Shown: positions 1-64,000 of the stretch, piece after piece
Layout: every line of letters starts with the position of its first letter
Numbering within the stretch: the stretch's first letter is position 1
NCBI GenBank assembly: GCA_022592435.1
Contig: JABYQS010000153.1
Location: 27,163 to 91,162 of the forward strand
Direction: 5' to 3'
Origin: Cerioporus squamosus
Taxonomy: Eukaryota; Basidiomycota; Agaricomycetes; Polyporales; Polyporaceae
DNA length: 64,000 nucleotides
Made by a program: the position numbers and the translations under genes
Notes under the pieces: generated by a model
What the model saw: the letters and a program-made list of their open reading frames with translations, nothing else
Database searches by the model: none
What the model was told of the DNA's origin: nothing

Positions 1-1347
1 GTGGTACATATGAGGTACTGTGCTTACTGTCATGTCTTCGTCCTTGACCATGAAAGGGGACAGCGGCCGATGCGGTATGACGCTGAAATGATACTGAATG
101 ACCATGAGGGATGTCGGCCTCTGGGAGGGATCTCCTGATTGCCTGGTGATCTCTTGAATAATCGTATACGACGACAAATCTGTGGCCTGGTGCATCCATC
201 AGTGAGCAATGTAATTATCCAACAACGACGTACCCGTGCAGCTACAAAGAGTATCCCAATACCCCGGTGCGAGGGGCGTGTAGTGCAAGAAAGAGTGCTC
301 TCCCTCCTCGCGGGCAGCCATGACCAGTGGTGAGTCGAGGTGTAGGATTGTATCGCCTCGGTAGACGCTACACGTCGAGAGTAACGGTAGGGAAGAGGAG
401 GACCTGAAGGTCACAGTAGGATCGATGTCCCGAAGTGACCGTGGCTCGGTCCATTTGTACGCCGATTCCGACAACGTAGTCCACTTAGCGGGGGCCGGAG
501 ATGAGTCCTCGACAAGCGATGGGGCCATGGGAACCTCTTCAGGTGGGACGGTGATGTATACGTGCACAATTTGGTCGCCAGGTGAAAGCATGAGTCCCTC
601 CGAGGTCGTAGGAACACACGCTGCGACCATCGATGAGCTTTCACCCTGCGGATGCATCATCTTATAGTGGCGGTCGGAGATCTCCTTCATGACTAGCAAG
701 GTTCAGGACCACGTTGAGCTGCTCGAGGCGCGAATGATCACGTACTCTGTTTGTCTGTACTGTTCTCTCGGAGCTGTTGAATCTTGCAACCGACCTGCTT
801 GGCAGTGCGATACTCTCCGGTATTCTTCAGGATATACCGCGAGATGAATGTGCTATGATTGAGGAATCGGGCAAGGCCAACACGAGGTTGTGCATATTGC
901 TCCAGTCCTATTCAACATAAGGCGGGTGAGTGATATGTTGGATAACAGATGTAGCAACGCACCTTCCAGGAGCGCGGCCTCCAGATGCGGAGGCCACACC
1001 ACCTCGTCCTTGTATTTAGATGTACGCCAGCATTTCCGACCCGCGAGCCTAGTCTGAAAACATCTAGGCGTCGTAATGCCTTTGTCTTGGCTTGTAAGAG
1101 CAGGTGCCCCCGAAGAGAGTGGGAAAGGCCGGCAACCGTTCTGAGCATATGGATGATGTCTACGGCTAAGTGCGAGTGTGGACCGATAGACCGAATGGAC
1201 GATGTTCGACTCAGAGGACAGAACATGTGAGTCATCATGGCCGTGCCTAATTAGGAACCTCTGAGTCTGAGGCGAAGTTGGAGACTTTGTTCTGAGTTGC
1301 CATCGCGTTATGTCGGGTCCCGGCTCGGAGCTGCGAGTTAGACTCAT
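1..1347 (-). CDS. TEA/ATTS-domain transcription factor, 3' end cut by window edge
   Basis: Nuclear DNA-binding regulator of the TEC1/AbaA type. The TEA domain is split by an intron: exon 1 (963-1347) ends in KDEVVWPPHLEAALLE. Exon 2 (746-907) supplies the rest of the helix bundle, with FLNHSTFISRYILKNTG and KQVGCKIQQL matching the TEA pattern of an invariant W, an IxRYI core and a K-Q-V-x-S/C-x-I-Q recognition helix. Exon 3 is 234-692 and exon 4 lies below position 180, joined in frame through GT-AG sites. Exon 4 reaches a possible donor at about 27, so the gene continues beyond the window. The start at 1347 is uncertain: its ATG overlaps the TGA of the upstream gene, so a 5' exon may be missing. 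TEC1/AbaA proteins control filamentation or conidiation in ascomycetes; the role here is inferred from the domain only. Confidence 0.72.
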
Positions 1348-2943
1348 CTATAACGGACAATATTTGTGAGTGCCGGATGTACTATCTTGAATATGCCCAC
1401 CGATGTCTGGCCAGGAATGATTGTTTCCGCCTCTATCGACTGGAACGACGGACGGCTTTCTTCAATCTGACTCGAACCGCATCCGTGCCTCAGCATTATG
1501 GCCCCAACTAGGAAGATTCCGTCAACCATCTACATCGCGAAACGACGAGAAAATCGCTGCAAGCGCAGTTACCTCCACATTCGTCAACATCAACCCGAGG
1601 TGCCAGGCGGACCAGCTCTGAATATATGTCCTGCGGAATCGCAGTGTTCTGAAGAGGATACCTGAACAAACAGCGATTCTAAACAGCACTGAGACGGACC
1701 TGAAACAACTCATAAACATCCAGATCTGATGCGAGGGCAAATCGCGCCGTTGAATGCTGCACAGAGTTGGACATCAATGTCGTTCCGAATTTCGTGGATG
1801 GTGGCACTCACCTCCAGAATATAGTCCAGAAGCGCCGTAACTGGATCATACGCCTATACGGAAGATTAGTTCAATCGCGGGCATATGCTGCAATCACTCA
1901 CCTGAAAAGAGCCTTGTCTGTCAGGGAAATCGTCCGTTTCGTCAACCACGAAGGCGGAAGCGTAGGAATCAGGGCCCGGATCCCGGGAATCGTCGCTTGC
2001 GGGATCTCGTGGACCGGCAGCAGCTTGTATCGGGAAGTCAGGTAGTAAGATGCGTCGCTTCATCTTGTAGTAGTGCATGAAGATACACTGGTCTAGCACC
2101 TCTCGATCCTGAGCTGCGTGGGGTGCTCCGTTTGAGGTCGACGTGGGAGGCCAGACTGAAGTGCCTGACGGATACTCCGGAGGGCCCGACCTGAAGTAGG
2201 AAGACTGAAACCTAGCATTCTCGACGCGTAGCTTGAACTCGAATGACGCCAGCGAGCCTATGTTCGCCGCAATCGATCCGTCCTTCGCTCGGTAGTCACC
2301 ATGGAAGGCAGCGACTCCCCAGCGACTCGTCTTCGTGGTCCCGCACACGAAGATGAGCTCTTCGTCTTTGAGACCTATCTCGAACCTGCTGTTCGCGAAC
2401 TCAAGCCAGCGGTCGAAGTGCGTGCGCATGTAGCGTGTGATGAGATTCCTGCACATGATCGTCTGCGACACCCCGGACGGAGCGAGCATCAGCGCTGCGC
2501 CAAAGTCGTCGGTGCAGGTGAACTGAACATTGATACGAGCAGATGAGCTAGATTGATAGCGGAAAGTTGGTATGTATAAGACAAAGGTTACAGTGAACTC
2601 ACTCTGCAGTAGCGCTTCCTGCTGAGACCCCAGCGGCCGCGTCCAAACAGTGAAGGCTGCGTCCACACAACACCGATTGAGAGATCCTCATCCGGGGGCC
2701 GTCGAGGATAGCTTTCTCCTTTGGAAATGGCACGTAGTCGAGCGGCACGTCGCCTCGTGGCTGAGGTTCGTCCGGTTGCTTCATGGTGTTGAACAGGGGG
2801 TGGAAAGCTCCCTCCAATCGCCAACCGACATCGCCTATCTCGACTGAAGGTGTGCCAGGCGCCGGATCCGGTACCCAGAGAGGGTAGCCGTAGCCGTGGT
2901 GGAACATCTGCTTGGCGTAGATGTCCCAGGGAGGAGAATTCAT
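1344..2943 (-). CDS. Conserved agaricomycete protein of unknown function
   Basis: A six-exon model (2603-2943, 1902-2547, 1812-1853, 1700-1756, 1573-1648, 1344-1507) joins in frame with consensus splice sites to give about 441 residues. Motifs in order are GYGYPLWVPDP, IGDVGW, EGAFHPLFNTM, SARINVQFTCTDDFGAAL, WLEFANSRFEIGLKDEEL, IFVCGTTKTSRWGVAAF, CIFMHYYKMKRR and, near the end, DPVTALLDYILE followed by an IPQDIYSELVRLAPRVDVD stretch. I recognise this as a multigene family of agaricomycetes that is usually annotated hypothetical; I know of no assigned activity. There is no signal peptide or membrane segment. The start at 2943 was preferred over the upstream ATG at 2967 because MNSPPWDIYA fits the family N-terminus better. 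Exon 6 is the least certain part. Confidence 0.7.
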
Positions 2944-3259
2944 GGTGCCTAGTAGGGGACGCAGCAAGTGTGCCGGGGCGGCGGCGATGACTTGGACTTA
3001 AATACAGTACTTGCCTGAGCTGTGCGACAAGAATAGCGGCTATGCACCGCCATTATGGAGAGCGGGACGCATGAGAGAGAAGTCAATTGTGAGAACCAAT
3101 CACTGCGATGTAAATATCGAGGAAGGGTTCGATAGGTACTTGCGATCAAAGTGTACAGCATGTCTGCGGTTAGGCGCGTTCAATACAGGAACTGCATGGT
3201 GGAGTAAGGGTAATGAATCGCACTGGACACAAACTGGACACGTCCACTCACACGTTCAA

Positions 3260-6136
3260 TCAGCGGCGATTTCTGCTCTGCCCGCTAGAACCTTGTGGTC
3301 CTGCTGCCGCGCCTCTGCGCATCTCCTCTTCATCCAACCCTGCCTCCGCAAGGATGCGTTCCACCTCTTCAAGTATAGGCTTGTATTCGGCTGTGCTCGA
3401 GCGAAGGGAATCAGAACTGTACTGCCCAGACGCGTCAGCATCCACTGACCATAGCGGTCCTCGGCGAGCGTAAATCCGTCTCTGCGGAGCAGCTTCCCGC
3501 GATTATCGCTTTTCCCGTACGCCTTCTGGGCCCAGTATTCACCTGAGACGGATGTGAGTATTCCCTGAAACGGAACTGCATGGATCCGGCTCACGAGAGC
3601 GTGCATAGAACATTGCCAACGTCTCGCCGGGCAGCGGGGTACTGATCACGTCTTCTGGGGACCTCGATGCGTCCTTGGCCACACCCATGAACGCGGCGGC
3701 CTTGGACCGTAGGTCCTGTCCCATGTAATATGACTACCGATGCACTGAGGTCCGAAAAAGAGGATGGACATACCTTGTCTTCCTCAACGATGGGCTCTAA
3801 GATGTCCACCACCTTCTCCTCATCCTCTCCGACGACAGTCACACTCTCCGTCTCGTCGCGCTGCGTCTCGTCATCGTCATCATCATCATCACCTTCGTCG
3901 TCATCTTCGTCACTGCTGCTCTCCTCGTCACCTTCCGAGATGACGATCTCGGAGCGCTTAAGACAAACATAGCGATCAAGCTTGTCCAGCGGCAGCGCGT
4001 GGAAGTCGTCGAGAGTGTACTCGCGCGAACCTTTCTCGAAGATGCCGCCATATCTAGACGTGGCAGATGGGGTCAGACACTGACAAGGTGACGAATAGAT
4101 GCGGATGGAAGTATGTGGATGGGAACGCACATATACAGCGTGTTGCGCAGAACCGCGAGCATTGCATTGTACCGCGGCGGCGGCAAGGTCAGCATGGGGT
4201 CGTCCGGGTCCACGTCGTCCTCGGGCGGTGCAGTAGCCGTGTTCTGCTTCGCAGATGACGCCGGTTTACTCGGTTTCGAAGGCTTCTCAGCCTCCTGCGA
4301 ACCACATAGAGCAGTCCCCGTCAGTCAACATCAACTGCGCGGAACAGCAGTGTGGACAGCGTACCTTCATAACACTCTCCTCGTCGCTTCCGTCCCCATC
4401 CTCGGACTCCTCTTCATCGAAGTCGGGTTTTGGACGGGTGTCCAGGACCGCAGCCCCCTTCTTCTTCGGCGCTCCGCCCTTCTTCTTGGGCTTCTTCAGC
4501 AGCATCGAGACCCAGCGCCCGTTCCCTGTAATGTGATATCCATACAGATCGTTATGGAACACGCTCTCCAATGTCTCCTCGCTGGTGTCCTCGTCCGTAA
4601 CTCCACCGAAGAGGATGCCCATGTTCTTGGCGGTCCAGAGAGCCATCGTGCAGCCGGAGCGGAGAGAGGGCGCGTACGCGGTTGACGGCTTCTTGCGCCG
4701 CTCCCACTTCAATGTCAGTGGGTCTGCGGTGGACTTGCCTGTAGTAGGCGTTTCCGTGTTGAGAGTCATGCTACTCGGGTGTCAGAGTCCCGTCGAACTA
4801 GAAAAGACCGTCAGGGTAGTAACGCACCGCAGGAACCAAGTGTCGTCAAGCATGACACCGACCGGCCGGCTGCCCTTGACGTACTCCTTGCAGTATCCGC
4901 CATGCAAGAGGATACCTTCTGGAGTAGGCAGGAACGAGAAACCACTTCGTGGACTGGAAGAATTTAGCGTTAGTGCTGACAGGCATGCGTGGGGAGTAGG
5001 CTTGGCGTACGATGGCTTGCGATCGTTGTCTCTGAACTCGATCTGCCTCCACTTATATTCCTGCGTATCGAAAATCCAGAGGTCGTTGAGGTAATTCGCT
5101 AGCCATGCATGTCTTATCAGCGAGGTGTTCAGCACGAGCCGGAGATCCGTCGTTACTCACTCTTAATCCCTGGGTCGTAGAACCCGCCGAAGAGAACAAC
5201 GTAGTGCTTCCACATTGCCATGCTACGGGATGTAGTTAGCTTACCCCTCCGAGTATGCGTAGCATCTTACAGAGTAACATACCGATGACCTGACCGCGCC
5301 GTTGGGCGGACCTTCGTCTCTATTCGCTCCCATGAGTGCGTCGATATGTCGAAGCACCAGAAATCGCGATAGTGGTGGAACGAGTTCTGGTATAGAGACG
5401 AGAACTCTCCTCCTAAGGGAGACACGTCAACGTCAAAGCAGTGACACGAGATAGTATGGCGGAGAATACGCACCGAAGAGATAGAGCTTCCCGCCACCAG
5501 CAGGGGTCGCGACAACGGCGTGGGCTGACCGCGGTCCAGGACACGTCGGTGAGACAAACTTCCGCCATTCATTCTGATCCGATTCACAAGCGGTAGCATG
5601 AGCAGTGATGGCGGGGTGAGAGTCCGAACGACTGCCTCACCTTCTCAGGGGAGTATCGATAGACATCACTGTAGAAGTGCTGGTAGTCGCGATGAGGCCA
5701 GGGGGCCGAGTAGCATCACAAGTGGCTGCGACTCACCGCCTTCCCATCCTCGCTGAAGAACTCTCCGCCAATGCACCACAAGTGGTTTCCATTGGGACAC
5801 GGGGTGAGGGTCGCGTTCGCGCGTCGGCTAGGCGGTCCCTCCACCAGCTCCTCCGTTACTTTGTGCGCTTCCTCCCATTCTCTTTGGATCTACTGACCGC
5901 GCGCATCTCAGAGTCTTGTCCCCGTGTAGCCTCGACGCGGGGTGCGTGGTCTACGATGCAATAGGAGAACTTACCTTGTCAAGGATGCTCTCCAGGTCCT
6001 GATCGTCGTCCTCAAACTCATCCTTGGACTTGGTCACTTTCTTCTTCTCCTTCCGCTCAATCTTCTGTGCTGCTTTGGCTTTCTTAGCAGCCTTGGCCGT
6101 TGCCTTGGACGCGTCCTTGCCCTTCTTCTTGGCCAT
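3260..6136 (-). CDS. kel3: Kel3/KLHDC4-type kelch-repeat protein
   Basis: A beta-propeller protein of the yeast Kel3 / animal KLHDC4 family. The N-terminus (from 6136) is the typical lysine/alanine-rich basic stretch starting MAKKKGKDASKATAKAAKKA. Kelch blades follow: LWCIGGEFFSEDGKA, HFYSDVYRYSPEK, GGEFSSLYQNSFHHYRDFW, RPTARSGHR, YLNDLWIFDTQEYKWRQIEF, PRSGFSFLPTPEG and ILFGGVTDEDTSEETLESVF. A long acidic insert encoded around 3850-3930 precedes the C-terminal DUF4110 segment (ETLAMFYARSREYWAQKAYG, GKLLRRDGFTLAEDRY, then YKPILEEVERILAEAGLDEE). At least ten exons are needed; for example exon 1 ends at the donor near 5974 and the last intron removes about 60 nt before YKPILEE. The molecular role of the family is poorly defined. 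A 17.5-kb retroelement sits 205 bp upstream of the start codon. Confidence 0.9.
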
Positions 6137-6325
6137 AGTCTGCGTGTAACCCGGACTCGAGTGACTTAGTCGACCCTTGGACGGCGAAAAACTCTAGACT
6201 GTGTATCAACGCAGTTCTGGCCTCTGAGTCGTCGTCTCTTGTCAATACTGAGACCCCGAGATGGATAGTCACTAGTCAGGACGTGAAGGATCGAACTCAG
6301 GTGCTCTGCAGCAGATCTCCTAGTT
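6137..6325. promoter_or_regulatory. Residual kel3 upstream region, shortened by the retroelement
   Basis: Only about 205 bp of native sequence remain between the kel3 ATG and the retroelement junction at 6340/6341. Before the insertion this DNA continued directly into the sequence now at 23825, the 3' flank of the hydrophobin gene. I see no clear TATA or CCAAT box. Any upstream activating sequence now lies 17 kb away or has been replaced by element sequence. Confidence 0.45.
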
Positions 6326-6340
6326 AACATGATCTCGACG
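6326..6340 (+). repeat. Left target-site duplication of the retroelement
   Basis: The 15 bases aacatgatctcgacg are identical to those at 23810-23824. Their position directly next to the element 5' end and directly after its A tail is the signature of target-primed reverse transcription. The first two A residues of the right copy cannot be separated from the A tail. Confidence 0.9.
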
Positions 6341-7260
6341 AGGGCTCCTCTTCCTTCAACCACCATCACGGTGCGTTTTCCCACGGTCCCTGGCTCCTAG
6401 GAGCAGCCAAACCGGGGTCCTATCTCAGAATACACACGAAGCGGTCGAGAAAGAACGGCCATAGCACTGACAATGCTCAGTTAAAATCCCTGTCGCAGAG
6501 GCGGAGGACGTCAGATTGCCCACAGGGCTGCGAAAGTGCTTAGCACTTGGTCCTCAGGACCACAGGCCTCTGGCCTGGAGCGACGAGGTGCAAAGACAAC
6601 CTCCCCGACCTAGTCGGTCAAAACCCCTCCCTGATGAACGTCCTCCTGTATGTCCCGCAACTGAGACGGGAGGAAGGCACGAAGAGGAAACTGTCTGAGC
6701 GGGAGCAACCTGTTTTTTCGAACCTGACTAATAGCGCCGATGAATGGCCGCGCGGCCGGCAGTTCCCCCCAGCCAACGATAAGATAAGATGGCGAATGCG
6801 CCCGCCGCAAGCGCCTAGATCTGAAGCAGCACGGCCGCGGCAAGCTGCCGCACTACTATCGGCTACCGGAGTATGCCATCCCCTCCGCAATATGCATGGG
6901 AAGAACGCGTCCATAGTAGAGGCTGGCATGCGACCCGAGTGTCAGACGTTGCGATCGACTGAAGCGGCAGACCATCGGAGACTGTGGACCGTGGAAGCCA
7001 AAAAGATACCTGCCACTCACCTAATAGAAAGCAACCGATCTCAACGCTTCAACGGCACGATACACGTACAGAGAGAGCGCTAGTAGGAAGAACGAACGAA
7101 AGATCTTTTCGCTTCCGCTACCCCCCTTGAATCTAAAATGACAACAGTCGAGTAAAAGCCTGAACGGGCTCTTAAAAACGCGCGCATGCGTAAAGTTTAG
7201 CAAGAACACGCCCACTCCGTTCCGCACACAATCTCTCCTGCCCCGACTCCAACCTCCACG
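6341..7260 (+). other. Retroelement 5' region without recognised gene
   Basis: This is about 920 bases from the 5' junction to the ATG of ORF A. One open frame (about 6547-7083) has no recognisable domain and starts with a non-ATG codon, so I treat it as untranslated leader. LINEs of this kind need an internal promoter here. I cannot identify initiator or downstream elements by eye. Confidence 0.5.
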
Positions 7261-7857
7261 ATGCCAACCAGTCGAGCCCAATCCTACACAGCGATAGTCA
7301 GGAGGGTTGCACAGGGAGAAGGAGATAACCCAGACACCTACATCCTGATCAGACGGCCCTGCATCCCAGTTATGGCAGGAGCTAGGCTGAAGCTCTACAC
7401 CCTCGACACCGAGTTCTACACATTTCTGGGATGGGTAGTGGTGGAGAGGACGAGGAGCGTGGAGAGGAGCGAGGTAGAGTTCGTCGTTCGGAGCATAAGG
7501 ACGGGAACGGACGAACTGAGGGGCGACCGCAACTTCCTCGTGGTGGAAAGGAGTTTGGCAGCGGTAGGATGGTCCCCGAGAGGTCTGGGGACACGGTTGA
7601 AAGCGATGTGGACACGGTTGACCAAGCGTGTCGAGCCAGTGGTGAGAACAATCCCTCCTACCCCTCCGCCAACCCCTCCGCCTCCTACATCACCGGCTGC
7701 ATCGTTCGTCACGGGAGCCACTGCGTCAACCGCGATCCTAAGCTGGCAGGGCGCCAGCATGGAGGAAATCGGAAGAGTAGCGACAGGGGACTCGGAGAGT
7801 TTGGAACCCCAGAACCTTGACATGATAAATGAAGCGCGACAGATGGAGCATCTGTAA
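7261..7857 (+). CDS. Retroelement ORF A, unknown 198-residue protein
   Basis: An uninterrupted ATG-initiated frame in good context (cacgATGc). The first 120 residues are predicted globular, with alternating hydrophobic segments (TYILIRRPCIPVMAG, FYTFLGWVVVERTR, EVEFVVRS). A proline-threonine linker around residues 130-150 (PPTPPPTPPPPTSP) and an acidic tail follow. No known LINE ORF1 fold, zinc knuckle or coiled coil is visible. It shares a loose pattern with ORF B: an aromatic-rich strand, an RP-x(3,5)-G-x-R turn, then VV and a charged strand. It may encode an accessory protein of the element. An alternative is chance, but 198 codons without a stop and with domain-like composition argue against that. 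Confidence 0.5.
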   Translation: MPTSRAQSYTAIVRRVAQGEGDNPDTYILIRRPCIPVMAGARLKLYTLDTEFYTFLGWVVVERTRSVERSEVEFVVRSIRTGTDELRGDRNFLVVERSLAAVGWSPRGLGTRLKAMWTRLTKRVEPVVRTIPPTPPPTPPPPTSPAASFVTGATASTAILSWQGASMEEIGRVATGDSESLEPQNLDMINEARQMEHL

Positions 7858-9009
7858 TTATGGCCACAAACGTGTAAGACAAGTCACAGCGACGGCGACA
7901 TGGATGTACCGACTGTATACAATAGTCTTCTAGACGCAGGCCAGGCATGACGTACAAGCACTAGGACAGGACAGGAATCACCATAGTCGCAAGAACGTAC
8001 GTTAGGAAGAATCAGAACAGGCGACGTAAGACATACCTCACATAGCCGTCTAAACCCCCTAGTATGGCGTGAGTTGAAAACACTGAAGGGAAAGGTTTCT
8101 AGCAGGGCAATACGGAGAAGCCACCGGGAGCAACCGACAGCAGCATGTGCGAGCCCATGAAGGCAAAATGATGGTCAACCTGGGTGATCCGACATGAAAC
8201 GGAACCGATCAGAGGCACAGGAGATACAAGGAATAAAATGGACATGTACAGCTCACCTGGACAGCCAGAGAAGATACAACAGTAGGGCAGTTTGATAGAC
8301 CAACTTGGAATGAGAAGTTGCGGGAAGGAAGGGAACTGCGGAGAAAATCAGTCCATGCCCTAGCACGGCGGAGTAGGATAGGTGGCAGCAGCTGGAACAA
8401 ACCGAACCGATTACGACCGAAGTACCAAGGGAACCGGGGAAGAGCAAGGCGAAAGTCAAGCGTACCAACTCACCTTCAGTAGAGACAGTACCCCTGAACA
8501 CGTAAACGTTTGAGAGGAGAAGTGCACTGTCACCCCCCACCCCTGCCATAGGACAAAGACGCGGCGACGAGCATCGCGAGCCTGTTCTGACAATAGTAAA
8601 CTGGAAAGAGGTAAGATCTGATGCGATAATGAGCCCGGCTGATGAGCGGGTGAGTAAACGAGTGTGGCGGCCGCAGGGAGTGGCAGAGAAATGCAAAAGA
8701 GCGAGGAGTTCCATGCGTACGTCGAGGAAGGAAGAAAGGGAATAAGCCAGCAAGGAGACTCGCCTCTGTCATTACGGCGACAAATGATGCAGCCGTGTGA
8801 ATGCCGAGCGGCGTATGATGCTAGGCAGATCGCGTGCCGAGGCAGTGGGAAGAATCTGATTGACTACCGGGGCTACGAGGAACGGAAGATGCTTGGTCAA
8901 GACGGCTAAACGCGGGCGATCGATACAAGAGGGGAGCGGATGGCTGGACCACACATGCAATATCGGCAGCCGGTGCCCCCGGCGACGCAACTCGACAGCG
9001 GACGAGACG
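7858..9009 (+). other. Inter-ORF region of the retroelement, no gene recognised
   Basis: About 1.15 kb. Plus-strand frames are short. The longest frame on the minus strand (8253-8753) is hydrophobic but without recognisable motifs. Several CTCACC/CTTACC words would be splice donors on the opposite strand, but I could not chain them into a gene. Confidence 0.4.
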
Positions 9010-9741
9010 ATGGCGACGACTGCGCTATCCTATCCTCACCCCCCCTCCCTCATGCTGGACCCTCCGGTCGCGAACACGACAAGTACGCGGAACGAGTGTC
9101 GGAGCCCGAGTGACTGGGCGACGACGACAGTATATGCGAGGTGGATAGGATACGAGCCCCCTCCCCCACAAGAAGACGACGACCACACACGAAAGATCCA
9201 CCTATACACAGTCACTATCCTTCCGGAGCGTCCCCTCTGCATTGGGATGAGGATCAGTGTCATGGCCACTTCGCCAAGGTGGTACTGCTACCCGGAGGCT
9301 AGCGCGGACGAGTACGACGCGTACGACGCACATGTGGTCGGAAAAATCGTGGGTGTCGCGGGTTGGAAGGGCCGCAAAGTAATCCTGGAGGTGGAGAATG
9401 AATGTGCAGTGAGCAGGGTCAGGAGGATCAGGATCAAAGTCCCGTACGCACCTGAGGCGACAGTACGCGCGGACGAGCGCGCTTTCGAAGGCCCGAGGAA
9501 GGAGGCGCAGGAAGGCGATCTGTACACGAACGCGGTGGTTAGGACGATGCATCAGGAGCTGAGATGCCAGGCGGCCAGGTGCGCGCTGCCATGGCTGACG
9601 CTTACCGGGGAGGGTTTCCTAGAAGAAGAAATGCGGGAGAGCGTCGCTGACCGACCGGGGATCTCGAGGGGCAGGAAGAAGAGGAAAGATGTCATAGTAG
9701 GCTGGGGAGGGACGATCAACACTGAGAAGAGTAGGAACTGA
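9010..9741 (+). CDS. Retroelement ORF B, unknown 243-residue protein
   Basis: The frame is open from about 8860, but the first ATG is at 9010 (MATTALSYPHPP). A proline-rich start and an acidic spacer (PPPPQEDDDH) precede a probable globular part with HLYTVTILPERPLCIGMRIS, DAHVVGKIVGVAGWKGRKVI and RRIRIKVPYAPEA. The C-terminus is basic (GISRGRKKRKDVIVGWG). No known domain is recognised. The strand pattern loosely resembles ORF A, which would fit duplication within the element. Position, strand and lack of stops suggest a genuine accessory ORF; function cannot be assigned. Confidence 0.5.
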   Translation: MATTALSYPHPPSLMLDPPVANTTSTRNECRSPSDWATTTVYARWIGYEPPPPQEDDDHTRKIHLYTVTILPERPLCIGMRISVMATSPRWYCYPEASADEYDAYDAHVVGKIVGVAGWKGRKVILEVENECAVSRVRRIRIKVPYAPEATVRADERAFEGPRKEAQEGDLYTNAVVRTMHQELRCQAARCALPWLTLTGEGFLEEEMRESVADRPGISRGRKKRKDVIVGWGGTINTEKSRN

Positions 9742-10496
9742 GGTGCGCCGTACACGAGCCAATTCCCTGCGAAGCTTCTAGATCCGCATCGAGGTAGATT
9801 CTAGGGCTTGAGGCTGTGCTGTAAACGTGAGTTTAGGATTGCAAGTCTTTCTGAATGGCTGCATCCGAACGAAACGCGTACCTTGGTTTGCGAGCAAACG
9901 TGGGCCGGGACGGCAACACGTAAGTCAAACAGCTGAGTCTGCGACCGAGATGAACACAACTATGAGGGTGTATCGCGAGAAACGAGGCTAACTGCAACGG
10001 GGGTGATAAGCCGCCATAGCATATACGGCGAGTAAGAGGAACCTCATACCAGCTCTGAGCTGCATCTGCAGGAGTACCACAAGTGAGGAGGAAGGCGCAT
10101 GGGAGAAAGTACGTCCGAATGCATCGAGATCGCAGCGCCTAAAAACCTTATCGGACGTCTAAAGGAGACGGTGCGTTGGTGCGCAACGAACGCGGAGGGC
10201 TGGTCTACGTACCTAGCGAACGTTGAACCTAGCAATTGAGACGGTCTGGCCATGTGATTGGACAGAGAGGAACGTGTACGGAAAGGAGGAACGCTAGGAC
10301 AGCAAAAAGCCCCATCCGGGGGTTGAGGGAGCGAGTAAGCGACCCCGTGAAGTCGAACTGGCAGCGACTCACTGCCGAGACGACGACAGCTTGAGGTAAA
10401 TAGCGGGCAGACCTGTACGGGAGCAAAGCAGCTCGTTACTTTCCCCCCCAACCTGCAAACGAACTACTCTGTGCTTACCTGCAATCTGAAACTGCA
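9742..10496 (+). other. Inter-ORF region upstream of ORF1, no gene recognised
   Basis: 755 bases with only short frames. This may be leader sequence used for internal initiation at the ORF1 ATG. I see no hairpin or repeat that stands out. Confidence 0.35.
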
Positions 10497-13400
10497 ATGT
10501 CTAAACGTGTAAACAGCGGCCGCTCTCGTGGTTTGAGAGGTGCGCACAACAAAAACCCTATACAAAAATCGGCCCCGGTGATCCTTGTGCCGGCAACACC
10601 GTCGGACGACGAGGTCCCTGTGGCGACTGAGGACGAGGGAACGCCTACCCCGGAGTCCTCGAAGGTTAATACCGCTGCGGCGCCGACTGCTATGTCGGAG
10701 CTTGGGACACTTGGAAGTATCCACGTCACGCCTACGGGAACGACGGGCGCCACAGAGGATGTTGGCAGCGCACAGGCGGCGGATGCGACTACGGCGAGTC
10801 AAGAGTTTGCTCCTCCCTCTTCCCCGATGCTGCGCCCGATGCCGTCCCAGCAAGTGCTTGCGGACTTGGACGACAGCGAGATCGTCGAACTTCCGCCGCC
10901 AATGTTCGAAGACACTAACATAGGGCCGATGGTGAGTATCATCGCGCTTCTCTGAACAGGATAGGGAGATAAAAGAAGGTGCAGAACCTGAACAGGGACG
11001 TTGACGAAGATATCCTGGCGATGTCCCTCCCCCCGAGCTCGATCCCAGACTCTCCCCCGAGCTCACCTATTCACGTCCCTTCGTCAAACGACTCGCCTAC
11101 CCTGGGTCAAGCGAGCCCGGTCCCTCTGACTCAGAACACTTTCGCCTTTGGCGATGCGGCGACAAGTGATCTGGATTCGACGACGGACTTCTGGCAGCAT
11201 TTTCATACCCCCCGCATCACCGACAGTAACCTTCCTTCGGCCCTAGTGACGCCGCTGACGTCGGCGAACGCACACAACCTCATCACGGTGGCGACACCAA
11301 GCTCCCTGATGGGGATGGCGAATACTGCAACGCCCCCTCCCCTGGGCCAGAAGGGTCGCCGAGGCGTTGACGAGGAGAACATCGGACCGGGGGTGCGAGC
11401 ACCGTCTGTGTTTAGGAACGTCGGAGGCTGGCTCAGTGCTCAGCAAGCCCTGACATCTGACGCACAGGACGGAGGCACAAACGCGAGGGCGAATAAGAGG
11501 AGAAGAGAAATGTCCACATCCCCGACACCGAGCCGGGTTGCTCGAAGCGGTGCGAGGCGCAGGCTAACCTCGAAGACGAGCGCCGGACCAAAGACGAGAC
11601 GGGCAAGTCTCAGTACTTCCAACAGCCGCACGAGGACGAGCGCGAGCTTCAACCCGTGGGCGAGCACGAGCAGGAGTGCGCATGAAAAAGAGAACCCGGT
11701 TCCGCTTATCGAGCAAGCCCGCAGCACCACTCTGGCGACGGGTTCTGAGGCGTCGCCCGCTGCAACTCCAGCAAGCACGACGACCCTATCGGGAGCTTTC
11801 AACATGTCTGGAAGCTTCCCCACTCCGCATGCTTTGACCGACACCCCTACGAGCGCGCACGGGAGCGCTCCAAGTGGCTGGAGGGCGGCCCCCTGGTGCC
11901 ACAGCCGGGCGGTCCCAATGGTGGTTGACCAGTCCGTGCACGACGGCGACGAGGAGGAGGACGATATGACGGAGCCCGCGCACTCCTCCCTCCTGCGGCC
12001 GAGTACCACGCCAGGACGGGGAGAGAGCATGGACGATGATGTGAGGACAGAGCTCAGCGCGGATACGGCGGTTGCGACAGGGAGAAGGAGGCTGCATGAG
12101 ATCTTGGAGGATGAAGATGGAGACGACTGGAGACGCGCGGTCGAGGCGCAGTTTGAGCACGGACCACGCGCGAGTGCGGGGCGGAGGAGGACGACGGTCG
12201 CAGAGGTGGAAGATGACGAAGAGGAGGGCGAGCTGAGATACGCTAGGAGACGCAGTGATGACAGGACGACTGGGGAATGGCAAGGCGCGAGCGCGAGCAC
12301 CTTTGGCAGGAACCTCTACGACAACCCCGAGCGCGACTACTCATACATGAGCGCAGAAGATGCCGGATGGCAGTCTAGGGACTGGCTGCCACGCTATACG
12401 AGAGAGACGACGCAGAGCTCCTACCAGGAGCGAAACGGCAGCCGCTTCGCCGCCGACTGGGACGCACGTACGCCGAGGACCATGAGGAGGGACGAGGAGA
12501 GCGACCGAACGGGCACTCGAGGTGCAACGCACATGACGGCAGGCGCGGCATGGCATCAAGGCCTGAGACCGACGCGTTCGTCGAGAGCTCTCCACTCCCA
12601 AGCTTCAACGGCGACTCCGTCGATGAACCTGCGGTCGCGCGAGAGGAGCCTTGAAGACGACAACTTGCCGGCGGCCCTCCGAGCTGGCAGCTCGGACGAC
12701 GAGGACTTTGTTGATGACTCACCTACGCCAATCCCGCAGCAGGGCGACCCGTACGTGTACCGAATGGACCCGGAGCACTTCCTCGACGGCATGGCGCGTG
12801 CCTGGCAGCGCGACGTCTGGAACCAGATGACAAAGAATGTCCTCCTCCTGCACGCGTACAACCCGCGGTACTCCTTCAGCCACGGGGCGAACAACGACAC
12901 GGCGGCCGTTACCAAGAAAAAGATTACCTTGGCGACGGGCGAGACCAAGTTCACCATCACGGCCCCTTTCCGCACCGAAGGATGGGAGGGCAAGGGACCC
13001 TTCTTGTGGGCGGTTATAGGCTTGTCAACGGCGGGCATGGAGCTGATGCTGAGACGTCGTGTTTGGTCGTATAAGGAAATCACTTTCTTCCCGGCCCGAC
13101 GAAGCCTCCAGATCACGGACTGGATCCTCGCACTGGAAGGACCCCTCACGGATGACATCGACGAAATCATGCGCATCTTGAGGTCGACACTGGAGAGACA
13201 GTCAGTACGCGAGGACATCGAGGCACTGATCAGCGCGAACCCTGAGTACGCCGACACCGACCCGAAGGAGGCCTTCCGCCGCGTTCTGGCAACACTCCGT
13301 GCGACGCTCTACCGGCTCAACAATGGAACGGTGGTGGTGAACGTCTTTATTCACTCGCCAACCCAGAGCGTGATGGCGTGGCGCGAATGGGTTGCGAAGC

Positions 13401-13855
13401 TCAGGAAACTCACCTTTGGGAATTTCGACCAGAGCGTAGCCTTTCCTCGGCGTCCCACGGCATGCACAGGCTGTCTGGGGGTCGACCACCTAGACCACCT
13501 GTGCCCTTTCCCTCAGATGCTGGGATGGAACGGGCCAAAACCGGGTGACAACACTTACGCTGGGCCTGGCGCGCGTCGTCGAAGCATTCAGGGTTCTGGA
13601 AGAGGTGGAGCGGCAAGGACGGACCAGTCCCGCTCGGTACGAGCAGGGCACGGCTACGTGCAGGATGGCGCGACGATGACGGGCAGACGGGGTTCGTGGA
13701 ACGGCCACAACAGCAACTATAACGGAGGCACGAACGGGAGAGCGCAACGCGGAGGAAACTCGTCGACACGAGGTCGAGGAGGGGCGCCCTGGCAGGACAG
13801 GAGGAGTTTCGGTCGTGACACACAAGGGCAAGGGAGGAGCGGAAGGTTCCAGTAG
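10497..13855 (+). CDS. Retroelement ORF1, Gag-like nucleic-acid-binding protein
   Basis: The first segment starts at the ATG at 10497 (MSKRVNSGRSRGLRGAHN) and stays open to 10955. A second segment is open from 10973 to the stop at 13855, in a different frame. Removing 10932-10978 (47 nt, a gtgagt donor and an aag acceptor) joins them into about 1,100 residues. The N-terminal two thirds are disordered, rich in S/T/P and acidic or basic patches. A conserved core (FFPARRSLQITDWILALEG through VVVNVFIHSPTQSVMAWREW) precedes a CCHC knuckle, CTGCLGVDHLDHLC, followed by PFP and GWNGP and a glycine/arginine-rich tail. It should bind element RNA as LINE ORF1 proteins do. The base composition is clearly more GC-rich than that of ORF2. 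Confidence 0.75.
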
Positions 13856-14387
13856 ATGATGGACCTGAGGGGTTTTGAGACGAGGTGGACCTGTTACGGA
13901 CTAACGACGAGCACGTATGCATGGCGCGAGTATATTTGATGGGCACGACATGTGTCAGTATGAGGAGGACATGACCCGAGACCCTACAGACGTACCGACA
14001 AGGATGCCAACTAAGACAGATCCCTCAGGACGTGGACGGTCCATAAGCTGAAGGACATGAGCGTACTGTGTTGTACAGAGGAGGCAGGCAGAATGGCTCG
14101 GCATAAATGCAATATGTTACGATAGAGGGCGCCCCGGTAATCAAACGTCGCCTAGTGTCATTAAGTCCTATCTGCGAGTCTGCCATTAGCTATATGGGGA
14201 GGGACAGAGAAGGGAAAACGAGAGAACGCACGAGAGGTCACCTCCTAACTCGTCCAAGTCTGTGTCGAGGCGAGGCTTGCGATGATGTCTGTTGACACGG
14301 TCGCAGAACAGGCAGAAAGGGGGATAGGGGAAATCAGATCGACCGGAACAGCAACTCCTGAGGACGCCGCGATAGCGCTTATCCAGG
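13856..14387 (+). other. ORF1-proximal part of the middle block, no gene recognised
   Basis: The ORF1 stop is immediately followed by ATGATG (13856), which opens a 27-codon frame ending near 13939. This may be a remnant of an original ORF1/ORF2 junction. No domain is visible in the remaining 500 bases. Confidence 0.35.
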
Positions 14388-14420
14388 GACTGTGTCAATG
14401 CAATACGCATTGACACAGTC
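14388..14420. repeat. Perfect 14-bp inverted repeat (hairpin) in the middle block
   Basis: The arms gactgtgtcaatgc and gcattgacacagtc pair completely around the 5-nt spacer aatac. In RNA it would be a stable stem-loop. It does not have the form of a known terminal repeat, and I find no second copy. Confidence 0.7.
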
Positions 14421-17071
14421 TAATGCGCCAGGAAACACACTTTGCCTGCCCCACATACCGAGATCGAATGTGACATGTGTGTGAAAGACGCACATGAACA
14501 TACGCAGGCCAGAGCAGCTCGAGGGGCTCCAGGTAATGGAGCGGAAGCAAACCCAGATGAGGGCGACCAGACTGGCTGTCGCCCTCCCCCGGTAAACCCC
14601 TCGTCGGATCTCGTGTTGATGAACGTCATAGAACGACATACATTGACGCAGTCCGATATCTGTCCGGCATGGTGGATAACAGGTAGCACTGCTGTCCGAC
14701 ACCGTCCGATAGCAAACGCAATGATTCCTACTGGATGTTTTGCGGCGCACAACGGCGCACTTTCCGTCGCCCGCTAATGGCGGGACCACATCGACAGCGC
14801 TCATGCCACCTCACCGGACCCCGAAGTTGAACATCTTGGACCCCTATTCTGTAGTTGCGGAGCAGCAGAGGGGAAACAACGAAGAACCGACACAAGCCAT
14901 GATCAGGGCGCACAACGCAGATAGAAAGAATCGTACTTACGCGGGCCGCCCTCCTTGATTGCGGACAAGACCTGGACATGCTCAGTACGTATAGACCTGT
15001 AGGGCTACAGATATCAGCAAATGGAGCCAAGGGAGGAAGTGATGAGTACCTACTGCTGTAGCAACGGGCGTAAGTATTGGTGCGAGGATCTCCTCTGCTT
15101 CAGGCTTGTCCGGGAGAGGCAACGAGAACCGGTCGATGATCGTCCAGCCGAAACTTCGTGGACACTTGAACCAAGCCTGCCGTATCGTCTGCGCGAAGAC
15201 GTCGAGCCCGTAAAGGCTCGTGATCTCGGACCTGACCGTTCTATGGCCAGTGTTAGATATCGACGAAACTATACGAGAAGGACATACCCGGTAGTCGTTA
15301 GGATTGATATAGTGTAAGCCCTTCTTGTGCCACTCGACATGGAGAGTGTTGCAAATGTCGAGGCCATACACCTTGCCCATGCCTTGATCCAACGAGGTCA
15401 GCTCGGCAGCGCGATAGAGAGGATGACATACCAGAGAAGCAAGGTCGTGAGCGTAATCGCTGCGGTTTGAGACGCCTCTTGAGAATGTGATAGTCCAGAG
15501 CCTCAGTGCTCTCGAGGAGGGCTGAACGAGCGAAGTCAGCATACCTTTCTAGGCTGTCAGGGAAGGTGTTCCCCGGCGGTGGACCTTTTCGACTGAGTGA
15601 TCTTCATGGCGAGATGGACAGCCCCCCGGACTCGAGGGGCGTTGGTCAAGCAGCGCGAGCCTGTGGCTATTTTGACAGATTGGACGAGCTCGAGTTTCGG
15701 ATCGCTGTCAAGCAGGTTTGCCATGGACGAGACTAGAGTTTCTCAGGATCTGGACATGCATAAGTTAGCAAGCACTTAGAAAGCCTAGTAGGGCGCATGA
15801 AATAGACATATGACGCGACATACCTCGTAAGTACGGCGCGCCATCATACTCGTCGCCTTCTTGACCTCGTGCTTCCTGCTACCCTTCGAGCTCTGCTTCG
15901 CTGGTGCGGACGACCTACCCAACACGAGTTCAATCCCTGCAGCACCGGGCAAAGATGAAAATTAACCCGAGATGGGAGAGTACGTACCCTATCTCTTGTA
16001 CGCGCGAGTCCTTCCAAGTCGCTCTCTGAATCTGAGACATGGGTTCTCTTGGATAACTGGCACGAGGCGGGGTCAGAGCGGGCTATCCTAGAGGACCCTT
16101 TTGAACTCACGACAAGGGAGCTTGCTGACAGCGAGGCGGAGGGACGGGGAAGGAGAGCAAGGTAGATGTCCTCGCGTTTGCGCCAGGCTCGCGGAACTGC
16201 GAGAATTCGAGCCGGAAGCGTAGTTTCCAGAAGCATGACTGATGTCATTATCATCGTCGTCATCGTCGTTTGTGTCGTGGCAGTCAAGTAGAAGAGGCTT
16301 CTGTGGAATGATGAGCAGTGCTGATAGCAAGGAATGGGGGCATCTACGTACCTCAGCTTCGAATAGATCTTGGAGCGCGTTGAATCGTTGCGCCCAAGCT
16401 CGGGATCGTCCGGTTCTGGACTTTCGCCCTCAGTTTTTACCCTTCTGTCCTTCGCCCTCCCCGCCCTCGTCTGCTTCAACGTTGTCGTCCATCTTGCCCT
16501 CGTCATCGTCCACGTAAGATTGATGCGGAGGTCTCAGCTTGTGGTGCGGCTTTGGATGTACGGGTGTAGCTGCAGTCTTCCGTGATAAGGTGGTGGAATG
16601 CGGCTACTGGACTACGGTCACGGTGTCGGACGCCAGGCCTCTCTTCGCGGCCAGGGTTATTGCCGCGCATGTCTGGCGCTTGACACTCTGCCGCAGCGAG
16701 GTGTCTGCGATTCCAAGGACGCGGTGAGCCGTCACATACGGAGTGTTCTGCTATTGCGAGTCAATGCCTCGACCGTGTAGCCCTGAGAAGTAGTCGTGAC
16801 AATACGTACCTTTTCCTCAAGACTGGCTGCCCTTTGGCACGGGCCCCTCCTCTGAATCCTCCTCTGCATTGACCCCCTCGCGCTCACCAGGAACTAGAGG
16901 CCTCCAGACTAAATGATCGCGGTCTCTAACGCCTGATGTCGAGCTTTGAGGAGTCAGCAACGATGATGCCTTGCTCAGAGGTTTTTTACAAGGGAGAGTC
17001 TTGGGAAGAGAGGAAAAGTCATCCATCGGCGTCTCCGCACGCTTAGCGCGAATGGCACTAACGGCTACCAC
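14421..17071 (-). CDS. Spliced gene of unknown function carried antisense inside the retroelement
   Basis: The minus strand holds a chain of exon-like segments with GT-AG borders. The best part starts at 15724 (MANLLDSDPKLELVQSVK). It continues as LERYADFARSALLESTEALD, TSLDQGMGKVYGLDICNTLH with VEWHKKGLHYINPNDYR, SEITSLYGLDVFAQTIRQAW then FKCPRSFGWTIIDRFSLPLP, and a short exon with EHVQVLSAIKEGG near 14950-15000. Possible upstream exons lie at 15844-16506 and 16817-17071, the latter with an acidic stretch. I do not recognise the family. Introns of 30-60 nt are conserved in form, so this reads as a host-type gene rather than element sequence. The ends are approximate, and two joins need unusually short introns, so decay cannot be excluded. 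Confidence 0.35.
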
Positions 17072-17176
17072 TCACCTGGATCATGTCGCGACTTCAGTAC
17101 GAAAGATGTCAAGGCAGTTTCACTCTATCTGGCCTCACCATCCACCTCCAGCTCACGTGAAATCCGAAATGCGCCG

Positions 17177-17990
17177 TTGTCCATCAGGCGAAGCAGCAGT
17201 ATCGGTCCCGGCACAAGGCCCGCTCCTGCTCAGTCGCCCTCTCCAGCTCCCACGCTTCACTCCCCGGCCGGAACACCTCCCCCTGCCGCGCTCAAGGGCG
17301 ACTACTTCGGTGACCACCAAGCGGGTGTTTTCTATGACTACGACGATACCACGGAGATGATGAACTTGATCACGACGAGTCGGAGTCTTCCGCAACGGGC
17401 GATGATGACGACCCGCTGAATTCGAGGAATCTCTGGAGCTCTCTAACGACCACGACCTTGAATTGGAGGAAGACGTTGACGATCTGTGGGAGCCACCACC
17501 GCCGTTTTCCGCTGAGGAAGGTGATGAAAATCTCGGCGATAGACTGCAGGGACCACATGATAAGATGGCTGTGGAAGAGGACGCTGAGGAGGAGTTCGTA
17601 GAGGAGCGGGAGGCCTGCCGGCAAGCAGAACAGCACCTCCGCTGGCGGACTCATGTCGCCCTTTCTAGGACGAGCGGGAGCTCCTATCGAGGGGCAGACT
17701 ATGCTATCACATACTGTATATACACCAGTCACCTGTGGAGTCCCCCGATGCGTACATGTCGAACCCGTACGCTCGTTTGTGTTGCGGCTTGACAGGGATG
17801 TGGCTAGATGGGCGAGAATCAGAACAAGCATGGACACGTCAAGGACACGTAGTACCCGGCCGTCCCGACACCGTCCTGGCGAACGGAGGCGATGATGGAG
17901 AAGCGGGTGTACAAGGGTGCCGTGTCGGCCACTTTTGCATGATCCTCAAGCTTCCTACTGACTGCCGAATGGTAGTGGTAAAGGGAGATT
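17177..17990 (+). pseudogene. Degraded Plavaka-type DNA transposon fragment
   Basis: Frame-shifting pieces read like the N-terminal region of agaricomycete Plavaka (CACTA-like) transposases. They are an acidic DVDDLWEPPPPFSAEE, then CRQAEQHLRWRTHV, GRAGAPIEGQT, ESPDAYMSNPYARL, RDVARWARIR and VVPGRPDTV, spread over three frames. The order matches the family as I remember it, but no full-length domain, catalytic part or terminal repeat remains. Its presence inside a retroelement shows that the middle block includes foreign mobile DNA. Confidence 0.5.
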
Positions 17991-18428
17991 AAGGACGGAC
18001 AACGATAGAATATTTCCCGCAAAATTTCGGAACAGTACGCTCGCGGCATACTGGACGTGGAAACGAAACAGGACGGAGGTCATATTGTGCTGCGTAACCA
18101 CTAGGAAGGCAAGTAGGAGCTGGGGAGGGAGTGAGTGAAAAACTGGAAACCGGCTGGTGCGCCAGGAGTGACAACCTGGAATACCGCAACCGCTAGGTGG
18201 ACGGCTCTGTATGCAGGATGTGGAGTCAGAAACCTAGAGAATCGGGGTCAGCCAAGGGGCTAATATACTGGTCCTCGGATGCAGGAACCCCTTGGTGTGC
18301 GTATAACGGTCAGCCTATTTAGGCGTCGACGGACCGAGCTTCGGCTAAAGCGAGTGGATGTGCCTGCGCACGGAAACTGGGCATTACGTCGCCTGAGACG
18401 GAGGGAATAACCGTCTAGAGCTGAGACC
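17991..18428 (+). other. Region upstream of ORF2, no gene recognised
   Basis: About 440 bases without a convincing frame. It contains the imperfect inverted words aaggggc and gcccctt-like segments near 18255-18295 but no clean hairpin. Confidence 0.35.
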
Positions 18429-21400
18429 ATGGTTGTACCTCAGCCGACCTAAGCAACTACGAACACTCATAACCCAAACCCACACGGAACGAATGTACAC
18501 ACTGGTCATGGCCAATCGCGCTCCGCCGAAGAAGGAGAGAGGATTTCTGGTAGTGCTCAGTACCCTCTCAATGACAACTTAGGCGGTTATGGAAGCACAG
18601 TTGAATCAAATGAACAGGGCGAACAAGGGAATGATAGCAATCATCAGGGACGGAGAACAGAGAAGGAAAGGAAGGCACGCAAGACTGTATTGCAAGTGGC
18701 TTCACTCAACATCAATGGTTTTGGTAACCTTATAAGAGATCACGAGGACAACAAGTGGGGGAGGATCTATAGGATGATGTCCGAACACCGGATTGGTGTT
18801 CTCATGCTCCAAGAGACGCATCTAACTGAGGAGCGGAAAGCTAGCATTCACAAAATGTTTGCGAAGAAGATCAAGGTCTTCCACTCTGCCAACGAGGAAG
18901 CCCCAACGCAACGCGAGGGAGTTGCAGTTGTATTAAATGCAAGATACCTAAACACTGAAGAGGCGAAAGCAGTCGTAATAGTTCCTGGGCGAGCCATTCA
19001 GGTTACACTACCATGTCAAGGTGGCGATACCAGGAACATATTATGCATTTATGCACCTACCTCAAATGGTGTCAATGAGCGAAAGCTATTCTTCAAGGAT
19101 GTCCAGAAGTTCTACGAGACCCACCCGCAATGCCCCCGGCCTCACCTGATGGCAGGGGATTTTAATAATGTTGAAGACTCACTGGACCGTCTCCCCGTGG
19201 GGGATGGCCCTGACCTTTCAATCCTGGCCCTAGACGACCTCAAGAGCAGCCTCGGCATGATGTTAGCGGATGGCTGGAGGGTGACAAACCCAACCCAACG
19301 GGAATACACTTTTCACCGCGGGACAGGGCAGGCTGCAACATTCTCAAGACTTGATCGCATATACGTTACCCCAACAGTCTTCGACAGTGCAAGGGAATGG
19401 AGAGTATGCGAGGCTGGAGTTAAAACAGATCACAGCCTGGTACTGGTTCAGCTTACCTCTGAAAATGCCCCGCTTGTTGGGCCAGGAAGGGCACTCTTCC
19501 CGCTGCAACTCCTTAGAGACAAGAAATTAACTAGGAGCATCAAGAAGCGAGGCCTGCTAGCAATGCATGACCTCTCCAAGCTTGAAGCTACAGGTGCCAG
19601 ATCAGACGTGGTGAACGCCCAGACAATTCTGCACAGTTTCAAAGTAGATGCAATGAAACTGGCACGGACTCGAGAACAAGAGGTAGTACCAAAATTAATA
19701 GCCGAAATCCGGGAATGCGAGCAGGCCCTCAAACAGCTTAAAGCAAATTGTACCCTACCTGAGGACGCCAAGATTGCAGAAGCAGCATTCCTGACAAAGC
19801 AGATACGTCAGCTTAAGCAGAGACGCTTCAAGCAGCAACAGCAGAACTCTCGAGCAACTCATCGACTTTATGGAGATCGTCCAACAAAATACTGGTCGAA
19901 ACTCCATCGGGAATGTGCCCCACGGGATATCATCAATTCCTTCGAGATTGAGGGACATCTAGGGGTGTCTGGTGAGAAGCTCTACGAACGCGACTCAGTA
20001 AAGATGGCTGCAATGGCGAGGGTCCACCATATGAATGTGCAACAGGACGACCCTTTCATGAAGCCATCGCATGAGCGAGAAGTCGATATTGAGGCTGCAC
20101 TGGGAAGTCTTGAGGTATCTGTGTCCGAGAACCAGGCGCTTGAGCTTGATGAGGAAATCACATACGAGGAGTGCATCTTGTCCCTACGATATGCAAAAAA
20201 CGGGACAGCCCCTGGAACTGACGGCATCCCCTTTGAACTGTGGAAGACCTTGCATGCCCGTTTCATCGAGGACTCCCGTTTTCCAGAACGTACAAGAGTT
20301 GACATAGTCAAACTACTGACAGCAGCCTTTGAGGACATGCGTCTTCATGGAGTCAGTGCTAGGACATCTTTAGCGCAGGGATGGATGGCTCCCATCTACA
20401 AGGAAAAAGGAGAACGCACTCGCATTGTAAACTATAGACCCATCACTCTGCTTAACACTGACTATAAGCTACTGAGCAAAACACTCGCTGTACGGCTTGC
20501 AGGGGTAGCTCCACACCTCATACACCGGGCACAAGCAGGCTTCGTACCTGGCCGAAAAATCCAGAACCACACACAGCTGGCACGAATGATGATGAACTGG
20601 ACAGAGACAAATAATGAGAATGGAGCAATCGTAGCACTTGACCAGGAGAAGGCCTACGATAAAATTGCCCATGATTATCTGTGGAGAGTGCTGAAGCGAC
20701 TCAAGATCCCAGACTCCCTCATATGCCTTGTCCAATCCCTATACAAGCATGCAGAGACCTCTGTCATGGTAAATGGCATACTCAGCCGGCCATATCGGAT
20801 ATACAGAGGTGTGAGGCAAGGGGACCCTTTATCATGCCTGTTGTTCGACCTAGCCATTGAACCACTGTCAGCCATGATCAGGAAGTCAGATATAAAAGGT
20901 TTTAGCATACCAAGATGCGACGAAGTGATCAAAGCAGTTTTATTCGCAGATGACACCACAGCGTATCTTTCACAGCATGACAACTTCAGCACACTTCAGG
21001 ATATATTGGATACCTGGTGCTCAGCAGCCAAAGCCCGTTTCAACATCAGCAAAACTGAAATTATTCCACTAGGCAGCCCTGCCTTTCGCAAAGAGATGGC
21101 GGAAACATATCGCCTTACAGGCTCCTGGGAGAACTACCCAAAGAACGTTCATGTGGCGCAATCTGGTGAAGCAGTCCGAATATTAGGAGCTTTCTTTGGA
21201 AATGACATCGAGCAGGTTGACATATGGACCCTAGTACTGACAAAGCTAGTTGCTATGAAGAAACCACTCATGCATGCCATGGAACGATGGAAAGCAGGTC
21301 ATGCAACCCTGCAAGGCAAAAAACATGTTGTCCAGATGATCATCGGAGGGATGACTCAATTCTTCACGACTGTCCAACGCATGCCAGACATCATCATCAA

Positions 21401-23555
21401 ACGTATCAATAAAATAATCCGCGGGTACCTATGGGATGATCGACACAACACCCCAGTCGGTATGAAGCATGTCTGCCTCCCTGTTGAGTTGGGAGGTCTT
21501 GGGATGCTAGACCTGGTAACCAGAAGCGAGGCGATTGATATAATGTGGCTGAAGTCCTACCTGGATTTCAGCGACGAGCGTCTGCTGTGGGCCTTCCTGG
21601 CCGATGACCTACTTGCTACCTACGTCACTAAAGACTGTAGGCCAAGACTGGCTAGCCTTCGCATGAACCCATTCCTCCAATGCTGGAACCCAAGAGCGAG
21701 AGGCCTGCCTGCTGAGCTGCAAGGCATGATGAAAGTGGCACGGAAGTATGGGCTCAGACTGGAGGGACTGGCTCTCTCTAAGGAGATCCAAAAGTCAATG
21801 CCAATGTGGGATCATATATATGCCGATCACATCCAACTCGGCCGCCTATCGGTACCATCCAAACTGCTGCAGTGCCTCCAATTCCAGCATAAAATCATGA
21901 CAGTTCGGGATTTCATGCGCCTGTCGGAGGTACTCAAAGATACTGCACACCAGCCAAATGCGAGATGCAAGTGTTCAGGATGCGCGAATGCAAAGTTAAG
22001 TACTGGCTGCGCAAACCCCCACCTCTGCGCCACAAGAGCAAAGGAGATACTTTGCACCCTGCCAGATAAGTGGAATCCTGAGAGGAGGCAGCCCGAGGAC
22101 TACGAAAACGAGGTGATGAACGATCTCGAAAAGGCAGTGCAGGGCAAGGAACTCACCCTCTTCGATCGGCGAGTAACGGTCTATGGTGATCTAGGACAGG
22201 CTTTCCGAATCTTCACAGGGCCGGAACCAGTATTCAATGGTGCAATCCCTATGGACATTGAAGAGGATGAGACGGATCTGATTATGGCAACGGATGGATC
22301 CTGCTTCGATAATGGTGCAAAGAATGCACGAGCAGGGGCTGGCATTTTTGTAAAAGAGAACTCAAGACTGAACCGAAGTCTCCGTCTCCCTAGGTGGCTG
22401 GATCAGACAAATCAAACTGGCGAGATAGTTGCAACGCTCACAGCAGTAGCAATAGCCGATAGGCATGCCAGAGTTACGCAAGTAACGGACTCCAGGACAA
22501 CAATGGATGCACTATCAAAGTGGCGTCAAAAGCACGAGGACATAGGCTATATCCTCCAGAAAAATGCAGATCTGACTCGGACAACGGTTGCAAGGCTTCG
22601 GATGCGGCAAGCCCACACACTATTCCGGTGGGTGAGAGGGCACAGTGGGCATGCAGGTAACGAGGCCGCTGATAAGCTAGCTGCGGCAGGGGCAGAGAAG
22701 CCCACAGAAGACCAACTGGACCTTGCAATTGCAACCCCTTTCAATCTGACTGGAGCAAAGCTGCAAGCAATGACGCAGAAACTTGCCTACCGAGCCATCC
22801 GTGCGCGACAAGACAGAAAAATTGAACCCAGACCCAAAGCAGTGGAGAATATGGATCGAATCTCAAGCGGGATCCAGGCGGCCTTCGGAATGCAATTGCA
22901 CGAAGCGACAATCTGGAAATCCTTCCGATCAAAACATGTCTCGAGGCAAGCCTCGCAATTCCTCTGGATGGCAGTTCATGATGGGTACATGCTTGGAAAT
23001 CACTGGCTTCGCCCTAAAATGTCTGAAGAACTACAGGGTCGAGCCACATGCTCTATTTGTGGCGAATGCGAGACAATGACCCATATTATCCTGGAATGCA
23101 AGGCACGGGGTCAGGAACTCATCTGGAAGCTATTAAAACAAACATGGTCTCATACCGGAGCCGAATGGAAAAATCCAACATGGGGTACAGCCTTCGGAGC
23201 TGCTTGTGCAGTCTTTAGGACTAGTAATGGCGCGAGGAGAACGGCTCTAGAGAACTTATGGTGCATATTATGCACAGAAGCATTGCACCTGATCTGGAAG
23301 CTTCGATGCGAGCGGGTCATCCGGAATGAAGGAGCAGATTTTACTGAAATTGAAATTGTCAACCGGTACTACTCAACGCTGAATTCTAGACTGAACCTCG
23401 ATAGACGTACCGCAGTAATCGCACGAGGTAGCAAGACTTTAAAGCCGCAGGACGTAGTCTGCATGTGGACGCCAGTCATTGAGAACGGGAGCGATCTACC
23501 GCCAAAATGGGTAAGCGATAGCGGGGTTTTAGTGGGTATAAAACGCGGAAGATGA
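18429..23555 (+). CDS. Retroelement ORF2: endonuclease, reverse transcriptase, RNase H
   Basis: The frame is open for over 1,700 codons apart from one TAA at 18450. The ATG at 18429 sits in an ideal context (gaccATGg) and is in frame; without it no ATG precedes the endonuclease. Domains: an endonuclease/exonuclease/phosphatase fold with SLNINGFG, QETHL, AGDFNN, SRLDRIY and TDHSL. The reverse transcriptase has GTAPGTDGIPFELW, RIVNYRPITLLNTDYK, QAGFVPGRKI, ALDQEKAYD, RGVRQGDPLSCLLFD and the catalytic FADD near 20945. RNase H (about 22260-22680) has ATDGS, the TGE glutamate, TDSRTT and GHSGHAGNEAADKLA. The C-terminal finger is CSICGECETMTHIILEC. All catalytic residues are present. The protein would nick the target and copy the RNA. 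Confidence 0.93.
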
Positions 23556-23590
23556 GGGAGAACGATGCACTAGTGCATTGTTCTCCCTCA
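23553..23590 (+). repeat. 38-nt palindrome beginning at the ORF2 stop codon
   Basis: The left arm tgagggagaacgatgcact pairs with agtgcattgttctccctca without a spacer; the only non-Watson-Crick position becomes a G-U pair in RNA. The ORF2 TGA is the first three bases. It is probably an RNA stem at the start of the 3' untranslated region, possibly a recognition or termination structure. Confidence 0.8.
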
Positions 23591-23811
23591 TTTTCTGAGT
23601 TTCGAGTCCCACACTATGTGCGTAATGGCATTTCCTCGCGGTGATGGTATAGGCAGTATTTATTGAGTCACGTCCGGGGTCTACAGCCCTCGGACGAGTC
23701 GCCTAACGCGTCCGGTTGGTTCACCAACCACGAATTGCACGACAAGCCCCACTGGGGACCAATGCGGTTCAGGACATGATGCGTTCCACCAAAAAAAAAA
23801 AAAAAAAAAAA
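23556..23811 (+). other. Retroelement 3' untranslated region and A tail
   Basis: 235 bases of probably structured RNA end in 21 A residues (23791-23811). Besides the palindrome there is a stem gtccg...cggac (23672-23695) and a tight hairpin ggttgg-ttca-ccaacc (23714-23729). Such structures commonly serve reverse-transcriptase recognition in LINEs; that role is inferred here. Confidence 0.65.
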
Positions 23812-23824
23812 CATGATCTCGACG
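23810..23824 (+). repeat. Right target-site duplication of the retroelement
   Basis: aacatgatctcgacg, identical to 6326-6340. Host sequence resumes at 23825. Confidence 0.9.
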
Positions 23825-24143
23825 GCTGGCGCCTATCTAATCTCCCAGCCTCAGCCGCTCAACGCTTATCATAGACTGCCGAGTCTACAACTCGCGACAT
23901 CCGTTCACGAGAGTACACGAGGGACCTGTAGATAGTAGGAGTCTCATGACACATGGTTCGCTCCAACCACATGAATTTTTGCAGATTATTAGACAGAGGT
24001 TACAAATACCATCAAATCCAACTACAAGACAATCGTTCGAACCGCCTATAACCCGGACCAAGAGAGCGTCATGACCGACGCGGGTGTGCGATATGGGGAG
24101 GCTGGGGATATGAGGGAGATGTCGGGATGTATGAACCGTCCGC

Positions 24144-24577
24144 TCAGAGGCTGACGGGGACACAGCCAATGCTGATGAGGCCACCTACACATCGAGTCAG
24201 TGATCAGGGTTTGTCTCTAACACAGCCGCACGTACCGACGCTGTTGTTCTCGCAGCAGACGGTGTTTGCGTCGCTGCAGTAGATGTTCAGAAACCGTCTC
24301 AATGCCGCGGCGAGTACGACACTTACCAAGAGCCACCAGAGCCAACGCCGATAACGGTGATGGGCGAGCAGGTGAGGCCGACCAGGACATCGACGCCCTG
24401 GACGACGACGCCGAGAAGACCCAACAGAGCGGAGGTCGCGGGGTCGCTGGCCTCCTTCACGCTGTTGCAGCACTGGATGGGGCCAGTGCTGCAGCTGCCG
24501 CTGTCGCGAGCGACGGGGGTGGCGACCGCAAGGACAGAGAAGACCGCGGTGGTGTAGACAGCGAGCTTGGCGAACAT
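24144..24577 (-). CDS. Class I hydrophobin
   Basis: A secreted amphipathic cell-wall protein of aerial hyphae. Three exons (24327-24577, 24236-24273, 24144-24184) join to 109 residues. Residues 1 to about 19 (MFAKLAVYTTAVFSVLAVA) form a signal peptide. All eight cysteines appear in class I order: CSTGPIQCCNSV, LTCSPITVIG, then GSCDANTVCCENNSVG and LISIGCVPVSL at the C-terminus. Intron positions on either side of the CDANTVCCENN exon are those commonly seen in basidiomycete hydrophobins. Length and spacing are normal. An upstream in-frame ATG at 24637 was rejected because it would bury the signal peptide. The retroelement lies 320 bp beyond its stop codon. Confidence 0.93.
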
Positions 24578-26352
24578 CGTGGATGAGATGATGATGTTAA
24601 GGAGGGGAAGGTTTGGGGTGTGGTTTTGCGAGAGCACGAAAGAAGCTGAAAGGACAGTGTGTAGCGGGATTCGCTGAGGAAAATGGGTGGAACGCAGAGG
24701 GTTTTATAGAGGTCCTGGAGGATGAGACGGACCAGACCGACCTCGGTCGCGGCGGCCTCGTGTCCCTCCTACCCTGAAAAACTTAGCAAACAACGGAGAG
24801 AACAAGGTTCATCACGGTCCGCTCGTATTGGATGACTGTCTGGGGGCGTCCCCAGCGCATCAGCCGAGCACTCTCGCGGAGCGCACAACCCCGATGCGAT
24901 GTCTGGCGCGACCACGGCTGCAGTGTAATGAATGTACATTACGGCAGATATCTCCGCAAGCAACGTCAAGAAGCACTAGATTGGTTCCAAGGGAATTGAC
25001 GAAAACTGACATTGAGCGGCCCTTCTATCACTGCGCGAATGGAAGCCCGCCCAAACCGCATGATGAACTCTTCGTATGTTCGCTGAAACCGGCTCGTAAG
25101 CAAAAGGATGAACGGAGCAAGGTAGAACCCGGCACTTACACCGAGGCACCCGAATACCGTTGAGCAACATGCAGAGAGCCTTCGTCTTGCATGGCGCGTG
25201 AGTACGAAGACTCAGACGTCGAGCCTGAGAGCCAGTCAAACGCGACCCTATATTTCGGCCGAGGAGGAGGGGACGGCGACAATACCGCAGCCGGGCCAGA
25301 GCGAGCGCGTCAGACGAGGCGTAGATTTTCAGGTTTGTGTTGGCGGATGTATCCGCGCCGTGGACTTTCCGAAAAGCATGGTTCCACCAGTAGATTAGAC
25401 CCGTTGCTTGCCCGTTGCTGAGACTTTTCGAAGCAGATGATCGCCGAAAGGATGGCGTTAGAGGAGAAGCCCGCGTTCAGTCAGCCCTCAGGCCTCGCCA
25501 GAGCCGGATCTGACCGTCCACGACACCGTGTCACCTGTTATGACAGGGTCAGTTGGATTCGTCAGTTATTAAATATTCGTCACCGCTGTAGCCCGTTCTG
25601 ATCCCTCAGTCCGCCGCGGCGGTAGGTGAGGTGAGGTGCGCGAACTGAGGTTTGCTGTACTGTTACATCTGGGACGGGGTGGATAGAAGGCTTCGGTTTT
25701 TAGTTGTCATCTGCCAACTGTCAGAACGTACTAGTACATGTCCGCATCCAATGCAATCATCAGAAGGTAGTTGGTTAAAGGGTGATTGACCAGGGTCTGG
25801 CCAACAGTATGTCTCGGTCGTAAGTGAGGCATGGGCGGGAATTGGGCGGGTCCATCGCGAGCGCAGCGAGCTCCCTATGGATCCGGCGGTCCAGTCCGGC
25901 AATGGTGACGAGTGGATGCTTTGTCAGGTCAAGAAACAGTGCAAAGTCAAGGCTGGGTTAGCCGCAAGGACCATCGCGTACCAGGAGAAGTACGAGAGGC
26001 AGGTCATGGTGGTAGTAGCGGTTCGAAGTTGGCGGAGCGCTAGCGCGCGCCTGCGAGCGCGCCCTCTGGAGTCTGCGTGTTCGCCGACGACGACCACGAC
26101 GTCGATCTCCACTCTCGAGGCTTGCTTGACTGGGGACCTCTTGGACCTCTCAGATCCTCGGGCTGTTCGCTAGTTTTCCCCATACGGCCTCTTTTTGCTC
26201 GCAGTTCGCCTGCTCATGCTTTGTGGCACGTCTTCTGCCTAAATAAACAACGCTTTGTCTGGAAAGTCGCCAACAGGCAGCGGACATAAGCTCGTACGAT
26301 CGCGAGGACTCAAGGAGTATCTGCGGACTACCTCAATAATACGCTCACTGAC
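24578..26352. other. Intergenic region, no gene recognised
   Basis: 1.8 kb between the divergent hydrophobin and RCE1 genes, so it should hold both promoters. Short frames such as 25191-25421 have no recognisable motif or intron pattern. The stretch tttataga at about 24701-24708 on the hydrophobin side may be a core promoter feature. Confidence 0.5.
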
Positions 26353-27962
26353 ATGCCACTCGTCTTTGCCAACCCGCCGATATCGCTCTCGACAGCTCAC
26401 CTGTTTGCTGCCTTCTTCACCTTTTCCTACGTGGGCTCTCTCTACCTCTCGAGGAGCGCACGACTGTCATTCTCGAAGGGCGCGTCTCATACTGTCCGTG
26501 ATGGAGAAGAGAGGGAGAGGAACAGCGACGAACGGTGGAGGAACGACCCCGATGTCATTCGCGCGAGGCTGTTCGCGGCAAGTGCGAGCACGCTTTTCAG
26601 CGTGTATGCGGTGTATTGGTTGGTCCAGCGTACCACTCCGGAGTATGAGGTATGTATCCCCGTGTATGTTGGATGAAGTCGTTTGTACGCTACGAGCATG
26701 AACTATTCGCGCTGCCTCGCATCGGGGTCACGACGAGAATTGCGGAAGAGGAAGTCCCCAGACGGCGCGACGTCCATTTGTACTGTTTGCCCTTCCCACC
26801 TCCCGTCCCCGCTCATGGGGGTGTACCGCAGCCTTCGGCTCCCTCAGCAAGGTCTCCCTCGTATGAGAATTAGACGGTACCTCGCCGAATGAAGGGTACA
26901 CAAAGAGATGCGTCTTCGAATGACTTGCAGTCGTGACATACCGCCGTCCCTCTCGTCAACGCGAATCCAGGGTCATAATCAGCTCACATATTCGCTTTAG
27001 AGCATTGTGAAACCGTGGACGGCTGTCCAGTCGTCGTTGGCGCGCCTCGGAGTCACCCTAGACTTCGCCAGGAATAACCCCTTCTACATCGTCCTCCCTT
27101 GCCTTGTCGCCCCTGTGCTATATCTAGGTCCGCTCTATGCAGACTACCTATCTGAGGCACTGCCCTTTCAACGGCATTGGAGCTTCCGTTCCAGTGTACT
27201 TCCCATGTTCTCAACGTGGGTTGGCCGCAGGAACTACATCGTCGTACGTGGTATCTGTCATCGCCCGTTGACCTCATCCCTGACGATGCACGTCTGGGAC
27301 GCCAGGGCCCGATCACAGAGGAGATAGTTTTCCGCGCATGCATGCTATCTGTCTATCATATGGCTGGAGCATCGCGGAAGAAGATGATCTTCCTCTCCCC
27401 GCTTTGGTTTGGTATCGGTAAGTCTGCCGGGTGCAATGAAACTTAAATACTCTAACTCGCCGCACCCCAGCTCATCTACACCACGCATGGGACACGTATA
27501 ACCGGTATGGACGCACTGGCTCCGCCTTGCGTATCGCAGCGATGCAGACTGGTAAGTGCACACTCCCCACATAGCCGCGTCTGGACCAGCAGCTGAAGTC
27601 TCGATAGTGTTCCAGCTTGCCTACACGAGCCTCTTCGGCTTCCACTGCGCGTTCCTCTTCCTCCGGACAGGCTCGCTCGTTCCCCCGATCGTCTCGCACA
27701 TCTTCTGCAATGTCATGGGCTTCCCACAGTACGGCCTGCACGTCAGGATGTTCCCGAAACGCCGACTCGGTAGGTCTCCCCGATATCTCATACATCCCAT
27801 CTCCGCTGACGGCGATCTGTCCATCGCTCACAACGACACGCCACAGCGATCCAGCTCGCGTACCTGCTCGGGATCGCAGGCTACGTCTATACCATGCAGT
27901 GGTGGACACAAGCGGACGACAGCCTCTTCTGGCCCGCTCCAGGGCAGCCTGCACGATATTGA
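26353..27962 (+). CDS. rce1: CAAX prenyl protease 2 (RCE1)
   Basis: An integral endoplasmic-reticulum membrane protease that removes the last three residues from prenylated CAAX proteins such as Ras. Exon 1 (from [16 protein letters not shown]) ends at the donor after TTPEYE near 26649. The next recognised exon begins at about 27001 ([20 protein letters not shown]). The catalytic motifs are present: [14 protein letters not shown] (the EExxxR glutamates), FGIAHLHHAW, and [11 protein letters not shown] with the third conserved histidine. Hydrophobic segments such as [19 protein letters not shown] and [10 protein letters not shown] fit a multi-spanning protein. The stop at 27960-27962 follows PAPGQPARY. 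At least five introns are needed. The first intron (about 350 nt) is long for this window and may hide a small exon. Confidence 0.88.
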
Positions 27963-28972
27963 TGCCCGAGATGGGAACTGTGTCTTCCACTCTTGTGCAT
28001 TGGATTGCCGGACGCTCGATCTCGACTTCAGAACGGAGTTCCGGGTCGGCCTGGCGGGTATACACAAGCGTCGTCATGATCATGTGTATAGACCATGGAC
28101 CGACTCCCGAGCCCAATACACACACACTGCCATCCAGATTCCAGTTGCCCCCCGCGAGTCCATCTCGCGCGTCCGCGCATCGCAAAACCCAAGTACCCCA
28201 GAAGCCCGTTCTCGACGTTCGCGCAGAGCCACAAGTCCTCACGAGCAGCGATCAGGCTTAGGTCTTATCGACATGAGGCTTTCGCATGTCGCGCAGCTCA
28301 GCGCATCGCCGTGGTGGCATACGCGTCTCTTGCCAAACCCGTCTATATCTGCCGCAGGTGGCAGGACAAAGCGGCGTTTGTGCCCGGGCGTCTAGGAACG
28401 TCCCGTGTTCCTGGTCGCCTCGCCTCGCTCATATAAACCTGCAGCATCTCATCTTCCCCGCGCGCCCGGCTGTCTCCCCTTCGTGGTGTGCTACGTCTTT
28501 CTGTGCTCGTGCGATCACCACCTCGAGCCGTCACCTGCACCTGCCCGTCCGCGCCGCAACCACCACGGAACCACCAGCGCGAGTGGCACAGCACGCTTTG
28601 ACAACCAGCTCTTTGATCTGCGGCTTTGGCAATGGCGTCCTTTCCGAGGTGGTTTGACAAAGCGAAGGCCACCGGTGCAAGGCTTATAAGCTGCGACGCC
28701 GAGGACGCGAGCCGACCTCAGCGGCGGCGCAAGCGCGACTCCGACTACGCCGACATCCCGCCCTTTCTTCTCCCCCTTTCCATCCGAGTCCGGCTCGACA
28801 AAGACAAAGGCAAAGACAGCCGGAAAGCCCGCTCCCGCAGTGCCCCGTATCACAAAGACAGAGACATCGCTCACGTACGTCTCCCCTTCACCTCGTCACC
28901 ACCACCGCCGCGCCGTTCTTTGTCTCACAGGCTGACCACCGCACGCAGCAGAAACGGCGGACGAAGCTCAAG
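27963..28972. other. Intergenic region, no gene recognised
   Basis: 1 kb between RCE1 and the next plus-strand gene. An open frame from 28626 (MASFPRWFDKAKATG) has low-complexity basic composition and no partner exons that I can identify. It could be a 5' untranslated region or an upstream exon of the DUF6914-like gene. Confidence 0.4.
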
Positions 28973-29785
28973 ATGCCCACGGTCCTCAAACGCCTCACGG
29001 GCCCGCCGACGTGCCCGATCGTCGTCGCGCAGTACAAGGACGAGTTCCGCGGTGTCGGGCACGAGGCGGACCTCCACTGGGCCCTCGTCGTCATCACCGA
29101 CCGCGCGACGCTCAGCGGGCCGTCCTTCCAGGCGTACGCCCAGAAACGCCGCCTTCGCCGCCCCCGGGCGCGTTCCCATCCTCAGGCCCAGCAGCGTCAT
29201 CATTTATCGGGCTCGGACGAAGGCTCGGACCGAGCGATGCTCGCACACGCGAATGGCGGCGGCGCTGCCTGGTTTGGCAGCGGGACGAACGCGATCCGGT
29301 CCGAGAGTGCTGCGAACCTCCACTCCGCGAAGGAGAAGGGGAAGGAGAACGGAGGCCCAGACGCGAGCGAAGACACCGATGCTCGGGAGTACGAGTACGA
29401 GACGCAGTGGTACACACGGCATGCGCCGGCGTCGCTCTTCGACGTCTCTGCGACCGTGCGCTCGCTGTGCCTCGGTGGCGTGCAGGTCGGCTCGGTGCGC
29501 GCAGCGGACGTAGGGAAGCTGGTGGAGTACCTCGCGAGCCACCCACCCGTTCCCAGCCACAGGGGGTGGTGCTCGCGGGATTACGTGCTGGAGCTGCTGG
29601 AACTGCTGCGGCCGTTCAAGATGCTCCGTCCGGATCTGCAGGGAATCCATCTCCGAGCGGCGGCGGGAGAGCGCAGGGAGGTAGGCGTGGAAGACTTGTT
29701 GCCGGATCTGAAGGAGGTCGGGAGGGCCACGCAGGAGAGCATCTTCCAGGAGGAGTTCAGACCATGCGTGAAGTATGCATCGTGA
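28973..29785 (+). CDS. DUF6914-like protein
   Basis: A single-exon frame of 270 residues starting MPTVLKRLTGPPTCPIVVAQ. The pattern HWALVVITDR near the start, then LFDVSATVRSLCLGGVQVGS, RAADVGKLVEYL and WCSRDYVLELLELL, matches fungal DUF6914 proteins as I recall them (an NlpC-like or unknown small fold). A basic, low-complexity insert at residues 60-140 separates the two halves and makes the protein longer than the usual 150-200 residues. No signal peptide. Activity unknown. Confidence 0.6.
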   Translation: MPTVLKRLTGPPTCPIVVAQYKDEFRGVGHEADLHWALVVITDRATLSGPSFQAYAQKRRLRRPRARSHPQAQQRHHLSGSDEGSDRAMLAHANGGGAAWFGSGTNAIRSESAANLHSAKEKGKENGGPDASEDTDAREYEYETQWYTRHAPASLFDVSATVRSLCLGGVQVGSVRAADVGKLVEYLASHPPVPSHRGWCSRDYVLELLELLRPFKMLRPDLQGIHLRAAAGERREVGVEDLLPDLKEVGRATQESIFQEEFRPCVKYAS

Positions 29786-30090
29786 GGTGCCGGGTTGTGT
29801 GTAGGTTCTGAGTGCAATCTACGACGTGGAGGTTGTAGTAGGTTGGCTGTACGAGTATTGTATCATACTCCGATGGGATAACATGCCTGTCCTTGTTCCT
29901 AGATCGTGTGCAGCATCGAGGCTTTCTCGAGCCCGTCATAAACATTGAGAAGGTAATAACGATACAGCAGAGCAATCAACTTGCAAGTGGCATACTAGAG
30001 CAACATACTAGACGAACAAACACAATGCCGTGTACCATTAGAGTACTAGGGTCTGCTGGTGTCGCAGAGCCGAGATGTGATGGACTGGGT
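29786..30090. other. Intergenic region between convergent genes, no gene recognised
   Basis: 305 bases between two convergent 3' ends, AT-richer than its neighbours. It probably contains both poly(A) signals; several aataaa-like words are imperfect. Confidence 0.4.
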
Positions 30091-31831
30091 TTACCGCGAC
30101 GGAAGGACACAACCCCAAACATTTACCGGGATCTTCGCCCGTCCGAGAGTGAAGCCCTCCAGCTCGCCCACGTACCTGTCCACGCGCTCACGGGCCAGCG
30201 GTGCAGAATCTGTAACGAAGACGATGTTCCAAGTACGCTCGTCCCGAACCCGGCGGTCCAAGTTCGCCCAGATCTTGCGAAGCCCATCCGCAGGGCTGCC
30301 GTGTTCAAGTTCGTCCGCTGTCGTGGCTCGTACCGCATAGACATTCGCGCTATCGGCAAGGACGCCATCGATGCCCGGGTAGTCGGCCACCGACGGGAGC
30401 CAGTAGAAAGTGGTATACGCTCTGCATCGTGCAAGGGCACCGGCTGTGCCGACAAGCAGCAGTTGCGAGGGCTGCATGGCCGACGAATCGCGTCCGTGCA
30501 AAATGATGAGGGGCTGAGAGTCTCTGCATAAGTAAGCGTGCATGCGCTTCTCTAAGTGCCAAGCTGAAGCTGGCCTCGTCAGAGCGTGTGAAGACAGAGC
30601 CTGGAAAAGCTCGAAAGCTTTCTCATTTGCACACGATCGGCGGTGGCGGTTGAAGATCTCGGTGAGGTAGGGGGTAGGGATGTGCGGGATGGAACCACCG
30701 GATCCAACAATCAGGGAAGTACGTGGGTCCCGCGGACGACACGGTAACATGAAGAGAACGGTGGACCCTACACCGTGCGGTGCCCGCTGTATAACGGGAT
30801 ACTTGAATGCGATGGGATTCGCGCAGATATTCGCCGCTGCGGCATGGGCTGCCATGGCATATTCTTCCTCAGCTTGGGCGTGTCCTTCGGGGTATTGACT
30901 GAGGAGGTGGATGATCGTTCGAGTGCAAGGACCCCACTTGCTAATGAAACGATACGCCTGAGTCGTATCAAGCCCCAGCTCCTTCCTACGCGCGCACTAT
31001 GCACAATGAATAAGCATACACCGCCGGAAAGATACTGAATCCAAGCACATACACGGTAGCCCCTATCTCGAGCGGGTGCGGTAAGTCTGAGACGACGATC
31101 CTTCCATAGTTGTATTTGATCCACTCTTTCCATCTGTCAGGTCTCGGCGACGAGGCTTGAATGAGGCGTGCAGCTGCTCCCTGGAAGGCCAGACACGGCT
31201 CGGCGATGTTGTTGTCCGAAACCCGCGAGAGCCCAGTAGTCTTCCGCCATTGTTACATCTTCCTGCCCATCCTTGATTGTCGCGCCCTCGTCGTTGAACA
31301 TGACGTATTCGTCGCGCTACAGCTGGATTGCTGTAGGAAGTCTCCGCTCGAGACGATAGAGTAACAGGTACAGGAGGAAGACGGTCTTGCCTGCGCCCAC
31401 ACTGGCATCAGCATGACCAGCGACTCCCAGAAACAGGTCTACGAACCGATGCCTGGATGACCCGTGACTACCATGGCCTTGACATTCCGCAAATAGCCCG
31501 TCTCCATCGTCTCCCGGAGCCAGACGTACTCAGACCGGATTACGAGGGCGTCCTGAACTGAACGAGCATTTCCGCCGCATGCCTTTACGACCGCCTTCAT
31601 TTCGTGTAGACAAGTATATTGCAACTCAGTTGAGGTCGTGCTGTGGCCGCCATCGGGACCGATGCTATCGTCGTCCTCTTCGGTCTCGATTGATATCCGA
31701 GGCACATCCTCGTCCGGGGAGATGTCTGCCATGGAGATCTTGCCTGAGGACTGATGGGGCCACGGCTTGCCCCATGCTTTTTTCCAGAGATCAATGGCGA
31801 GTGAAGCTCTCAAGAGCGAATAATAAGCCAT
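30091..31831 (-). pseudogene. Crinkler-type P-loop NTPase, disrupted
   Basis: The start MAYYSLLRASLAIDLWKKAW leads to an acidic linker and the helix WLRETMETGYLRNVKAMVV. The Walker A motif GHPGIGKT is made by splicing an intron at about 31384-31440, followed by VFLLYLLLYRLERRLPTA. The C-terminal half has RWKEWIKYNYGR, then EIGATVKELGLDTTQAYRFI, SKWGPCTRTIIHLL and ICANPIAFKYPV. This is the NTPase architecture found in fungal Crinkler-like/RHS-type proteins. Two lesions are visible: an in-frame TAG at 31317-31319, and an extra base in the ccc run near 31222-31224 that shifts the frame between YWALA and SDNNIAEPC. The stop at 30091 follows a normal C-terminal part. The gene is probably inactive in this strain. 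Confidence 0.68.
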
Positions 31832-32269
31832 GGTGAGTGACAGTAAGAACGATGTCGAGTCTGAGTATGAGACCCAGGGCAAAGTCGGACTTAGGCTGCG
31901 AGCAAGCCATGCTCCGGCGCTTGCTTCGCAGCACAGGTTCGGAACTGTTCAGAACCACAAGTTCAGCAGCTTTGTGGCGGACGACAGAGCTTGGCTGTAC
32001 ATCTACCATTTCCACGACAGCTTTTGAGAGGGAAACGGTGACGCCTTTCCAGTGGCACTGGCGAATTCAAGGTGCGCTGCGAAGCGAGCACCGGGGCAAG
32101 GGGCTTGCTTGGAACAACCTATAAGCCTAGTACTAGTGTTATATATTGGCTGGCTCCTGTGTGCTCAACAGCATTCTTCTCAACGCTCTAGCTTCCACTG
32201 TTCCACCCGGAACCGTACCCGCTGACGTTCGTAGATACTGCCTAAGCGTGTTTATCAGGGTAAGCAGGG
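31832..32269. other. Intergenic region, no gene recognised
   Basis: About 440 bases between the NTPase pseudogene and the 3' end of the first MYND gene. Only short unrelated frames. Confidence 0.45.
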
Positions 32270-33281
32270 TCAATTCGGCCACCCGTCGAACTCGGCCGAC
32301 TTGGTAGCCTTGCAAGCAGTCTTGTGTCTTGGCCAGTCCTCTTTCTGGCACTTCGCACTGCAGCAGTTTGCGTCCCAGAACCGCATCCACGCACACATTC
32401 AGTGGTAAGTGTCAGATACAGTCTCAGCTGCACAGACGGGCAACGCACCTGCAATACCTATATGATCGTTCAGGCATACGCAATGCGATACACGAAGTTC
32501 GGGAGCCTGCTGCAACTCACCTGGTCACTTTGCACCCTCCACACCGCTTCATGTCGGCGTCGACCTCTGCGCTCCTGTCCGTCTTGCAGTACGCACAGCT
32601 GGCGCTGAGCGGGTACACCTCGCCTTGGGGCTTGGCCATCGGCGGCGGGTGCGGGCCCATGATTCCCCTGTGCTCCCGGTTGATGCGGTCATGCGTGGCC
32701 CGAAGTGCGGCCTGGCAGGCGGGCTTGTCCATGTTGCAGACGTGGTGCATCTGTTCAGCCGACAGGAGGGAGGAACGGTGAGTCCGGTGTCCCTCTCGAA
32801 GACGGAGATGGTAGGTGCTCACGTATACGGGCAGTCTGCATATGGGAAAAAAGACATAGGGCACGGTCTGCATCTGCGTCTCCCGTGCGGGCTCGTCTGC
32901 ATGGAGAGTGCACGTCAGGGTCGGCAGCGCTAGCTGGCAGCAGGAACAACTCACTGCAGAACTCGCACGTCCACGGCTTCGAGTGCTTTAAGTCCGTGAA
33001 CATGCACAACATCGTCATGCGCGCCTCCTCGTAGTTCTCGTCTCTCGGGAGGTGCATGCGGACCCGTGCATGCTGGCCGTTCCTGCCGGCGTGCGCGCTG
33101 TCAGTAGGCCCATCTACAGAAACACAGGTGGGGAGACCCACCCGCCGTATATGTGCGCATCGACGTTCATCTTGTTGATGTCTTCCCAGTCCTGCAAAGG
33201 ACCCTGACCCGGGAGGTCGCCGCTCTCGAGCGTGCGCATGATGGTCTGCAGACTGGGAAAGCCGGGTCGGGTGAAGTCCAT
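32270..33281 (-). CDS. MYND zinc-finger protein, left copy
   Basis: The start MDFTRPGFPSLQTIM precedes PLQDWEDINKMNVDAHIYGG, HLPRDENYEEARM and WTCEFCSELF, a first Cys pair. The C-terminal MYND domain reads CAYCKTDRSAE, MKRCGGCKVT, then YCS and CQKEDWPRHKTAC. The YCS codons come from a predicted 9-nt microexon (32449-32457, flanked by a tatag acceptor and a gtgcgt donor). Without it the domain would lack one zinc ligand. The last exon is 32270-32357, ending EFDGWPN. MYND domains bind proline-rich partners; the partner is unknown. It is paralogous to the plus-strand gene at 33539, with the two 5' ends 257 bp apart. Confidence 0.8.
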
Positions 33282-33538
33282 GGTTGGTGCGTCTGTTCGA
33301 CCGATTTGAGTGAGGCGATCGTTTTGATCGAGTCGCAGAAGGCTCTTACTGGGAGGCACTGGGACGAGGCGCGATCGATTGCGATAATGTGACACTGATC
33401 ACCTGACTGTGACTGAGCGCGTTTCGCACCGATTCGGATATTACCGACGCCTCATCCAACGAAGGCTTGGCTAGAAACCAACACGTACTTACACCAGGGA
33501 GGGGCGACCACGTCCATACCACACCCACTTCCGTAGTC
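33282..33538. promoter_or_regulatory. Shared promoter of the head-to-head MYND pair
   Basis: The two start codons are separated by 257 bp, so this segment must carry both promoters and both 5' leaders. No TATA box is evident. The arrangement suggests co-regulation. Confidence 0.5.
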
Positions 33539-34433
33539 ATGTTCGAGATACCACGCGGCACCCGCAAGACGAGCGCGCCTCTTCAAGAATGGGAGAGAGA
33601 GGATAAGGTCAACCTCGAGGTCGTCACCTACGGATGGTGCGCAATCGCTTTCTTCCACTCCGATAGGCGTCTTTAGAACCCCGACGAGCTCCCTAGGGAT
33701 GAAAAACGATGCACGATTAGGTTTCACCTCCCCATGGAGCGCGACAAGCAGCGCTTGCACGACATGACCCGTAATCTGATTCGGGACGTGAAGCACTCGC
33801 GCAACTGGCAGTGCGAGTTCTGCGGTGAGCGATGATGCGGATGCTACTGTCTCATTAGATGCTAACGGACCGTCTCCACGTCAGGCAAGAAGGCTCGCGA
33901 GACCCAGGTCATGACCTCGACCTGGTCGCACCTCTCACCCCCGCGGATGGTGATCTACGTACGTACCCTGGTCCCACTCCGAAACCTTGCCCAAGCTCAT
34001 CTTACTGACCTCTACCGTGACCCTCTGTCTCTTCCATACCCGCATAGATACATCACGTTTGCGATCACGACCGCCCAGGCTGCTTTGCCGGCATCGAGGA
34101 GCACCACCAGATGATCCAGATGCTCAACGGCCTCCCGCTCACCCCGCTGCCGAAGCCCCCGCGCAAGCCCCGGGGGGAGAAGTACCCGCTTGCGGGCAGC
34201 TGTGCTGGGTGCCAGAAGGACGCGACGGCGGCCATGGAGCTCCAGCGATGCAGCAGATGCAAGCTCACGAGATACTGCAGGTGAGCACGGCGGATTGTGT
34301 GCTGTTGCGGGAGAGCTGACTGATTGCTGGTGGGTTGGAAACGTGAAGCGCGGAATGCCAGCGCGACGACTGGAAGAGGCATAAAGAGACGTGCTCGCAG
34401 ATATACTCGGTTCTATTCGAAAACTGGGACTGA
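33539..34433 (+). CDS. MYND zinc-finger protein, right copy
   Basis: The exon series starts MFEIPRGTRKTSAPLQEWER. A spliced junction (donor after YG, acceptor ccctag near 33698) leads to WDEKRCTIRFHLPMERDK and WQCEFCGKKARETQVMTSTW. The next exons give HHVCDHDRPGCFAGIEEHHQ, a proline-rich linker (LTPLPKPPRKPRGEKY) and the MYND domain CAGCQKDATAAM, CSRCKLTRYCS, AECQRDDWKRHKETC. All eight metal ligands are present. The gene ends LFENWD with TGA at 34431. It is a paralogue of the minus-strand gene to its left; the spacing of the first Cys pair and the linker length agree. Zinc-dependent protein-protein interaction is the expected role. Confidence 0.8.
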
Positions 34434-34731
34434 CTCGGAGTCGAAGACTCCGTAATACGTCCACCTAGGACATTCTTGACGAGTACGCACGAGTACTATA
34501 CTGACCTGTACGATACGATACATACTGATCTGCCCCACGTGCAAACAACACTCGCCCGGTTCTCATGTACCCTCCGCATACAACAATTTTACAACTTCGC
34601 GCACATCGTAGATTCACCTGCTAGTGTGGTGGTATGACATCAACCGCGCTGAATAGTAAGTCCAGATTTTCTCTTCCGAGAGCGAGAGCCTGGTCAAAGC
34701 CTTGCCGTTAAAATCGGCAAGTATTGTCGTC

Positions 34732-35568
34732 TCAGAACCCGAGCTCGTCCAGCCAAGTCTCGATCTTTACAAGCCCCTCCTGCCCCGCAACCGCAAGTTC
34801 ATCCCGCACGACCATCTTGTCTACATTCGGGTCTTTCCACAGCCTGCTCTCCCGCTCCAGAGTCGGCCGCTCGTCCTCTGTACACATGATGGCACATGGG
34901 AATCGCGGCTCGAAGTTGAACTCGGGTAGCGGGGTTGGTAACGGCGGCGCAGACGTGGCGGACAGAGACGCGTTGGAAGGTGGCGGGGAGATGAGCAGGA
35001 GCGCGGACGCAGGGTACGAGGATATGTAGGTCTGGGCGATGAGTGTCCCGCCGGCTCGGGCAACGATCACAGGTGCGAAGGGAATCGCGAGGAGGCGAAT
35101 GTGTGACGCCAGCTCTGGGAGAAATATGGAGTTATTCAATGCCCGGCTGCAGATTAGCTTGCCCATGACCACTCACCACTTTCGTAGTGCTTCATCAGGG
35201 CCTCCGAGGACTGAGCATTCATTAGATGGCCCAGGTCGATTTCGAGGCACGTATACCCTCGTTCTGCGAACCAAGCAGCGCTGTCGCGCATCCTGCGGAT
35301 ACTTGAGCATCTCCCGATGTCACGGCTCGGATACTGAATGGACTAACCCAGTCTGTGACCTCGCATCCCATTTGCTTGCAGACAGAAATACCAGCGGTAC
35401 GGGGGCCTCGCGGGGTGCAGAAGGCGATGGTCTACGCAGCAGGTGAGAAGTTGTAGAAGAATGTCGCACGGAGTTTGAGCCTCCAAAGATCCCGCCGAGG
35501 CTGAAGGCACAGACAAAGTGCGGTTTCATGCGCAGGTGTGGGCTTATTAGTGCTCTGAAGAACGCCAT
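34732..35568 (-). CDS. Alpha/beta-hydrolase-fold protein with altered nucleophile elbow
   Basis: The start MAFFRALISPHLRMKPHFVC precedes VPLVFLSASKWDARMRDSAA (across an intron whose acceptor is tatccgcag), then WFAERGYTCLEIDLGHL and MNAQSSEALMKHYES. The final exon has PVIVARAGGTLIAQTYISSY, ALLLISPPPSN and FPCAIMCTEDERPTL. This is the order of an alpha/beta hydrolase: the strand-loop after beta 3, the nucleophile elbow, and the acid loop. The elbow reads A-R-A-G-G where G-x-S-x-G is expected, so the serine is replaced by alanine. The N-terminus could carry a mitochondrial presequence. Function unassigned; it may be a non-catalytic member. Confidence 0.65.
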
Positions 35569-35817
35569 GGTAGGAGATCTGCTTGGAAGACACAAGATTT
35601 GTCATGGAAGACCGCGTTCAAGCGTGACAGTACTCGCGAACATGCATTGAGCGCGCGCATCACAGGTAACACAGGCGCCGGTGACGTCACTGTCTCGTAA
35701 CCTCCGTGTCTCAACCCCTTTCTCGCGTACGGTCATCATCCCGCCACGATCTTCTACGCAAAGCGGTCTTCAAGTCACAGAAGTGATAATACAGCCACGA
35801 GCTCAGTTGAATATCGA

Positions 35818-36742
35818 GTGAAACCCCATCAGAGACGGGGTGAGTCGCTTCCTCTCCACCAACAACGCCGACACAACAATATGATCTATCACACGCAGAC
35901 CATGAGGATAGACCTTCAACGACGAAGGTTGCGGCGACATTCCGGTGACGGCGGTGCTCGTCGAGCAAGTGAATGCCGCGACCATCGGCCCGCTCGGCCG
36001 TCCGTCCGCGCCCATGAAGTAGCACTGGCTGTTTCAGCATTGTTTACGCGAGGATACAGGACTAGACACGCACGTATCTCACTGGGCTTTCCCTATGCCA
36101 GCAGATGGAATGCTGCGGCATGTCTCCCCACTTCCACTGCCAGATACGGTCCTGTTCGCCGAGGTCAGCTCTGATCCTGGTTCTCGGTGGACATGAATGC
36201 ACTGACAGCGGTCTTCTTCCCGTCGCGCGAAAGCACAGCGTCTACGAACTTCTCAACGCCATACATGTTAACGGTGGCCCTCTGCGTCGAGATGCCCATT
36301 CTTCCGCCCGTCAGCATATCAGACCTAAATTTGCTTCCCGAACAACTCGGGCGACGCACTCGAACGACCCCACGAACTCCCCGTCAACCGTGCCTCGCCT
36401 AATGACGGTCACAAACGACGACGGGCAAAAGCAGTTCATGTGCACGGAGATGTGGTACTGCGCGCTCGTCCGCCCGGTCCTCTCCCCCTCGCCCGGAGAC
36501 CCGGCAGCGCAGGCAGCAACCATGGCATTGAACCCCAGCTGGCGGAAGGCAAGCACGATCGCGGTCGGCCTGCTTGGAGCCAGCGGCCTGACACGCCCCG
36601 GCGCCATCCCTAGCTCCGGGACCTGATCGTGGTCCTCCTCCGCCGATGCCAATGTGGACTCGCGGGAGATAGTTGACATCTCCGAGCGCGAGAGGTTCGT
36701 GCGCGCGGGCTTGCGCCGGAGGCCGCGGGGATGGACGCTCAT
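35818..36742 (-). CDS. Unknown protein, several exons, possibly decayed
   Basis: Exon 1 starts at 36742 (or at the internal ATG at 36679) and contains AIVLAFRQLGFNAMVAACAA, YHISVHMNCFCPSSFVTVIR and GTVDGEFVGSFE. A 35-nt intron with a gtgcgt donor leads to SDMLTGGRMGISTQRATVNM and YGVEKFVDAVLSRDGKKTA. A further segment reads DRIWQWKWGDMPQHSICWHR, and the last exon ends KVYPHGLRVIDHIVVSALLV then ERKRLTPSLMGFHSIFN. The join between the second and third parts does not keep frame with a normal intron, so a frameshift or an unseen exon is likely. I do not recognise the family. Confidence 0.42.
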
Positions 36743-37098
36743 GTCGGATTCAGCTGCAAGGATATGGAAGGCGAGGTTTGAACGTGAAGGGAGGTGTCGC
36801 CGTCGACGTCGGGTGCGGTGGGAGGCAGGGACGATGCGCTCGTCCTTCCCATCTCCGAGGTTTATGAATGCGTCTCACGACATCGAGGGCGCTGTCAGCT
36901 TGCGGGCCGTCTGCGGGTTCTATGGTGGGTTTCTGGAAGCCCTAGCGTTCCTGAGCTGACCGCATTGTGTCCGAGCGGCCAACTCTCGTCCAGCGGTCGG
37001 AGTTCGTGGACGACTTCCTTTCAGCGTCCCAATGCAGCAAGGTTGGATGATATCCAATCTGTTCGGACACGAGGCGGTACGCTGCACGTGCCATCTTC

Positions 37099-37375
37099 TC
37101 AGTCCTCAGCGGGGAGCATGCGGTCGAGGATGTCCGCAGCGCCGTGGGCCTTAAGACAGCGGTTGTGGTGTGAGGAGATGGTGGTGACGATATCCCGGAA
37201 GCAGGAGAGGCAGTCAAACTGGACTGCGGCGTTGTGGATCTATAAGTCAGTCAAGCGGCGGCGGCGAAGTATGAACAAGGACGCACTCACCATACTGCCC
37301 AACGGATATAGTGCCTCCAGGATAACCATTGGCTTGTCGCTGTACTTGACGCGCCCTTGGGGGTCAAGTTGATCA
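37099..37375 (-). pseudogene. Orphan two-exon 3' gene fragment
   Basis: Two exon-like pieces join in frame across a gtgagt...tatag intron (37240-37290). They are VKYSDKPMVILEALYPLGSM, then IHNAAVQFDCLSCFRDIVTT and SHHNRCLKAHGAADILDRM with a TGA at 37099-37101. No start codon is visible: the open frame runs upstream into the last codons of the zinc-motif gene whose stop is at 37373. It looks like the 3' end of a gene whose 5' part was lost or replaced during cluster expansion. Family unknown. Confidence 0.35.
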
Positions 37376-38195
37376 CATATGGACACGGACCGCTTGCAAC
37401 GAATTGTTGACATGCAACACGAATAATATCACAATCTGCCAGACCCAGATCAGCAACGAATTTTCACGCAGGATTGAAGAACATACCAAGGCTATCGGGG
37501 CGAGGAACATTATGAGAAGAGGATGCAGAGGATCCGGCGCTGTTGAAACATCCCCGACAGGCCTTCGCTCATACGAGCCTCCTTGTCGCTCCCAATTTTG
37601 CCAGGCCAACCTTCGTCTCTCGTCCGCCTCTCGCGTCTCCTCCCGTAGTCGCTTCCGGCCCATGCCGCGCTTCCGTTCCAGCAGCTGCATCTCTCGGTCC
37701 CACGTCGATCGTCTGGTGGTCTTCAGAAGGTATCGTCGTTCCCGGAGTACTCCAAGAAGACGACCACAAGTGCTGATCTTGCTTGACAACGCTTCAGCGC
37801 GCCCCTGATGGGCGCCCTGGGTATCTGTCGACCTAGTCAGCCTCCACTTCGCTGCAAGGTACCTTGGGTTAAATATCACCATGCGTGGAGAAGCGTCTCC
37901 TGTGTGCACCACGGCGACTCTCTTCGTCTTGCAACGCCTCCACATAGCGCGTCGTAGCGTCAATCGCGGCCTCGATCTGGGCAAGGTCCTTCAGGGCTTG
38001 CATGTGGCCATCCGTAGTGACAGCCTCTCCTTCCTGGCGGCGGACGCGCGAAGCAGCGTCTCTGGACGCACTTGACGACTCGGCGACCTCTCTGAGATGT
38101 GTCCAGCAGAAGAGCGAGGAGGATGGATGCGCAGGTTTCGCGCAACGTGTTTCTTCGTCCGGCAGGCGTGCAGAGCACTGGCATATGACGACCAT
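37373..38195 (-). CDS. Zinc-motif cluster protein 1, with C-terminal membrane segments
   Basis: Two exons (37880-38195 and 37373-37824) give 255 residues. N-terminal motif: ICQCSARLPDEETRC then SLFCWTHLREV, that is C5/C7, C18, C30 and H33. A helical region to AHRRRFSTH follows, then the phase-1 intron shared by the cluster and DTQGAH in exon 2. A basic, coiled-coil-like stretch (RSTWDREMQLLERKRGMGR, RLREETREADERRRLAW) leads to two hydrophobic segments near the C-terminus, LLIMFLAPIALVCSSIL and LLIWVWQIVILFVL. It is probably anchored in a membrane with the zinc motif in the cytosol. The family is not recognised; the CCCH spacing recalls treble-clef-like DUF5763 motifs. Confidence 0.6.
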
Positions 38196-38606
38196 GGGAT
38201 GCTGGTGTTGGTGATTGGGAGAGGAGCAAGGTGGCCGGGAGAGGCGTAGGGCGATCGAGACAGGAGAGAAAACGAGCCCGTCGCATGTTGCACACGAGCA
38301 TGCGCCTATATGGACAGACGTATGCCACCGCGGTACATGACACATTACAGTCGGATGCTGCGGCACATGGCTCTCCATATGGCATGGTACTTACTCGATG
38401 TACGAGCCCTATGCGAGCAAAGCGACTGCAAGTGCACATGGTGGTAAATCGGTGAGCACATTGTGCATTCGAGACTCACTCCAATGGTCCGATACAATGG
38501 GCTGCAAATCTGAGGGAGGTAAACAGGCGGCGTGACGCTCTAGTAGATCCCGTCCGCAAGGCCGAGCCGTAGCTGAGGTGTATGAGCGATCAGCTGGCTA
38601 GACAAA

Positions 38607-39406
38607 TCATATAGATCTACACTGATGCCTCACCAGATGCTCCATAACAGAGGCGACGAAAGGATCCGTTGGGTCTACCTCGTCCTCGTGACCACTCGAA
38701 TCAACCTCTTTCTCCGAGACCGAAGGCTCAGGTTCCTGTCCGGAGTACCAGCGCAGCATCTCCTCTGCCTCTCTCTCCGTACGCAGGTCGGCGAGTACCT
38801 CTTCTTCGTCCATGCCCGAAGCAAGGGGCGATTCCTCGTCCTCCTCGACATACCCAAAGTCGATCGAGACGGCGCAGCAGGACAACTCCGATAGGGCACC
38901 CTCTTTCGCCTTTCTCCGTTGCCTTCGGCTCTTGCGCTTGCGTGGTTCCGGAGGCGTCAAGTCGAGGAGCCGAGTGCGAAGACGGTCACGGATCCTGTCC
39001 GCGGACGATATCTGCCTCCTTACATGGATTGTACGCTTGACATGGCCATCATCGGGAGGGTCTAGCGAGAGGCAAAGTCGTCGTCAGCGAGAGTTTGCGC
39101 CACATTGACCGCAACACTCTGCGTACCGTGGGCGAAGAATATCATAGTGTGGAGCTCTCTTCCTCGAAGCTCCTCGCTCGCATGTTGGATGTATGTCTCC
39201 GTCAACTCTATCGCGTCCTCGACCCCGACAAGGGTCCCCAGCTCGGCGATTTTGCCTTTGTCCTCCCAGACGAGGATGCATTCGCGGATGGCTTCGGCGG
39301 ATTCCGATGCCGCCTTGTACCGATTGTAAGACGCCTTGTAGTCTTCTGCATGCTCAAAGCAATAGTGAGGCCAGCCGTCTGGATGCACTTCTTCGCGACA
39401 AGGCAT
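38607..39406 (-). CDS. Zinc-motif cluster protein 2, first cysteine missing
   Basis: Two exons (39127-39406 and 38607-39061) give 244 residues. The N-terminus MPCREEVHPDGWPHYCFEHA keeps the second and third Cys and the His of the family motif. The first Cys is absent unless an upstream exon exists. Then come KASYNRYKAASESAEAIREC, TETYIQHASEELRGRELHTM and the shared phase-1 intron before DPPDDGHV. Exon 2 is basic (RKRKSRRQRRKAKE) and then acidic (EEDEESPLASGMDEEEVLAD). It has no transmembrane segment, unlike neighbours 1, 3, 4 and 5. It may be a diverged or soluble member. Confidence 0.55.
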
Positions 39407-39951
39407 GCCAAACTTCTCGGCGCGAAATGGTATGGGCGACGCCGACTTCGTATAGTAAGCTTGCCAGTGCGGCCTGGAGGCGTGGATGCGCGAAGCCATT
39501 CATGCGAGAGGCAGAAAGGGCATAGAGACAGTGCATGAGCTGTGTAGCCTGAAGTGCGCTCACACTCGCGGGATATCGAGTGGCGGGAGGAGGACAGGAT
39601 AGTGGCGAGGTGGGGTTGCAAGGCGGACACGCCGGGCCGAACTTCCGGGACACCTACGAGTTGTGAAACGGATTACGGAACCAAGAGGTACGCAATCCAA
39701 TACGGGTTGTTTGTCCGCACCGCAACGTACCTCACAATCTGGTACAGTGGTTGAGAGTGGTGCGACTCGAGGCATAAAAGCAGAAGAAGTCGCATATACT
39801 GGAGGATGACATGAGTAAGAGCGGGTTATGGACGCGTACGTATCTGCCAGCCTCAGTGTGGCATCACTCCGCGCGCAGGTTGTCCACCATGATATCTGAG
39901 CGGAAAGCGGTGAGTATCCCATAAGTCAAAGAGAAGAAACACATACCGAGC

Positions 39952-41851
39952 TTACGGTTGCCAATACAGGCGGCGTGTCAAAGTCCTACTCGCAGCCCGA
40001 GCGCAGAGCTTCCGGAGGATGCGCCAGCTCTTGGACACCGTCCCTGGGCGCGATAGGACGCCACCTATCAAGAGCCCAAGGACCTATATTCGCAGGACGT
40101 CAGTTTTGATAGCTTCAAGGTCGAGTTATTCAGCTCACCAAGCATGCGATCCTCCGGACCACCTCCCGGCGGAGACGACGCGTAGGCCTGCTGGCGTCGT
40201 CGTCGCCAGTCCCTTGTCGTTCTAGGTCGGAGTTCCAAGGGCAAGCACCATAGTTGGGCGTGCCAGTATGGGCCTCTATCGACGCAAGCGAGACATCGGG
40301 ACCGCCTACGGTCGTGCGGCAGATGCCAGGTCCTTCTCGTCCCTCCTCCCCTGTGGTGCGGATGGACGCCATTGCGCTCTTGATGAACGGGGACCCTGGG
40401 TCTGCCGAGCTCGCGACGAGGTCATCTGGTGCTGTACCCGCGGTTACTGGTTCCGCCGCAATTGTCTGTCCGACATCAACGTCCGAAGCTCCGACACCAA
40501 TATCGTCCTCCCTGTGGACCGCGGTCTGTAGGTCGATAATCTCGATGTGCAGCTCATTACACGTGTCTTCAGCAGGTTCCTCCACTGCGGGCGCATCCTG
40601 AGAACGATCCTGTGGTGAGACTGGGCTGCCGCCGTCTAGAAGGCTCGCTCCTGTCTGTGCTAAGAGCTGCGAAGGAAATAGATGAGCCGTCGATTATGGC
40701 GCTGCATATGGAACAAGCATGCGCAGACCGACTTGCACAACACTCACAGGTGGCATGGTCATACGGCGAGTCTGGACGAGGTCTTTGGGTCCTGACACGG
40801 CTGAGACTTGCTGCTCACGATGCTCGTCTGCCGATGGTGGTTCCGTGGATCGATCCGGGATATGCTGCAAGGAGGGGAGATGATGGAGCGCGTGGACAGG
40901 TAGACATGTGTCCTTGTCCTCGCTGACGTCCTCGGCACCGCCTCTCTCCTCTCCGACCTCCTCACTTTCAAGTTGCGACCCAGCCTGACTGCTGCCGGGT
41001 GGGTCGAGCGAAGCGTTTGGCATCTCCACGTTGCTTGCTCTCACCTCCACCTCAGATTTTGCCAGTGCGCTGCGTATGTGATTCTGGAAGCTCTCCTCCT
41101 CGATGAGCTCGCGTGTCCGTTTGCCTCGATGACCACGACGTGTTGCCGCTCGCGCTCCTTCGACAGGCGCTTGCGAGCCGCAGCTCTGGATTGCGCTCCC
41201 CGCTCTTCATCCCCTCTGCGACGATTGCGGTGCCGCGGACTACGCGACGACGAGCCGGCCTCGGAGGCGGGTGGTTGTTCGGGGAGAATGGCACTGCGTG
41301 CTCTACACGGCTGCCCGCGCGAGTTACGCTCGAGACGGCCGCGTCTGGATCGCAGCATATGGATGATGTCTCTGCTGTGTTCGAGCTGCTGCTCGATCTT
41401 CTGCAGCCTCGTCCGATGACCCTCGTCCGCTATATGCGCGCGCATCGCACGTCCAGCACCACGCATTCAGTGTCCCGAGCACGAGAAGGACTGAACACTG
41501 AAGGCACTCACGTTCTCCGACAAACGTCCAATCATGCTCCTTCCGCAAGAGCTTCTCCCGCTCCAGCGCATCTATGTATGCGCCGATGTCCACGATCCGA
41601 TCCTCCACCTCCGCGCGGCCCAGCTGACCGACCTCGCTGCGCTTGAGGCGTGCGGAAGCACTCAGCGCCCTGGCGTCGTTCGCAGCATCCTTGTATCTCT
41701 CGTGGCTCTCTTCGTACGCTTGTATGTGAGCCTTGCAGACGTGTCTTCTGGCAATTGGGGCATTGCATCGTGTGTGGACGTCTACAAGACGTTGACAGAG
41801 GCGAGGCGAGGACCTCGGTATTTCCGTGGTCGCAGAGTGTGAGGCTGGCAT
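39952..41851 (-). CDS. Zinc-motif cluster protein 3, long form with membrane tail
   Basis: The start MPASHSATTEIPRSSPR precedes CQRLVDVHTRC and HVCKAHIQAYEES (C19, C29, C39, H42). Next are YKDAANDARALSASARLKRS and IDALEREKLLRKEHDWTFVG, the phase-1 intron, and PDEGHRTRLQKIEQQLEHSR. A long basic then acidic low-complexity middle follows (RKRLSKERERQ; ELIEEESFQNHIRSALAKSE; EEVGEERGGAEDVSEDKD). After another intron comes DVDVGQTIAAEPVTAG, and the tail RIACLVLGLLIGGVLSRPG is a good transmembrane helix followed by a basic end. One change of frame near 41110-41140 needs an unrecognised intron or a frameshift. The stop at 39952 is provisional; more exons could lie at 39730-39920. Confidence 0.5.
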
Positions 41852-42286
41852 CTAGACAGTTGCAAGAGGATACAGGGGACCATGATAGTTGGGGAAGAGC
41901 TGCGTGTCGCGGTCGTCCTCGACTCCTCGTTGAATAAGGTTCGTTATGACAGCGCTTAGTGTGGTTACGCATTAGGGAGAGGGAATACTGTACCACTTCA
42001 CCGGCCGTGCGTTGCTCTGCCCTGCTCGTACGAGTCCTCGGATACGCTGTTACGACGACTCGTTGAAGCGATCCCTCGATAGTTACAGAATATGAATACA
42101 TGGCTCGTGCCTTCGAGACAACGAGATTATCGTCCTCGGCCGGAGCATCAGCATACAGCGGTGGACTCACAGTACGCAGATCAATGCACGAAGTGCACGA
42201 CGTCGGTCACCCTGAAGGATAGAGGATACCCATGAGTGGCTGCCTAGCACGGGAGGAAAAAACCAATACTTGCCGCTCACTGGTCC

Positions 42287-43667
42287 TCAAGCCTCAGGCA
42301 ATGGTCCCATTTCGTCGTCAACCTGTTTCGCGATGGCCTCCTCGTCCTCGCCGTGGTCGCCAAAGGCGCGAAGGTGGGTGTGCCAGTGCTGCTGAACGAG
42401 TCCCACAGCGACCGCGTCTCCTCGGCTACCTTCTTGACCTCCTTCGGGGACTGCCCATCCATTGTCGCGCACAGCGAGGAAGTCGTAGCGGGCCCGAAAC
42501 TTCTTTAGCAGCGCGATGCTGTCTGCGCGCAGCTTCTCGAGCGAGGCGAGGCGTTCGTTATGGCGTTCGTTTCCTGCGCGAAGTGGGGTGAGCTCAACCA
42601 AACGATACGCAGGCATGGGCCAGCCGACATACCTTCTCCGAAGAACTTCGCGTTGTGCTTGCGCCGCCAGTGCGCCTCCTGGTCCATGACGTACCACATA
42701 ATCATGTTCACGGCGGCTTGGACGTGTCCACGTTGGTCGAGCAGGTGTGCGTTGGATCTCCGACGCGACGACGAGCGACCTGCCCATGATTGCCACCTCC
42801 TCGGCGGCGCGATGGTACTTGCAGATGGGAGACACGCGTGGGCGGAGGTCCGACGCGACGACGCCCCGTAGCCCCTCACAAGGGCGTCCTCAGACTCTGT
42901 ACGAGAACATTGGTCAAGGTGACTTCAAAGCGCATCAGCGTGACGATGTACGTACCACTTTGAGATACTCCCAGTCGTACCACCAGAACAACTCGGGCTT
43001 GTAGTCTCCGAAAGTCATGGCCTGCTGGACGATGTCAGCGACGTACTGTACGCCGCCGACATCCTCCATCTCCAGGCATCTCTCCCCGACGTTGTAGTTG
43101 TTGTAGAGAGCGAACATCCATTGCCAGTCGTTAGCGAAGGGGCGTACCCACTCGAGCACAATGCCCGCCCGCTTAGACAAGTCCTCGTGAACGAGAGAGC
43201 GGGTGAGACCCCTGAGCGAGTCCATAAGCTCCTCGTTCCGCTTCTGCTCCTCGGTCAGTTCGCCGTACTTGATGATGGATACCCCAGCCTGCTCTGGCAA
43301 CCACTCGTCGTCGGACGCGTCCAACACAAGATTGTAGTGCGTGGCATAGTCCCATAGGAACTCTCGCGAATAGACCCAGCCATAGGCGAGCCGCGGGGGG
43401 TTGCCCCCCCGGCTCGCAAGCATACGTCTCTTGATCGTCTTGCGTGGTCCGAAGATGCTGTCCAATCTCCGCCATTTCTGCGCAAAGTGTCAGTATCGGT
43501 GACATGAACGACGAAGTAAGCATGCGCACCGCCTCTTGTGCTGCCTTCGCGCGATCTGTGAACTTGGCACTCCTGCCATCGGTGTCGAACTGCATCCTCC
43601 CCTTCTCGTCGAGGTCGAACTCGAAGAGATACTGGTCGTCCGGGTGCGGCTCAGTTCTGTAAGACAT
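42287..43667 (-). CDS. Unknown protein interrupting the zinc-motif cluster
   Basis: The start MSYRTEPHPDDQYLFEFDLD continues as GRSAKFTDRAKAAQEAVRML. A large exon (about 42935-43465) has RLDSIFGPRKTIKRRMLASR, YGWVYSREFLWDYATHYNLV, SIIKYGELTEEQKRNEELMD, SLVHEDLSKRAGIVLEWVRP, NDWQWMFALYNNYNVGERC and DIVQQAMTFGDYKPELFWWY. Later exons give AAVNMIMWYVMDQEAHWRRK, HNERLASLEKLRADSIAL and an acidic C-terminus GEDEEAIAKQVDDEMGPLPEA. Four or five exons are implied. No signal, membrane segment or known domain. The tryptophan-rich core and clean splice sites suggest a functional gene, but I do not recognise the family. Confidence 0.55.
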
Positions 43668-44098
43668 GGAGGGTAGTTGGCGTCCAAGCGAGGATGGCTC
43701 TCTTTAGCAAGGAATGGGTAATTGGGTGACGGTGGTGGGCTTGGAGTACATAAGTACTGAGTCGTATTGACTTCGCGTTGACCGGGGCCGCGTTCAGATA
43801 ACGTTCGTCGTTCAGAGCCGAAGAACAGAAAGTAGCCACGACGACATGATGACGGTGAAGGGCAATCCAAGGAGACGCCCAGCCTCGCTCTTCTACCACG
43901 ACCACGACATCCTCCGGAAACTCTTCAAGGGCCACCATCAACTCGCTCGAATTTCGAGCTTCATTTGCTCCCCGAAACACTTGCGCGTAGAGAAAGCCTG
44001 AGCGTGCAAACTCTACTTGCCCATGCACTTGTCGGTCAACCTGAATGGAGTATCACACGTGAGGATCTGTTCGTTCAAATATGCATAGTACATCGAGC

Positions 44099-45294
44099 TC
44101 ACCGCATGATTGTATCCTTGTTGCGTACGCCCAGAAATAATGCAATTCCAACCACTGTGCAGACCTAAGTACTCGGGAGCGTACAGCCATGCTCAGCACT
44201 AAATCGACGACATACCGAGGAATACTAGTATGAACTCACCAGCGCGACCCTCCCCACTGTCTCCAACCCCCTTGACCCGCTGCCATCCGACCCTCCTGCC
44301 GGTGCGGTCTCCACGCGCAGAGACGTAGTCCGCTCTTCCTCCTTCTTCGACTCCTCCGCGGCCTTCTTCCTCCTGTACTCGTTGAGCACCTTGATCTGGT
44401 GCTTGACCTGCTCGCGCCGTCTCTCCGCCTCCTCAGCAGTTTCCTCCCTTGACGACGCTTGAGCCCTGAGGAGGGTGGCCTTCTGACTCGTTACCTTGAC
44501 CGCGGTCAGCCATGTCTTCGTTGTGGGTCGGCTGTCTGTCGGCTTCCGGCACCGACTCGGGCTCCTCATCGCATATCGCTTCTACTGCTCCAGACGGCAC
44601 CTCGTCCTCGCGCTGAGCCGTGCTTCCCTCCTCTCGTGTCTCCTCGCGGTGTTCCTGTTCAGCGTCGACTTGCTGGTTTCTGTCACCTTGCACCATCTTC
44701 TCAGACCTCCGCTCTTCCAGCTGTGTCTCCTCCATCCGTAGCTCGTTCTCCCGCCCATCCTGCATCGATATCGCTGCCCGGTACTTGTCTTCGGCTTTTT
44801 TCCGTTCTTCTTCGATCACAACTCCGCGCTCTCGAATCCTCTGCAGCAGGTTTGCGACATCTGTCCTCCTTCGGCCGAGTTCGCTCAACGCCTCTGTCGC
44901 ACGATGCTCCGCTACGTCCGCCCCAAAGTCCGTCAAGTTGAGGACTCATACTGCAGACTCGAGATGGACACCCACGTTCGGTGAAGAACCGTCTACTCAG
45001 CATCATGCGCGTCTCGACTCGATCGTCCAATACCTGCAAGTAACGCTCCAGATCTCCTATGTCCCGCTGTACGGCCTCGTCGGTCGTGTAGGTGGCGACA
45101 TCTCGAGCGAGGAGCGCGTCAATGGAAGTATTGAGGTCCTGCACGTCCCCTGCTGCAGCCCGTCCACGAACCGCCAGGGCCTGGTACTCGGCGTTGTGGG
45201 CTGGGCAGAATGCTTCGTTTCGTGCGACCTCGAGGTTGCAGCGTGCGTCTCGCTTGGAGTGGAGGCGCGCTTGGCAGTTGCGGAGGTGAACCAT
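44099..45294 (-). CDS. Zinc-motif cluster protein 4, with C-terminal transmembrane tail
   Basis: The start MVHLRNCQARLHSKRDARC and AFCPAHNAEYQAL give C7, C19, C30 and H33. DIGDLERYLQVLDDRVETRM and LSRRFFTE end exon 1 (to about 44985). The phase-1 intron is followed by PEHRATEALSELGRRR and a strongly charged coiled coil (RERGVVIEEERKKAEDKYRA; ENELRMEETQLEERRSEKMV; EAERRREQVKHQIKVLNEYR). The last exon, joined from the donor at about 44239, encodes RVALVCTVVGIALFLGV then RNKDTIMR and TGA at 44099. This is a single transmembrane helix with a short basic tail, like a tail-anchored protein. A 37-nt intron (about 44460) lies inside the coiled coil. Confidence 0.6.
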
Positions 45295-45724
45295 CGTGCA
45301 GTAGTTGCGAGTTCGAGCGAATGTCGCAATGGGTAGTGGACTCTGGGAGGGGAGGACGGAGGAGAGGCCCAGAGGGCTCTTCTGCAGCGCCGTGAATGCG
45401 TGGGGGCTGCATGTACTTACGGTTCTTTCGAATGAAGACGATCATCGTGGTGGCCATGGTGCTTCCTTCGGTATAGGCCGACATCGTATAGCTGTGCTGC
45501 GGTAGCCTCTGGAATGCCTAGCTCAGGATTACGTTCTTCGGGCCAAACGACTACGTCCAAACCACATTACATATCGGCAATACAGACGAACGAAGTACAA
45601 CGCGGGCTGTTGGCCCGCTCAAGGTAGTCGGACAGTGCCCTGGATTAACGCGGGTGCCGTCAAGTCAACCTCAACCACCTGGCGCGAGTTCTTTCGCCCA
45701 GGACCAACTTCATGCCCGATTCTA

Positions 45725-46414
45725 CTACCCTGAGCAGCCTCTCATGTCCTCTCGCTCTCGAGTGAAGCGCAAGCCGAGCGTAACCATCGCGCCAATCAGG
45801 ATACTCCTGCCCCACGACATCCCAAAGCATGCTCCAACACCGGATGCAACCGCGCCCTGGAACACGACGAAGCCACCGTCGGTCCTAAGTACGTCTTCCG
45901 ACCATGCCCAGGACACTCACTAACAACGCCTCTCCGTAGAGTTCATCCTTCTCCTCTTCGGCGAGCACAGAGTCCAGAACTTGCTTCACCAGAGTGCGTT
46001 GCGACTTCAAGTGGGCCACTTTATCCGCATGTTCCGCAGGGGCTGCAGGGTACGACGCGATGTCAGTCGCCAACCGGCCGGCTTGAACGTAGGTATGTAG
46101 GAATGTCGCGTACCCTTGCACTGGAACAGCCGCTGATGGGCTTCCACCACCTGGAGCTCCTCGTCGAGAGCGGCGAGATAGCTGCGGACGTCCGGTATGG
46201 CGTCCCTAGGGGAGGCCCGGCCCAACCTGATCTTCTGCATGGTCGCGTCGGTCTTGGCATGAGACTCTTCTGCGGCTTGCGTGACCTGGTCCAGCTGCAG
46301 GGCCGCAACGCGGTGGTCTTCGCGATGCACGCGGCAGAACTTCTCGGGCCTCCGGGCGGGCGCGGCGCAACGCGTTTCTTCATCGTATGCGAGATGAGCT
46401 GCGCAACGAACCAT
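45725..46414 (-). CDS. Zinc-motif cluster protein 5, with C-terminal hydrophobic segment
   Basis: MVRCAAHLAYDEETRC and KFCRVHREDHRVA give C4, C16, C27 and H30. QLDQVTQAAEESHAKTDATM and DVRSYLAALDEELQVVEAHQ lead to RLFQCK and the shared phase-1 intron. Exon 2 begins APAEHADKVAHLKSQRTLVK and ends ELYGEALL. A third exon, after a short intron, encodes TDGGFVVFQGAVASGVGACF and RSILIGAMVTLGLRF, then a basic end REREDMRGCSG. The hydrophobic third exon is the probable membrane anchor. The start at 46414 is the only ATG that places the first Cys at position 4 as in its neighbours. Confidence 0.6.
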
Positions 46415-46503
46415 GATGGCATCGTACAGCGGAAATGTATCCTTTCTGAAACGGAGTGGCTGACTGGTGAGCGACCACGCATTTGTTCCCCGGAAGAGAG
46501 TGC

Positions 46504-47108
46504 TCACTGCTCTCGGATCATCTTGTTCACTCGCACTTGCGCCTGCTGAATCTGCTTCTGTAGTTCTATCTCCTGCTCCCGTTCTTCTGGTGTCTGCCGC
46601 TTCTTGTTCTCTTCCTCCGCCAACAGGTATTGCTTATAGCTTTCGACGTTGGCCGCAATCGCGAGCGCGACGAGCCGCTTATCCCGCAGATCCTTCACGC
46701 GCTCCGCATGAGCAGTGGCTGTTGCGAGCATAGCATATAGACGCGATCGTGAGTTCGATGCCTCATCTCAGTCAAGATGCAAGACCACGTACGTTCGACG
46801 AAGAACCGCCTCTGATGCTCCTGCGTCCCCTGGATCGCCCTCTCAAGGGACTTCGCATAGGCGTTCATCGTCTCCTCCATCTTGCCCACCTCCTCCACAT
46901 TCCGAGTTCTTGTGAAGCCGCCCTGCACAGCACCTTTGGCCAGTATCTCCAGCTTGTCGACCTCCTCCACCGCCGTCTTATCTGCGTCCATCTGTCTCCG
47001 GTACTCCAAAGCGTGCTCGTGGCAGCACAGCTCGTCAGGCGGCCGCTGGTTCTTGCATCGCGTCCGCTGTCCGTTCTCCCCAGTAATCTGAGCGCGACAC
47101 TGCTGCAT
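46504..47108 (-). CDS. Zinc-motif cluster protein 6, soluble form
   Basis: MQQCRAQITGENGQRTRC and ELCCHEHALEYRR give C4, C18, C29 and H32. EEVDKLEILAKGAVQGGFTR, KMEETMNAYAKSLERAI and GTQEHQRRFFVE end exon 1. The phase-1 intron precedes PTAHAERVKDLRDKRLVALA and a coiled coil (YKQYLLAEEENKKRQTPEER; EQEIELQKQIQQAQVRVNKM) ending at TGA 46504. No membrane segment fits in the 90 bases before the next gene's ATG, so this copy seems to lack the tail. It is the clearest minimal member: zinc motif, helix, conserved intron, coiled coil. Confidence 0.65.
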
Positions 47109-47629
47109 GAACGAGAGAGTGATAGATGGGCGTCGATGGGGATGGTCGCTATAAAGGTCGGGTTGCCCTGCTTCCCGAGGCATGCGCGTCGGTCTGATTA
47201 GGTTTACGTAGACAGAAAGGGAACGATTCCCCCGCAGATCCACATGGAATGGCCACTGCCGCTTAGGGAAGTCGAAGACAAGAGCTCAGGTCTGAGACCA
47301 GGTCTGTCGGGTCGTCCTCGAGCCTTCGTCCGCGTCCTGGTGTGTGTATACTTGTCACAAAGTTGTCGTTGCAATATCCAGTGAGGTCTTACTGTGGGTT
47401 GCGTGACCCTGCAGGTCAACGATGCAGAAGCTACCGAGGACAAAGCGGGAATTTCCTGACATCGGTCACCAGGCTGTATGTCCGCGTGAGCTGCGTCAGC
47501 GTACTTTCCGTGGTTCAGAGACTGATCACGACTCATTTGGCTCGCGCAAATGTCTTTGTCTCGGTACTTTTGTCATTCAGTCTTCAGGTTATTAGCACAT
47601 GACGGCGCGAAGGTCACCAACAAGCGTGC

Positions 47630-48881
47630 TCAAGTTGTCGTGTCGGTCCCAAGAAACGAGTCGTTGCCATCCGAGAACTGGGGTGATCTACAAGCATCCT
47701 GATTGGATACAGGCATCATCAGCACAACATGCAACTGTCTCCGCGGGACTTCATTGGGGGAGGGGGGGGGGGCAACGTACTCGAGTATATGCGCCCGCCA
47801 CGGAAGGCGTCGACACCACATTCCCTCACTCCTACCACAGCTTAGAAACTCGAAGTCAGCCGTTGAAGTGCATGTGGAAGATGTACTGGAACTTACCCAG
47901 CGCAGCAGTCCGCTTGTCAGGGTTGGACGCAGCTCCTCACTGCACACCAATCTCTCAGCCCTAGCTCGCTCCTCTCTCGCGTCAGCCAAGTTCTCTGCGT
48001 AACCGCAAATCCGCTTAGCAAAGCTGCAGAACCAGACACAATAGATTAAGTACTGACCTGTGCATCCAAACTGTCGGTTGTGCATCTCGCCTTCCATAAT
48101 CACTTTATCCAGGTAGTATATCTGGTTGCGCAAGAACATCAACACGTCCTCCTTGGCGCTTACACATGCGTAGTTCCCGAATTCCTCTCTTGCCAAGTTT
48201 CGATAGCGCGCAATCTCCGAGAGCGATTCCTGATGCTGGGACTGGTGTGAGAAGCAGAACGGCTGCCCTGGTATGACTGGAACGAGGCAGCGAGAGCCGC
48301 ATCCTGCAGATTCCTTGAAGGCGCGGCACCTCCCAGTATACTGCGACGCCCTGCGGAAGCTTGCTATGAATATTCTCCCGACTATATGCGAGATATGCGA
48401 CTGACCTTTCGTGCTCGAGTTGCCTCAAAACCTCCTTTCTGACCTCCACCTTCGTCAGGAATGCAAGAGCGGCCTCTCGCTTCTCTCCGAGCGCAGAGAC
48501 AGACATTCGCACTTGAGCAATTGTCACTCACAGATCCTGCTTGAGAAGCATAGATAAGGGCGTACCGTCACCAGGGAACCGACTGCGACACTCCTCCATC
48601 GCGCGTATCGCTCTATCCAGACGCTCCGCATAGGCCTTCACCACGGCGGTAGCCGTATAGATCTCCTCGAGGTCGCAGCATTCCGTCACGGCCATGTCAT
48701 GCATCATCTTCGACACCAGGATCTCTAGCGCCTCCGCCTCTGCTGTCGCTCTTCCATAGCCATCGACAAGTCGGGTAGCATCTGCATTGTGCACTTCGCA
48801 GAGCCCGTCCTCCTCGACCGCTCTCTGGCAGCGTCCTTGGCTAGCGTGCGGTCCGAGGGTACTGGCTTGACACTGAGGCAT
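47630..48881 (-). CDS. Zinc-motif cluster protein 7, two tandem modules
   Basis: The first module starts MPQCQASTLGPHASQGRC with GLCEVHNADATRL (C4, C18, C28, H31). It continues as VVKAYAERLDRAIRAMEECR and the phase-1 intron, then VRMSVSALGEKREAALAFLT and KVEVRKEVLRQLEHE. A further intron (gtcagt...ccgcag) leads in frame into a second module, CRAFKESAGCGSRC with PFCFSHQSQHQESL, then MFLRNQIYYLDKVIMEGEMH. This second module has no start codon of its own, which supports a fused gene. A last intron precedes ENLADAREERARAERLV. The C-terminal end (to 47630) is of low confidence because the final frame is unusual in composition and holds a run of C residues. Confidence 0.5.
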
Positions 48882-50060
48882 GGTGATGAGGCAGCAAGGG
48901 TGCGAGGAGAGGAGATGCGGACTGGAGCGTAAGTATTCTCGGAGAACAACACGGTGGAGGAGACCAACCTTCGCACGGTTGGTGCCACTGAGCTTCGTCC
49001 GACCTCTCAGCGCAATGATAAGGTTTGTAGAACCGCATTGCCACCTGCAGCGCGTTCGGGCATCCCTCCTGCCATTCTCATCGGCTTCCCTCAAAGACTC
49101 GCGAGCACGTCTCTGGGTTACCGGCCAGCAGCCAAGCATGTCAAGGAGGAGTCCGACTTTCGTGTTTGTTCCCGCCCTTGTGACGTGTCAGATGGAGATA
49201 TACGGCCAACCTAACGGCGAAGGTTTCCTCGTGGGTCTGAGGGAGGACCGCTTCTGATGCATCCCTCTCGATGCCGCACGATGGCAAGTGTCGATACCGC
49301 AGCCACAAATCGTGCTCCTAGTCCTGCTGTCTATGTTTCTAGGTTACTTCCGTGCGCGCTTAACGCGGATGGTACACTCACCTCCAACAAGTCGCGCCAA
49401 GCCCGCGTTCACTCAGCGTCATTCTGATGCGCCTCTGTCAAGCTGGGAATGTATACAGTGTACCTGACCTTTAAGGACCTTTTGACTTAGCGACGAAAAA
49501 ATACAATCGCGACGCTAGACGAACCGCTCACCACTTTCGCATGGGATCTGCGCAGCCGTTATGACGTTCATTGACGGGACCGTGGCTTCAGAAGATACGA
49601 GACATAGTCCGCAAGCAAGTGAACACTACCCCCATTCTGCGGACCACATACTTTAGGAGGTTACTTGGCGAGCGCCGCGCGACCAGCCCGATTACGAGCT
49701 AATCCCGGATGCGGAGTTGATACGCCGCGAAAAGAAACGTGCACCCTTCAAAGCCTCGGTATGATAGCGGTCATCATGGTCTGTGTCGCGCTGGCATACT
49801 GCAAAAGATATCCTATCACGAAAGCATCGTCTCTGTGACATGGGAATCCACGGGAGCTCATTCAGTAGTACCAGTCGTCCAGTCATACCAAGAGCCGCTC
49901 ACCGATCCATGCTACTGGTGCTTGCGGTCCGACCCAGCGATCGGCGTGGTAAAGTGTATAGCAACAATAGTGATACAAAAGTAAATGCTGCTAGAGAAGA
50001 CATCAGACGACTCACTTCGGCGCGATACAATGGTAGGGACTCACCAATCCATGGTACATC
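48882..50060. other. Intergenic region, no gene recognised
   Basis: About 1.2 kb between the upstream end of the cluster and SNF8. The frames present (for example 49692-49886) have no motif in common with the cluster. The sequence around 49430-49700 is AT-richer. Confidence 0.45.
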
Positions 50061-50816
50061 CTACTCGTCCCATCGCATCGCGGAGGGCACCCAATATGAT
50101 ACACCGTACTCCTCGTCCTGATCGTCTAGCCAGCAAAGCCCGTCCCTGAGGAGCATGTTGCTGAGTGCTGTTCGCGCACGCTCTTCTGTCCATCCTCTCC
50201 GTGCCACCAACGCCTGCTCCGAGACGCGCCCGCCGTCTTCCTGCGCAACAGCAAGCACGACCGCCTGGTCCGCATCGAGCTCCCTCGGCACGCTCCGCAC
50301 CATCTTCTTCCCGCCACCGACGTCGATGACCTCGTACCCTGCAGAGAGCGGCTTGAGGGTCTTGATGCTCCGCATAACGTCGTCCTCGGTGATGACGTCC
50401 CCGCCCACCCCGCGCAGCTTGCTCACCAGCCGTATGAGCTCGCCCATCTCAATCAGCCCTCCGTTCCGCTCCCGGGTGCTCACGCAGACGTCGACGATCT
50501 GCACCCCGAGCTCGTACTGCCAGTCGCCGAGGTTGAGCATCTCCGCCCACCAGCCACCTTTGCGCGGGCCGGCGAGCGGGTCGACGCCGATGGTCGTGCA
50601 CATCTGCTGGAAAGCATGACGGAAGGAGGGCTCCTGGCGGATGCGCTCGCGGTGCGTGGAGGCATAGTGTGCGAGTGCGCTGCGGAACTGGGCGAGCTGG
50701 GCGTGGAGGAGGTCGACTTGGGCTTGGGAGATCTCGGTAGAGAGCTCGGCGAAGGAGCGCTTGGATTGCTCCTGTCGGTCGAACGCGGCAATGCCAACGC
50801 CCCCGAGTCTACGCAT
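50061..50816 (-). CDS. snf8: ESCRT-II subunit SNF8/VPS22 (EAP30)
   Basis: An intronless 251-residue protein, full length for the family. MRRLGGVGIAAFDRQEQSKR and the following helix SKRSFAELSTEISQAQVDLL form the N-terminal coil. AHYASTHRERIRQEPSFRHA, FQQMCTTIGVDPLAGPRKGG and WWAEMLNLGDWQYELGVQIV form the first winged helix. RNGGLIEMGELIRLVSKLRG, SIKTLKPLSAGYEVIDVGGG and LSNMLLRDGLCWLDDQDEEY form the second. It sorts ubiquitinated membrane cargo into multivesicular bodies with VPS25 and VPS36. The start at 50816 was chosen because upstream in-frame sequence to 51212 is not family-like and belongs to the neighbouring cluster gene. It is probably the only housekeeping gene within the cluster. 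Confidence 0.95.
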   Translation of the reverse strand: MRRLGGVGIAAFDRQEQSKRSFAELSTEISQAQVDLLHAQLAQFRSALAHYASTHRERIRQEPSFRHAFQQMCTTIGVDPLAGPRKGGWWAEMLNLGDWQYELGVQIVDVCVSTRERNGGLIEMGELIRLVSKLRGVGGDVITEDDVMRSIKTLKPLSAGYEVIDVGGGKKMVRSVPRELDADQAVVLAVAQEDGGRVSEQALVARRGWTEERARTALSNMLLRDGLCWLDDQDEEYGVSYWVPSAMRWDE

Positions 50817-51084
50817 GTTGCAGGTCGCAGCGTACTGGTTCAGAGGAGGTAGTTTCAAGGCATGAGTTCGTGAGTGGTCGTCACCGAGATTCCTCCGAAT
50901 CGCAAGCTCACAGCGCCAGAAGACCCCTCCAGATAGGATAGACGCGCGTAATATCCAGATCTCTTCGTGTCCGGCGACCTGCAGCTTGGGTGCGTTCAGA
51001 ATCACAATGGTCACAACCTGGCTACAAAGTGTTGAGTTGGGCGACAGAATATCCGGTGACAGCAGTGCGCTAGCGGTGTTCCCA

Positions 51085-51593
51085 TCACCAATTGATATCA
51101 TCGTCCAAAAGCTCCATCTCTCTGCTCTCGACGCGGTACAAGAACTCGATTGCCCTCTCCCGCCTATACTTGAGTGTCTCGAGGTACTCCAGGTGTGCTC
51201 CATCCACTGCAAGCCGTATCAGCGCAGGCTCGCCACAGCCAGAGATAGAGCAGGCCAGCGGTGAAACTGCTAACCTTGCGTGAAGAACCGCTTGTGGTGC
51301 TCCTCCCGTCCCTTGACAGCCCTCTCCAAGCAGTCGAGGTACGCCCTCGAGATCTCCGCGACATGCGCGAGATCCTCCTGCGCGAGACCCTCCACATGCT
51401 TTACTCCCAGGCGGACGAACGCGTCCTCCAGCGTGTCCATCTCCAGCGTCGCCTTCTTGTACGTGTCGGTGTGCCGCACGTAGAGCTGATGGTGCTCTTT
51501 GCAGTAGTGTGTCCCGGCAGGAGGGACCCTCCTGCACTGCTTCTGGCGGCCGTCGATCTGTGTAACTGGAGCCCAGCAGCGCGGTTTCCCCAT
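51085..51593 (-). CDS. Zinc-motif cluster protein 8, short soluble form
   Basis: MGKPRCWAPVTQIDGRQKQC and THYCKEHHQLYVRH give C6, C20, C31 and H34. KKATLEMDTLEDAFVRLGVK, ISRAYLDCLERAVKGREEHH and KRFFTQ end exon 1. The phase-1 intron (gttagc...ttgcag) precedes DGAHLEYLETLKYRRERAIE and FLYRVESREMELLDDDINW with TGA. It gives about 147 residues and no membrane segment. A weak donor at the stop codon (ttggtgatgg) could instead extend it into 50900-51030. It is separated from the other members by SNF8 but has the same strand, motif and intron. Confidence 0.62.
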
Positions 51594-51903
51594 CTCGACG
51601 AAGGCAAAACCTGCAACGATATGTGAATTGTGAGGGGGATTGAAGGCAGGATGGGCGCAGGATAAGGTTGGCGTTGACCTCGCCCACCGGCGCGATACAT
51701 GCGATAAGTAGAGTTCTCTTGCACACGAATGACCTGCCTCATGTCTCCCACCCTCCCCAGTCAGGCGTTCGCTCTACCACTCCAAGCTAGGCTTGGCAAC
51801 AGGAATGAAATAGCACATATACCTACAAACATACAGAACCCGATCCATGAGTACATAGATGATGACGAGAAAACCTTTCTGAGCAAGAACTGAACACAAC
51901 CAA

Positions 51904-53070
51904 TCAAGTAGCCCGCGCGACATTTCCCGGCTGGTACGCCGCCTGCGCATCCCCAAAGCACCTGCCCGCCTGGTGGGCCAGGTGGCGCAAGTACGCGTCC
52001 TTCCTGCTGAACGTGCGCCGGCACCCGCCCACCATCCAGAGTCCCTCGAACTCCCGCGCCGGCTGCTGGTTCAGGATGTCCGCTGGCACCCCGTGCTCCG
52101 CCGCCTCATGGAGGGGCACCCCGCAGCAGAGGTAGAGCGCCTTCGTGGTGTTGCCCTTGTGCGTCGCGATGTGCCGCCTGAAGTCAGGCCCGCGGCGGTT
52201 CCACTGGACGAACTCGCAGTGGGGGCACTTCCAGCGGCTCATGCTGTTGCGGGCGACCGGAGCCTCCGCGACGGGTGCGGTGGCCTCGGGAGCAGTCTCG
52301 GCGGGCGTGGCGACTTGCACGTTGCGCCGCTTCATCGAGCTAAAGCCCGGCACGATGGGTGCGGATTGAGCAGGAGGACGCCGCGTAATGGGGGGAGGGG
52401 AGGCGGAGGCGGATTCGCGACGGAGAGCACGCCTAGCGCGAATCGCGCGATCGGGGCCGATCGTAGTCGATGCTTCCACGTACTCGAATGAAGGCTTGTG
52501 CAGGTCCGCAGGCGCGACGCACGCCGGGGCGAGTGGCGCATATCCGCGATTGTCATGGTAGGAGCGGAAAGCGAGGGCCACGTAATCCTCATAGTTCGAG
52601 ATATCTTCGACGAGGTGAGCTCGGGCATTCCCAATCTGGTAGACGGGCTCCTCGAGGTAGTCGAAGTTCAGGGAACTGAGGAGGTGGCAGAGGGCAAGGT
52701 CGTCATCGGTAGGGTGTGGCTTGCCAGTGGCGAGGTTGAGCTCGGCGCCTGCAGGCACGAGCGACCTTGAGGCGTCTGCCATCTCGAGCGACAAACTGGA
52801 AACGCCATCCATGAGATCGGAGTCACTCATAAAGCGTAGAATCGACGTTACTCACTAGTTGCTCGAGAGTTCCGCCTCGATGTCCATTAGATCTTGCCGT
52901 ACTGCAGCGGCAGTGGAGGGGCTGCTGGCCTCGATGAAGTCGCAGAGAGGGTGCGCCTCTCGCTCTGGGGTGGTCTCGTACTGTCCCTCGACATTCCAGT
53001 ACTCCATCACAGGCTCAATGGCGCAGTATGGGGTGGTATAAGGCACCTCGAAGTGCTGGGGGGTGGCCAT
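51904..53070 (-). CDS. C2H2 zinc-finger protein
   Basis: Exon 1 (52856-53070, MATPQHFEVPYTTPYCAIE) joins in frame through a 30-nt intron (gtgagt...atgag) to exon 2, giving 378 residues. If that intron is not real, the gene starts at 52830 (MSDSDLMDGVSSLSLEMAD). A disordered middle is followed by two C-terminal finger-like units. One is WKCPHCEFVQWNRRGPDFRR with HIATH; the other is GGCRRTFSRKDAYLRHLAHQ with AGRC, which has a C/H arrangement like a degenerate finger. A cysteine-containing loop LYLCCGVPLHEAAEHGVP lies between them. This layout recurs in basidiomycete C2H2 proteins of unknown target; a nuclear DNA-binding role is likely. Confidence 0.72.
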
Positions 53071-53653
53071 GTCGCGCAGAGTAGGCAGTGATGTGGCACG
53101 ATATGGGGAGTGGTTGTATGCTTTTCGACTCTGAGTCGTTCAGCGATTGACGTGAAACGGAAAAACGAGCACCGAAAGTCGTCGAGTGTGTAGGAGTCGT
53201 CTGGTAGCGGGGTCGCTGGACATGGTGGAAGGTGGGAGATGGGATGATAGCGGTGGTCTGTGGGCGACAGAGTAAACAGAATGCTACTCGCTTCACGCGA
53301 GGGGGTAATCTTCCCACGGTAGGCTCAGATCTCTCTCCCTCCTGCCCATCACACGGCGCGCTTGGCTGCCTTCGTCTTGCAAGCATCCGTCCTTTGTGCA
53401 ACTTTGCTTGTCCTTTGCACGCCAAAACTACCCGGACTGGCTGTATGAGGTAGCGCTGTAAGTGTTGATTACTAGTAAGTAAATGGCGATAATTCTCCGC
53501 GCAATACAATCTTCGATCACAGTACTGGAGGTCATGGATTATAGTACAAACATCTCTGTTAAATTCGCCGCCTTGCGCTTCCGCTAGTCCTTCCAACCTG
53601 CGCACAAATGCCTCTGGACATATCCAAATGAGTGCTTTTATGCTTGTGGTATT
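53071..53653. other. Intergenic region, no gene recognised
   Basis: About 580 bases containing the promoter side of the C2H2 gene and the 3' flank of the TIM-barrel gene. No motif-bearing frame. Confidence 0.45.
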
Positions 53654-55115
53654 TTAGAGCCTGCGCTTTTGGAGCTTCTTAAGCAGCAACGTATGGCTCT
53701 CTTGCGCAGCCTTCGTCCACCTGGATGGAACCTTCTCATCCTCTTTCGACATGTCTTCCTCATAGAACACCTGCCAGGCGAGTCAGAACCAGCTATAGAC
53801 CGCATGCACACCGGGAAATCCCGTGCTTCGCATACGCACCTCGTACGACCAAGGACCTCTCCATCCAGTCTTCAACACGGCCTCGCACACATCCAGCACC
53901 GGGAGGTATCCGCCCCAGCTCTCGCCGTCTTCCCGGGGACACACCTCGTCCATGTACGGCAGCGGCCGCCACGCGTTCGACCACGCATACAGCGGCGCGA
54001 TGCCCTGGTCCTTCGCCGCCTTCAGCAGCGCATCCGGCGCGACCTTCCGCGAGCCGTCGGAGATCTGGAAGTAGAATATCTTCTCCGGTGGCACTGTGGC
54101 AGCGAGTGCCTTGAGCGAGGACGCGAGGTGTATCACTGCGGACCCTTCAGGCGAGTCCTGGAGGAGACCGTTACGAGAGGTGGGGTCGGCGTATGCCCGG
54201 GCTGCGGGAGAAGCATGTCGTGTTTCAGTCGCGTCGGCGCAGATGATATCCTGAGGCCTGTGAGTGCATACCACAGATCTGAAACGTGTCCAAGCATAGG
54301 CCAAAGTTCGGTCGGTCGACGCGCTTGCAGACCTCCCAGATGTGCTCCCATGTGTTCCTGCAGGTAGGTTAACTCTGCGTGCACAGCGCTTTCGAGTGAT
54401 GCCGGTGACGTACACATAGGCTCCCCAGGCCCATAGTTCGTACGCACTGAGTGTACGTCAGTTAGTATTACTGCGCATACGCAGAGGGAAATGAGGCTCG
54501 TACATGCGGATCGGTGGGTCCTGGGCGGCGGCCTCGTCTGCGAGCTTCCTCAGGTCTCCGGCGATGACATCATAGTCATTACTGCTGGACTCGTCCGGCG
54601 TAGATCCCACCTGCAGCATCTCACATCCGAGAGCCTATATGCGCGAGGTGAGTGCGTCGTGCCGGGGAGGGGTGGCATGTGAGTTACACTTACCTTGAGA
54701 ACACGAAACCACGCCGATGCCCGCTCGAGCTTCGCAGCTCTCTTCGAAGACTCCCCATGGCCTTCGAACTGGTCGAAGCTGGATGTATGCACGTCACGCT
54801 TGAGAGCATTCGCAAAGCCAGGAGAAATACAACGTACGGATGAACGGCCAGAACGGAGAGCCCCAACTCCGAACAGAGCTTCCTGACGTCCGTCGCCGCC
54901 TGCACGAGGGTGTCGAGATCGCCTTTGCCGCTCTCATCGAGCTTCTTGTACCCCGGGTGCTCCTGTTCCGCGTATGCTTCGAGATCAGGAAACCCGAGCT
55001 CGGCCGCAGAGAATCCTGCCTCGGCGATGGCTCGTAGTTTCATTGGCAAGGTATGGGACGGGTGCATGCCCGCCGAGTCGGTCGAGTACGCGAGAGAGGT
55101 CGTGAGGTACGACAT
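53654..55115 (-). CDS. Xylose-isomerase-like TIM-barrel protein (sugar isomerase/dehydroshikimate dehydratase family)
   Basis: MSYLTTSLAYSTDSAGMHPS and LRAIAEAGFSAAELGFPDLE form the first barrel strands. KLCSELGLSVLAVHP and SAWFRVLKALGCEMLQVGS (spliced) lead to DYDVIAGDLRKLADEAAAQD, MAYELWAWGAYVNTWEHIWE and RPNFGLCLDTFQIS, which carries the conserved metal-ligand region. KIFYFQISDGSRKVAPDA, YLPVLDVCEAVLKTGWRGPW and SYEVRMRSTGFPG contain the late glutamate/histidine motifs. The end is KLQKRRL with TAA at 53654. Fungal relatives are annotated 3-dehydroshikimate dehydratase or inosose-type isomerases; the exact substrate cannot be told. Four or five introns. Cytosolic, no signal peptide. Confidence 0.82.
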
Positions 55116-58100
55116 GTTGGTCTTCGTTGCTGTTTTCGTTATGAGAAAAGTCAATATTGTTGTTATGCAGGAGGTCGATGTAGGGGAGAAAGGGTACGCA
55201 AGACGGATTGATGCGCGTCGACGGTGAGGGCGTGCGACTTGGACATCGGCACAACCGATGACGTCACAATATACTCAACGCCCGCCATGTGTCGTCGGCG
55301 TATGTACAGCATGTACTACTTATGTTCAAACGCCTCATGCCTTGCGGGATTGTGAAGTGCCTCTGCATATCAGCATCTGGGAGACAGTCGTTCGCACAAC
55401 TCCGCTTGCATGATCAACCATGCTCAGGCTGCGGGTCCCGGGCTCGAGACCGTGGCGCTCTACTGCCACTGCACCGAGTAAAGTTCTGCTTGGTCACACG
55501 TTTTGGCGTAAGGATGGGGCTCCATGTACAATAAGATGGGAGAAGCATAACTCACCTTCTGCATCTATGACCAAGCTCCCCGATTGGGGCTCAGCACGTC
55601 TTTCGAGGTTCCCAGAGGCAAACAGCAGACCACGAGGAAACTTTACGGGCCCAAGTACGTTGCATTACGAGATCAAGTAAGTTATGTGAGCGTAAACGTT
55701 CTTATGATCCCCAAGCGCTGTGGGTACCCACCGTCACCCACAATTTGAATTATGAGGACCAGTCAAGCTACAAGGCTAGTGCGGGCCTTCCCACTCACTC
55801 ACTGCTACGAGTGCGAGGAGGAACTCCTCATCCGTAAGGAATACGGGGACGGACATTCAGAAACGTCGCAGGTGCGTTATCAAATCGCACGACGCCAAGC
55901 GGCGATAACCCAAGGCAATCCGCCTCCGACCTCCGACCTCGTTCCTCCGATCCATCACAGCGCACAGAACCAGACTCACCCCATCACGCGCGGTCGTACT
56001 GTATGTATGTCATCGGGAACGAACAGGATAACAGTCTGACAGATGACCGCTCGGGAACGTATGCACGTCGGCGACTAAAGGAACAGCTCGAAAGACGCGC
56101 GCGAGCCCCACCCACCCAATGCGCGCGCCAGGCGAGAACACGGGGTCGGACTCGGAGGCCAGCAGCGTCGGTAGTACAGTGGACCTGGAGCAAGCACCTG
56201 CCGCACCACCGAGGGAGCTACGGTACGGGTGGTTTCGACGGGCTCGAGTTCGTCGGCAGCAGCAGCAGCTGAGACGAGGACCAAGGCAGATGAGAGTTCG
56301 GGAGCGCCTGGTGCGGGCAGGTGCGTGAGGAGATGACAGAGCACGTGTCGGGAAGGTTTTGCGAAGCTCGGGAGATGGGAAACGCGGCATGCTCGCAGCA
56401 GCGGCGAGGACCGTCGTCGACGGCCACAGTCCATCGCCGCTGCGCACGTTCCGCGTGCAGCAGCATCGCCGCAGGGACACAGCGTGCAGGTCCGTCCTGG
56501 GACCCAGCCGGGCAAGTGGGGATACCGAGGAGGGACGGCGGGGCCGTTGCGAAAATGCCCATCGTCGTAGAGGTCCGCTGTGAAGGCCGAGACGGGGTGC
56601 CACCAGTAGAGTTGGACACGTAGGCAGCATGGGACTGCGCTGTTAGGCACGCTAGGGGTATTCGGTAGTCAGTATTTGCCCAGCGGAAGGTTAACTTTGC
56701 AGCCGTACCGGTGGGATATGGAAGGCGAGACCTCAATCCGCGTATATTAAACCCATGGACTGCACAATGCGCACCGCAGTGCGTCTCGAAGCCAAGCATA
56801 TTGCTACGACACTGCTTCCCTAGTCAAATTTACCGCGGCGTAGCGTAGCGGCGCTTCCTCGATAACATCCGACCTGCATTGTAGAGTTCTATCGACGATC
56901 ATCTGCCCATAAATGTGAGAGACGTACGTCTTGTCCTAGCGTACGTTTAGCACCAGCAAAGCGCGGGGTCGAATCACAGTCGCCGTCATCGCCTCACGAG
57001 ACGGTAAATGGGAACAATGAACCATCACATGGCGATGCGTGTGAATCCGAGGAGACGAGAGCGGCAGGAAGACCTCGTAATGAAGAGTCGAGCCGGAGCC
57101 AGTCAGTACGGCATCGACGAAGCATTGACCAAGCAGAGGATGCGGATTGCGGGCTGATACGTCGAGCAGGTGCGCGGTGACGAGTGGAGATCCGAGCGGG
57201 CACAACCTTGTCGGGATCGTGCAGGGCGTTCGACTAGCGGGGAGGCGTGTTCTCGGGCACTCGATGAGGTAAGGGAGCCGATAGGAGACACGGTCGATGG
57301 TGAGTGTGGTACGTCGACGACCGTTCTCATCGTAGCCGCGACAGCGGGACGGCGAAGCAGGACGAGTGCAGTACATGCGGCAGCCAGGCGACACCGAAGA
57401 TAGCGGTCGCCCTACCTACCTGCGCAGGCCGGTGTGTCTTTGAAAGACGGCCGGACACCCGCGCGAGTGTCCGCGTTTTCAGGTCCGAGAATAAGGCCAC
57501 GGGCGTGTCAAATGAAAACCTGCAGGTGATGTGTGTCAGCTCGAGATGAGTGTGAAATTTGCTGACTTGTCTACGATGCATTATCTCTGTCTCTCCAGAG
57601 ACACTGTCGGTGTCCATCGACAACAGGGACCATCGACAACGCCACCGATGTGTCCGCATCGCTCTGAGTGTGTGCGTGGGCGCGTGCAGGCGTCCTGGAC
57701 GGTACACGGGAGAGGACCAGAGCGTGGCTGGCCTGATCATGCGATACCAAGATTCTCCGATCATGAGAAATCGGGACGCCTAGAAGAAGGGGAGAGCGTC
57801 TCGAATGGAGAATGCCTGCGGGCGACTGCATCGATGGTTCGCTCCGGTCGGCGCGACTGAGCTGAGGCGGAGTCGCAGGACACGTCTCCCGCAGACACCG
57901 TAGTTGGCTGGCTTCCAGCTACTGCGAAGCAGGATTTGCGATGTCTGTGTATCCGGGTACACCAGAGAGAGCTGCTTCTGAGCCGCAGACCTGTGCAGCG
58001 GGAGGACGGAGTCAGGCGAAGAAGGGAAGCGCAGACGCCGGCTGGTGTTGTTCAGGCGGAGTTGACTCGACACAGCCGTGATTGTGGACGGCGACCCAAA

Positions 58101-58427
58101 ATGTCGGACCTGCGTGGCTGGGCAGGAGTCTGATCTAGCCGGTTCCAGATAATCGTGAGCGTGCACGATCGCCTCGCCTGGAACACGTTCCCGCTGAACA
58201 AGCTGGAGAAGGAATTCAACGGGATTCATATTGGCCTGTAACCCAGATGAGGTCAGTAATCCCCGCTCCAAGAGAGTTTGGCCCCCACCGCCGTCGTGGT
58301 CCGAGTGTCCCACCCGGGAGGTATAAGTATCTTTATCTCTCTCGGCGTTCCACCCTTTTGTCTGTGCTGACACTGTACTTCCATCACTGCTTTATACTCC
58401 TCCTCTGGCTTTGTCCCCGACCTATTC
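55116..58427. other. 3.3-kb region with no recognised gene
   Basis: The longest stretch outside the retroelement without an assigned gene. Frames of 60-200 codons occur on both strands (for example 56010-56630 minus, 57780-58373 minus), but they lack known motifs, mirror each other's GC-rich composition and do not chain through splice sites. The region may hold the long 5' leader of the serine-rich gene at 58428. An inverted pair around 57440-57480 (cggccggacacccgcgcgagtgtccg) is a local hairpin. Confidence 0.5.
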
Positions 58428-59999
58428 ATGACAGAGTACGCCACCGACCCAGAGACCATCCAAGAGTACCTCAACTCGCGCGACCGATGCGCGAACTGGG
58501 TCAACATCCACTCCCAAGGGCTGAGCTACGTCTCGCCCTCCTCGCCACCGTCCATCCTGAGCGACGATGACCCGCCATTGTCTGGCTCGAGCGTTTCCGA
58601 CGCGGCGAGCTCGCACTCTGTGCCACCCCGCATGCTCCTGCGCTACGGCGACGGTCGAGGAGACATACCGATCTCCCATGACTCCTCGCCGACACACAGT
58701 CGCGGCCAACCGCCATCCTCCCGCCACCGATCCCGATCTGGATCGCAAATCCCGCCTGCGCCTGCACCTGCAGACATGCGCCACCACCCCGCTCGCTATG
58801 CGCAGACGTTGTCGTATGCATCGGGTTCGCGGTACGCACCGACCGGCGCGCCAGAAAACATCCGCGTCCTGCCGTCGCGGCAGGCAGAAGATTCTCAGCG
58901 CATGCCGGCGTCTACCTCATCGTCGCATCGCTCTCGTGCACCCCCCGCACAGGCCATCTTCCACCCGCCGCAACCCTCGATCCACGATAGAGTTCCTCCC
59001 CTTGCAGATCCCCTTCACACGTCCAGGCGCAGTATCCATGCGCCCACGCCGAGACATGCGACCAGTTCCTCCGCACAACCCATCCCCGTCATCGCTTCTC
59101 CGACGCATTCCCAGCCTGCTCCCGGCGGTTCTCGATTCTACGAGCAGCCCGGAATGGCTGCGTCGACGATGCAGAACGGGCTTCCGTACACCTACGCACC
59201 GCCCGCGATCGTCTATGCCCCGTCTGGGCGGCACGGGTCCAAGTACCAGCCCCCCGCGATCGTCTACTCTCCTTCGTCGCACGGGCATCGCCGCGCTCCC
59301 GCACCAGGAATAGCGTACAGTCGGTCCGATCCCCTCCCACATCCCACCCAGTACTCTCCTGTTAACTCCACGGGTACGCCCTACCCGTCTGGCCACGGCT
59401 CGACCTCGCGCCCGCGTGCGCATAGTACCGCGGGACACGAGCAGGGCCGGGGACGGACTCACGTTGACATGTCCTCCTCGTCCCGATCGCGGACACGCAC
59501 ACGCACGCCCTCGCTCAGCCCAAGCGACAGCGACACGTCCAGCGACACCTCTGGAAGCACCTACTACGTCCTCCCCTCGCCCGGCCAAAAGGTCCAGATC
59601 ATCGTGAGTGGTCTATCTCCCGATCTCTCCAGCGTGGTCCAGGGCTACTGCGCGCTGTCCGATCTCGCTCTCTTGCTTGCTTCTCAGCCCTGATCCCAAG
59701 CCACGATTTACCGCATGTCTTTCATTCTGCTTATCGCGCACACGGAGATTGCTGACACTCGCCGTCTCGGTCGTGCTGCGCAGGTGCCGAACTCGGCGTC
59801 GGTATACACGTCGAAGCCCCAGTCGTCGTCGCGGTCGCCCCACTCGCCGTCGTCCCCGCAGAGCCCGAAGAAACCGTTCTTGGCCAGGATATTCAGCCGC
59901 GGCTCGGGTTCGGTGGATTCGCGCGGCTCCAGCGGGGGTAAGCGGTTACATCGCAGACATACTGTCGGAGGCACTCACCTCTCGTCAAGTTCGCGCTGA
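58428..59999 (+). CDS. Serine/proline-rich disordered protein
   Basis: Two exons (58428-59603 and 59784-59999; gtgagt donor, gcgcag acceptor) give 463 residues. The start MTEYATDPETIQEYLNS has a short ordered helix and RCANWVNIHSQGLSYVSPSS. The rest is low-complexity S/P/R/H with near repeats (PPAIVYAPSG; PPAIVYSPSS) and a short conserved-looking patch GSTYYVLPSPGQKVQII ending exon 1. The C-terminus reads PKKPFLARIFSRGSGS then KRLHRRHTVGGTHLSSSSR. Such proteins are common in agaricomycetes and are often called hypothetical. A nuclear or cytoplasmic regulatory role is possible, but nothing visible assigns one. Confidence 0.7.
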
Positions 60000-61640
60000 G
60001 CGGGCACGCATCCCTGTCCCGTGGAGATAGTTGGCGTCGCCCACCGTGAGTTCTGCTGCCTCGTTGCTGTGGCGCGCTCGCGCTAACTCGGATGCTTTGT
60101 CCCTTCAGCGCGCCCGGGTGGATCTGGTGCTGAACTCTACTCTACAGTACCAGCAGCATCCGTCTTCTGACGCGGACACGCCATGGCGTCAGCATTCTTG
60201 TGACACTCCCCAGTACTACTACTGGGAGGATTTCTCGTCTGGATTTGCCTCAGCTGTTCACGTTACATCCATCGCACGTTCTTTGTCTTCGCGCCCATGT
60301 TACCCCGTTTCGCATCTGTATCGCATCATCCTACACCACTCCTTCATCTCGCATCGGGTTCTGGTTCTGGGACTGTGTTGCATCACCTCATCACCTACCT
60401 CATCGGAAGTCTATTCTCCGCCCATGTATAACGTTTGTACTGTTACGAAACGCTCCCGTAGACGTACCCTTCCCGTGTAATACACACCATCATCCCTGAT
60501 ACACACTGACAAGACGTTCAGGAAGCAAACTCTGGCTGGCTCTCACCACCACCACCACCACCACCACCACCGTCATCTTTATGTAAAACGCAGCATGCGG
60601 GCATCAAACGCTGCACACTGACTTCCCGACGAGAGCGAACGCGAGGCTGCCAGGGCGCAGGGTGTCCGGCGACCCGGGCCCTGCTCAGCCTCCTGCCCAG
60701 CTTCCGACCAGGGGTCGCGCGACTTCCCAAAGCAGGCCGATGTGTGCCCTCGTAATGTGACCGAGAAGACGCACAGCTTCAAGTTGCGCGGACAGTACCC
60801 TGCCGAGGACCTAAAGCACACAACGCGGCGTCGGATGTGTACGCGGATATGCGCATGCGCTTGCCACTCCCGTTAGGCTTTAGCTCTTCCTGCGCATCAG
60901 AACATGCAGCGTTCACCGAGAACACGGCGCTGCAGAGTGCGTCGTCATCTGGGCGATAGCGAGGTCAGAGGCGTTCAGCTGAGGTCCTGAGGAAGACCTT
61001 CCTTCCTGTAAGAGGCATGGAGGTTACGCGACTGTGGAGTACTTAGTCGGACGCGGTTGGAGCCTGAGGCGGACGTGATAGGAAACCCAAGCGCTGCGCT
61101 TGCGCTCCATGTTCACGCTCCCGAGAAGGCTGTTCATGGAGCTCGCTGCATCCGCCAGTAGAGAGACGTACCGTGGCCGACGCCAGCGGGTACTATTCTT
61201 GCGGGCGGTGAACGGTAAGCACATAGGCGGCCTGACGGAATCATATGAGTAGGGTCGGACGACTCCCGAGCGAGCTCCATGGCGCGCTTTGGGAGGCGGC
61301 TGGGGGAGTGATGGATGAACGGGACATGGACAGCAATTCCACTGCCATCCCGTCCCGATGATTTGACGAATGGACTTATCGTTCGTGTAACATCAGGAAC
61401 GTTTGCCATGAGGCGGCAACGTACGTTGATGTCTCCCGAGTGCGCCATGTTGTCTCTCGAGCAACAATATAGGCATAGCGCACGAAATGCCTGTGTGATT
61501 CTCCCTTATTCAGTTACAATACTGCTATCGCAGCAAATAAATTGGCGGAGCGGAAATCGAGTGAGATACGGGAGTCGATAACGTACAAGCAAAGGCAGCA
61601 CTCCAAGCTTGAAGCGGCGCATCCATCCCACTGCTCCTCG
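60000..61640. other. Intergenic region with microsatellite, no gene recognised
   Basis: 1.6 kb between convergent genes. The first 500 bases look like the 3' untranslated region of the serine-rich gene. The remainder holds only short frames. Confidence 0.5.
60545..60573 (+). repeat. (CAC)n microsatellite
   Basis: Nine uninterrupted cac units. Useful as a polymorphic marker; no coding context. Confidence 0.85.
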
Positions 61641-63628
61641 CTAGTTCTCTCCCCACACCATGTGAGCCACGTCCCTGACCAGCTTGAGCTTCTTCACCAT
61701 GTCCTGCCAGGTAACAACGTCCGAGCCCGAGCGCAGCGTCAGCCGGAGACAACACAGAGAACGACCGCGCAACTTGACCCCGTACCTCGTGCGTGACAAA
61801 CGCAAACCCGCGCGAGTGAGACGCGAAGCCACACTGGGGACTCAGGCTGAGCCTGCGGGTTGTCATGGGATTGTCAGCGTGGAGCGACAAACACCGAGCA
61901 GCGAGCACCACCGCGCCAGATGGAGCGGTGTGTAGCGACTGCGATACGGGACGCGCGAGACGAACGTACTGATTCAGCGCCTCCTCCTTTGTTCTCGGGA
62001 TCTCCCCGTGTGCGATCACCTCCGCCGCCTGCAAGATACGCCTGCGCAGCTCGTCCGGGTCTTCGAGCTATGTATATGGTGCGTTGTGGGTCCACGGCGC
62101 GCCCAGTCAGCCACAGGAGCCGAGCGGTCATGGCCGCACGAAGAAGGGACGCACCACAGGGGTCTTTGTGGACACCAGTCCGAGAACGACCCTCTTGTCC
62201 GGCGGGAGGTCGCGGAGGGGCGCGAAGCTGCCGGCTTCTTCGGTGTCGTACTCGAGCTGACGGGGCCGTAGGGACCCGAGGTTAGTCAAGGGGAGCAGAA
62301 GGTGGGACAGCGCTAGCGGAGACGCACGTAGTAGCAGTCGAAGTTGAGGGTAGTCAGCAGCTTGCGCGCGATGTGGTCATATGGCCCGTGGGTGAAGCGC
62401 GAGCCGTCGGGCTGACGAGGGCAGAGGTATCAGACGAGTCATGAAATGGCACTAGGGGTTCGGGATTGGCTGACCTTGACGTTCCCGCGACATATGTGCA
62501 ACCCGATCGTCATACCTCGGGGCTTGTCGCGCAGACAGTCGTTGTAGACGTCGAGGTACAGTTGGAACAGTTGTTCCGGGTCTACGCCAGCCTGCTCCAT
62601 GCGCCGCCTCCACTCTCCGTCGCAGAAGCAAGAAAGGACAGGGTCGTCGATCTGCAACCTTCCTTCCGGGCGCAAGAGGTAGTATTAGGTTTGAGAGTAA
62701 GAGAATCACATTCTAGCGGACTTACGGCATCCCCGGGCGTATAGGTCGCTGATCTCTTCTCTATATATCCTCGATACATCTGCGAAGTAATCGACTACAT
62801 AGAGACGCGCATCAGAGTTGAGCAGTCGTAGGGTTGTCATGTCTGGCGGACGCACCATCATTCGTGTACGCGCTTGGTTCGTACGTGTATTTCCCGTGAC
62901 GAAAGTGGTACCATTCAGGTGCACCGATGGTCAACTTGATCTTCCCCACGTTCTACAGCATCGTGGTCAGACCGAATGGAGACCTGGATGAACCTTCAGG
63001 CGTCATATGTGCGTACTTGCGATCCAGCGACCTTCTTCATATGTTCGAACGAGTCTCCATACAATGATGACATCCGCCGCAACCTCTCCTTTAGATATCC
63101 CAATCAGCATCCGTGAGCGATGTAGGTGTGGATAGAGCGTACCACGCATACATGCGTCACAGGCCACGATTGCACGAAGTTGAAGGCTGTGTAGTACGTT
63201 GAGCGTTCCAGAGGAGTCAAGAAGGTCAGGGATCACCTGGAACATGTACTGGGGAGCTACGGTCCCGAGTTCTGGGTTCAGTACCACGACACTCGCCAGC
63301 TATATCGATGACACACACCGTCGGGAACATCTTTTAAGCCACTCAGCTTGTCGTAGAATCCAGTATAGAAGAGTGTCTCTAGATGTCTCTGGACGTCAGC
63401 GAAGCAGCGAAGACGGCCGAGCGGGAGTTGATACTCGCCTTCGAAACTCTCCGTCGGTAATCACGTCGAAGTCCATGTCGAGTTGCAGCCGGACAATCTC
63501 CGCAATGCAGACATCTTCGCAGGCCCGAAGCTCCCCAGCGGTACATTTGCCATTTGATAGTCGGACCTCTTCTGCAAGGGATGTCGGACGTTTGAGGAGC
63601 CAATGTGTTCTGCGCGGGGTACAGACAT
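61641..63628 (-). CDS. MetE-like methyltransferase-fold protein with N-terminal frameshift
   Basis: A cobalamin-independent methionine synthase C-terminal-like barrel (UROD/MetE family). ATG at 63628 starts MSVPRAEHIGS; the next family segment LLKRPTSLAEEVRLSNGKCT is one base out of frame. IVRLQLDMDFDVITDGEFRR, then KIKLTIGAPEWYHFRHGKY, VDYFADVSRIYREEISDLYA, RGCRKIQIDDPVLSCFCDGE, EQLFQLYLDVYNDCLRDKPR, MTIGLHICRGNVK and, at the end, LSPQCGFASHSRGFAF with KLKLVRDVAHMVWGEN keep the zinc and substrate motifs (H and C of HICRGN, C of PQCGF). About eight introns. Either the frameshift inactivates it, or translation starts at 63689 in the other frame (MAKEYRLRIP), losing RAEHIGS. The fungal homologues have no proven substrate. 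Confidence 0.75.
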
Positions 63629-64000
63629 AGGGATGGAAAACACAGAGGCCGGGGCGGGAGGGTATTCTGAGTCTATATTCTTTGGCCACCGGTTAGATAA
63701 CCGGTCAGCAACGGAGGTCCTGGCGGAGAGCGGTTCCCGCTGCCGAACATCATGGAGGCAGGCCATAGGATGGATCGAAGGAGATACGGCGGCCGAATGG
63801 GCGCAGTCACAGGGCCGGAAGTGCGACTCGATAGTGGCGTTTTTCAGCGCCGTTGAATAGAGTACAGCGAGCACCGGATCGCAGCCGCACGGGAGCAATG
63901 TTGGGTGCAGTTTAGGCCCGAAAGAGCTCCAAAGGGTAAATGAATACTGAGAGCGCGAGCTGGCAAGGCTTGGAGACGATCCCGGGCAGGGCCTGGGTGG
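63629..64000. other. Right edge, no gene recognised
   Basis: 370 bases upstream of the MetE-like start. Frames continue in both directions but show no motif. This is presumably its promoter. Confidence 0.4.

Follow-up and report, generated by a model that had tools for sequence, protein, structure and literature searches.

The 64,000-nucleotide stretch of Cerioporus squamosus DNA analysed here (the window; positions 27163-91162 of contig C61 in a genome of 54 Mb and 988 contigs) had been predicted to carry a tandem cluster of genes on one strand, each beginning with a C-C-C-H (C3H) motif. This raises the questions of whether the modules form one family, whether that family already has a name, and what its products might do.

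The C3H modules and their gene structure

All six frames of the 64 kb were scanned with the pattern C-x(8-14)-C-x(7-13)-C-x2-H, which returned 12 rows at 11 places. Of these places, eight are minus-strand modules, all inside 38097-51578. The other three (14398, 14481 and 21302) have a stop codon shortly downstream of the motif and were taken as chance matches, and the reversed 64-kb sequence, scanned on both strands as a control, gave no match to the motif. The tandem arrangement on one strand is thus borne out: the cluster runs along the minus strand at 37.4-51.6 kb and comprises eight full modules, with the spacing C-x(9-13)-C-x(9-11)-C-x2-H, and a ninth, w39, that lacks the first Cys (Table 1). 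The last of these, in the gene at 38607, had been called partial and is a real module apart from the missing residue. Copies beyond the window have a wider spacing, for example C-x7-C in c2. A genome-wide DNA pattern gave 115/93 against 106/99 for its control, and is uninformative since its spacing was wrong for the C3H family.

Table 1. C3H modules of the window. Every row is supported by a leave-one-out profile, the shared donor and a hand-spliced model; further evidence is given in the last column.
Module	Position	Strand	Exons and remarks	Further evidence
w38	37373..38195	-	module exon 37880-38195; exon 2 37373-37824, acceptor picked by hand	motif scan
w39	38607..39409	-	module exon 39127-39409, without first Cys; exon 2 38607-39061	profile search
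w41	41041..41803	-	module exon 41512-41803; exon 2 41041-41429; 3' end uncertain	motif scan
w45	44433..45294	-	module exon 44976-45294; exon 2 44433-44893; 3' end uncertain	motif scan
w46	45725..46414	-	exons 46114-46414, 45921-46042, 45725-45856	motif scan, AlphaFold2
w47	46504..47108	-	exons 46793-47108, 46504-46718	motif scan
w48	47630..48334	-	module exon 48058-48334; exon 2 47630-47994	motif scan
w49	48105..48881	-	module exon 48566-48881; exon 2 within 48105-48511	motif scan
w51	51085..51593	-	exons 51275-51593, 51085-51206; 146 aa	motif scan, protein search, tree, AlphaFold2 of P0001

Gene models were spliced by hand for 18 copies, with c4, d2 and f1 left out. The gene coordinates given in the original prediction are the low (3') ends on the minus strand; six of the eight (37373, 38607, 45725, 46504, 47630 and 51085) equal the stops of our models, while 39952 and 44099 were not reproduced, the models there stopping at 41041 and 44433. 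A gene with two modules at 47630, w49 followed by w48, had also been proposed. This is plausible, as a phase-2 GT...AG join is legible by eye, and w48 is probably the second module of a single gene with w49; the w49 model in Table 1 overlaps w48 because this join was left out of it.

The copies share an intron position. In 18 of the 19 copies that carry a conserved Phe (f1 is outside this count), a phase-1 GT donor is placed at exactly 13 nt from the first base of the Phe codon; in d3 the donor is one codon off, and d2 has no Phe. Exon 2 brings a further helix common to the copies. The original prediction had noted neither this intron nor the common helical part, nor the copies on other contigs. 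A second intron, whose splice sites, acceptors included, were set by eye, is in phase 0 in all six hand-spliced cases (w46, c1, c3, c5, d3 and d4).

Profiles built with each copy left out in turn recovered all 20 copies tested, at 27.6 (w48) to 78.2 bits, against a best background or shuffle score of 13.1 in any run. These copies were the nine of the window (w38, w39, w41, w45-w49 and w51), nine on contig C133 (c1-c5 and d1-d4) and two on C118/C274 (e1 and e2); for the close pairs c4/w47 and c5/w46 the partner was withheld as well. A profile of the other copies had in part served to find those beyond the window, for which the test is therefore not wholly independent. With f1, at 23.6 kb on C61 and with a sister on C948, we count 21 loci, leaving out weak genome matches on C674 (inspected, no module), C44, C157 and C944 and degenerate sequence at L044:575-1033 (E 2.0). 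By our count the module is open and retains all four ligands at 16 of the 21 loci. The other five are broken or lack a ligand: w39 has no first Cys, c1 has a TAG stop within its CxxH, c4 combines a His-to-Cys change with a break in the frame, d2 is interrupted by a stop on C133, and f1 has its frame broken on C61 and an Arg in place of the His on C948. For d2 and f1 the open state differs between sister contigs.

Protein searches, which depend on exact shared words, detected three relatives: P0001 of Lentinus tigrinus, P0002 of L. brumalis, and P0003, the last on a 2.1 kb contig. Over the module, P0003 is 75% identical to w46. In the tree w51 groups with the Lentinus proteins (99/98), P0001 and P0002 being its orthologues in two Lentinus species, and w46 groups with P0003 (91/95), c5 joining them next (90/86). 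Other groups are w49 with c2 (99/98), w48 with c3 (95/82) and w39 with e1 and e2 (95/93). Of the 20 inner branches, eight stay open, and long branches lead to w41 and w45.

Comparison with named families

None of the nine window modules reached a Pfam cut-off, Pfam matched none of P0001-P0003 at E up to 1, and NCBIfam returned scattered weak matches to 10 families, each in at most two of 17 members. The expectation of a strongly diverged, locally expanded family with a common layout holds, as does the expectation that it has no name, no known single-copy family being matched in the libraries searched; no entry listed by our literature searches names it. It is well shown that the family is real, that it is larger than originally thought and that it is unnamed in these libraries.

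Three families with related motifs were considered and rejected. The zf-C3Hc3H family (PF13891) has a C3H cluster, in common with the modules, but at a gathering score of 27 bits it was absent from the nine modules even at E up to 10, and no match fell at a family locus. A link to DUF5763 (PF19067), suggested by the original prediction, found no support. The likeness lies in the short C...C...CxxH layout, with weak partial matches in w49 (15.1 bits, the best of the nine) and w48 (7.8 bits) against a gathering score of 26.3; however, DUF5763 is a 39-position model without a helical bundle, and a genome search with it gave three places, none at the family loci. For the WRC domain (PF08879) the best module, w51, scored 7.1 bits against a gathering score of 28.6, and a genome search gave no match at the family loci. 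PMC7380329 gives the WRC C3H spacing as CX9CX10CX2H, so the first two gaps of WRC and barley HRT fall in the family's range; unlike these, the family head runs on into long helices and has no common basic charge. Matches to TbsP_N on the d1 frame (21.4 of 27.1 bits) and to TrmB on a w45 tail frame, like those in NCBIfam, were put down to coiled-coil chance.

Genomic arrangement and selection

The first 5.7 kb of C133 (1-5712) match window positions 58328-64000, the end of C61, on the same strand at 96.7% identity, and c2-c5 occur on C133 in mirrored order relative to w49-w46. The overlap and the mirrored order together suggest that the cluster has an inverted and diverged counterpart beyond the window, joined to it through the C61/C133 overlap. 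We rejected the reading of C133 as an allele of the window cluster because, outside the overlap, only the mirrored cluster stretches match window DNA. The sister stretches C133/C547 (98.1-98.7%), C118/C274 (99.2%) and C61/C948 (97.7%) are very alike, and we read them as haplotypes.

Past the overlap, C133 also carries a stretch that resembles, at 71% over 321 nt, a C2H2-type frame in the window. This frame, at 51907-52851 on the minus strand, is a weak zinc-finger match (21.2 of 27 bits), and its partial copy lies by the mirrored cluster. Other frames on C133 match an HMG-box (L050:8638-9999), DUF4246 (L045:2698-4092, between d1 and d2) and a tnp2-type transposase (L052:8003-10000). A LINE-type retrotransposon occupies 18453-23552 on the plus strand of the window as a single 1700-aa frame with endonuclease, reverse transcriptase and RNase H matches, and Copia-type retrotransposon frames (L047:5609-9998) adjoin e1 on C118. 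A Pfam scan of 38 flanking frames, most of them without any match, detected no HET, NLR or mating-type domain.

Between paralogues, dN/dS (Nei-Gojobori) was 0.34 for c5/w46, 0.43 and 0.45 for two pieces of c4/w47, 0.26 for c2/w49 and 0.28 for e1/e2, at dS values of 0.52 to 1.96 that are partly near saturation. Between sister contigs, modules d1, d3, d4 and e1 together have four synonymous and four non-synonymous changes. Substitutions in d1, d3 and d4 number 4 in 921 nt (0.43%) against 76 in 7719 nt outside (0.98%; p 0.14), and f1, with 3 in 279 nt against 21 in 1486, shows no excess over its flanks. Two modules exceed their flanks: e1, with 4 in 316 nt (1.27%) against 23 in 5672 (0.41%), and d2, with 6 in 303 nt. 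On small counts from one individual, these comparisons favour past constraint over hypervariable alleles for most of the loci compared, with e1 and d2 pointing the opposite way.

Predicted structure and possible function

Structure prediction gave a short-strand hairpin and a helical bundle for two distant members (pLDDT 88 and 94). The AlphaFold2 model of P0001 (ten sequences, chain alone; mean pLDDT 88.3) has two short strands followed by helices 32-63, 72-102 and 109-141, and that of w46 exon 1 (eleven sequences, chain alone; pLDDT 93.6) has strands and helices 28-63 and 69-97. Fold searches (PDB, viral models and VIA-align) returned generic bundles only, and the lack of a closer match is uninformative; the likeness of the head to three-helix bundles such as the spectrin repeat, MIT, Habc and the cytosolic part of CorA is a generic one. 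The best hit of a PDB sequence search was a designed protein, at E 0.47.

Behind the head, the hand-spliced models have no tail or a short one, a charged coil (long and in exon 2 in w45), an acidic tail (with EMLRWYS common to w39 and e1) or a membrane-type segment. The last, defined as KD19 of at least 2.0 reached in no more than 1 of 200 shuffles, is present in five of the 18 models (w38, c1, c3, d3 and d4). Its end is no more than five residues from the C-terminus in c1, c3 and d4, so that a single hydrophobic segment near the C-terminus, as in tail anchors, is seen in three of 18 (c3, d4 and the tail of c1, a copy whose head has a stop). In w38 (KD19 2.08, reached by 1 of 200 shuffles) and d3 the segment lies further in. 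The other 13 models have no significant hydrophobic segment, including w46 (57 of 200 shuffles) and w49 (49 of 200). The charge of the first 36 residues ranges from -4 to +6 over 23 rows and does not suggest a common nucleic-acid face.

We tentatively favour an adaptor-type family, lineage-restricted and under birth and death, whose members combine a conserved zinc-helical head with tails that vary. In its favour are the leave-one-out profiles, the shared donor, the similar models of P0001 and w46, the membrane-type segments, the wide range of N-terminal charge, the paralogue dN/dS of 0.26-0.45 and the Lentinus orthologues of w51. The incomplete independence of the profile test, the splice sites set by eye, the stop in the head of c1, the 13 models with no significant hydrophobic segment and the generic outcome of the fold searches weigh against it. 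Its members would have multiplied by tandem duplication and by the inverted block copy. The C3H cluster with which each copy begins is predicted to bind zinc and would cap the long helical bundle, and the head may be a protein-interaction or oligomerisation module. The products could be cytosolic adaptors, some of them tethered to an internal membrane by a C-terminal segment, with w51 perhaps retaining an older role amid the turnover of the other copies. A bolder version, in which the zinc-capped heads pair with one another and the set of copies in a strain, with interchangeable tails of which some are membrane-anchored and others soluble, serves an internal membrane as combinatorial sensor or adaptor, seems to us a long shot.

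A use of the C3H cluster in binding nucleic acid, by analogy with plant WRC and HRT proteins, is doubtful. The spacing given in PMC7380329 resembles that of the family and the N-terminus is basic in w51 and d3 (+4 each) and c4 (+6), but the WRC cut-off was not reached, the charge falls to -4 elsewhere, and five of 18 models have membrane-type tails. We hold it to be equally improbable that this is a recognition, incompatibility or defence family acting in non-self contact, with diversity kept by selection. Tandem growth, strong divergence, differing tails (some membrane-type) and the varying open state of d2 and f1 would fit such a role. The fast divergence originally predicted on these grounds is nevertheless not supported so far, given dN/dS of 0.26-0.45, sister copies of d1, d3, d4 and f1 without excess over their flanks (though e1 and d2 are higher), and flanking frames free of HET, NLR and mating-type matches in Pfam. 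Somewhat less unlikely is a near-dispensable orphan family, amplified and lost in transposon-rich surroundings and with little function besides w51. Neutral decay of all copies, which the original prediction had named, together with lack of expression, as the outcome opposing its own, is contradicted by the dN/dS between old paralogues, yet the 21 loci include five that are broken or short of a ligand. Dispensability would also fit the nearby LINE, Copia and tnp2-type elements, the p of only 0.14 for d1, d3 and d4 and the excess in e1; the 16 open four-ligand modules and the 75% identity of w46 to P0003 argue against it.

The family offers a head predicted with confidence, a gene structure conserved among the copies, a copy with orthologues in two named Lentinus species and a natural series of tails. 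Lineage-specific families are frequent in mushroom genomes and seldom described, and the zinc-helical domain would be an addition to the family libraries. The copy with the Lentinus orthologues, w51, adjoins a gene of the EAP30/Vps36 family (50064-51218, minus strand; 186.5 bits), which we take to be SNF8/VPS22.
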